The position numbers and the translations under genes are program-made. The notes beneath the pieces were generated by a model, which had not been told where the DNA came from, did no database searches, and saw nothing but the letters and a program-made list of their open reading frames with translations. A stretch of 36,059 bases of DNA, taken from Acidobacteriaceae bacterium. GTDB lineage: Bacteria > Acidobacteriota > Terriglobia > Terriglobales > Acidobacteriaceae. Of this stretch, positions 1-36,059 are shown piece after piece (positions within the stretch are counted from its first letter, which is position 1; every line of letters begins with the position of its first letter). The DNA is taken from positions 13,216 to 49,274 of the forward strand of contig PMAT01000059.1 of NCBI GenBank assembly GCA_003152695.1. Direction: 5' to 3'.

Positions 1-1041
1 CATGGCGGCAATCTGCTCGGCGCTGGAGAAGTCAGCCATTTCCGGCTTCTCGCCATCGTTCTCGGGCCAGAACTTGATGATGGCCTCGCGCATGGAGAGG
101 CGCTGGAAGCTGCCAAAGTCAATTTCGTGCCCGTTGAACTGCGTGATGGTTGTGCCATTTACGTCGCGCGCCACCTGGGCCAGCATCTCGGCGGTGAAGT
201 CCATCATGTCGCGGTAGTCGGCGTAGGCCATGTAGAACTCCAGCATGGTGAACTCGGGATTGTGCTGGGTTGAGATGCCTTCGTTGCGGAAGTTGCGATT
301 GATCTCGTACACCCGGTCCATGCCGCCGACCACCAGCCGCTTCAGGTATAGCTCAGGCGCGATGCGCAAATAGAGATCGACGTCGAGCGTGTTGTGGTGG
401 GTGATGAAGGGCTTGGCCACGGCGCCGCCGGCGATGGGATGCATCATCGGCGTCTCGACCTCGACAAAGCCCTTGTTGTCGAGGAACCGCCGCATCGACT
501 GCACCACCTTGGCGCGCTTCAGGAAGACCTCGCGCACGTCGGGATTCATCGTCAGGTCAACGTAGCGCCGGCGATAGCGCGTCTCCACGTCCTGCAAGCC
601 ATGCCATTTTTCGGGCAGGGGAAGCAGGTCCTTCACCAGGAAGGTGATCTCCTCCACGTGGACGGTCAGCTCGTTGGTGCGGGTGCGGAAGAGATAACCC
701 TTGACCCCGATGTAGTCGCCGAGGTCGAGCAGCTTGTAGAGCTGAAAGGCTTTTTCGCCGACGTTGTCGAGGCGAACGTAAATCTGCAACCGCCGGCCGC
801 TCTGTTGCAGGTGGGCGAAGCCCGCCTTTCCCTGCACGCGGATGGACATCAGGCGTCCGGCAACGCTGACGTTCACCCGTGGTGACTCAAGCTCCGGCCC
901 GGTCTTGGGCAGGTATTCTTCCAGAATCTGCGGAACGGTGTGCGTGGTTTCGTAGCGATAGGGATAAGCCTGCTGCCCTAGCGCTTCAATCTGCTTGAGC
1001 TTTTCTTTCCTGAGCTCGTAGATTTTCTGGTCAAGTGCCAC
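1..1041 (-). CDS. lysS: Lysyl-tRNA synthetase (class II), 3' end cut by window
   Basis: Charges tRNA-Lys with lysine in the cytoplasm. The gene runs off the left edge, so 347 codons are visible of about 500 usual for the family. Residues about 55-135 form the N-terminal OB-fold anticodon-binding domain. The catalytic domain follows, with a long class II signature around residues 251-270 (FRNEG, then the Asn-Pro-Glu-Phe stretch typical of motif 2 in LysRS). The start is a GTG at 1041-1039, preceded by an AGGA-type ribosome site about 5 nt away. No upstream ATG fits better. The next gene is divergent, 244 bp away. The identity is secure; only the C-terminal third cannot be checked. Confidence 0.95.
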
Positions 1042-1285
1042 GATATTCCTAGCGACCCCGGTACACGCAGGCCGAGAATTGGAGAAGCTTGATTATAGAT
1101 GTGTCAGGCCGACGTAGTGCAGATTCGGCTTGCCGTTAGCCAGGAGCCGCGGTATTCTGTATTTCCGTCATTCACTCCGCAAGCCCCGATTCGATCAAAC
1201 CCTCTCAAGCTAACACCCGCTTGAGGATTCGTGCCCCTTCTTCGGCAATCCAGTAACTCACTAAAACCAATTCACTCAAGGACTC

Positions 1286-2545
1286 ATGGCGAACCTGTCG
1301 GAATTTAATCAGTGGCTGCAAAAGGGACTTGGCCGAGCTGTGCTGCACCTTCGCACGCACGATCCTGCTCCTTATCGGGAAGCAGTGCTCTATGCGTGCA
1401 CGCACGATCTCACCTACGACGCGCAGTGCGAAGGCGATCGCGAAATCTACTTACTGGACCTGATTAATTGCGTTGCTGATCAGGACTTTTTTCGCAACGG
1501 TTTCTTGGAGGCACTGAGGACGCCGCCCAAAGATCCTGAGAGGTTCGACTTGGGACGAATCGTCGAAATGGCTCGGAACTTTGCAGAAAAGGGCGATGAT
1601 GAGATGAAGCAGGCGATGTACCGCGCGGTTGCCGATGCGGGATTCGAACCGGAACCCATTTATTACGAGGACCTGATTAAATTGGACGGGTTACCTGCTC
1701 TTGTCATCGCCGCCGAACACGTTCCATCTGACATGCCCGAGGACGATCTGTGGCAGGTGAATTCCCTCGTCACGGCTCTTCAGGACCGAGACGGCGTGGA
1801 AGCAGCAAACGATGCTATTCGGCGGGCGGAGCAGGAATCGCCACGCCTCGCGCAAATGCTTGAAAGGAGCCGCTTATATGAGAGTCGCTTCGAACCGGGC
1901 GAAATTCAGAAGCACCTAGACTACGTGGCCCTAAAGAAAATGATTGCAGAGAAACCAGGAGCCATGTTCTATGCCGGTTGGGGCAGAACTGCGACGGAAG
2001 AGGAGCTTCGTGCTGCGGCGTCAGATTTGATCTTGGAGAAAGACGAATCACGGCTGCTTGCGTATCTTCGTATTTTTTGGTTTCAACCATTTCCCGGCCC
2101 TATTGCTCCGGTCCTTAAGCTTGCAGAGAGCGACAACGTTCGGCTTGCCCGCTTCTCTGTTAAGGTGCTCTCGCAACTGACAAATCCTGCAATTAGGGAG
2201 CTGGGACTTCGCCTTTTGGATTCGGCAGGAAGAAATGGGGATGGAGTGGAGCTTTTGGCAAATAACTACAAACCGGGAGATTTTCAACTGATGGAGACGC
2301 TCCTGGGTGAGCCGATGCAGGTTGACGACCTTCATTCCTTTGAAATAGGGGTTCGACATTTGGCTAGCGCGCACCATTCGCCTGAGGCTGAGCGATCCCT
2401 CACTCTGCTGTACGAAAACGGACCATGTTCGTTGTGCCGTTGCGGAGTCGTAGAGGAGTTGATCGCGCTTGGCTGTTTTCCCGATTGGATGAGGGAAGAA
2501 TGCCGTTACGACTCCTATACCGAAACGCGGAAACTTGTTCAATAG
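1286..2545 (+). CDS. Hypothetical protein with HEAT-like helical repeats
   Basis: A 419-residue, largely alpha-helical soluble protein with no signal peptide. Residues about 255-310 show alternating amphipathic helices of HEAT type (for example the stretch around SDNVRLARFSVKVLSQL). The C-terminus has a Cys-rich element beginning CSLCRCG at residue 381 and ending near YDSYTETR. From memory of similar proteins, this tail recurs in a widespread family of unnamed HEAT-like bacterial proteins, but that was not checked. No catalytic motif is visible, so a scaffold or protein-binding role is the most that can be inferred. It is followed 34 bp later by a small charged protein, probably in the same transcript. 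Codon use looks more AT-tolerant than its neighbours, which could mean transfer; this was not measured. Confidence 0.8.
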   Translation: MANLSEFNQWLQKGLGRAVLHLRTHDPAPYREAVLYACTHDLTYDAQCEGDREIYLLDLINCVADQDFFRNGFLEALRTPPKDPERFDLGRIVEMARNFAEKGDDEMKQAMYRAVADAGFEPEPIYYEDLIKLDGLPALVIAAEHVPSDMPEDDLWQVNSLVTALQDRDGVEAANDAIRRAEQESPRLAQMLERSRLYESRFEPGEIQKHLDYVALKKMIAEKPGAMFYAGWGRTATEEELRAAASDLILEKDESRLLAYLRIFWFQPFPGPIAPVLKLAESDNVRLARFSVKVLSQLTNPAIRELGLRLLDSAGRNGDGVELLANNYKPGDFQLMETLLGEPMQVDDLHSFEIGVRHLASAHHSPEAERSLTLLYENGPCSLCRCGVVEELIALGCFPDWMREECRYDSYTETRKLVQ

Positions 2546-2579
2546 CGAAAGATGAAACGCAAGAACGAAAGGTTTGCCA

Positions 2580-2801
2580 ATGGCGACAGCTGAACCGAAT
2601 CCCTCAATACAGGCGCTGATCTCCGATTTCGCCAAATCTGCGCTCGAACGGTCGAAGGAAATGAGCGAGGAAGAGTTTGAGCGTACGGTCAAAGAGTCTC
2701 ACGAGATTGTTGATCGCCGTGCTTCTCCTTCCCGGCTGAGAGCTCAGCGACGAGCCGAACGCGAACAGCGAAGGGCGAACCGCGAAAAGCGGCATTTGTG
2801 A
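2580..2801 (+). CDS. Small charged coiled-coil-like protein
   Basis: A 73-residue protein, not recognised as any family. The N-terminal half is an acidic amphipathic helix (SKEMSEEEFERTVKES). The C-terminal third is very basic and Arg/Glu-rich (RAQRRAEREQRRANREKR), so it is probably helical and may bind nucleic acid or a partner. The ATG at 2580 is preferred over the in-frame TTG at 2574, because the GAAAGG ribosome site at about 2567-2572 is 7 nt from the ATG and too close to the TTG. It lies 34 bp after the HEAT-like gene and is likely cotranscribed. Its reality rests on the ribosome site, spacing and protein-like composition. Confidence 0.55.
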   Translation: MATAEPNPSIQALISDFAKSALERSKEMSEEEFERTVKESHEIVDRRASPSRLRAQRRAEREQRRANREKRHL

Positions 2802-2895
2802 CGCATGTCATTGAATCGCGTCCCGAAGCGCGGTATAGTGACGCGGTTGTTCATATCTGGATCGCGCTCCGGCGCGTCCATCGAGAAAGCACTTT

Positions 2896-3252
2896 ATGCC
2901 GCAGAACTATGTACCGATGTTCATTTTCGCCTTCCTGGCGTTTCTGGTGGCGGCCGGAACGCTTGCGCTCTTCTACATCGTCCGCCCCCGTAACCCATTC
3001 AAAACCAAGCTGATGCCCTACGAATGCGGCATCACGCCCTTCGATAGCGCGCGTGGCCGCTACACTGTCCGTTTCTATATCGTGGCCATTCTGTTCGTAG
3101 TGTTCGACGTGGAGACCATCTTCCTGTTTCCCTGGGCGGTGCAGTTCAAGCTGCTGGGCCTGTTTGGTCTGCTGGAGATGCTGATCTTTCTCGGCATCCT
3201 GATCGTGGGATACATCTGGATCTGGAAGAAGGGCGCGCTGGAGTGGGTGTAG
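2896..3252 (+). CDS. nuoA: NADH-quinone oxidoreductase subunit A (NuoA), isolated from other nuo genes
   Basis: A membrane subunit of respiratory complex I that helps couple quinone reduction to proton pumping in the inner membrane. At 118 residues it has the usual length, with three hydrophobic helices (about 8-28, 62-85 and 88-110). The family signature is complete: the YECGI segment near residues 43-47, the YTVRFY segment, and FDVETIFLFPW before the third helix. A GAGAAAG ribosome site precedes the ATG. nuoB and the rest of complex I do not follow. The next gene is an unrelated small hypothetical and then an opposite-strand gene, so this nuoA is separated from its operon. It may be the only copy or a second, split copy. 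Confidence 0.93.
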   Translation: MPQNYVPMFIFAFLAFLVAAGTLALFYIVRPRNPFKTKLMPYECGITPFDSARGRYTVRFYIVAILFVVFDVETIFLFPWAVQFKLLGLFGLLEMLIFLGILIVGYIWIWKKGALEWV

Positions 3253-3268
3253 GGGTACAAACACGAGC

Positions 3269-3652
3269 ATGGATACGGCTGAATACCAGCGTTCCATTTG
3301 TAACAGGTTGCGAGGCGCCGAGACCGTCCCCTTCGTGAGGTGCTGCATTGGTACCTGGGAACCACGAGTAGCGCACTGCCACGAAAACGTAGACCACTGG
3401 GTTGGATCGAATCCTGGTCACACGCCGCTTAGAGGATGGGTGACGTGCGGCGACAGTGGTGCTGCTGTACTCCTCACACCTCATTCAGTTGTTCGGGGCC
3501 GGGATGGACGTAGTTTTGATATCACTCCCCTGGAGAACGAAAAGATCCGGCATTCCATGCGCTTCGTTCCGCACATTGGCAGTGAGGCAGAGTTCTTCAG
3601 GTACAAAGATCTTTTTCAGCCCTTTCTGACCTGTGAAAATCCAAACGCCTGA
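3269..3652 (+). CDS. Conserved small hypothetical protein with Cys-His-Glu-Asn / His / Asp pattern
   Basis: A 127-residue soluble protein. Visible conserved-looking points are C37-H38-E39-N40, a Gly-Trp pair (RGW, about 55-57), PHSVV with H72, FDITP with D84, and H102. Spacing of Cys, His and Asp in a small alpha/beta protein recalls thiol hydrolases of papain-like folds, but this is inference; the pattern is also compatible with metal binding. It begins 16 bp after nuoA with only a weak ribosome site (GAG before ATG) and is convergent with the RDD gene. It is reported as coding because the alternative frames give low-complexity, Arg/Ser-rich sequence while this frame reads like a folded protein. 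Confidence 0.6.
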   Translation: MDTAEYQRSICNRLRGAETVPFVRCCIGTWEPRVAHCHENVDHWVGSNPGHTPLRGWVTCGDSGAAVLLTPHSVVRGRDGRSFDITPLENEKIRHSMRFVPHIGSEAEFFRYKDLFQPFLTCENPNA

Positions 3653-3684
3653 ACGCGATGAAAATTGCGGTTTTCTGAACCCCC

Positions 3685-4326
3685 TCAGCCGCGCAGCAAG
3701 GAAAAGCCTCTTTCCCGCGGCACCCGGATGACCAGACAGTCGGTAGGTATGTCGTGCAGCGCCTGGCGGCGCTTGGTCCAGCCCGCCATCATGAATCCGA
3801 TGGTCAAGAAGAACAGGGACAGAAACTTCATGAAGTGGCGGACCGTCGCTTGTCCGAACCCTATTCTGTCGCCCTCCGCGGTGACCACCCGCAAGCCCAA
3901 AGCACGCTTACCGATGGTGGCGCGCCACGATGAACTCTCGGTGAAGGCAGAGTACAGCCACCCACCGACGGACAGGATCAGGATGAAAGCCATCCCCGTG
4001 GCCACCTTGGACACGAAGGGGGAAATTCCCAGCAGGCGGCCAAAGCGGCGGAGCACAAGATCGATGGCGAACGTAAGCACCAGCGCGCCGCCAACCTCCA
4101 AGGTTACGTCGATGGCGCCGGCCCAGACACGAAGCCAGAATCCGGCATAGGCAAAGGGAGCCAGCTCAGTTGGCGCTGAAGACGCTGGCGGCTTGGCAGG
4201 TTGAGAAGACACTAGACCTCTGGAGGTGGGCTCCGAAAGCAAGTCTCCGCAGAACAGACAAAACCGTCCATCCGGCAATCGCACATTGCCGCACGTGGAA
4301 CAGACCTGGTTCAGCACCATCTCCAT
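3685..4326 (-). CDS. RDD-family membrane protein with N-terminal zinc ribbon
   Basis: A 213-residue membrane protein. Residues 9-26 hold two CxxC-type knuckles (C9/C12 and C23/C26), a probable zinc ribbon. A Pro/Ala/Ser-rich linker follows. The RDD domain occupies about 58-205, with R66 and D73 in the first segment, predicted helices at about 77-93, 106-126 and 167-184, the WRATIGKRALGLRVV segment typical of the family, and H191-D192 near the end. RDD proteins are poorly defined; some act in ion or small-molecule transport. The stop lies 32 bp from the convergent upstream gene. A start two codons later (4320) is equally possible. Confidence 0.85.
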   Translation of the reverse strand: MEMVLNQVCSTCGNVRLPDGRFCLFCGDLLSEPTSRGLVSSQPAKPPASSAPTELAPFAYAGFWLRVWAGAIDVTLEVGGALVLTFAIDLVLRRFGRLLGISPFVSKVATGMAFILILSVGGWLYSAFTESSSWRATIGKRALGLRVVTAEGDRIGFGQATVRHFMKFLSLFFLTIGFMMAGWTKRRQALHDIPTDCLVIRVPRERGFSLLRG

Positions 4327-4754
4327 TCGGAGCAGAAATACTACGCTCGACCCGTTGTCCCTGTAAAGTGACCCGGGTTCTTGGTAGTGGTGCAGTTTGA
4401 AATTGGGTCGCGGAGTAAAACCCGCAGGAACAGAGTTTGCGCCGGATGCACTCGTGTCATCCCTCTGAGAAATCCCTGCGGGCTATATACCTACCACATT
4501 GAAGGAACTGCAAGGCTAGTATCCATGGGCCGCCTATGGCTGTCTGAGCAATATTGCACAGTTGATCGCTGTCTGTGACGGCGGTGACGGGGCAGCAATG
4601 CAGTTTTGAAATCAGCCCTGATCGTAAAGGTTGAACACTGCACCACTACCTGGTTCTTCCAGGGTGGAAGCGGTGCTCGAAACCCGGACTCTGGGCGATT
4701 TCCTGTGCAAACTCTTGCACTCATGCCGAACCTTTGTCCCAAGCCACAAATCCC
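4327..4754. repeat. 428-bp gap with a 14-bp inverted repeat and related short direct repeats
   Basis: No convincing gene is visible; the frames give low-quality protein. A perfect 14-bp inverted repeat (GGTAGTGGTGCAGT) lies at 4383-4396 and 4637-4650, enclosing about 240 bp. A related direct repeat occurs inside: TGCAGTTTGAAAT at about 4391 and TGCAGTTTTGAAAT at about 4599. This arrangement could be a decayed miniature mobile element or a diverged repeat pair. The gap also holds the promoter of the RDD gene and the 3' end of recJ. Confidence 0.5.
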
Positions 4755-6515
4755 TTACCCTTCTGCGGCCTGCGCCGCGCTCGCGGCTGCGGCGGGCGCA
4801 AAATCCAGCAGGTTGAGCTGCACTCCCCCGAATTCGGGATGCTCATTGTAATCGACGGTGAAGGCCAAATCGAGCACAGTGCCCAGCAGCAGCGACTCTT
4901 GCGTCGCCCGCTCGGCCATGCGCCAACCCAAGGCATCGAAGCCACGTTGAAACTTGCTGCCATTGGAATTTCGGTCACTGGCCACGACGCGCAGCTTCAG
5001 ATGTTTCTCTTTCAGCACCCTGGGTGGCTGGACCAGCTTCGCGTTCCGGGCAACGAAGACTGGCACGGGATTGCCCGAGCCGAATGGCTCCAGCTTCTGC
5101 AACAGCAGCCAGAAGTCGTGCTTGACATCGTCGAGCGCGATCTCGGCGTCGTAGTGGAGGATGGGAATGAAGTCCTGCGGCGTCAGCCGTTCGCGGGCGA
5201 AAGCATCCAGGCGCGACCGCAACTCGGGAATCTTCTCCACCGGAAGCGAACAACCTACCGCGTGCGCGTGTCCGCCAAAACGGGCGAACAACTCAGGACA
5301 CGATTCCAGCGCTTGCAACAGGTGAAACGCCTCGATGGAGCGTCCCGAGCCATACGCTTCGCCATCCTCGCAGGAAAAGATGAGCGTCGGACGCCGATAG
5401 CGCTCCACAACACGCGTAGCGCAAATGCCGATCACACCGCGATGCCAACCTTCGCCCTCTAGCACCAGGCAGTAAGCCTCCCTCATCTCGGGGGAGGCTT
5501 CAATCTTGGCTTGAATCTCGTCCAGGATGCGCTGCTCTTCCAGTTGCCGGTCGCCATTCAGTTGATTGAGGCGAAGGGCTATGTCCGCCGCTTTGGTTGC
5601 GTCCTTCTCGGTGAACAACTGAATGACGTGTTCGGCCACATCCATGCGCCCGGCGGCGTTTAAGCGCGGCGCTACGCGGAAAGCGATGTCGCCGGCGCTC
5701 AGAGGGCGCGAGCCGTCCAGTTGGCAATTCGCCAGCAAAGCGCGCAAGCCCGCGTTGACGGGTTTTCGCAGCCCCTCCAGACCTAGTTTGGCAAAGACGC
5801 GGTTCTCGCCAATCAGCGGCACCGCGTCGGCGATGGTCGCGATGGCGACCATCTTCAGAAACGACGGCAACAGCCGCTCTCGCCCGGTCTCCTGCAACAG
5901 GGCTTGCGCAATTTTGAATGCCACTCCCGCGCCGCACAACGATTTGCAGGGATAGTCACAGCCTTCCTGATTCGGGTTCACAACTGCCAGCGCTTTCGGA
6001 ACCCCATTTGCCTGGGGCAGGTGGTGGTCGGTGACGATGAGATCGATGCCCCGGCGCTGCGCGGTTTCGCCGGCCGCGAACGCCCGGATCCCGGTGTCCA
6101 CGCTGATGATGACGCGAATGCCGCGATCAGCGGCCTCCTCGATGACCTCATCGCGCATCCCGTAGCCTTCCCGGATGCGATGCGGAACGTGGTGCTCTGT
6201 CTGTCCGCCGCAGAGTTCGATGGCGATCTTGAGAATCACGATCGCGGTGGTGCCGTCCACGTCGTAGTCGCCGTAGATGAGGACGGTTTCGCCGCGCTCG
6301 ATGGCGGCGCGCAATCGCTCGACAGCAACGCGGAGGCCGGTCATCAGGTTGGGCGAATGCAGGTCTTGCAGGGATGGCGCCAGAAATTTGTGCGCCTGCT
6401 CGGCTGTCTGTATGCCGCGAACCGCCAGCAGCCGGGCCGTGGAGATGGGCAGCCCGGTCTCCAGCGCGAGCCGCTGTACGTCTTGCGATTCGGCATTGCG
6501 GAGGGCCCAGCGCAC
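4755..6515 (-). CDS. recJ: Single-stranded-DNA-specific exonuclease RecJ
   Basis: A 5'-3' exonuclease acting on single-stranded DNA in recombination and mismatch or base-excision repair. It is 586 residues, the normal length. All DHH-phosphoesterase motifs are present: YGDYDVDGTT (81-90), the Asp-Thr-Gly with D140, TDHH (162-165), and the Ala-Asp at about 229-230. The DHHA1 part includes PRLNAAGR (283-290), GWHRGVIGI (356-364) and FGGHAHAVG (413-421). A C-terminal OB-fold follows and the protein ends in an Ala-rich tail. The start is GTG at 6515, one base after the stop of the upstream gene, so the two are translationally coupled. Confidence 0.95.
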   Translation of the reverse strand: MRWALRNAESQDVQRLALETGLPISTARLLAVRGIQTAEQAHKFLAPSLQDLHSPNLMTGLRVAVERLRAAIERGETVLIYGDYDVDGTTAIVILKIAIELCGGQTEHHVPHRIREGYGMRDEVIEEAADRGIRVIISVDTGIRAFAAGETAQRRGIDLIVTDHHLPQANGVPKALAVVNPNQEGCDYPCKSLCGAGVAFKIAQALLQETGRERLLPSFLKMVAIATIADAVPLIGENRVFAKLGLEGLRKPVNAGLRALLANCQLDGSRPLSAGDIAFRVAPRLNAAGRMDVAEHVIQLFTEKDATKAADIALRLNQLNGDRQLEEQRILDEIQAKIEASPEMREAYCLVLEGEGWHRGVIGICATRVVERYRRPTLIFSCEDGEAYGSGRSIEAFHLLQALESCPELFARFGGHAHAVGCSLPVEKIPELRSRLDAFARERLTPQDFIPILHYDAEIALDDVKHDFWLLLQKLEPFGSGNPVPVFVARNAKLVQPPRVLKEKHLKLRVVASDRNSNGSKFQRGFDALGWRMAERATQESLLLGTVLDLAFTVDYNEHPEFGGVQLNLLDFAPAAAASAAQAAEG

Positions 6516-6516
6516 G

Positions 6517-6987
6517 TCAGCGTTCGTCGTCCGAGTCAGTCTCGTCGATCGCCATGCTGCCGAAATCTTCCACCAAGTCCAGCAGATGCTGATACCGCTC
6601 GTACCACTCGGTGGAGACCTCGTACAGAAACATGATGCCCTGATGCGGCCAGCCGAGCTGGATGAAGCCGGTCTTGCCTACGTGGTTGCGCAACCAGCGG
6701 GCTTCGTCCATGTCTTCATCGCTGGGATAGTTGGCGTGCTGCAGGCGCTGGACGAGGTAATCGAGTTCGTCGCGCTGCAGCACCTCCTCATCCATGGAGA
6801 GGAACTCGCAACCGGCTTTCTTCGCCAGCTCGACAAAATCCTTCCAGCTTTCGGGATTGTCGCGCGGGTCCCACATAACGCTGTGTACGTCTTCGGTCAC
6901 GTATCCCTGGAAGCGGCTCAGCCCGTGTCCCAGGATGAAGGCGTTCATGTCGTCTTTGAGGTTGGATAAATCGTCTGACATAACCAT
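6517..6987 (-). CDS. Conserved acidic hypothetical protein coupled to recJ
   Basis: A 156-residue acidic cytoplasmic protein, not recognised as a named family. It contains many aromatic and acidic residues (VMWDPRDNPESW, ARWLRNHVGKTGF, LYEVSTEWYERY) and a highly acidic C-terminus (DETDSDDE). No membrane segment or catalytic motif is visible. Its TGA stop is separated from the recJ GTG by a single base, so ribosomes probably pass from one to the other. A start at codon 3 (6981) is also possible; neither has a strong ribosome site. Linkage to recJ hints at DNA metabolism, but nothing in the sequence proves it. Confidence 0.8.
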   Translation of the reverse strand: MVMSDDLSNLKDDMNAFILGHGLSRFQGYVTEDVHSVMWDPRDNPESWKDFVELAKKAGCEFLSMDEEVLQRDELDYLVQRLQHANYPSDEDMDEARWLRNHVGKTGFIQLGWPHQGIMFLYEVSTEWYERYQHLLDLVEDFGSMAIDETDSDDER

Positions 6988-7101
6988 GTCTCGCGGGCCG
7001 CGCCCTCAAAAAGTGGCAGCCGCGAAAATCATCATACTCCGATGCCAGCGCGTCGGCACGGCGGCGATAGGCGTGCGGGAATAAGCAAGTGTTTGCGAGA
7101 A

Positions 7102-7623
7102 CTACTGGTTTCCAGTTCGTGTGTACTTCCTCGTGACCGGTTGGAGACCCATACCCGCACTACCCGCACCCATATCCGGGAAATCCGCGGCAGACTCAAT
7201 GAACAGGCTCTTACCGTCAGGCGAAAGCTGCCAACGCTCTTTGGTGTGCATACGCACAGGAGGAGCGGTAGGCTGTAGGGAGGTCACCACGATAGCCTCA
7301 AGAACGAGATATTTCTCTTTAAGTTGGGCTTTGCACTTACCAGGACTACCACCGGGACTTATGTAGTCGCCCTCTGAACCGTTAAACGGACAGCGACTGG
7401 TTGTTCTCTTGCCTAGTTTCACCCTTGTGATTTCTATGCTGTCTTCGTTCTGAACCACTTCAAGAGTCACGTCGGAACCTTTGGGCGCTTTCCCTGGGCG
7501 CGCAGTGGAATACGTGCCCGAGTAGGTCACTTTGTCCGCCGCCAACCCAGACTTGGCCGGCCACGCAAGCGCCAAGCCCACGCACGTAATGTATGCCACA
7601 AGCATAAAAATTCTCTTCATCAC
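7102..7623 (-). CDS. Secreted hypothetical protein with signal peptide
   Basis: A 173-residue protein with a clear Sec signal peptide (residues 1-29: basic MMKR, hydrophobic core, cleavage likely after the Ala-Ala before DKV). The mature part is rich in beta-strand-like, Lys/Thr-rich sequence with two cysteines (around CPF and KCK) that could form a disulfide. It therefore probably acts in the periplasm or outside the cell. No family was recognised. It sits alone between the recJ pair and the LmbE gene, with over 100 bp on either side. Confidence 0.75.
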   Translation of the reverse strand: MMKRIFMLVAYITCVGLALAWPAKSGLAADKVTYSGTYSTARPGKAPKGSDVTLEVVQNEDSIEITRVKLGKRTTSRCPFNGSEGDYISPGGSPGKCKAQLKEKYLVLEAIVVTSLQPTAPPVRMHTKERWQLSPDGKSLFIESAADFPDMGAGSAGMGLQPVTRKYTRTGNQ

Positions 7624-7729
7624 GGTCTCCCACTCGGCAGCAAAATTAGGAGGTTTCGCATCGCTCCGCCACAGCTATTGTACGTTCCCGATATTGTCGC
7701 TCATAGCTTTACCCGGGCCTGAACCCGCA

Positions 7730-8476
7730 CTACCCGTCTACCCCCTCGAACAAGTCAGTCTCCGGCTTCGCCTCGCGCGGATCGCGCGTCACTGCGAGAT
7801 GGTACATCTCCACTCCGCCGCCATGCCGACCCAGGTTCTTCTTGACCTTCTCAAATAACGGCGCCTGCGTAGTGTGCTGTCGAAAGGCTTCGTCCTTCTT
7901 CTCGAAACGCTCGGCGCCCACTTCGATGCGCGCGGTCACCGTAGGCGGCGCAATGATCTGGCGATCGGGCAGCACGAAGTCAGCGGCAAGGTAATACAGC
8001 TTTTGTGCGCGATGCGGCGTTAGTCCTCGCTCCAGTTGCTCGGGATAACGATCGGGACGGCCCGCCCATTCGAATGCCAGGGTCGCAAAAACGCCTGCCA
8101 TAGCGTGATCAACGTGACCGGTGAGTCCGCCGTCGGGCCCAAAAGTGAGCACCACGTGCGGACGAATCTGGCGCATGCGCAGTGTCAGGTCCCCCACAAC
8201 CTGATAAAGATCGGCGCGGTCGAGCTTGCCGTCAGGATAGTCGAGCACTTCGTATTGGCTTACCTGGAGCAGCTTGCACGACGCTGCTAACTCGGCACGG
8301 CGCATGGCGGCAAGCTCCTCGTTCGAGCGCGCTGTGCCGCGATTGCGCGCGGCGGTCCCGGCGGTGATGCAGACGACGTGGGTCTCGACGCCGCGGTCGT
8401 GGTACAGCAGCAGAGTGCCTCCAAATGCACCGGCCTCGTCGTCGGGATGAGCAGTTACACAGAGAAGTTTGAGCAT
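7730..8476 (-). CDS. PIG-L/LmbE-family N-acetylglucosamine-type deacetylase
   Basis: A zinc-dependent deacetylase of the LmbE/PIG-L family. Characterised members remove acetyl groups from GlcNAc-containing substrates such as mycothiol or bacillithiol precursors, or from antibiotics. The zinc and catalytic motif AHPDDE is at residues 9-14 and the second zinc element GHVDH at 120-124. At 248 residues it has the family's usual length. The start was set at the ATG at 8476 because the protein then begins MLKLLCVTAHPDDE, as family members do; a TTG 21 bases upstream is also in frame. The bacillithiol branch (BshB-like) is plausible, but bshA and bshC are not in the window, so no symbol is given. 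Confidence 0.9.
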   Translation of the reverse strand: MLKLLCVTAHPDDEAGAFGGTLLLYHDRGVETHVVCITAGTAARNRGTARSNEELAAMRRAELAASCKLLQVSQYEVLDYPDGKLDRADLYQVVGDLTLRMRQIRPHVVLTFGPDGGLTGHVDHAMAGVFATLAFEWAGRPDRYPEQLERGLTPHRAQKLYYLAADFVLPDRQIIAPPTVTARIEVGAERFEKKDEAFRQHTTQAPLFEKVKKNLGRHGGGVEMYHLAVTRDPREAKPETDLFEGVDG

Positions 8477-8580
8477 ATTTTTTTGGGACAGCAACACCCA
8501 AGTGCCTGCGGAAGACGATCATTTCCCCGCCTTCCTACAGATTACAACGAAGTTGAAAAGGAACCAGATGTTGGTTTTTC

Positions 8581-8620
8581 GGAGCGCTAAAGCGCTCCTT
8601 CCCCCGCATGAATGCGGGGG
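8581..8620. repeat. Tandem perfect palindromes (REP-like)
   Basis: Two hairpins in a row. GGAGCGCT-AA-AGCGCTCC at 8581-8598 has 8-bp arms, and CCCCCGCAT-GA-ATGCGGGGG at 8601-8620 has 9-bp arms. Neither is followed by a T-run on either strand, and both lie upstream of two divergent genes, so they are not terminators for them. A dispersed repetitive palindromic element is the best reading. Confidence 0.65.
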
Positions 8621-8687
8621 CTCCCACCAAACAGCACTGCTGTTCCTGCTTTCTTTGCGGCCGGTCAGGGTTTGCCCAACTCCCCCA

Positions 8688-8703
8688 AGTGACACACATC
8701 ACA
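8688..8703. promoter_or_regulatory. CRP/FNR-family or Rex-like operator
   Basis: AGTGA-N6-TCACA, one base off the perfect CRP consensus TGTGA-N6-TCACA. It lies 98 bp upstream of the radical SAM start. Rex sites (TTGTGA-N6-TCACAA) are similar, so a redox or oxygen regulator is also possible. This fits the downstream heme and YwiC-like genes, which in other bacteria are tied to anaerobic respiration. The site is seen in sequence; the regulator is inferred. Confidence 0.45.
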
Positions 8704-8801
8704 GGGCCCGGTGATAAGACTCACGGCTCTCCGGGTCGTGAAAATCCTATCGTGGATATATACAACGAGCCGAATTCCGCAAGAGCGGGGAGGACAACAG
8801 C

Positions 8802-10052
8802 ATGAGCCAAAGCAATGGAGATACTCATCCGGCAGCCACCAAGCAATACACGCCGCGCCTGATTTTCTGGGAAGTTACCAAGGGTTGCAACCTGAGGTGC
8901 ATCCATTGCCGCGCCACTGCGACCGAGTTGATGTCGCCCGCCGACCTGCCGACCGACAAGGCGCTTGACATCATTTCCCAGATTGCCGACTTCGGCAGTC
9001 CGATCCTGGTACTCAGCGGCGGAGAACCTCTGTACCGGCACGACATCTTCCAGCTGGCGGAGTATGGGACCAGCCGTGGTCTTCGCGTCGCCCTGGCCAC
9101 CAACGGAACGTTGGTCACGAAAGATGTCGCGCAAAAGATCAAGCAATCCGGAATCAAGCGGGTTTCGATCTCGCTGGATGGATCGGATGCGCATACCCAC
9201 GATTCGTTCCGCGGCATCCCTGGCGCGTTCGACGCCGCTGTCTATGGCATGCGCAACCTGCAGGCGCTGGGAGTTTCAGTGCAGATCAACACCACCATTG
9301 CGCGCCACAACGCGCACCAGTTGCCGGCCGTGCTCGACTTGGCACGCAGCCTCGGCGCCGATGCGCTGCACACCTTTCTGCTGGTGCCCGTGGGATGCGG
9401 AGTGGATATCGCCGCCGAACAGATGGTAGCTCCGGAAGAGTATGAGCGGATGTTGAATTGGTTCTACGATCAGTCGCTGCTAGGCGGGATCGAGTTGAAA
9501 GCAACCTGCGCTCCACATTACTTTCGCGTAGCGCGGCAGCGCAAAGCTGCCGACCGCTTGGCTGGTCGCAACGAAGTTGCGACACCCGCGCCTAGCGCCC
9601 ACTACATTGGACCGACGGATATGACCATGCCAGGCTCGACAGGGATCAACCTGAAGCCGGCTGGCGGGCCGCCGGTCGGACACACCGGCCATCCCGGCGG
9701 CCACCCCGGCGACATGAATGCCATGACAAAGGGCTGCCTGGCGGGAACCGGTGTCTGTTTTATCTCGCATGAGGGCGAGGTCTTCCCTTGCGGATATCTG
9801 CCGGCGCTGGCGGGTGACCTGAGGAAGCAGAGCTTCGCCGAAATCTGGAACGACTCCGACGTCTTCGCCCAGTTGCGCGACGATGACAACCTGAAAGGCA
9901 AGTGCGGCTGCTGCGAGTTTCGCCACGTTTGCATGGGTTGCCGCGCTCGGGCGTACGCCGCCACCGGCGACTTCCTGGCGGAAGAGCCGTTCTGCGTGTA
10001 CGAGCCGGGGACGTCGAATAAAATGATCCGCGAGGCGGCAATCAAGCGATAG
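8802..10052 (+). CDS. AhbD/NirJ-like radical SAM protein with SPASM-type C-terminus
   Basis: A 416-residue radical SAM enzyme. The SAM-cluster cysteines C29, C33 and C36 (CNLRCIHC) follow PRLIFWEVTKG. GGEP is at 73-76. The C-terminal cysteines C312, C319, C330, C368, C370, C371, C377, C380 and C398 should bind further Fe-S clusters. This arrangement and the segments FISHEGEVFPCGYLP and GCRARAYAATGDFLAEEPFC best match AhbD, which oxidatively decarboxylates Fe-coproporphyrin to heme b, or its relatives AhbC and NirJ. A His/Gly-rich insert (about 288-303) is unusual and may bind metal. A strong GGGGAGGA site sets the start. The next gene is ywiC-like. Siroheme decarboxylase genes are not in the window, so the substrate is inferred. 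Confidence 0.8.
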   Translation: MSQSNGDTHPAATKQYTPRLIFWEVTKGCNLRCIHCRATATELMSPADLPTDKALDIISQIADFGSPILVLSGGEPLYRHDIFQLAEYGTSRGLRVALATNGTLVTKDVAQKIKQSGIKRVSISLDGSDAHTHDSFRGIPGAFDAAVYGMRNLQALGVSVQINTTIARHNAHQLPAVLDLARSLGADALHTFLLVPVGCGVDIAAEQMVAPEEYERMLNWFYDQSLLGGIELKATCAPHYFRVARQRKAADRLAGRNEVATPAPSAHYIGPTDMTMPGSTGINLKPAGGPPVGHTGHPGGHPGDMNAMTKGCLAGTGVCFISHEGEVFPCGYLPALAGDLRKQSFAEIWNDSDVFAQLRDDDNLKGKCGCCEFRHVCMGCRARAYAATGDFLAEEPFCVYEPGTSNKMIREAAIKR

Positions 10053-10110
10053 CGTAAAACAAGGTTCGAAGGGGCGCATCTTTAGGTGCCCCGCCAAGCC
10101 TCGTATGTTT

Positions 10111-10150
10111 GTCATCCCGAACCGACTTTAGTCGGTGAGGGATCTGCTGT
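10111..10150 (+). repeat. Short dispersed repeat fragment with hairpin
   Basis: Begins GTCATCCCGA, contains the hairpin CCGACT-TT-AGTCGG (10122-10135) and ends near GAGGGATCTGCTG. It resembles the outer half of the larger palindromic element at 11046-11280. The same GTCATCCCGA start recurs near 13330. It lies in the leader of the ywiC-like gene, which supports the later start chosen for that gene. Confidence 0.5.
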
Positions 10151-10169
10151 TTCGCTTGGGAGTTTCACA

Positions 10170-11024
10170 ATGGGCGCTGTAGCCACAAACATCGCTTCGA
10201 CCCACAACGCAAGACACAAAGCGCTGGTGATTCCGCGCGAGCATGGCGCGTGGGGCATGCTGCTGGTGCCGCTCGCGACCGGTGCGGTGGCGTCCTTGCG
10301 CTCGAACGTGAACGGCGGCGGCACGCTTGCGCTCTTCATAGTTGCGGCGATGTCGCTCTTCTGGCTGCGCACGCCGGTCGAAAGTTGGCTGGGCGCGTCG
10401 CCCATCAAGGCACAAACCAAAGACGAGCGCGCCTTCGTGCTGAAGGTGATTGCCGGCATCGGCGTGCTGGCCGTCGTCAGCATATCGGCGCTGTTGTGGA
10501 ACGGACATTACCTCGGACTGCTGACCATCGGCGCGATTGCAGCTTCAGCTTTCGCGATGCAAGCCGGCGTCAAGAAGCTGGGGCGCAAAGGGAGGATGCC
10601 GGCCCAGATCATCGGGGCCATCGGCCTTACTTCCACTGCGGCGGGCGCCTATTACGTTGCTACCGGCAAACTCGACCGCATTGCGGTCGCGTTGTGGCTG
10701 GCCAACTGGCTGTTCGCGGCAGACCAAATTCATTTTGTGCAAGTGCGCATCCGCTCCAGCCGCGCCGCCAACCTGGACGAGAAGATGAAACAGGGATTGC
10801 CCTTCCTACTGGGTCAGGTAGGTCTCATCGGCGTAATCCTCGCCGCCTGCCGGTTCGGACTCTTCCCGGGTGCCATAGCGTTGGCGTTCGTGCCCGTGCT
10901 GCTTCGCGGGACTGTGTGGTTCGTCCGGCGACATCGTCCTCTCGATGTGCACAAGCTCGGCTTCAGCGAGCTGACTCACGCCGTGATCTTCGGTGCGTTG
11001 CTGTGCGCGTCGTTCTTCGTGTGA
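10170..11024 (+). CDS. YwiC-like polytopic membrane protein
   Basis: A 284-residue inner-membrane protein with about eight to nine hydrophobic helices. The signature PREHGAWGMLLVPL sits near the N-terminus, just before the first helix, as in the YwiC-like family. In Bacillus subtilis ywiC lies beside fnr and the nar genes. The biochemical role is unknown. The start was set at the ATG at 10170 because the longer frame (from a GTG at 10086) runs through a dispersed repeat and reads as non-protein-like sequence. It follows the radical SAM gene by 117 bp on the same strand and probably shares its anaerobic or heme-linked role. Confidence 0.8.
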   Translation: MGAVATNIASTHNARHKALVIPREHGAWGMLLVPLATGAVASLRSNVNGGGTLALFIVAAMSLFWLRTPVESWLGASPIKAQTKDERAFVLKVIAGIGVLAVVSISALLWNGHYLGLLTIGAIAASAFAMQAGVKKLGRKGRMPAQIIGAIGLTSTAAGAYYVATGKLDRIAVALWLANWLFAADQIHFVQVRIRSSRAANLDEKMKQGLPFLLGQVGLIGVILAACRFGLFPGAIALAFVPVLLRGTVWFVRRHRPLDVHKLGFSELTHAVIFGALLCASFFV

Positions 11025-11045
11025 TCCCAGGCCACTGCAGACGCG

Positions 11046-11280
11046 GCGCTAAACCTGCATTATTGATGCACAACAAAAAAACAATATTGTCATCCTGAGC
11101 GGAGCGCAGCGGAGTCGAAGGATCTGCGGTTGGCCGGCAGCTTCACGCCGTCTCCGTGAACACCCGCAGATCCTTCGACTGCGCGCCCGCCCGACTCGCA
11201 AACAAGCGAGTCGGAAAATCTTTGCGGGCGCTCCGCTCAGGATGACAGCCTTACGTTTATAAATAATGCAGGTTAAGCGC
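11046..11280. mobile_element. MITE-like palindromic element, about 235 bp
   Basis: Terminal inverted repeats of 19 bp (11046-11064 and 11262-11280) match at 18 positions. Nested inside are a perfect 20-bp inverted repeat (11088-11107 and 11228-11247), a perfect 16-bp pair (11114-11129 and 11164-11179) and a 9-bp hairpin (11191-11199 and 11206-11214). No transposase is encoded. The structure fits a non-autonomous miniature element or a large REP-type element able to fold into a long cruciform. It separates the ywiC-like gene from the PEBP gene. Confidence 0.7.
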
Positions 11281-11313
11281 TGCTCTACTCGTTATTGCGC
11301 GGCTTCCCTTACA

Positions 11314-11928
11314 ATGATGCCGATGACTTCGGCAAGCAACTCCTACGCACCGGTACTTCCGAAGCATCCCGTGGCAAGACTCGCCGCGCTGGCGCTAATG
11401 CTTGGCATCGTGGGCGGAGGCACGCTCACCGCGCAGTCACATTCCTCGGCAGGAGGTCGTTCGCCTATGACACTCGCGCTCAAGAGCGCCGCATTCGCGC
11501 CCGGTGCAGAGATTCCGAAGAAACATAGCTGCGAGGCCGCAGACGTTTCCCCGGCCCTGGAGTGGAGCGGGCCTCCAGCGCGCACCGTCAGCTTCGCGCT
11601 GATCATGGATGACCCAGACGCACCTGCCGGAACGTGGGTGCACTGGGTGTTGTGGAACCTGCCGGCGACCGCGCACGAACTTCCCGAGGCAGTCGCCAAG
11701 CAGGACCAGTTAGGCGACGGGACGCGGGAGGGACGCAACAGCTCCAGGAAGATCGGCTATAACGGACCGTGTCCGCCGCCGGGCAAGCCGCACCGCTATT
11801 TTTTCCGCTTGTATGCCCTGGATGAAAAACTCGAGCTCGCGCCCGGCGCCAGCAGCTCAGATCTTCAGGAGGCGATGAAGGGCCATGTCCTAGGCCAGGC
11901 GGAATACATGGGAACCTACCGGCGATAG
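11314..11928 (+). CDS. YbhB/YbcL-type phosphatidylethanolamine-binding (PEBP) protein, exported
   Basis: A member of the bacterial Raf-kinase-inhibitor-like (YbhB/YbcL) family. Key PEBP segments are DDPDAPAGTWVHWVLWN in the ligand pocket, and IGYNGPCPPPGKPHRYFF followed by the LYALD strand. A hydrophobic stretch (ARLAALALMLGIVGGG) near the N-terminus and the Ala-Gln after it suggest export to the periplasm or a membrane anchor. Function of this family is poorly defined; ligand binding is likely. The start was placed at the ATG at 11314, outside the palindromic element that covers an upstream in-frame ATG at 11266; 11317 and 11323 are also possible. Convergent with the next gene, 15 bp apart. 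Confidence 0.88.
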   Translation: MMPMTSASNSYAPVLPKHPVARLAALALMLGIVGGGTLTAQSHSSAGGRSPMTLALKSAAFAPGAEIPKKHSCEAADVSPALEWSGPPARTVSFALIMDDPDAPAGTWVHWVLWNLPATAHELPEAVAKQDQLGDGTREGRNSSRKIGYNGPCPPPGKPHRYFFRLYALDEKLELAPGASSSDLQEAMKGHVLGQAEYMGTYRR

Positions 11929-11943
11929 CGCGATTCCGCCGGT

Positions 11944-13308
11944 CTAGCAGCGCACAATCTTGGGCGAGTCGATCCCCTTCGTCGCGTTGCGGGTATCCAC
12001 CACCAGCTTCGACTCCCGCACAATGCGCGGATAGTCGTAGTCGCTGTGGTCGGTGACGATCATCACGCAGTCATACTGCTCCAGATTCTCCAGCGGCGAG
12101 CAGGTCATGTTCAGGGCATAGCGCCGTCCCTGGCCCACGGTCGGAAAGTAGGGGTCGTTGTAGCTGACGATGGCGCCGCGCTTTTGCAGCAGCTCGATAA
12201 TCGTGAGCGACGGCGACTCGCGCAGGTCGTCAATGTCGCGCTTATAGGAAAGTCCCAGCACCAGAATCTTCGCGCCGTTGAGCGCCTTCTTCTCCTTGTT
12301 CAGCGCATGGGCGACGGCTTCCACCGAGAAGTACGGCATATTGGTGTTGACTTCGCCGGCCAGCTCGATGAAGCGCGTGCGAAAGTCGAACTGCTTCGCC
12401 TTCCACGACAGATAAAACGGATCGATGGGAATGCAATGCCCGCCGAGTCCGGGGCCGGGATAAAACGCCTGGAAGCCGAACGGCTTGCTTTTGGCCGCGT
12501 CGATGACCTCCCAGATGTCGATGCCCATGCGCAGGCAGAGCATCTTCAGCTCGTTCACCATCGCGATATTCACGCAGCGGTAGATGTTCTCCAGCAGCTT
12601 GGTCATCTCCGCGGCGGCGGGCGTCGAGACCGGGACCGTGCGGTTGAAGATGCTGCCGTACAGCTTCGCTCCGAGTTCGCCGGCCAGCGGATCGAGCCCG
12701 CCGATGACCTTCGGAATATCGCGGCGCGCAACCGTGTCGTTGCCCGGATCTTCGCGTTCAGGAGAGAAGACCACGTGGAACAGATTGGCGCCTTCGACGC
12801 CAGCGCGAGCGGCCCGTAGCCCCTGCTTATTCAAGCGCTCGAGAATCGGCACCAGAATTTCTTCGGTGGTGCCGGGATAAGTCGTGCTCTCGAGGATGAC
12901 CAACTGGCCGGCGCGCAGATGCGGGGCAATCGATTCGGCCGTGGCAGTGATGTAGCTGAGATCGGGCTCGTGGTACTCGTCCAGCGGAGTGGGAACACAA
13001 ATGATGATGGCGTCCATGTGGCCGATGTTGGCGTAATCGGCGGTCGCGGTGAAGCCCTGGGCGCGCGCCGCCTGGATCTCGGTGGGCGCAATCCGGTAAA
13101 TGTAGGACCCGCCAGACTGGAGCACGTCGATCTTCTTCTTGTCGATGTCGAAGCCGGTCACGGGGAACTTCTGCTCGCTGAACAGCAGCGCCAGCGGCAG
13201 ACCGACGTAGCCCATTCCAATCACGCCAACTTTGGCGGTGCGGGATTCGATCTTGTGTTTGAGCACTTCAGACAATTCGGAGCTTGCAGCTTTCGATGGC
13301 ACCGACAT
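11944..13308 (-). CDS. UDP-N-acetylhexosamine 6-dehydrogenase (WbpA/TviB family)
   Basis: Oxidises C6 of a UDP-sugar to the uronic acid with two NAD+, for surface polysaccharide. It is 454 residues. The N-terminal Rossmann domain has GMGYVG at 31-36. Segments CVPTPLDE and ESTTYPGTTEE follow. The catalytic cysteine is C292 in GPGLGGHCIPIDP, and the C-terminal UDP-binding domain includes GLSYKRDIDDLRESP. These features point to the UDP-GlcNAc/GalNAc branch rather than UDP-glucose dehydrogenase. The ATG at 13308 is chosen because AAGGAG sits 6 nt upstream; a TTG two codons earlier overlaps the ribosome site. It is the last gene of the minus-strand lhgO - epimerase - dehydrogenase unit. Confidence 0.9.
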   Translation of the reverse strand: MSVPSKAASSELSEVLKHKIESRTAKVGVIGMGYVGLPLALLFSEQKFPVTGFDIDKKKIDVLQSGGSYIYRIAPTEIQAARAQGFTATADYANIGHMDAIIICVPTPLDEYHEPDLSYITATAESIAPHLRAGQLVILESTTYPGTTEEILVPILERLNKQGLRAARAGVEGANLFHVVFSPEREDPGNDTVARRDIPKVIGGLDPLAGELGAKLYGSIFNRTVPVSTPAAAEMTKLLENIYRCVNIAMVNELKMLCLRMGIDIWEVIDAAKSKPFGFQAFYPGPGLGGHCIPIDPFYLSWKAKQFDFRTRFIELAGEVNTNMPYFSVEAVAHALNKEKKALNGAKILVLGLSYKRDIDDLRESPSLTIIELLQKRGAIVSYNDPYFPTVGQGRRYALNMTCSPLENLEQYDCVMIVTDHSDYDYPRIVRESKLVVDTRNATKGIDSPKIVRC

Positions 13309-13352
13309 GGGCAACTCCTTTTCTTAATCCGTCATCCCGAGCCGGCAACCCT

Positions 13353-14321
13353 TCACTGGCTCGTGACTTTTGCCGTCACTGCGGCCAGGCTGCGATACCA
13401 GGCGACGGTGCGCCGCAAGCCTTCGCGGAAGTCCACCAGCGGCCGATAGCCCAGTTGCGCTTGGGCGCGCGCGATGTCGGCCAGCGAGTGTTTGACATCT
13501 CCCGTTCGCGCCGGTGCATATTCCACATCACCCGCGTACTCTGTCAATTCCTTCAGGATGGCGAATGTCTCATTCAGGCTGTAGCGATGGCCGGTGGCGA
13601 TGTTGAAGGTCTGGCCGGCGACCTGCGATTCGGCTTGCGTGGCGGCCAGGAGGTTGGCGGCAACCACGTTGTCGATATAGGTGAAGTCGCGCGACTGCTC
13701 GCCGTCGCCATAGATCGTGGGCTTCTCGCCTTGCAACATGCTGGTGATGAATTTCGCCAGTACCGCGGAATATTGCGAGTTCGCGTCCTGCCGCAGTCCG
13801 AAGATGTTGAAGTAGCGCAGGCTGACGGTTGGCAAACCATACACGCGATAAAACGAAGTCATATAAAGCTCGCCCGCCAGCTTGGACACGGCATAAGGCG
13901 AGATCGGATTGGCCGGCATGTCTTCCCGCTTGGGCATCGTCGGCGTGTCGCCGTAGGCGGAAGACGAAGCGGCATAAACTACTCGTTTCACGCGGGCGTC
14001 GCGCGCGGCGATCAGCACGTTCAGCGTGCCGTCGATGTTGACCGCGTTGCTTCGCGCCGGATCTTCCAGCGATCGCGGCACCGAGGGAATGGCTGCCTGG
14101 TGCAGCACGTAGTCCACTCCCTGGCAGGCGGAATGCACGGCCTTCAGATCCAGCAGGTCGGCTTCGCGGAAATCAATTTGCCCCGCCACCTCTCGAATAT
14201 GCTCGCGCTTGCCGGTCTCGAAATTGTCGAAGCCACGCACGCGCTCGCCGCGTTCGAGCAGCCCGCGCACCAGGGCCGAGCCGATGAATCCGGCCGCGCC
14301 GGTCACCAAATATTGCGCCAT
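13353..14321 (-). CDS. UDP-N-acetylglucosamine 4-epimerase-like SDR (WbpP/TviC family)
   Basis: A 322-residue extended short-chain dehydrogenase that interconverts UDP-GlcNAc and UDP-GalNAc in characterised relatives. NAD-binding Gly motif GAAGFIG is at 8-14, and the catalytic Tyr/Lys are Y143 and K147 in SPYAVSK. The segments AAIPSVPRSLEDP and SSSAYGDTP are typical of WbpP and TviC. Paired with the neighbouring TviB/WbpA-type dehydrogenase, it would supply UDP-GalNAcA or a similar uronate, as in Vi antigen and O-antigen pathways. It begins 18 bp after lhgO and ends 44 bp before the dehydrogenase. Confidence 0.88.
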   Translation of the reverse strand: MAQYLVTGAAGFIGSALVRGLLERGERVRGFDNFETGKREHIREVAGQIDFREADLLDLKAVHSACQGVDYVLHQAAIPSVPRSLEDPARSNAVNIDGTLNVLIAARDARVKRVVYAASSSAYGDTPTMPKREDMPANPISPYAVSKLAGELYMTSFYRVYGLPTVSLRYFNIFGLRQDANSQYSAVLAKFITSMLQGEKPTIYGDGEQSRDFTYIDNVVAANLLAATQAESQVAGQTFNIATGHRYSLNETFAILKELTEYAGDVEYAPARTGDVKHSLADIARAQAQLGYRPLVDFREGLRRTVAWYRSLAAVTAKVTSQ

Positions 14322-14339
14322 AGCCTCAAGGTTAACACG

Positions 14340-15581
14340 CTAAAAGGTGACCGTCTCCGCGCTGCGGCGCGACAGGTCGAACCGTTTGGTCAGCATATCG
14401 GCAATTTCCTTGCCGATCTCCAGCGATGCCGTGGCCGCCGGGGACGGCACGTTGCAGACATGGATCATCCCTTGGCTGTGGACGAAGTGAAAATCGTCCA
14501 CCAGGTTGCCGCTGGTATCCACTGCCTGGGCCCGCACCCCAGAGCCGCCCTGGACCAGGTCGGATTCCATCAGCTCCGGCACCATTTTCTGCAACGACTT
14601 CACGAAGGCTGTCTTGACCCACGAGCGGTATTGTTCCGCCATTCCCATGCGCCAATATCTCCGCGCCATCTTGTAGAAGCCGGGAAATGACAGCATTTCC
14701 ACGGCCTCGCTGAGATCGGGCGAGGTGCCGGTGTATCCCTCGCGACGGAAGGCCAGCAAAGCATTGGGGCCAGCCTCGACGCTGCCATTGACGCGGCGCG
14801 TAAAGTGCACGCCGAGGAACGGAAAGCGCGGATCAGGAACCGGATAAATAAGCGCCTTTATCAGGTTGCGCCGCTCGGGTTTCACTTCGTAATACTCTCC
14901 GCGGAACGGGATGATTTCGAGGTCGGTCTGCACTCCCGCCATGCGCGTGATCGTATCGCTATACAGGCCGGCGCAATTGATCACGTATCGCGCCCTGAAA
15001 CTGCCGGCGCTGGTCTCCACGACATTGAAGTTCCCGTCTTGCCGCAGGCCGAGCACCTTGGCGCGAAACACGATCTCGCCTCCAGCTCTCTCGATCAACT
15101 CGGCGTATTTCTGCGCCACCACCGTGTAATCCACGATGCCGGTGGAGGGCACATCCAGCGCACTGGTCCCATCGCAATGAGGTTCGATCTCGCGAAACTG
15201 TTCGCGACTCAGCATTCGCAAACCGGGGACGCCATTGGCAATCCCGCGCTGATGCAGTTGCTCGAGCCGCGGAACTTCCTCGGGGCTGGTTGCGACCACG
15301 AGTTTGCCGCACTCTTCGAAAGGAACGCCATGCTGCTGGCAGAAGCGCTTCATGGACGCGGCCCCGGCGACGCAGTTGCGCGCCTTCAGCGACCCTGTCT
15401 TGTAGTAGAGGCCGGAGTGGATGACTCCGCTATTGTGTCCGGTCTGGTGAGCGGCCACGCGATCTTCCTTCTCCACCACGACCAGGTTCATGTCTGGAAA
15501 GCGAAGCGTGGTCTCCAGAGCTGTCGCCAGTCCGACAATCCCCGCGCCAATGATCAAGAGATCGGTTTCGTGGTCCGCCAT
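14340..15581 (-). CDS. lhgO: L-2-hydroxyglutarate oxidase/dehydrogenase (LhgO)
   Basis: A FAD enzyme of the DAO family that oxidises L-2-hydroxyglutarate to 2-oxoglutarate and passes electrons to the membrane quinone pool or oxygen. It is 413 residues, the usual length. The FAD-binding GAGIVG is at 12-17, followed by VVEKE. The LhgO signature HQTGHNSGVIHSGLYY lies in the first 65 residues. The C-terminus has GGSGVRAQAVD and HVCNVPSPAATASLEIG. The start is ATG at 15581 with AGGA about 5-6 nt upstream; a TTG 24 bases earlier is rejected. It heads a minus-strand unit with two nucleotide-sugar genes and is divergent from another SDR, an unexpected setting for this enzyme. Confidence 0.92.
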   Translation of the reverse strand: MADHETDLLIIGAGIVGLATALETTLRFPDMNLVVVEKEDRVAAHQTGHNSGVIHSGLYYKTGSLKARNCVAGAASMKRFCQQHGVPFEECGKLVVATSPEEVPRLEQLHQRGIANGVPGLRMLSREQFREIEPHCDGTSALDVPSTGIVDYTVVAQKYAELIERAGGEIVFRAKVLGLRQDGNFNVVETSAGSFRARYVINCAGLYSDTITRMAGVQTDLEIIPFRGEYYEVKPERRNLIKALIYPVPDPRFPFLGVHFTRRVNGSVEAGPNALLAFRREGYTGTSPDLSEAVEMLSFPGFYKMARRYWRMGMAEQYRSWVKTAFVKSLQKMVPELMESDLVQGGSGVRAQAVDTSGNLVDDFHFVHSQGMIHVCNVPSPAATASLEIGKEIADMLTKRFDLSRRSAETVTF

Positions 15582-15698
15582 AAAGTCCTGCAACTGTCCT
15601 TGCAAACCCGCGATTATAAGGGCCGGGCGGCTACTGTGCTAGGACGCACGTCACAAACGTTGCGCTGCTGGCTCAGGAACATTACTCTAGGGGCGACC

Positions 15699-16694
15699 AT
15701 GAAGGTGCTCATCACGGGCGGGGCTGGCTTCATCGGGTCGCACCTTGCCGAGCGACACCTCCACCTGGGCGATGAAGTCTGCATCGTTGACGACCTCTCC
15801 ACCGGCTCGATCGCCAATATTCAACATCTCAAGATTCATCCTGAATTTACCTACCACATTGACACGGTCACCAACACACGGTTGATGACCGAACTCGTGG
15901 ACCTCTGCGATGTCGTTTATCATCTGGCGGCTGCCGTCGGAGTGCGCTTGATTGTGGACAGTCCCGTGCGCACCATCGAGACCAACATTCGGGGCACCGA
16001 AATCATCCTTGGCCTGGCGGCGAAGAAACTGAAACGCGTGCTCATCACCTCGACGTCGGAGGTGTATGGCAAAGGCGACCGGCTCCCGTTTCGCGAAGAT
16101 GATGATCTGCTGATGGGGCCGCCCAACAAGGGCCGCTGGAGTTATGCCTGCTCGAAGGCCCTCGACGAATTTCTCGCCATCGCGTACTGGAAAGAGAGGC
16201 GAGTTCCAACGGTGATTGCTCGCCTGTTCAATACCGTAGGTCCGCGACAGACCGGCCGTTATGGCATGGTGGTCCCCAACCTGGTGGTGCAGGCCTTGAC
16301 CGGCAGCGACATCACTGTCTTCGGCGATGGCGCGCAAAGCCGTTGCTTCACCCACGTCAGCGATACGGTGGATGCGCTGGTCGGCATCATGGCCCATCCC
16401 GGCGCTAACGGCGAAGTCTATAACGTGGGCAGCGATCACGAAATCACTATCCTCGACTTGGCGACACGCATCAAACGCATGACCGGATCGGACTCGAAGA
16501 TTGTCTTCGTGCCGTACGGGAAGGCCTATGAGGAGGGCTTCGAGGATGTGCGGCGGCGGGTCCCCGACATCAGTAAGCTGGCTGAGCTCATCGGCTATCG
16601 TCCGCGCGTTTCCCTGGAAGAGACCCTGGAGAGCATCATCGCGGAGCAGCGCGCCCGTTTGCGGGAGCATGGAGTGGCCGTCGCTGCCCGCTAA
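15699..16694 (+). CDS. NAD-dependent nucleotide-sugar epimerase/dehydratase (extended SDR)
   Basis: A 331-residue extended SDR. The Gly motif GGAGFIG is at 7-13, DDLSTG follows the second strand, and the catalytic Tyr/Lys are Y149 and K153 in YACSK. FGDGAQSRCFTHVSDTVDAL is the usual sugar-nucleotide segment. RWSYACSK resembles UDP-glucuronate-type enzymes (ArnA dehydrogenase, UXS), but the exact substrate cannot be read; UDP-glucose or UDP-glucuronate 4-epimerase are alternatives. The start at 15699 has TAGGGG 5-6 nt upstream; the much longer frame upstream is a shadow of lhgO. It is followed 57 bp later by the UXS gene. Confidence 0.85.
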   Translation: MKVLITGGAGFIGSHLAERHLHLGDEVCIVDDLSTGSIANIQHLKIHPEFTYHIDTVTNTRLMTELVDLCDVVYHLAAAVGVRLIVDSPVRTIETNIRGTEIILGLAAKKLKRVLITSTSEVYGKGDRLPFREDDDLLMGPPNKGRWSYACSKALDEFLAIAYWKERRVPTVIARLFNTVGPRQTGRYGMVVPNLVVQALTGSDITVFGDGAQSRCFTHVSDTVDALVGIMAHPGANGEVYNVGSDHEITILDLATRIKRMTGSDSKIVFVPYGKAYEEGFEDVRRRVPDISKLAELIGYRPRVSLEETLESIIAEQRARLREHGVAVAAR

Positions 16695-16751
16695 AACCCA
16701 ATTCGCAGCCAACTATTCTCGGTCCCCGTATTTCATCGAGGAATCGCAATC

Positions 16752-17693
16752 ATGCATGTGCTGGTGACCGGCGGTGCAGGTTTTCTCGGTTCGCATTTGT
16801 GCGATGCCCTGCTGGCGGAGGGCCACTCCGTGGTCTGCGCCGACAATTTATTGACCGGACGGATGGAGAACCTCGCGCATCTGCAGCACGAGCCCCGGTT
16901 CAAGTTTCTCGAGCAGGATGTCAGCCGGCCGTTCGATGCCGGCAAGGTTGACTATATTTTCCACTTCGCGTCGCCTGCCAGCCCGGTGGATTATCTCGAA
17001 CACGCCATCGAAACCTTGCAAGTCGGCTCCCTCGGTTCACTGAACTGCCTAGAGCTGGCGCAGAAATACGGCGCCAGGTTTCTATTGGCTTCCACCTCGG
17101 AGTGTTATGGCGATCCCTTGGAGCATCCGCAAAAAGAGACCTACTGGGGGCACGTGAATCCCGTCGGCCCGCGATCGGTGTATGACGAATCCAAGCGCTT
17201 TGCCGAAGCCGCCACCATGGCCTACTATCGCCACCGCCGGGTTGACACTCGCATTGTTCGCATCTTCAATACCTATGGTCCGCGGCTGCAGATCAGCGAT
17301 GGGCGGGTGATTTCGAACTTCATGAAACAGGCGTTGCGCGGCGAAGCTCTCACGGTGTACGGCGATGGTTCCCAGACGCGCAGCTTTTGTTATGTGAGCG
17401 ACGAAGTGGCGGGAATTCTGGCGCTGTCGAAGTCGGACGAACATGAGCCGACCAACATCGGCAATCCCGTCGAGTTCACAATCCTGGAGTGCGCGGAGGC
17501 GGTGCTGGAAGTGACGGGGTCGAGCAGCAAGCTGCGATTTGAGCCGCTCCCGCAGGATGATCCTCGGCAGCGCCGGCCCGATATCAGCAAAGCCAAGCAC
17601 CTGCTGGGATGGGAGCCAACCATCGATCTGCGAAGCGGCCTACGCCTGTCTCTGGATTACTTCAAGTCGGCGGTGCAGGCGCGCCTTAGCTGA
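16752..17693 (+). CDS. UDP-glucuronic acid decarboxylase-like SDR (UDP-xylose synthase family)
   Basis: Converts UDP-glucuronate to UDP-xylose, a donor for surface glycans. It is 313 residues. Motifs are GGAGFLG (7-13), [29 protein letters not shown] with the catalytic-region E117, and Y144/K148 in [15 protein letters not shown] and [16 protein letters not shown] complete the UXS signature, which is close to full. A GAGGAA ribosome site precedes the ATG. Its last 8 bases overlap the 3' end of the convergent MFS gene. It probably works with the upstream SDR in one pathway. Confidence 0.9.
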
Positions 17694-18939
17694 TAGCCGA
17701 CGGCTGAAGGCTCACGGCTCCCTTGCCGCTGCTGACAAGCGCCAAAACCATAGCCAACCCAGCAACCGCCATCAGCAGGAATACGCAGGCAGGCCAGCCG
17801 CCGGCGACCCACGCCCAGCCTGTGACAGTCGCTCCCAAACCGCCGCCAATGTAATAAAACGTCACATACAATCCCGCGGCTGAAGACCGCGCTCGGTCGG
17901 CGACGATCCCGGTTTGCACCGTGCCCACAGCCTGATAGATGAAGACGCCGGACGACGCCAGCGCCAGTCCCGCAACAATGACGGGCAGTGACTGCAACAG
18001 GGTCAGCAGCAATCCCGCTATCGTCAAGCAAACAGCAACCACCGAGGTCAGCCGGAGCCCGTAGCGGTCAAGGCAACGGCCCGACAGTGGTGTCACAATG
18101 AACCCCAGCAGGTACACGAAGAAAATGCTGCCCAGTTGTTCCGAGTTCAGACGATACGGCGGAGCGGCAAGATAGAAGTTGGCGTACGTGAATGCGCCGA
18201 CCAGGCAGAACAGCGCCGAAGATCCCATTCCGAAGACCACGAGTAGCCGTGGATTCCGCAGGTGCTGCCAGCCCTCAGAGATGGAATGCGCAATACTGGG
18301 GGCGCGGGCAAAGTTCTTCGCCAGCGGCAGAGAACGCTGGACCAGGATCGCCCCCGCCAAATTCACCAGCCCGATCGCAACGAAGGCCTCGCGCCACGCA
18401 AAATTGTGGGCGACCACACCGGAGATGTACCGCCCCAGAAATCCGCCCAGCACCGTCCCCGAAACGTACGCCGACATGGCCTTGCCCACGTGCCGTCGCG
18501 GGAATTCCTCATTGATGTACGCCATGATGACGACAATCACGCCGGGCGCGAACACTCCTTGCATGAATCGCCAAAAGACAAGTTGATGCAGGGTGTGCGA
18601 GGTGGCCGCCAGCAGCGTAGGAACGGTGAGCGCATAGAGCGAAGGCACGATCACCTTCTTGCGGCCGATGGATTCGGCCAGCAGGCCGATGAAGGGCGCG
18701 GTCAGCGCCATCGCCAGGATGGTGGCGCTCACCGTCAGCGACACCGCAATTTCCGAGGCGTGGAAGATCTGCTGGAGGTACGGAAGCAGCGGCTGCGTAT
18801 CATACACGTTTAAGAACGTGCACATCCCCGCCAGCATGCAGGCGACGATGACCACCCGCGGCGGCGAGCCACTTGTTTCGACACTGGAACCTGGATTGGG
18901 TGAGGTGACATCCATCGTAAAAGAGCGCGAGAGGCGCAT
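17686..18939 (-). CDS. MFS transporter, YnfM/AraJ-like
   Basis: A 417-residue membrane transporter with about 12 hydrophobic helices, the length of E. coli YnfM. The loop between helices 2 and 3 carries the MFS signature [11 protein letters not shown], and [12 protein letters not shown] follows in helix 4. The set recalls the YnfM/sugar-efflux branch (DHA1); the substrate is unknown. The N-terminus before the first helix is about 28 residues; a start at codon 9 (18915) is also possible, since neither ATG has a clear ribosome site. Overlaps the UXS gene tail to tail by 8 bp, so transcription of the two may interfere. Confidence 0.88.
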
Positions 18940-19020
18940 GGCTGATGGACGTCATCGCATTAGGAAGCGGATAGTCCAACTCAGGATTATAGGGGAAACA
19001 GCCACTGCCGATGGTGACGC

Positions 19021-19374
19021 TTACAACACCACGAGCGTGATGCCGCGATTGCCCCTGCCCAGGTCGGGGTCGCTCTTCAGTTCGGGCATGCGCTTGAGCA
19101 GCTCCCAACTGCGTTCATCGCTGGTGCGCCAGTTCTCGCCGTAGATGCAATCGCGGATTTCTTTCGCCTGCGCCATTTGCCGCAAGGTCGATTGCAACGC
19201 GATGCGCAAGTCTCCGCCGACGCCGCTGGAGCCGTAGCCATGCACCAGCTTCAGCACCCGCACGCCACTCTGCTGCGCGACGCGAAGTTCGGAACTGAGC
19301 CGTGAGCGCGCCTGCGGCACACTCGGCATTCCGGCTTCGAGGTTCACGGTCTTGATGCCAGCCGCCATTGCCAA
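19021..19374 (-). CDS. Small Smr-domain-like protein
   Basis: A 117-residue protein carrying the central element of the Smr (small MutS-related) domain, LVHGYGSSGVGG at 43-54. In MutS2 and other Smr proteins this HGxG loop supports endonuclease or RNA-binding activity. The preceding helix (ARSRLSSELRVAQQSGVRVLK) fits the domain's first helix. It lacks the rest of MutS2, so it is a stand-alone Smr-like protein. A start at codon 3 is possible. It is divergent from tldD, 57 bp away. The fold call is fairly good; the function is not known. Confidence 0.75.
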   Translation of the reverse strand: MAMAAGIKTVNLEAGMPSVPQARSRLSSELRVAQQSGVRVLKLVHGYGSSGVGGDLRIALQSTLRQMAQAKEIRDCIYGENWRTSDERSWELLKRMPELKSDPDLGRGNRGITLVVL

Positions 19375-19431
19375 ACTCTCCTCGGCAGCTTAATCAGGAA
19401 CACGATATCATCTCTAGCTCGGTGATCGTAG

Positions 19432-20901
19432 ATGAAAGATATCGCTTCATGGGTGCTGGAAACAGCTAAGCTGCGCGGCGCTTCGCACGCCGAGGCTCGC
19501 ATCGTAGACGAACGCAGCCGTTCGCTGGCCACCAAGAACGGCAGGATCGCCAGCGCCTCCGACTCCGAATCGCTGGGCATCGGCATTCGCGTCATCGCCA
19601 ATGGAGGATTTGGCTTTGCCGCCACCGATGATCTCTCACGCGAAGGGGTTGAAAGTTGCGCCGCCAGAGCGGTTGAGATTGCGCGGGCGTCGTCAAGCGT
19701 CAAGTCGCAAGAGCTGTCTCTCGTGCCCGAGCCGCCCGCCCAAGCTGACTGGGCTTCGCCCTGCAAAATTGACCCGTTCAGCATCGCCATCGAAAGAAAT
19801 CTGGATCTGTTGTTCGCCATTGACGCTGCCCTGCTGGCAGTGAAGGGCGTAACTCTCGCCGAGACCAGCATGAACTTCCGCCGCTATGAGCAGTGGTTCT
19901 ACTCGTCGGAGGGTTCCGAGATACACCAGACGATCGTCACTTCCGGGGCAGGCTACGCAGCGTATTCGTTTCAGGGGACGGAGATCCAGAAGCGCTCGTA
20001 TCCCAATTCGTACGGCGGGCAGTTTCAGGGCAGAGGGTATGAACTGATCGAGGAGTTGAAGCTGCTGGAACATGCCGGCGAAACTGCCGAGCAGGCGGTC
20101 GCGTTGCACGCGGCTGCGCAATGTCCCGAAGGCAAGTTCAATGTCATTCTCGACTCGTCGCAACTCGCGCTGCAAATCCACGAGTCCATCGGGCATCCCA
20201 TTGAACTCGACCGCGTGCTTGGCATGGAGGCCAATTTTGCGGGCACGTCGTTTCTCACACTCGAAAAACTACGCACCTTGCAATATGGCAGCGAGATCGT
20301 GAACGTCGTGGCCGATGCCACCCCAGCGCACGGGCCGGGGCTGGGCACATTTGCTTACGACGACGAAGGCGTGGCCGCGCAGTGCACTCCGATCATCACC
20401 AACGGCCTGTTCACCGGATATCTCACCTCTCGCGATACCGCAGCCGCGATAGGGGCTACCCGCAGCGGCGGTTGCTTGCGCGCTGAAGGCTGGAACCGGC
20501 TTCCTATCGTGCGCATGACCAATGTGAGCATCCTTCCCGGCCAGTCGCCGCTGACGCTGGAGCAACTCATCGCATCCACCGAGCGCGGCATTCTGATGGA
20601 GACCAATCGCTCCTGGTCCATCGACGACAAGCGGTACAACTTCCAGTTCGGTTGCGAGATCGGCTGGGAAATTAAGGGCGGCAAGCGCGGACGGATGCTG
20701 AGGAACCCTTCCTACTCGGGCATTACGACTGAGTTCTGGAACTCGATGGACGCTATCTGCTCTCGTGATGAGTGGACGTTGTGGGGCACTCCGAACTGCG
20801 GCAAGGGACAGCCGCAACAGGTAATGGGAACCGGCCACGGCGCAGCGCCTGCACGCTTTCGCAATGTCAGGGTCGGCACTGCGTACAAGGGGAACGAATA
20901 G
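19432..20901 (+). CDS. tldD: TldD-family metalloprotease subunit
   Basis: The zinc-bearing half of the TldD/TldE protease, which in E. coli unfolds and cuts microcin B17 precursor and the antitoxin CcdA. It is 489 residues. The zinc motif is H250-E251-x3-H255 (HESIGHPIELD). C-terminal elements include IASTERGILMETNRSWSIDD and the NCGKGQPQQ-GTGHG cluster near the end. It is followed two bases later by the partner gene, so both are cotranslated. The gene is usually a housekeeping pair, but can process ribosomally made peptides; no precursor peptide was recognised nearby. Confidence 0.93.
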   Translation: MKDIASWVLETAKLRGASHAEARIVDERSRSLATKNGRIASASDSESLGIGIRVIANGGFGFAATDDLSREGVESCAARAVEIARASSSVKSQELSLVPEPPAQADWASPCKIDPFSIAIERNLDLLFAIDAALLAVKGVTLAETSMNFRRYEQWFYSSEGSEIHQTIVTSGAGYAAYSFQGTEIQKRSYPNSYGGQFQGRGYELIEELKLLEHAGETAEQAVALHAAAQCPEGKFNVILDSSQLALQIHESIGHPIELDRVLGMEANFAGTSFLTLEKLRTLQYGSEIVNVVADATPAHGPGLGTFAYDDEGVAAQCTPIITNGLFTGYLTSRDTAAAIGATRSGGCLRAEGWNRLPIVRMTNVSILPGQSPLTLEQLIASTERGILMETNRSWSIDDKRYNFQFGCEIGWEIKGGKRGRMLRNPSYSGITTEFWNSMDAICSRDEWTLWGTPNCGKGQPQQVMGTGHGAAPARFRNVRVGTAYKGNE

Positions 20902-20903
20902 CG

Positions 20904-22307
20904 ATGCTGGATCGCGATCAGGCTGGCGACATCTTCGGCAAACTGCGGCGTCTATCGCAGGCTGACGAGATTGAGTTGCTTATCTCTGGCGGCCGTAGCG
21001 CGCTTACGCGCTTTGCCAACAACACCATTCATCAGAACGTCGCGGAAGAGGAGTACCACATCTCGGTGCGCTCTGCCTTCGGGAACCGCACCGCCCGAGC
21101 CAGCACCAACAAGCACGACGATGACAGCCTGCGTCGCGTGGTGCAGTCATCTGAAGCGCTGGCCAAGGTGCAGCATCCTGATCCCGACTTGTTGCCGATG
21201 CCAACGAAGGAAGAAACGGCCGCTGCGAATGTGGATGGCGGTGATGGGATGGTCAACCGCTACTTCGAAGCCACGGCCCGGCTCACTCCGCAAGACCGTG
21301 CCCAGGGCGTCGCCGCCATGGTCGATGTCGCCAATAAGCACGATCTAGCCGCTGCCGGCATCTTCTCCTCTGCGGAGATTGTCGAAGGCATCTTCAACTC
21401 GAAAGGCGTGAACGCCTGGCACGAGCAGACTCTAGCCGAAGTTTCGGTGAGCATGATCGGCAGCTCCTCGTCAGGATGGCAGAAGGCGAACGCACCCGAC
21501 ATGGCGCGACTCGATCCCGTACGCCTGGCGGAGGTCGCTGCCGTAAAAGCAATCGAGTCGAAGAATCCTCGCGATTTGCCTCCGGGGAAATACACCGTCA
21601 TTCTTGAACCGGCCGCGGTGCTCGACATTGTGGGCTTCATGTTCTGGGATTTTGGCGGCTCGGCGCTGCTCGAACAGAGATCATTCTTGAACGATCGCAT
21701 CGGGATGCGGCTGTTCGGCGAGAACATCACGGTCTGGGACGACGTGTACCATCCGTTGCAGGCAGGAGTCGCTTTCGACGGCGAAGGGATGAGGCGACAA
21801 CGGTTGAAGCTGATCGAGAATGGCGTCGTCCGTGCCGTAACTTACTCGCGCTCCAGCGCAAAGCGCATGCAAGCGTCGGAGATGGCCGGCAAGGTTGGTC
21901 CGGTGCGACCCACCGGCCATGGCTTTGCGCTGCCCAGCGAGATCGGCGAAGCCCCGCTCAATATCGTGTTTGCTGGTCCGCTGGAGGGCGAGTCGCGAAC
22001 CGTGGAGCAGATGCTCGCCTCCACCGAGCGCGGCATACTGGTCACCCGGTTGTGGTACATCCGCGAAGTTGATCCCTACGAGAAAATCCTCACTGGCATG
22101 ACCCGCGACGGCACATTCCTGGTCGAAAATGGCAAGGTGGTCTGCGGCGTCCGAAACTTTCGATTTAATGAGAGTCTCTTGCACATGTTGCAAAACGTTG
22201 AGGTAATGGGGATCCCAACCCGCTCCTGTGGGGAAGAGTCATTCGACATGGTGGTCCCTCCCATGAAAGTGCGCGAGTTCAATTTCACCGAGACCACAAA
22301 GTTCTAA
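20904..22307 (+). CDS. pmbA: TldE/PmbA-family protease subunit
   Basis: The non-metal partner of TldD, forming a heterodimer with a central peptide chamber. It is 467 residues. It lacks HExxxH, as expected of TldE: the matching region reads LEPAAVLDIVGFMFWDF. The shared C-terminal segments are ASTERGILVTRLWYIREVDP and FLVENGKVVCGVRNFRFNE. The start is the ATG at 20904, two bases after the tldD stop, with GGGGAA about 9 nt upstream inside tldD; a longer frame from 20772 reads through tldD and is rejected. Confidence 0.92.
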   Translation: MLDRDQAGDIFGKLRRLSQADEIELLISGGRSALTRFANNTIHQNVAEEEYHISVRSAFGNRTARASTNKHDDDSLRRVVQSSEALAKVQHPDPDLLPMPTKEETAAANVDGGDGMVNRYFEATARLTPQDRAQGVAAMVDVANKHDLAAAGIFSSAEIVEGIFNSKGVNAWHEQTLAEVSVSMIGSSSSGWQKANAPDMARLDPVRLAEVAAVKAIESKNPRDLPPGKYTVILEPAAVLDIVGFMFWDFGGSALLEQRSFLNDRIGMRLFGENITVWDDVYHPLQAGVAFDGEGMRRQRLKLIENGVVRAVTYSRSSAKRMQASEMAGKVGPVRPTGHGFALPSEIGEAPLNIVFAGPLEGESRTVEQMLASTERGILVTRLWYIREVDPYEKILTGMTRDGTFLVENGKVVCGVRNFRFNESLLHMLQNVEVMGIPTRSCGEESFDMVVPPMKVREFNFTETTKF

Positions 22308-22560
22308 GGTGAGAGTGGCACCGAATTCGGCGGGATCGCTCCAGCAATCCTATAAGTAACTTAAATACATTAACTTAGAAGAAAATCATCTTGCCGCAGG
22401 CGCAATCTGGCTGCAGTTGTCGCCTCATCCAGTCTAGCTTATGTTCCGAAACCGCGACTTCCAGCGGATTCCCATGATTTTCCAGGTTAGTTACCTGCAA
22501 TGGTACTTTAGTAACAAGCACCTCGCCGTTACTCGATGTATTCTTATCGGTAATCCAGTT

Positions 22561-22878
22561 ATGAGTATGCGCCACGAGTCTGAGCTTCGTAATTCGATAC
22601 GGTTTCCGCTTCACTTACAAGTAACCTTGAGGACCCCGACTGCGGAATACCGCGCCAAGACGACCGATATTTCAGCCGGCGGGCTCTTGTTTCACACCGA
22701 ATCCGAGATCGCTGTGGGCTCGGAGGTCGAGTTCACCATTGAAATGCCGGGCGACGTCCTGGGAACGAAGCATCCGGTGTTAGTGAAATGCCAGGGCCGC
22801 GTGGTGCGATTCGCAGAAGAAACCTCAGGACGGAGCGTAGCAGTAGTCATCGATGAATACCACCTCCAGCGTCTCTAA
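22561..22878 (+). CDS. Small PilZ-domain protein (probable c-di-GMP receptor)
   Basis: A 105-residue single-domain PilZ protein. It has the RxxxR element (RNSIR) near residues 10-14 and the DxSxxG element (DISAGG) followed by LLF. Both are needed for c-di-GMP binding in the family and both are intact, so binding is likely. No other domain is present. Start at ATG 22561; 22567 is also possible, and a longer frame from 22441 reads through low-GC leader. Its last 26 bases overlap the start of the LuxR-type regulator, which suggests translational coupling of a c-di-GMP sensor to a transcription factor. Confidence 0.82.
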   Translation: MSMRHESELRNSIRFPLHLQVTLRTPTAEYRAKTTDISAGGLLFHTESEIAVGSEVEFTIEMPGDVLGTKHPVLVKCQGRVVRFAEETSGRSVAVVIDEYHLQRL

Positions 22879-23794
22879 ACCGGCAACCCATGGCGGCAGC
22901 ACGGCCCCTCGCGCCCGCAACGGCGCGGGGGATGCTTCCCCTCCCTCTTCATCTGCGGAATATTCCCTGGCACCGGAAACAACTCGGATCCGAATTATCC
23001 TCGCCGACTCGGAAGCGATCTTCCGGATGGGGATGGCCAGAATTTTCTCGGGGGAGAGCGATTTGGAAGTGGTGGCGCAGACGGATAGCCTGCCGCAAAC
23101 CCTTAGCGTAGTGGCTGAAACGCCGGCTGACGTGATTCTGTTCGAGGCGGGGTTGTCTCCCACGCCGGCGGAAGCGGTCAGCGAGGTGGCCCGGCGGTCC
23201 GCCCTTCCCGCGGCGAAATTGATTCTGGTGACGCAGCCGGCTGGCGAGCAGGAAACGGTGGACTACCTGCGTCGCGGAGTTCGCGGCATTCTCACTCGCA
23301 CCGTCTCGCCCGAATTGCTGGTGCGCTGTGTGCGCAAGGTCGCGGCCGGCGAGACCTGGCTCGACAAGCAGGGCGTAAACTGGGTAATCCAAGCCTATCG
23401 TTCGCAAGCTCTCCAAGGCAACGCCCCCAAACAGCAGTTGCGCCTCAGCGAGAAAGAAATGCTGATCATCAGCGGGGTCACGCAAGGGCTGAAGAACAAA
23501 GACATCGCGCGCGAAGTTGGCACCACGGAGCAGGTAGTGAAGAACTACTTGCGCAAAATTTACGACAAGCTCCAGGTTACCGACCGCCTGGAATTGGCCC
23601 TCTACAGCATGCATCATCGTTTGTTGGATGGCTACGTCCCGCGTCCGGCGCGGGAGCCGCGGCAGGCAGCTGCGGGCCCGGGGGAAGAGGCAGAGCTAGC
23701 TCAGGCGGCAATGGTGGCAGCTTCCCCAGGCAGTCGGGTACGGCCTTCTCTACCGAAACCGCAAAGACCTGAATCCAATGCGAACGATGACTAG
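22853..23794 (+). CDS. LuxR/NarL-type regulator with degenerate receiver domain
   Basis: A 313-residue transcription factor. After a low-complexity N-terminal stretch (1-44) comes a receiver-like domain (about 45-160). The expected phospho-Asp is E98 (VILFEAG), the acidic pair is D52-S53 and the conserved Lys is R149; T127 remains. Phosphorylation by a kinase is therefore unlikely, and Glu may mimic the phosphorylated state. A LuxR HTH lies at about 196-250 (LSEKEMLIISGVTQGLKNKDIA, TTEQVVKNYLRKIYDKL). A Pro/Ala-rich tail follows. The start overlaps the PilZ gene and has a weak ribosome site; coupling is inferred. Confidence 0.85.
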   Translation: MNTTSSVSKPATHGGSTAPRARNGAGDASPPSSSAEYSLAPETTRIRIILADSEAIFRMGMARIFSGESDLEVVAQTDSLPQTLSVVAETPADVILFEAGLSPTPAEAVSEVARRSALPAAKLILVTQPAGEQETVDYLRRGVRGILTRTVSPELLVRCVRKVAAGETWLDKQGVNWVIQAYRSQALQGNAPKQQLRLSEKEMLIISGVTQGLKNKDIAREVGTTEQVVKNYLRKIYDKLQVTDRLELALYSMHHRLLDGYVPRPAREPRQAAAGPGEEAELAQAAMVAASPGSRVRPSLPKPQRPESNANDD

Positions 23795-23914
23795 AACAGG
23801 AACAGGCAACGCCAATCCTGGTTCGTGCGAGCGGGAGTCAACGCGCCCGAGTTGTGGCCATGAGGGCATTGCGGTAGCTTATCTTTAGTTCCAGACTTTC
23901 ATTCCGAGGCAACC

Positions 23915-25336
23915 ATGGGCCGTTGCAATTCCAGCTGGCGAAAATATTCGATAGCGTGTGTCTTTCTTCTTGTGCTTGCGAGGGTCCCGTTGTTTGCCCA
24001 AACGGCGCCGCTGCTTGCTCCGGATTTGCGCAACCAAATCGACGGCATCGCGCACCATGTGCTGCAGACGACCGGTGTTCCCAGCGCTTCGCTGGCGGTG
24101 GTGAAGGATGGCAGGATTGCCTACCTACAAGCCTACGGAGACGCGCGTCTCGATCCGAACACTCTGTCGCAGCCGCAAATGCGGTACAGCATTGGCTCGA
24201 TCAGTAAGCAGTTCACGGCTGCGGCAGTCCTCCTGCTGGCCGAGGACGGCAAGTTGTCGCTCGACGATCCCGTCGCCAACTACGTTCCGGGCTTGACGCG
24301 GGGAAAGGAAGTCACGATTCGTGAACTGCTGTCGCACACCTCCGGTTATCAGGATTTTTGGCCGCAAGATTACGTTCCGCCGCTGATGCTGCGACCCGTC
24401 ACGGCGGACGCGATCATGGACCGCTGGGCGCGCAAGCCGCTGGATTTTGATCCCGGCACCAAGTGGCAGTACAGCAATACGAACTATGTGATCGCCGGCG
24501 TAATTGTAGAGAAGGTTTCCGGGGCGCCGCTGCTGCAACTTCTCAGCCAGCGCATCTTTTCTCCGCTGGGAATCAGGAGCGTGGCCGATACCAACGAGAG
24601 CAAGCTCCCGGCCAGCGATCCGAGCGGCTACTTTCGTTATGCGATCGGGCCGCTGCATCCCGCGCCCAAGGAAGCCAAAGGTTGGATGTTCGCCGCCGGC
24701 GAACTGGCGATGACTGCCGAGGACCTGGCGAAGTGGGACATCTCGATGATCCACCAGACGGTGCTCAAACCGGCTTCTTATCGGGAAATGGAAACCGAGG
24801 CGTTGCTGAAGAACGGAGTCGGCACGCGCTACGGCCTGGGCGTTCAAGTCATGAGCCTAGGCGGCCATCGCGTGCTGGAGCATGGCGGGGAAGTATCGGG
24901 ATTCACCGCCGAGAACATCGTTATGCCGGAGGATGGGATTGCGGTGGTGGTGCTGACCAATCAGGACGCCTCCGAAGCCGCTTCCGAGATCGGAAGCCAT
25001 GTGAGGACGGCGATACTCCAGGCTGAGCACCCGCAAGACCCCAAGCAGGATGCGCTCATCCGCAAGGTGTATGACGGATTGCAGCAGGGCAAGATCGACC
25101 GTTCGCTGTTTACCGACAATGCCAATGCATATTTCACCGGCCAGGCATTAAAAGACTATGCCGGCAGCCTTGGTCCCTTGGGCGTCCCCCAAAGCTTCGC
25201 ACAGGACCACGTTTCCGCGCGTGGCGGGATGACGGAACGGATCTACAACGTGAACTATTCCAACAAGAATTTGGTCATCATCATCTACGAAATGCCCGAC
25301 GGTAAATTCGAGCAGTACATGATTGCCGAAAAATAA
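23915..25336 (+). CDS. Exported class C beta-lactamase-like serine hydrolase
   Basis: A 473-residue periplasmic protein of the beta-lactamase/DD-peptidase superfamily. A signal peptide covers residues 1-29 (ending in FAQT). The nucleophile is S95 with K98 (SISK), the second motif is Y186-S-N188, and the third is H323-G-G325. All are typical of class C beta-lactamase-like esterases and peptidases such as EstB and D-aminopeptidases; such genes often do not confer resistance. The C-terminal 110 residues form an extra domain (FTDNANAYFTGQALKDYAG) common in these hydrolases. The gene stands alone. Confidence 0.9.
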   Translation: MGRCNSSWRKYSIACVFLLVLARVPLFAQTAPLLAPDLRNQIDGIAHHVLQTTGVPSASLAVVKDGRIAYLQAYGDARLDPNTLSQPQMRYSIGSISKQFTAAAVLLLAEDGKLSLDDPVANYVPGLTRGKEVTIRELLSHTSGYQDFWPQDYVPPLMLRPVTADAIMDRWARKPLDFDPGTKWQYSNTNYVIAGVIVEKVSGAPLLQLLSQRIFSPLGIRSVADTNESKLPASDPSGYFRYAIGPLHPAPKEAKGWMFAAGELAMTAEDLAKWDISMIHQTVLKPASYREMETEALLKNGVGTRYGLGVQVMSLGGHRVLEHGGEVSGFTAENIVMPEDGIAVVVLTNQDASEAASEIGSHVRTAILQAEHPQDPKQDALIRKVYDGLQQGKIDRSLFTDNANAYFTGQALKDYAGSLGPLGVPQSFAQDHVSARGGMTERIYNVNYSNKNLVIIIYEMPDGKFEQYMIAEK

Positions 25337-25337
25337 G

Positions 25338-25415
25338 TTTCGGCGAGGCGGTCCGTGAAGTTGCTTATAGCGATATCGTTGTTGGCGGACTACAATGAAG
25401 CTTTTCGGCGAGGCG
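25338..25415 (+). repeat. 13-bp direct repeat
   Basis: TTTCGGCGAGGCG occurs at 25338-25350 and again at 25403-25415 in the leader of the bacterioferritin gene. The two copies are 65 bp apart. Function is unknown; they could be short duplicated sequence or a regulator site. A third partial GCGAGGCGAA lies at the bacterioferritin ribosome site. Confidence 0.4.
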
Positions 25416-25475
25416 CTTTTTTGTCCAGAGTGACTGCGCCGAATGGTGTCCACTTACGCAGTTCAGCGAGGCGAA

Positions 25476-25952
25476 ATGAAGGGTGATCCCAAAGTTATTG
25501 CTTTCTTAAACCAGGTATTAAAGGCGGAGTTGACGGCCATCAATCAGTACTTCCTGCACGCCGAAATGTGCGAGAACTGGGGCTACAAACGGCTGGCCAA
25601 GCTGGCGAAAAAGGAATCCATCGAAGAGATGGTGCATGCCGAAAAGTGCATGGAGCGAATTCTGTACCTCGACGGCACGCCCAACATGTCCGACTACTTC
25701 AAAATCAACATTGGAGCTACGGTCGAGGTCCAGCTCAAGAACGATCTGCAACTCGAATACGACGCGGTCAAGCGCCTGAATGACGGCATCAAGCTCTGCA
25801 CCGCCGCTAACGACGCAGGCTCGCGCGAACTGGCAGAAAAGATCCTCAGCGACGAAGAACACCACATCGATTGGCTCAAAGGCCAATTGCACGCCATCAG
25901 CGAGATGGGGATCGCGAACTACCTGGCGCAGCAACTGAAGGAAGGCGAGTAA
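25476..25952 (+). CDS. bfr: Bacterioferritin
   Basis: An iron-storage protein forming a 24-subunit shell in the cytoplasm that oxidises Fe2+ and stores it as ferric mineral. It is 158 residues, the standard length. All ferroxidase ligands are present: E18, E51, H54, E94, E127 and H130, with Y25 nearby. The heme ligand M52 is also present, so it should bind heme between subunits. The start is the ATG at 25476 with GAGG about 5 nt upstream; a longer frame from 25443 is rejected. A Bfd ferredoxin was not found in the window. Confidence 0.95.
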   Translation: MKGDPKVIAFLNQVLKAELTAINQYFLHAEMCENWGYKRLAKLAKKESIEEMVHAEKCMERILYLDGTPNMSDYFKINIGATVEVQLKNDLQLEYDAVKRLNDGIKLCTAANDAGSRELAEKILSDEEHHIDWLKGQLHAISEMGIANYLAQQLKEGE

Positions 25953-25979
25953 GCAAAAAGCAGTTGTCAGTGTCCGGTT

Positions 25980-26004
25980 CTGACTACTGGCAACTGACTA
26001 CTGG
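25980..26004 (+). repeat. Short tandem repeat between bfr and tRNA-Ser
   Basis: CTGACTACTGG occurs at 25980-25990 and 25994-26004, separated by three bases. An inverted relative (CAGTTGTCAGT) lies just before, at 25961-25971. No function is apparent; it may be a dispersed noise repeat. Confidence 0.45.
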
Positions 26005-26090
26005 TAACGTCGGATTTCCTGTCCCTTGCAATACGTTACAATGAGACAACGCCGTGGTTCTGGCGTTACCGCGAGACGCTTTTTCCCAAC

Positions 26091-26180
26091 GGAGAGATGG
26101 CCGAGTGGCTGAAGGCGCACGCTTGGAAAGCGTGTATACTCGAAAGGGTATCCAGGGTTCGAATCCCTGTCTCTCCGCCA
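26091..26180 (+). tRNA. tRNA-Ser (anticodon GGA)
   Basis: A 90-nt tRNA with a 7-bp acceptor stem (GGAGAGA with TCTCTCC), discriminator G and encoded CCA (26178-26180). The anticodon loop is TTGGAAA, giving anticodon GGA, which reads UCC and UCU. A long variable arm, expected in tRNA-Ser, lies between the anticodon stem and the T-arm (GGTTCGAATCC). A TACAAT box at 26037-26042 could be its -10 element, but no good -35 was seen. Confidence 0.97.
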
Positions 26181-26451
26181 TGTTTTAAACAACTTAGACA
26201 GTGTTCCCGTCGTTCTACCGTCCATACTGGATGGCGTATGGTCACGAAAATCGAACGGGTTGAAAAGGCGAGGCTTGCAGCCACTACTAGTGTCTTCGGA
26301 TTGCCTTCTCCGCGACCTCGTTTGAGCGTAAGATTCCGGCGGCGCCGATCTAACATCGAAGCCGAGAGTTTGGGAAGAAATTGTTTTCGTGGAATTCGTC
26401 CCGACCAGCATGACGCTGACGATGCTTCGCACCGGTTGCTATTAGTGCAGA

Positions 26452-29400
26452 CTACGCCTCCTTCATGGGAAGCTTCCGCGCGGGATCTGTGATTGCATCG
26501 ATTTTAACGGCATAGCTTGAACGCGCAGTGATGTCCGCATCGGTGATCAGGTGAACGTCGAGCAGGCCTTCCGTCCGACACCCGGTCCGCAGGAAGTTGA
26601 TTTCGCTGAGGCAACGGCTCCAGCCTTCCAACCAGAGCAGCAATTCTCTCTTCTGGTCTGCTGTGCCCTGTAAGTGCAACAGCAGATCGATGTCGCTATC
26701 CGGACCTGCGGTTGCGTTCTTCGTGCTGCCGATGAGGTAGAACGCCTTGACACCGAACAACTGCGGATCGACTTGGGCCGCGATCCTCTGCGCCATCCGA
26801 AACCGCCAACGCCAGTGTTCCTCGCCGGTACGATCAACAACCTCGATGTCCGATTCAGCTTGTCCCTCGCGTCGTAAGGGGGGGGAAAGGTAAGCCACCG
26901 CCCGGTCCGATTCCGCGTTCATCAGCACTCGCAAGATCAGGCCGTCGCTCTCCTTAGGGACATCGATTACGCGGAGCGTGTCGGACAGGTGAGCAAATTC
27001 TGGAAGCAGTTCCACGAGTACGCTGGGTGCACCGCGCAGAAACTCCTCCTTAAATGCTGTCTGGGGGTCATCCGGATAAAGCGGCAGATAACGAATCGAC
27101 GCTTCCACCAGGTCTTGAAAAAAATGGGTGCCGAAGGAGAGGTCGGGCAGGTAGTTTCCCCGCTGCCGGGCGACTTCGATCAACATGGCAGTGTTGTTGA
27201 TGTCGGAGTACGTGACCGGAACGCCAAGCTTGATGTCCCCACGGCTTCCCCAGCGTCCCGGACCGATCAAGATAAACTGCCGCTTGGGCAACAACTTGTT
27301 CAGTCGTCCAACCGCGCGTCCAACATCGCGCATATCGGCCTGGTCCGAAAGTTGGCTGTAGCCCTCCAGGTCCACATACACGATGTGTGTGATCTCCGGC
27401 ACCTTTCCATTGGAGACGAAACGGTTTGCCGAAAATATCATCTTGTCCGTCGGCAGATTCTGCGGGATCGAAACCGGGACCGCATCGCCGCTGTAACTCT
27501 GCGGACGACACTGCAGCAGGTAGAAGTCCTCGCCATCGTAGGCGAACTCAATGTCTACCGGCGTGCCCAGGTTGGCTTCCAGCAGCGTCAACAGCTCACG
27601 GATGCGCGCTACGAACGGCGTCTTGCGGATCAGCCCTTCGAAGCTGAAAACCACGTCCCGCATGCTGAAGTCCGGGATCGGTCCGACGAGCTGCTCAATG
27701 CGGTCATGCTCGATGATCGACACAAAATTGCGAATCTGCGGGTAGTTGGCGCCGCAATAACGGAGCAGCTCCAGGGAGTCCACGGTCTCGAAAGCATTGG
27801 TCTCAAGGTTGATCACATCGACGCGCTTAGGCGAGTACTTGAGCACCTCTTCCACGGTCACGTTGACGCGGAGGTTGGGTTGTCCTGGAGCGATCAACAC
27901 CGGATAGTCGTCGTTGACGCGGTCAACCGCGCGCGTTCCCAGGCCGGGCACCAGGCGGACTAATCCGTCACCGCGCCTGATTCGGGAGGACCAACGGAAC
28001 TCGTTGTTGCTGAATGCCACTCCCGAACACGCCGGCAGAAAATACTTGCCGACCTTCTGTCCTACGACTTCCTGGATCATGATGCCCATTTCTTCATGAA
28101 CATCCAGAAGGCCTCGTTCCGCACGATACTCGGTGGGATCGGGTCCGAAGATAGAGGCATACACTTCGGCGACAGCGTCCATCAGCGCGGCGAGGCGCTC
28201 TTCTCTCGTGCCCTGATTACCTAGAAACAGGCTCTTATACTTGCCGGAAAATGCCGATCCGGCGCGGTCTTCGAGAAGACTCGAGCTGCGCACGATCAAA
28301 GGACGCTCACCCAGCTCATCCAGGGCCAGCGAAAGTCCCTTAGCTAGCTCCGAGGGGAACGATGAACTCTTGAAAAGCGAAACCAGATGCGGGTATTCCT
28401 GCCGCACCTGGTCGATCTCCATGTACTTCCAGTTGAGTACGTCCTCCAACTCGTTGTGATGGACGAAGTTCAAAATCCAGTCCGAGGTGATGTACCAAGT
28501 GCATGGCGTCTTCACCTGACGTGCCTGCGTACTCGCCTCCGGGACCTTCTCGATGATCTTCTTGGCTAGGAAAAGTCCGGCGCTCTTGCCTCCGAGCTTT
28601 CCATGACAACCCGGGGGGAAGATGATCCTCCCCAGCAGGTCGTAAAAGTCTTTGACCTCGATGAAGTTCTTGGCGATGTTTATGAACTCTAGGTTCTCGG
28701 AGAAGAACCGCCGGATCAGCGATACACGCAGACCTTTTTGCGTCGAAAGCGAAAGCTCGCTCTCTTCAATTGCGGCGTGCTGATATCGCTCGATCGCTTC
28801 GATTACTTCTCCCAGAGAGGTGGCCAGATTCTCCAGGACGCGCACCAGGAAGCTACATTTCTCTTCCTTGATCCAGGTGGTAACACAGCTCAGGATTTCG
28901 CTTTCGCTCAAGTGCCGGCTGGCGATGCCAAACGCCTCGGCGGTTACGTCGACCGATTTATCGGTAACGTTGCGGCGCAGCGGCCGATTCTCATCCTCTG
29001 TGCCCGCAAGGTCTGCCGTAACCGGGGCAATGCCGCGAAGCAGCAGTTCTTTGGCCTCGTGGACCCCGCACCAGCTCAGGTGATTGATCAGCTTGCGCGA
29101 AATTCGCCGCAGCAGGACGGGGTCGGTATCGCGCAGAAATTCGAGTACAACTTGCCATTCCCCTTTATCACTCGCCAAGCCGCCGGCGGCCGCCGACAGC
29201 CCCTCAAATGCAGCTTTCAACCGCCGTTGCATTACATGGTTAGCAATGCGGTCGGCGATGGTTTCGATTAGTTTCCGCTCCTCTTTGAGAAACGGTCCCT
29301 CGTCCGACTTGGGCATTGGCGCGCGATACGAGACCTCTACGTTGCCCACGATTTCGCCCTGCACGACGATGTTGGCGCGTTGTATGAACTGGGTGGGCAG

Positions 29401-29628
29401 GAAATCGGGCGGCTGAGTTACCTGGTCCTCGAAAATGATCCGCGCCTGGCAGTCGTGCGGGTACTGCCAGCCCGGCGGCAGTACGGCGATCATCGCACGA
29501 AAGATCTCCTCCAGCGAAAGATCGGGCCGATTCAGAAGCTCATCCACCTTGTAGAGGCAATTCAATTCCTTGGCGCGCTCCTGCAACTCACGAAGGATTA
29601 CGCCGACTTGGACTTCGTCTTTGATCAT
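26452..29628 (-). CDS. GAF-like/PPDK_N (ATP-grasp)/nucleotidyltransferase fusion protein
   Basis: A 1058-residue cytoplasmic protein of unknown function. Residues 1-140 resemble GAF-like input domains found before histidine kinases. A helical segment (about 155-320) follows. The PEP-synthase/PPDK N-terminal ATP-grasp domain spans about 340-715, with GKLGGKSAG (343-351), R447 in VRSSS, FSG (460-462) and the E694/Q706/R708 set in the last strands. GRWGS is at 791-795. The end carries a minimal nucleotidyltransferase: G967-S968, D979 and D981, then D1024. No phosphohistidine or PEP/pyruvate barrel domain is present, so it is not PEP synthase. ATG at 29628 overlaps the upstream TGA (ATGA). A longer frame is rejected. 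Confidence 0.88.
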   Translation of the reverse strand: MIKDEVQVGVILRELQERAKELNCLYKVDELLNRPDLSLEEIFRAMIAVLPPGWQYPHDCQARIIFEDQVTQPPDFLPTQFIQRANIVVQGEIVGNVEVSYRAPMPKSDEGPFLKEERKLIETIADRIANHVMQRRLKAAFEGLSAAAGGLASDKGEWQVVLEFLRDTDPVLLRRISRKLINHLSWCGVHEAKELLLRGIAPVTADLAGTEDENRPLRRNVTDKSVDVTAEAFGIASRHLSESEILSCVTTWIKEEKCSFLVRVLENLATSLGEVIEAIERYQHAAIEESELSLSTQKGLRVSLIRRFFSENLEFINIAKNFIEVKDFYDLLGRIIFPPGCHGKLGGKSAGLFLAKKIIEKVPEASTQARQVKTPCTWYITSDWILNFVHHNELEDVLNWKYMEIDQVRQEYPHLVSLFKSSSFPSELAKGLSLALDELGERPLIVRSSSLLEDRAGSAFSGKYKSLFLGNQGTREERLAALMDAVAEVYASIFGPDPTEYRAERGLLDVHEEMGIMIQEVVGQKVGKYFLPACSGVAFSNNEFRWSSRIRRGDGLVRLVPGLGTRAVDRVNDDYPVLIAPGQPNLRVNVTVEEVLKYSPKRVDVINLETNAFETVDSLELLRYCGANYPQIRNFVSIIEHDRIEQLVGPIPDFSMRDVVFSFEGLIRKTPFVARIRELLTLLEANLGTPVDIEFAYDGEDFYLLQCRPQSYSGDAVPVSIPQNLPTDKMIFSANRFVSNGKVPEITHIVYVDLEGYSQLSDQADMRDVGRAVGRLNKLLPKRQFILIGPGRWGSRGDIKLGVPVTYSDINNTAMLIEVARQRGNYLPDLSFGTHFFQDLVEASIRYLPLYPDDPQTAFKEEFLRGAPSVLVELLPEFAHLSDTLRVIDVPKESDGLILRVLMNAESDRAVAYLSPPLRREGQAESDIEVVDRTGEEHWRWRFRMAQRIAAQVDPQLFGVKAFYLIGSTKNATAGPDSDIDLLLHLQGTADQKRELLLWLEGWSRCLSEINFLRTGCRTEGLLDVHLITDADITARSSYAVKIDAITDPARKLPMKEA

Positions 29629-31412
29629 TTTTCTTTTCCGCTGGCTTGCGCGGATTCGCCCGACAGAATAACGCCGCGCCCATTGCGCCCATCGACACGA
29701 GTCGTCAACGCAGCCTGCGAGCGTACGTGACGAACAAATTCGGTTTCCTGCACCATCGGCTGGCGGTTCAGCCACGGCCAATCAATGACAAAGCGTCCAT
29801 CGTGCCGCACCATGAAGTAACTCGCGCGAAAGCTCGACAGATTATGGAAGAAATGGGAACCCTGGCTTAGCTCGACGTTCATCTCCGGTAGTGTAGCCTC
29901 AACGATCACTCGCGCTCCCGAGATCTGGCTCCACACAACCGGAATCCCCAGCGAGGGATGGGAGCTGCCCCAGCGGCCAAAACCGATGAGCAAGAACGGC
30001 CGGTGCTGTTCCGAGAGCTGCCGATTGATGACATCCAATTGTTGTGCGATCGCAGGAGTTTGCATTACAGAGAAGTTTTCCGGCCGAACGAATACGATGT
30101 CATGGATATCGTCAGTGACGCCGTTACCCATCACCATCTCGGACGCGACGATTGCGTGCGGATCGGCGAGGTCCTCGACTGTTACTTCCACGCTCTGTTC
30201 GGACACGACCATGGGACGGACCTGAAGAAATCCCAGCCGCGCCCGCAGCGCTTCATCCCGATCTGCCCGAATGGTCACTGCAAATTCGATCTCGACGTTG
30301 GCGCCCATCGTTTCGTCGGCTGCCTTGAGCAGCGTCTTGATTACTCCGTTGAGCGAAAACTGCTCCCACACCAGGAGCGGCGCGAAGTCGAGGATACGGG
30401 GCCCATTTGTGCCTAAGCCGGGAACAACGCGATCGCGCGACGGGTCAAATGTCGACGCCAGAAAACGCAGCACGCCATCAGCCTCAGCCTCTTTCAGACC
30501 AGCCTTCACCAAATACTCGGTCTCGCTGACTGGATCGTACGCGGGTGGCTTGCCCATGTTGACGGCCCAGAAGTCCGTCTGCGTGCCGCGCAGCATTTCC
30601 GCCACTGAACCGAACGGTGGCGGCTTTTTCGGGTAGGCGGGCGAAAATGTCCAGGATATTCCGCCGTCCACAATCGTCTTGCCCAGACCGAGCGCCAGGC
30701 TCGCCACACCTTCCTCCGGCCGGGCCGGCCCGGCCGGATAGAAGTTGTAGGAGCGCGCCACGCCAGAGATGTCAGGATAAAAGCGATCACCGTGGCGCTC
30801 TCCCACAACTTCCTGGAGAATGACGGCCATCTTCTCTTCGCTGGGATCGTGACCCGTAGTCTTGATGTAATCGCGTGCTTCCCGGAAATACGTGGAAGCA
30901 TAAACAAACTTGATGGCCTCTGTCAGTAGCCGGAAACGGGTGTCTTGATCGAACTGATTGTTCGGGATCATTTTCGTCCCGTAAACCCCGGCAAATGGCC
31001 GGTCGAGCGCGTCCTCCAGCAGGCTGGACGAACGGACGGCCAACGGTGTCTTGACTTGCGCGATCAGCGCCCGCAGATCTCCGAGTAGCTCAACCGGAAG
31101 GTCGGCCTGTTGGAAGGCATGTCCGATTCGGTCATCTGGCAACTCTTCGACGGGCAATTCTCCCAGCCGGTTGCGTGCGATGAACTCGTCAAAGCAGTCC
31201 GTCGCAATCACGGCCATGGTGGGGACATTGACATCAATATCCGGGAAGGCGGAAGCATCGATCGTTTCTTCCAGCAGGTTTTTGGCAAGGACCAATCCGC
31301 TGGCCTTCCCGCCCAAGGTGCCCGTTCCGATCCGGGTGAAGCGAAAGGTGCCATCCCAGAAGTGCCGGTCGAACGCGGGAAGGTCCGCAACCACGGTCTT
31401 AAGATCGGTCAT
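29625..31412 (-). CDS. PPDK_N-domain (ATP-grasp) protein with C-terminal GRWGS segment
   Basis: A 595-residue cytoplasmic paralog of the next protein, without its sensor and nucleotidyltransferase ends. The ATP-grasp domain has GTLGGKASGLVLA (31-43), R127 in VRSSS, FAGVYGT (140-146) and E374/E376 with Q397 and R399. GRWGS is at 479-483, followed by the SxGSHFF element. As in its paralog, the swivel and catalytic barrel domains of PEP synthase are missing. The start is the ATG at 31412, with GGGGAGG about 5 nt upstream; a 44-codon longer frame is rejected. It lies 76 bp after gdh and overlaps the next gene by 4 bp. Confidence 0.88.
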   Translation of the reverse strand: MTDLKTVVADLPAFDRHFWDGTFRFTRIGTGTLGGKASGLVLAKNLLEETIDASAFPDIDVNVPTMAVIATDCFDEFIARNRLGELPVEELPDDRIGHAFQQADLPVELLGDLRALIAQVKTPLAVRSSSLLEDALDRPFAGVYGTKMIPNNQFDQDTRFRLLTEAIKFVYASTYFREARDYIKTTGHDPSEEKMAVILQEVVGERHGDRFYPDISGVARSYNFYPAGPARPEEGVASLALGLGKTIVDGGISWTFSPAYPKKPPPFGSVAEMLRGTQTDFWAVNMGKPPAYDPVSETEYLVKAGLKEAEADGVLRFLASTFDPSRDRVVPGLGTNGPRILDFAPLLVWEQFSLNGVIKTLLKAADETMGANVEIEFAVTIRADRDEALRARLGFLQVRPMVVSEQSVEVTVEDLADPHAIVASEMVMGNGVTDDIHDIVFVRPENFSVMQTPAIAQQLDVINRQLSEQHRPFLLIGFGRWGSSHPSLGIPVVWSQISGARVIVEATLPEMNVELSQGSHFFHNLSSFRASYFMVRHDGRFVIDWPWLNRQPMVQETEFVRHVRSQAALTTRVDGRNGRGVILSGESAQASGKEK

Positions 31413-31488
31413 TGCTGCCTCCCCGCCGCCATCATAGCCGACGTGCCTGGCCGCGTCATGGAGATGGCGTGGCCCGACGACCGAAGCG

Positions 31489-32853
31489 CTACACCCAGCC
31501 GCGGTCGTGGCAAGCCTTGGCCACACGACCAATGGCAATCGCATAGGCTGCGTCTCGCATCGACAGCTTCTCGCGGCGCGCCAAATCTGAAACCGCGAAG
31601 TACGCCGAGGTCATCTTGAGGTCGAGTTTTCCGAGGACCTCGTCCTTTTCCCAGAAGTAATTCATGTTGCTTTGCACCTGCTCGAAATAGCTGCAGGTCA
31701 CGCCGCCCGCATTGGCCAGAAAATCGGGGATGAGCAGGATGCCGCGTTCTTTGATCTGCGCATCGGCTTCCGGTGTCGTCGGACCGTTGGCTCCTTCAGC
31801 AATGATCCGCACTCGCCGGCTGATCTTTTCGACATTGTCCCCAGTAATTTGGTTCTCCATTGCCGCCGGAATCAGGATCTCCACATCCTGTTCGAGCCAT
31901 GCGTCGCCGGGCAACATTTCGTATCCCAGGGCCTTTGCCTTCTGCTTGTTGATCCCACCAAAACGATCGGTGATTGACAGAACTTGGTTGAGATCGATTC
32001 CGTCAAGCTTGCGATAGGTGTAGGAGTACTGGTCTTCTTGGTCCCAGCACGAGACAGCAATCACTTTGCCTCCCAGCCGCTGGTAAAGTTCGATGGCGTA
32101 CTGGGCCACGTTGCCGAAACCTTGGACGCTGGCGGTGGTGTCTTCGGGGCGAATGCCCAACTGTTTAAGAGCTTCCCGCAGGGTGAAGACCACACCGTAG
32201 CCTGTCGCCTCGGTGCGGCCAAGCGATCCCCCCATTCCGACGGGTTTGCCAGTGATAAATCCGGGATAACGTCCGCCATGGATTTGTTCGAACTCGTCGA
32301 GTATCCACAGCATGTGCTGCGCGTTGGTCATGACATCGGGTGCCGGCACATCGGAGAGCGGTCCCACGTTCCTTGCTATCTGGCGCACCCAACCCCGGCA
32401 GATCTGCTCCTGCTCACGCAAACTCAGGTTGTGGGGATCGCATATGACACCGCCCTTGGCCCCTCCCAACGGGATATCCACGACCGCGCACTTCCAAGTC
32501 ATCCACATCGACAGCGCACGGACCGTGTCGATGGTCTCTTGCGGATGGAATCGAATACCGCCCTTGCCGGGGCCGCGCGCATCGTTGTGCTGGACGCGGA
32601 AACCGCGGAAAATCTTCACCGCGCCGTCGTCCATTCGCACGGGGATGGCAAAGTGGAACTCCCGTAAGGGATAACGCAGAAGGTCGCACGTGGCCGGATC
32701 CAGGCCCAGATATTCGGCTACCTTGTCGAATTGCGCTTGTGCGATCTGAAACGAATTGAATGCCTTGGTAGACTTCTTCGGCGATTGTCCGGGAGCCGAT
32801 TGGCGCACTTCCTTTGCGATCTCGATCGGTCCACTCACTGCGCTCTCCGACAT
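31489..32853 (-). CDS. gdhA: Glutamate dehydrogenase (Glu/Leu/Phe/Val dehydrogenase family)
   Basis: Interconverts glutamate and 2-oxoglutarate plus ammonium with NAD(P). It is 454 residues. The substrate-binding segment GPGKGGIRFHP has K97, and K121 follows. The catalytic K133 lies in PLGGAKGGVICDP. The dinucleotide-binding Gly motif is VQGFGNVAQ. The N-terminus (about 1-30) is extended and Ser/Lys-rich. The start at 32853 has AAGGAG 7 nt upstream; a longer frame lacks this. It is the first gene of the unit with two PPDK_N proteins. Coenzyme choice cannot be read. Confidence 0.92.
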   Translation of the reverse strand: MSESAVSGPIEIAKEVRQSAPGQSPKKSTKAFNSFQIAQAQFDKVAEYLGLDPATCDLLRYPLREFHFAIPVRMDDGAVKIFRGFRVQHNDARGPGKGGIRFHPQETIDTVRALSMWMTWKCAVVDIPLGGAKGGVICDPHNLSLREQEQICRGWVRQIARNVGPLSDVPAPDVMTNAQHMLWILDEFEQIHGGRYPGFITGKPVGMGGSLGRTEATGYGVVFTLREALKQLGIRPEDTTASVQGFGNVAQYAIELYQRLGGKVIAVSCWDQEDQYSYTYRKLDGIDLNQVLSITDRFGGINKQKAKALGYEMLPGDAWLEQDVEILIPAAMENQITGDNVEKISRRVRIIAEGANGPTTPEADAQIKERGILLIPDFLANAGGVTCSYFEQVQSNMNYFWEKDEVLGKLDLKMTSAYFAVSDLARREKLSMRDAAYAIAIGRVAKACHDRGWV

Positions 32854-33098
32854 GGTTTTCTCCTTAAATTCTTGATAGATAGTCGACCCTCCATGTTCCA
32901 TTAATCGGGTCCCGTTGAACAGTGACTGTCCTCACAGGGTAGGGTGACAGCTGAATCCTGCTCTTATTAAAATAGCCTGCGGGAAACCTTAGGAGCCTGG
33001 TTCCCCCTCGCTTTAGTTTGTTAGCATGCGGTTCACCTCGACAGGCTCTTCTCGACCGTTTGATCCAACCGCCATCTCGCTACTACGGGCGGCGCACT

Positions 33099-33842
33099 TC
33101 AGTACCCTGCAAACTCTTCCGTTCGGATGTCGTCCTCGTCAACGCTGGCGCCCACAAGCATTTCCCTCATGGCGGTGACCATGGCGGGAGGTCCAGCGGC
33201 GTAATAGATGGGTCCCTGCATACTGGTCAGATGCCTCGACAACATCTCTTTGTTGATGAAACCCGTCTCTTCCCTCCATTCCTGCTTAGAAAGTGTCATT
33301 TCGGTCATGGTGCAGATCAGCCGGAAATTCGGGTTGCTCTTTTCCAGCATCTGCAGAGCTTCGAGGAAGGGAGTATCTTCAGGTCGCCGATTGGAGAAGA
33401 AGAGATACAACTTGTGCGGGAGTCGGTCGTGATCGGCTTGCCGCACGATGCTGATAAAAGGCGTGATTCCGATTCCCCCAGTCAGGAACACAGCCGCTTT
33501 GGCTGAATTCTTATGTAACGTGAAGGACCCCATTGGCAAGTCGATCTTTACCTCTGTACCCAGGGGTATTTTCTTCAGTGAGCGTTTAAACGCCGTGTCG
33601 CGCATGCGGGTGGCAAACATCAACTGAGTTTCATATGGAGAGCTGGCGATCGAAAAAGTTCGCGTGTTCCCCTCAGAGTCAGTTTCCGGAGGACTGATAA
33701 GTGTCACGTCAGCAGACTGCCCCGGTTTGAAATCGAATCGCGATGGCCTCTCGAAATGGAAGGCCATGGTGCCGTCCGCAACCTCGACACGGCTCACCAA
33801 CCTGGATGCGTAACCAGCTATCGGAATTTCATTAGTATCCAT
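33099..33842 (-). CDS. Ferredoxin-NADP reductase-like FAD oxidoreductase
   Basis: A 247-residue flavoprotein with the FNR fold: a beta-barrel FAD domain (about 8-105) with RTFSIASSP, and an NAD(P)-binding domain with GGIGITPF (about 122-129) and YYAAGPPAMV near the C-terminus. It has no ferredoxin domain of its own, so it must pass electrons to or from a separate partner. The ATG at 33842 is chosen because GGAGG sits 5 nt upstream; an earlier ATG at 33854 overlaps that site. It lies upstream of gdh on the same strand, about 245 bp away, so it may have its own promoter. Confidence 0.88.
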   Translation of the reverse strand: MDTNEIPIAGYASRLVSRVEVADGTMAFHFERPSRFDFKPGQSADVTLISPPETDSEGNTRTFSIASSPYETQLMFATRMRDTAFKRSLKKIPLGTEVKIDLPMGSFTLHKNSAKAAVFLTGGIGITPFISIVRQADHDRLPHKLYLFFSNRRPEDTPFLEALQMLEKSNPNFRLICTMTEMTLSKQEWREETGFINKEMLSRHLTSMQGPIYYAAGPPAMVTAMREMLVGASVDEDDIRTEEFAGY

Positions 33843-33918
33843 GCGTACCTCCATGCCTTTCGGTTAATGCCGGCTCTTAAGTATTACGGTAGCCCGCCAT
33901 TCCTGCGCTTGCAAACCG

Positions 33919-34452
33919 TCACTGCATCCCCGCAGCGGCGTTGCCCGTTTTGGAGACGTGCTTCTGAATTCTCTCAAACACGTTCTTGACGACTCGATCA
34001 CACCGCACGGCATGAAAATTGAATGCCTCTTTCCTTTCTATTCCAGCGCGCGCGTAAAGACTCTTGCGTAATAGCACCCGCGCTCGATGGAGGCGAACTT
34101 TGACGTTCTCTTCGGTGATTTCGAGGACATCCGCGGTATCGGCCGTGCTCATTTCCTCTACGTCGCGCAGCATGAAAATGGTTCGGTAAGCGTCCGGCGG
34201 CTTTTCGACCGCTTCTTCCAGCAGCCTGCGATGCCGCTCAAGCCGGGCACGTACCAGCTCCGCCTGGGCGTGATGGACCGGCTCTCCGGCCGCATTGGAA
34301 CCCTGGATGTGCCGCTTAACCTCGAAGCCAGAGTAGCCGCCAGGTAGCCGCGGCCACGGCGCGCTGGCCCACCTCCGTTTGCTCCACGGACGCGCGAAAT
34401 CCGCCTCAAAGCGAGCCCCGGCGCTACAGAGTTCGCCCCTGATCGTGGTCAT
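33919..34452 (-). pseudogene. Truncated ECF-type sigma factor (region 4 only)
   Basis: The C-terminal part is a clear sigma-70 region 4: EKPPDAYRTIFMLRDVEEMS, then the helix-turn-helix STADTADVLEITEENVKVRLHRAR. The linker AELVRARLERHRRLLEEAVE is also typical of ECF factors. The region 2 that should precede it is absent; the upstream codons read as Arg/Pro/Trp-rich sequence and none of the other frames supplies region 2. The terminator of the S53 gene lies at 34535-34561, leaving no room for it. The start is uncertain; 34452 is the first plausible ATG after the terminator. It may be a broken gene or encode an anti-sigma-like fragment. Confidence 0.55.
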
Positions 34453-34534
34453 GTTGCTGTCTACGGTGCATTTTAGGCGTGCTGATCGGACGGGCTGAAA
34501 ACTCAAATCCGTACGGGATGCCCGTTCGGAGCGC

Positions 34535-34561
34535 AAAAAAGGCGCGCTCCCGGAGCGCGCC
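34535..34561 (-). terminator. Rho-independent terminator of the S53 peptidase gene
   Basis: A 9-bp GC-only stem with a 3-nt loop (GGCGCGCTC-CGG-GAGCGCGCC on the minus strand) followed by six T residues. It lies 22 bp after the S53 stop codon. The T-run on the minus strand shows that it terminates leftward transcription from the peptidase gene. Confidence 0.88.
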
Positions 34562-34582
34562 TTGTAAGAGATGAGATTCGCT

Positions 34583-35770
34583 TTACGGCAAGGGAACTAA
34601 GTCGTTGGCCAGGTGGTTGGCAATCGGGGTACCGACCCCGGTCACGTAGTCATAACCCGATCCAGCCACGCAAATTCCTCCGCTGCCGCCGGTGGTGACG
34701 TCGTGGAAGTCCAACGCGTAATTGCCGGAAGGGTAAATCGTCTGATACAGATCCGGTAAGAACTGATGGATGGTGGTCCCACCGCCCGCAACGCGGAGAG
34801 AGTTCTCAATCGCCATAAAGGCCGCCCAAACCGGTGAAGACAGGCTAGTTCCGCCCACCTCGAGCCACTGGTAGCCGTCGTAGCTGTCGTACACCGGAAC
34901 GCCACTGCTGGGGGAAGCATCCAGCGCAACGTCGGGAATGCTGCGGAATCCGCTATGCTGCACGCCCATCTGCCATGTCGGTTCAGATTCGTAAATGCTG
35001 ATACCGCCGCCGCTGCCGCTCCAGGCGATTTCATGGCCGTAGTTATTGCTAAACGGATTGGGAGGTGGAAGCGCGCTCAGCAGAGTCAGCACGGTCCCGC
35101 CCACGGCGACTACATAAGGCGACTCCGCGGGATAGTTGGTCAAGCATCCGCTATCGCCGGTAGCAGAAAAGAAGGTAACTCCCGGGACCTGAAAGTGGAA
35201 ATCCTCGGCTGTCTCACCGTTAAATCCACCGCCGTAACCCCAGCTCATGCTAACCACGTTGGAGCCGGCCGCAACGGCTTGGTCCACCGCCAAGAACAGG
35301 GTATCGTCCGCATTCGCATTTTCCACTAACACGATTTTGGCTGCCGGCGCCATGGCATGTGCCCACTGGATGTCTAACGCCTGCTCAATAGCCCAATTCC
35401 CGCTGTGACCGCTGCACAAGGTGCCGCCGTACTGGATTTTGGTGAAGCAGCCGTTGGCCGTGGTGCAAGCCGGCAGGTAGTAATACGTTGAAAAAACGCC
35501 CAAATCAGCTTCGGCGCTGGGATAGTCGCAGGCATCCACGATGCCGATGGTCATGCCTTGGCCCTGATTCGGGATCACATTGTATCGGTACGCTGCCCTC
35601 ATTTGAACAGGTGAGAAGCCTGATGGACGGGTGGCATCGCCACGCGGCTCCAAGATGCGGATTGGCGAGGTAAAGATGTGGGTGCCTGTTCCGGACTGCT
35701 GGGCCATGATTGGCGCGGTCACGGCAAAAATGAATGTCATGCCAAGCAACAACAGAAGAAATTTCTTCAT
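34583..35770 (-). CDS. Secreted S53 (sedolisin/kumamolisin-type) peptidase without pro-domain
   Basis: A 395-residue exported serine-carboxyl peptidase, a family active at acid pH. A signal peptide covers about 1-23 (ending IMAQQ). The catalytic Glu-Asp pair is E129 and D133 (EQALD), the oxyanion Asp is D206 in ATGDSG, and the nucleophile is S309 in GGTSLSSP. The C-terminal calcium-site region (DFHDVTTG, SGYDYVTGVGTP) is present. The pro-domain of about 150-200 residues normally found between signal and catalytic domain is missing; only about 30 residues lie there. The ATG at 35770 is chosen, with GGGAG 6 nt upstream. It ends in a strong terminator. Confidence 0.9.
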   Translation of the reverse strand: MKKFLLLLLGMTFIFAVTAPIMAQQSGTGTHIFTSPIRILEPRGDATRPSGFSPVQMRAAYRYNVIPNQGQGMTIGIVDACDYPSAEADLGVFSTYYYLPACTTANGCFTKIQYGGTLCSGHSGNWAIEQALDIQWAHAMAPAAKIVLVENANADDTLFLAVDQAVAAGSNVVSMSWGYGGGFNGETAEDFHFQVPGVTFFSATGDSGCLTNYPAESPYVVAVGGTVLTLLSALPPPNPFSNNYGHEIAWSGSGGGISIYESEPTWQMGVQHSGFRSIPDVALDASPSSGVPVYDSYDGYQWLEVGGTSLSSPVWAAFMAIENSLRVAGGGTTIHQFLPDLYQTIYPSGNYALDFHDVTTGGSGGICVAGSGYDYVTGVGTPIANHLANDLVPLP

Positions 35771-36059
35771 TTGCATCTCCCTATTTCGCGGATTGGTGCG
35801 AAGGACGCGACGGCCGGGCGCAGATGCCAGTCTTCGAGGTTAGAACCACGGAATGCCAGATGACTGATGTGTAGGCTTCTTCGGCATGTGGTTGCTTGCC
35901 GGATGATGTCCACCCGTTCAAAAGGCTTCTGCTTCGCCTTTTGGAGAAGTCACCGGTACTCCCAACTGTGTTTGCGGGATTCCGCAGCATCACCGACGCG
36001 CTGCTGATAGCATTTCCCTGTTGGTCCTGGACATGCTCCTTGGAGCACCTAAGTCGGTT
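35771..36059. promoter_or_regulatory. Upstream region of the S53 gene with a perfect hairpin
   Basis: Non-coding leader and promoter region of the S53 gene up to the window edge. It contains an 8-bp hairpin, CAAAAGGC (35919-35926) with GCCTTTTG (35936-35943). There is no T-run after it on the minus strand, so it is more likely a leader structure or repeat than a terminator. No gene was seen. Confidence 0.45.

Follow-up and report, generated by a model that had tools for sequence, protein, structure and literature searches.

A widespread dikinase-like protein encoded beside glutamate dehydrogenase: a putative switch for glutamate metabolism

An open reading frame of an Acidobacteriaceae bacterium was predicted to fuse a sensor-like N-terminus and a C-terminal nucleotidyltransferase (NTase) to one ATP-grasp core, which raises the question of what such a protein does and on which target it acts. 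We analysed this gene, here called B, in a stretch of 36,059 nucleotides (contig PMAT01000059.1, referred to as the window) and compared it with its relatives in other prokaryotes. The frame at 26452..29628 on the minus strand proved to be a real coding gene of 1058 amino acids, in the order GAF, helical linker, PPDK_N ATP-grasp, swivel-like domain and NTase. Mechanically it extends to 29781 (TTG), and the ATG at 29628 overlaps the stop codon of the preceding gene A as ATGA (29625..29628, minus strand). Three other genomes of the genus carry orthologues with 88-91% identity, one of them split over two contig pieces. The GAF fold, the ATP-grasp and the NTase of the original prediction are all found, while a fourth domain (residues 722-922), an operon and a metallophosphoesterase (MPE) had been overlooked.

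Domain organisation of the gene B product

In the structural model of B, residues 10-145 (29194..29601, minus strand) match many GAF-containing structures with Z 9.5-12.8 and thus have a GAF fold, with 3cit_A (Z 12.8, 126 residues, rmsd 2.4), the GAF domain of NifA (8jrc_A, Z 11.6) and that of ptsP (3trc, Z 10.6) as examples. The GAF-like domain proposed for residues 1-140 therefore stands as a fold but not as a sequence match, as the Pfam GAF profile stays below threshold (E=0.17, 12.8 bits against a cut-off of 22.4). The following residues 155-340 (28609..29166, minus strand) form a helical linker according to the secondary structure of the model and match no family.

The core of the protein is the PPDK_N ATP-grasp, which had been placed at about 340-715 and is now assigned to residues 344-723 (27460..28599, minus strand) by the model and by the Pfam profile PF01326 (E=2.8e-57, 194.9 bits against a cut-off of 27). 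K348, R447, E453, D454, E512, D692, E694, Q706 and R708 are present in all 56 rows of an alignment of B sequences chosen as full-length (A2), and the top structural matches of the model are rifampin phosphotransferase (RPH), PEP synthase (PEPS) and PPDK. A Pfam scan of B (E<=1) returned neither the PEP-utilizers His domain (PF00391) nor a pyruvate/PEP barrel or other recognised substrate domain. We rejected an identity of B as PEP synthase, with both the His-domain profile match and the barrel missing.

Residues 722-922 (26863..27465, minus strand), delimited by an AlphaFold2 model of the domain and by whole-model alignments, sit where PEP synthase and PPDK have their phosphohistidine swivel domain. 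Modelled alone, this domain reaches a pLDDT of 92.6 and a pTM of 0.91. When the whole B model is aligned with PEPS (2ols, chain to 467) or PPDK (1dik, chain to 513), the aligned stretch reaches model residue 916 or 918, respectively, past the ATP-grasp and His835 and beyond or near the end of the swivel-like domain; other PPDK alignments (5jvl_A, 2r82, 5jvn, 1vbg, 5jvj_A) end at residue 711-712. By sequence, the domain is matched by no Pfam model and hhalign found no profile similarity to 42 PF00391-type His domains, and a Foldseek search with the domain alone gave nothing significant (best E=0.078). VIA with the same domain gave Z 5.8 for the best match (2ioj, DRTGG), followed by an LD-carboxypeptidase (5.7) and by TRiC apical and PA-type domains (about 4-5), with no PPDK chains among the matches listed, and Z values below 8 may reflect merely a common arrangement. 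We take these folds to belong to, or to lie near, the swivelling beta/beta/alpha class of the PPDK His domain. The candidate phospho-acceptor His835 (codon 27124..27126, minus strand) is found in 56/56 B rows and is invariant in 97 rows of A and B type. In the domain model it is the first residue of a helix (114-121) between two strands, presumably just as the catalytic His stands at a helix start between two strands in the PPDK structure. B lacks the GGxTSH motif of PEP synthase and PPDK. Judged from the model, the swivel-like domain may be a divergent counterpart of the phosphohistidine swivel domain.

Gene neighbourhood and phylogenetic spread

B belongs to a conserved operon in the order GDH > A > B. 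Gene A (29625..31412, minus strand; its frame extends to 31544, with M45 as the likely start) encodes a PPDK_N paralogue with the same swivel-like domain, and the glutamate dehydrogenase (GDH) gene (31489..32901, minus strand) was assigned to the ELFV family by family match. Among the 50 loci with enough flanking sequence, which cover many phyla including archaea, GDH lies 5' of B, in the same orientation and no more than 4.5 kb away, in 43 and anywhere in the locus in 47, while gene A is upstream of B in only 32; the median A-B distance is -4 nt (36 loci). The two also co-occur by genome: in 199 Acidobacteriota, the GDH subfamily (at least 66% identity) and B (at least 45%) were found in 39 genomes each and both together in 37. 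The identity cut-offs were placed by eye where the lists showed gaps, and one of the GDHs counted (G100) is a partial match of 261 residues.

Of the 80 best loci, 55 carry B at full length by the criteria applied, and they come from many phyla as well as from archaea. According to the record titles, GDH-A-B loci occur in Acidobacteria, Calditrichota, Ignavibacteria, Bacteroidetes, Spirochaetes, Planctomycetota, Chloroflexota, Bacillota and Thermoplasmata, nearly all of them MAGs; a cultivable carrier is Oligosphaera ethanolica DSM 24202 (L066). As no paper describing the gene set was found in the open-access PMC literature, this set beside glutamate dehydrogenase is apparently both widespread and undescribed. 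None of six plasmid records covers 80% of B, and PADLOC gave weak matches only.

Such a neighbourhood could also be explained by metabolism: A and B would then be a dikinase-like pair whose substrate for phosphorylation or ligation is a small molecule of glutamate metabolism, supplied or used by GDH. The PPDK_N families do include small-molecule enzymes such as PEP synthase, RPH and the prodigiosin ligase PigC, and the residues of ATP-grasp and swivel-like domain are strictly conserved. We nevertheless consider this explanation unlikely in view of the missing substrate domain, the NTase/MPE layer seen in many lineages and the sensor-type fusions, namely the GAF fold of B and, in two long A-type proteins, a match to a receiver domain, which passes the Pfam cut-off in one of them and stays below it in the other.

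The nucleotidyltransferase and the neighbouring metallophosphoesterase

The minimal NTase at about residues 934-1056 (26461..26829, minus strand) was confirmed by Pfam and by the AlphaFold2 model. NTP_transf_2 scores 23.8 bits on full-length B (cut-off 21) and matches, at E<=0.1, 55 of 55 NTase segments including that of the window, a set from which the degenerate rows L051, L074 and L075 had been left out beforehand. The predicted motif GS-x10-D-x-D runs from G967 to D981 (G967-S968-x10-D979-I-D981; 26686..26730, minus strand), with D1024 in 'GLLDVH' (26557..26559, minus strand) as the third carboxylate. In the model, which shows the palm fold, GS directly follows the strand 960-966, DxD opens the strand 980-986 and D1024 lies within the strand 1023-1028; since these positions fit, a missing NTase fold or misplaced metal ligands, which would have spoken against the prediction, were not found. 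All five residues (G, S, D, D, D) are kept in 47/56 A2 rows, and position 1024 is D in 54 of them, with one E and one missing; in alignment A1, D1024 is replaced by N or S in 3/17 NTase-bearing relatives, all three of which keep the MPE.

The NCBIfam equivalog of the type VII antitoxin MntA scores 19.0 bits against a required 60. Families specific to GlnE or GlnD are absent from the 22 Pfam families matched by the 55 segments (E<=0.1) and from the scan of B (E<=1), and the latter also lacks HD and ACT families, the common NTP_transf_2 match being unable to discriminate. We rejected an identity of B as GlnE or GlnD on these results. The solved sequences nearest to the NTase profile belong to minimal, kanamycin and aminoglycoside NTases and to RNA uridylyltransferases. 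The similarity to the last two groups fits an NTase and MPE acting on RNA or a small nucleotide instead of a protein, as does the assignment of the MPE by Pfam to the very broad Metallophos family only. We regard this as distinctly unlikely, because the Pfam scan of B contains no RNA-binding or aminoglycoside-binding family and the fusion to a GDH-linked, sensor-bearing protein would favour a protein target.

The NTase is a dispensable part of B, being missing or changed in 24 of the 76 scored loci, including one assembly gap (L073) and one locus with the NTase in another ORF (L082). An NTase that is absent, degenerate or split in so many relatives might suggest that the domain mix of B is an accidental fusion without joint function, which is highly improbable given full-length B in many phyla and archaea and a dN/dS of the NTase of 0.05-0.10, which six pairwise comparisons within the genus gave and which indicates purifying selection. 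Chance fusion was rejected on these two grounds.

The presence of the NTase is coupled to that of the MPE. Counted over the 76 loci that have 1 kb or more of downstream sequence, the MPE adjoins in 30/52 loci with an intact NTase versus 1/24 with the NTase lost or altered, and this single case (L073) is the assembly gap. Likewise, all MPE-bearing genomes also have the NTase, both among 199 Acidobacteriota (15/15) and in a second class of 197 genomes (40/40). The Fisher tests on these locus counts, on the genome counts of GDH and B and on the second class ignore relatedness, for which the tree-pair comparison allows: of 14 independent pairs (74 loci, L073 and L082 left out), 8.3 on average have the MPE with the NTase against 0 in the opposite direction and 5.7 without difference. 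Six of 100 loci (L010, L017, L026, L029, L054, L083) had no clean B ORF and were excluded from the MPE-adjacency, tree-pair and B-residue counts. One genus even has three genomes in which NTase and MPE form a separate convergent gene pair, with GDH-A-B elsewhere. Loci that hold GDH, A, B and the MPE together include L056 and L032. The MPE is not required for the NTase, since 22/52 intact-NTase loci have none nearby and, in the second class, the broken NTase expected in MPE-less NTase genomes was seen by profile alignment in 1/10, with the motif intact in 9/10 (GT in place of GS is scored intact here, while L092 with GT is scored altered in the locus and tree counts). The window's own genome has no MPE.

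Proposed regulation and related systems

Taking the observed domains, residues, operon and co-occurrence together, we see about an even chance that GDH > A > B, with the MPE as an optional member, is a GDH-linked regulatory module in which B is the subunit that supplies the sensor and the nucleotidyltransferase. For this module we infer every catalytic step, which nucleotide and target are involved, and in which direction control runs. The ATP-grasp of A and B would run the half reaction of PPDK and PEP synthase and transfer a phosphate of ATP to His835 of the swivel-like domain; because there is no PEP/pyruvate barrel, we propose that the phosphohistidine either has a signalling role or is handed on to a partner protein. 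Gating would come from the GAF domain of B or the receiver domain in long forms of A. The NTase would act as a writer that puts a nucleotide on a protein of the module, with GDH or the A/B pair as the likeliest target; in genomes that have an MPE, this enzyme would be the eraser that takes the nucleotide off. The result would be control of the glutamate/2-oxoglutarate/ammonia flux. The original idea, in which a signal directs the transfer of a nucleotide or phosphate to a protein of nitrogen control, is partly supported: the conserved GDH operon, the co-occurrence with a GDH subfamily and the NTase-MPE coupling fit it, but the families specific to GlnE and GlnD are unmatched.

In concept, the proposed role of B resembles that of GlnE and GlnD, NTases which modify a protein of nitrogen metabolism under signal control. 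To our knowledge, ATP-grasp and swivel-like domains are not part of them. Covalent control of this type is the textbook case for glutamine synthetase, and we know of no such textbook status for prokaryotic GDH, the central junction of carbon and nitrogen metabolism. The minimal NTases of MntA type (8xeh_E, 7bxo, 2rff) share the fold and the GS...DxD motif with B, and entry 7ae9 is titled after a mono-AMPylated HEPN toxin and an MNT antitoxin; the NTase of B differs by its fusion to a GDH-linked dikinase-like protein and by having GDH, A and MPE as partners instead of a HEPN toxin. PEP synthase and PPDK (2ols, 1dik) share the ATP-grasp family and, as described above, the structural alignment, in contrast to their barrel and His motif. 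RPH (5hv3, 5hv1), the best structural match to B (Z 26.6), also has an ATP-grasp and a beta/beta/alpha swivel phosphohistidine domain that serves a non-pyruvate substrate domain; it differs by a drug-binding domain and a C-terminal position of the His domain, with three domains in all and hence neither GAF nor NTase (PMC4844700).

A precedent is VadK (Rv1127c), a mycobacterial PPDK-derived histidine kinase, which phosphorylates itself on a His and for which a role in regulating metabolic enzymes through binding to them is proposed (PMC13400623). It is described as a truncated relative of PPDK which, like B, has an ATP-binding domain and lacks a metabolic barrel; its phosphohistidine domain has the swivel-like domain as its candidate counterpart in B (PMC13400623 for VadK). 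VadK is about 50 kDa in size, with only the ATP-binding and His domains described, and is tied to the methylcitrate cycle, not to GDH (PMC13400623). B carries a GAF and an NTase domain in addition, and the sequence of its swivel-like domain shows no similarity to the PF00391-type His domains tested. A VadK-like autophosphorylation of B would use the invariant His835 as candidate. If this holds true, B would join VadK as a metabolic dikinase that has become a regulator, and it would do so with a swivel-like domain that goes unmatched in Pfam. More far-reaching, and in our view rather improbable, would be a phylum-spanning control of GDH in which a PPDK-derived phosphohistidine relay (A/B, divergent swivel domain, sensor inputs) and a nucleotidylation switch (NTase/MPE) converge on the same node, as a GDH counterpart of what GlnE/GlnD do for glutamine synthetase. 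A further precedent is the inactivation of mammalian GDH by AMPylation (PMC12375108).

Which protein of the module would be modified was addressed by comparing loci with intact and lost NTase, which gave no convincing target residue in GDH (41 versus 12 loci) or in B (64 versus 23). It is conceivable, albeit somewhat unlikely, that the A/B dikinase itself is the target of the NTase/MPE layer, with no more than an indirect effect on GDH. Plant PPDK is switched by a modification close to the catalytic His. In most of the scored loci the NTase is fused to B, and it was lost several times with the rest of B kept; no GDH residue tracks the NTase. On the other hand, no B residue tracks it cleanly either, and in genome G120, otherwise without a match to B, a distant stand-alone NTase gene lies about 4 kb from two GDH genes and about 3 kb from a gene with a glutamate synthase domain.

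Domain composition of protein B

Gene B (26452-29628, minus strand) encodes a 1058-residue protein, for which the original prediction of GAF-like, PPDK_N ATP-grasp and nucleotidyltransferase (NTase) domains, together with their motif positions, was borne out by Pfam, Foldseek and an AlphaFold2 model built from 56 sequences (mean pLDDT 82.9, pTM 0.66). Pfam assigned residues 344-723 to PPDK_N (E=2.8e-57) and residues 956-997 to NTP_transf_2 (23.8 bits, cut-off 21), with GAF as a hint only (E=0.17); among solved GAF domains, 3cit_A matched model residues 10-145 with a Z of 12.8 (rmsd 2.4, 126 residues). From residue 305 onward the model matches rifampin phosphotransferase, PEP synthase and PPDK, and Foldseek recovered the MNT nucleotidyltransferases 8xeh_E and 7bxo_E (probability 0.98-0.99, E 0.03-0.05). 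Since the ATP-grasp residues are identical in 56/56 aligned rows, the ATP chemistry of B is probably intact.

A 324-aa ORF antisense to B (26989-27963, plus strand) is probably a shadow of its coding strand. Residues 13-141 (GAF-like) also match other ORFs of the phylum, of about 370-1160 aa (e.g. in genomes G162, G093, G101 and G064). The core of B extends to Bacteroidota, as a 27% relative, annotated as PEP/pyruvate-binding domain-containing protein, lies on a Parabacteroides distasonis plasmid (NZ_OY725790.1, 95157-96809).

A fourth domain around His835

Residues 722-922 form a fourth, swivel-like domain, which was absent from the domains originally listed and across which Pfam matched no family. 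Modelled alone from 97 sequences of B and its upstream PPDK_N paralogue A, it folds confidently (pLDDT 92.6, pTM 0.91), and ten columns are invariant in these 97 rows (N777, G791, R792, G794, G802, E818, S831, H835, F836 and F837). In the domain model, His835 is the first residue of a short helix between two strands, the order also seen at the catalytic His of PPDK, judging by PPDK sequences and the PPDK structure. The whole-protein alignments run past His835 for PEP synthase 2ols (model 305-916 to chain 13-467) and for PPDK 1dik (model 305-918 to chain 12-513), these ranges marking the first and last aligned residues only; other PPDK alignments (5jvl_A, 2r82, 5jvn, 1vbg, 5jvj_A) end at model residue 711-712. 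The PPDK-like order and the reach of the 2ols and 1dik alignments have to be weighed against a profile comparison with 42 PF00391-type His domains that found no similarity and, for the domain alone, a Foldseek search that found no significant match and a best VIA Z of 5.8; a diverged phosphohistidine-type domain is therefore likely, but not proved.

A conserved operon and a metallophosphoesterase that follows the NTase

The genome-contig scan placed B, nearly always in MAGs, in many phyla: titles of the best 80 loci among the matches listed include Acidobacteria, Calditrichota, Ignavibacteria, Zixibacteria, Spirochaetes, Bacteroidetes, Planctomycetota, Chloroflexota, Bacillota, Thermoplasmata and others. 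Among the 50 of these best 80 loci with at least 4.5 kb upstream of B, 43 have a same-strand glutamate dehydrogenase (GDH) gene no more than 4.5 kb upstream, 47 have one somewhere in the locus, and 32 have A upstream; the seven without upstream GDH are L071, L092, L093, L098, L103, L105 and L106. The median overlap between A and B is 4 nt (36 loci), and the window shows the same overlap (ATGA). Among 199 Acidobacteriota genomes, 39 carry this GDH subfamily (at least 66% identity), 39 carry B (at least 45%) and 37 both. Other GDH types (43-53%) are present in many genomes that lack B.

A calcineurin-like metallophosphoesterase (MPE; Pfam Metallophos, 24.5 bits, cut-off 21.5) often follows B, convergently in 23/28 loci of the MPE cluster, and it tracks the NTase, not the module's other components. 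For the sampled Acidobacteriota (MPE at E of at most 1e-20, NTase at most 1e-5), all 15 of 199 genomes with MPE fall within the 23 with NTase, and MPE occurs in 0/17 genomes having B without NTase. In a second class, the one surrounding G219 (source genome of locus L040, with an Ignavibacteria title), all 40 of 197 MPE genomes fall within the 50 with NTase. Where 1 kb or more lies downstream of B (76 loci), MPE adjoins B in 30/52 with an intact GS-DxD motif versus 1/24 with an absent or altered NTase, the single exception being an assembly gap. On a B-core tree (74 rows, 14 independent pairs), MPE went with the NTase in a mean of 8.3 pairs, against it in 0 and showed no difference in 5.7 (sign test, median p 0.008). 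Three genomes of a single genus (G030, G043, G068) carry NTase and MPE as a convergent pair of their own, away from a GDH > A > B operon whose B has neither GAF nor NTase.

MPE-less intact NTases are counter-evidence to a strict pair: no MPE is nearby in 22 of the 52 intact loci, and in the second class the motif is intact in 9/10 NTases of genomes without MPE versus 40/40 of those with it. In the window's genus, where 4/9 genomes have B, the MPE is whole in G206 and seems to be decaying, with remnants beside B of 57 residues in G204 (L181) and 38 residues in G201 (L182); a search of the window's own genome found none. The module in the window has thus lost the eraser presumed for it, yet the NTase of the genus is still under purifying selection. 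Another lineage (L020, L021, L075, L051, L097) keeps B with an NTase domain lacking GS and DxD (DE...P.K/R), which may have another role. PADLOC weakly matched B residues 956-991 to PDC-S09 and the MPE of L056 to PDC-S10, candidate defence entries with neighbouring numbers.

A possible regulator of GDH

The component families are already known; in the open-access PMC literature searched, we found no description of the domain arrangement or of the link to GDH and MPE. Because B has no PEP/pyruvate barrel, a phosphate placed on His835 at the expense of ATP would serve as a signal or pass to a protein. VadK offers a precedent: this truncated PPDK relative phosphorylates itself on its His, and its proposed role is to control enzymes to which it binds (PMC13400623). 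The swivel His domain of RPH works with a non-pyruvate substrate (PMC4844700) and AMPylation can inactivate GDH in mammalian cells (PMC12375108). With the probably intact ATP chemistry, these precedents lead us to propose that B and A may form a GDH-linked regulator that joins a phosphohistidine core to an NTase/MPE layer of putative writer and eraser. The NTase target could equally be A/B as well as GDH; in a residue comparison, no position in GDH or B clearly tracks NTase presence.

In G000 (L173, G000:C141), a third PPDK_N protein of 995 aa (locus positions 9549-12536), which scores slightly under the Pfam cut-off for Response_reg and slightly over it for DUF5752, is two genes from an NADP-type GDH (16470-17870), with a Ser/Thr kinase gene (12681-15380) in between. 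A stand-alone, distant NTase, 26% identical to that of B, lies at 5133-5615 of L172 (G120:C44:46000-56000). A glutamate synthase-domain gene is about 3 kb away, and two GDH genes are found on that contig at a distance of about 4 kb.
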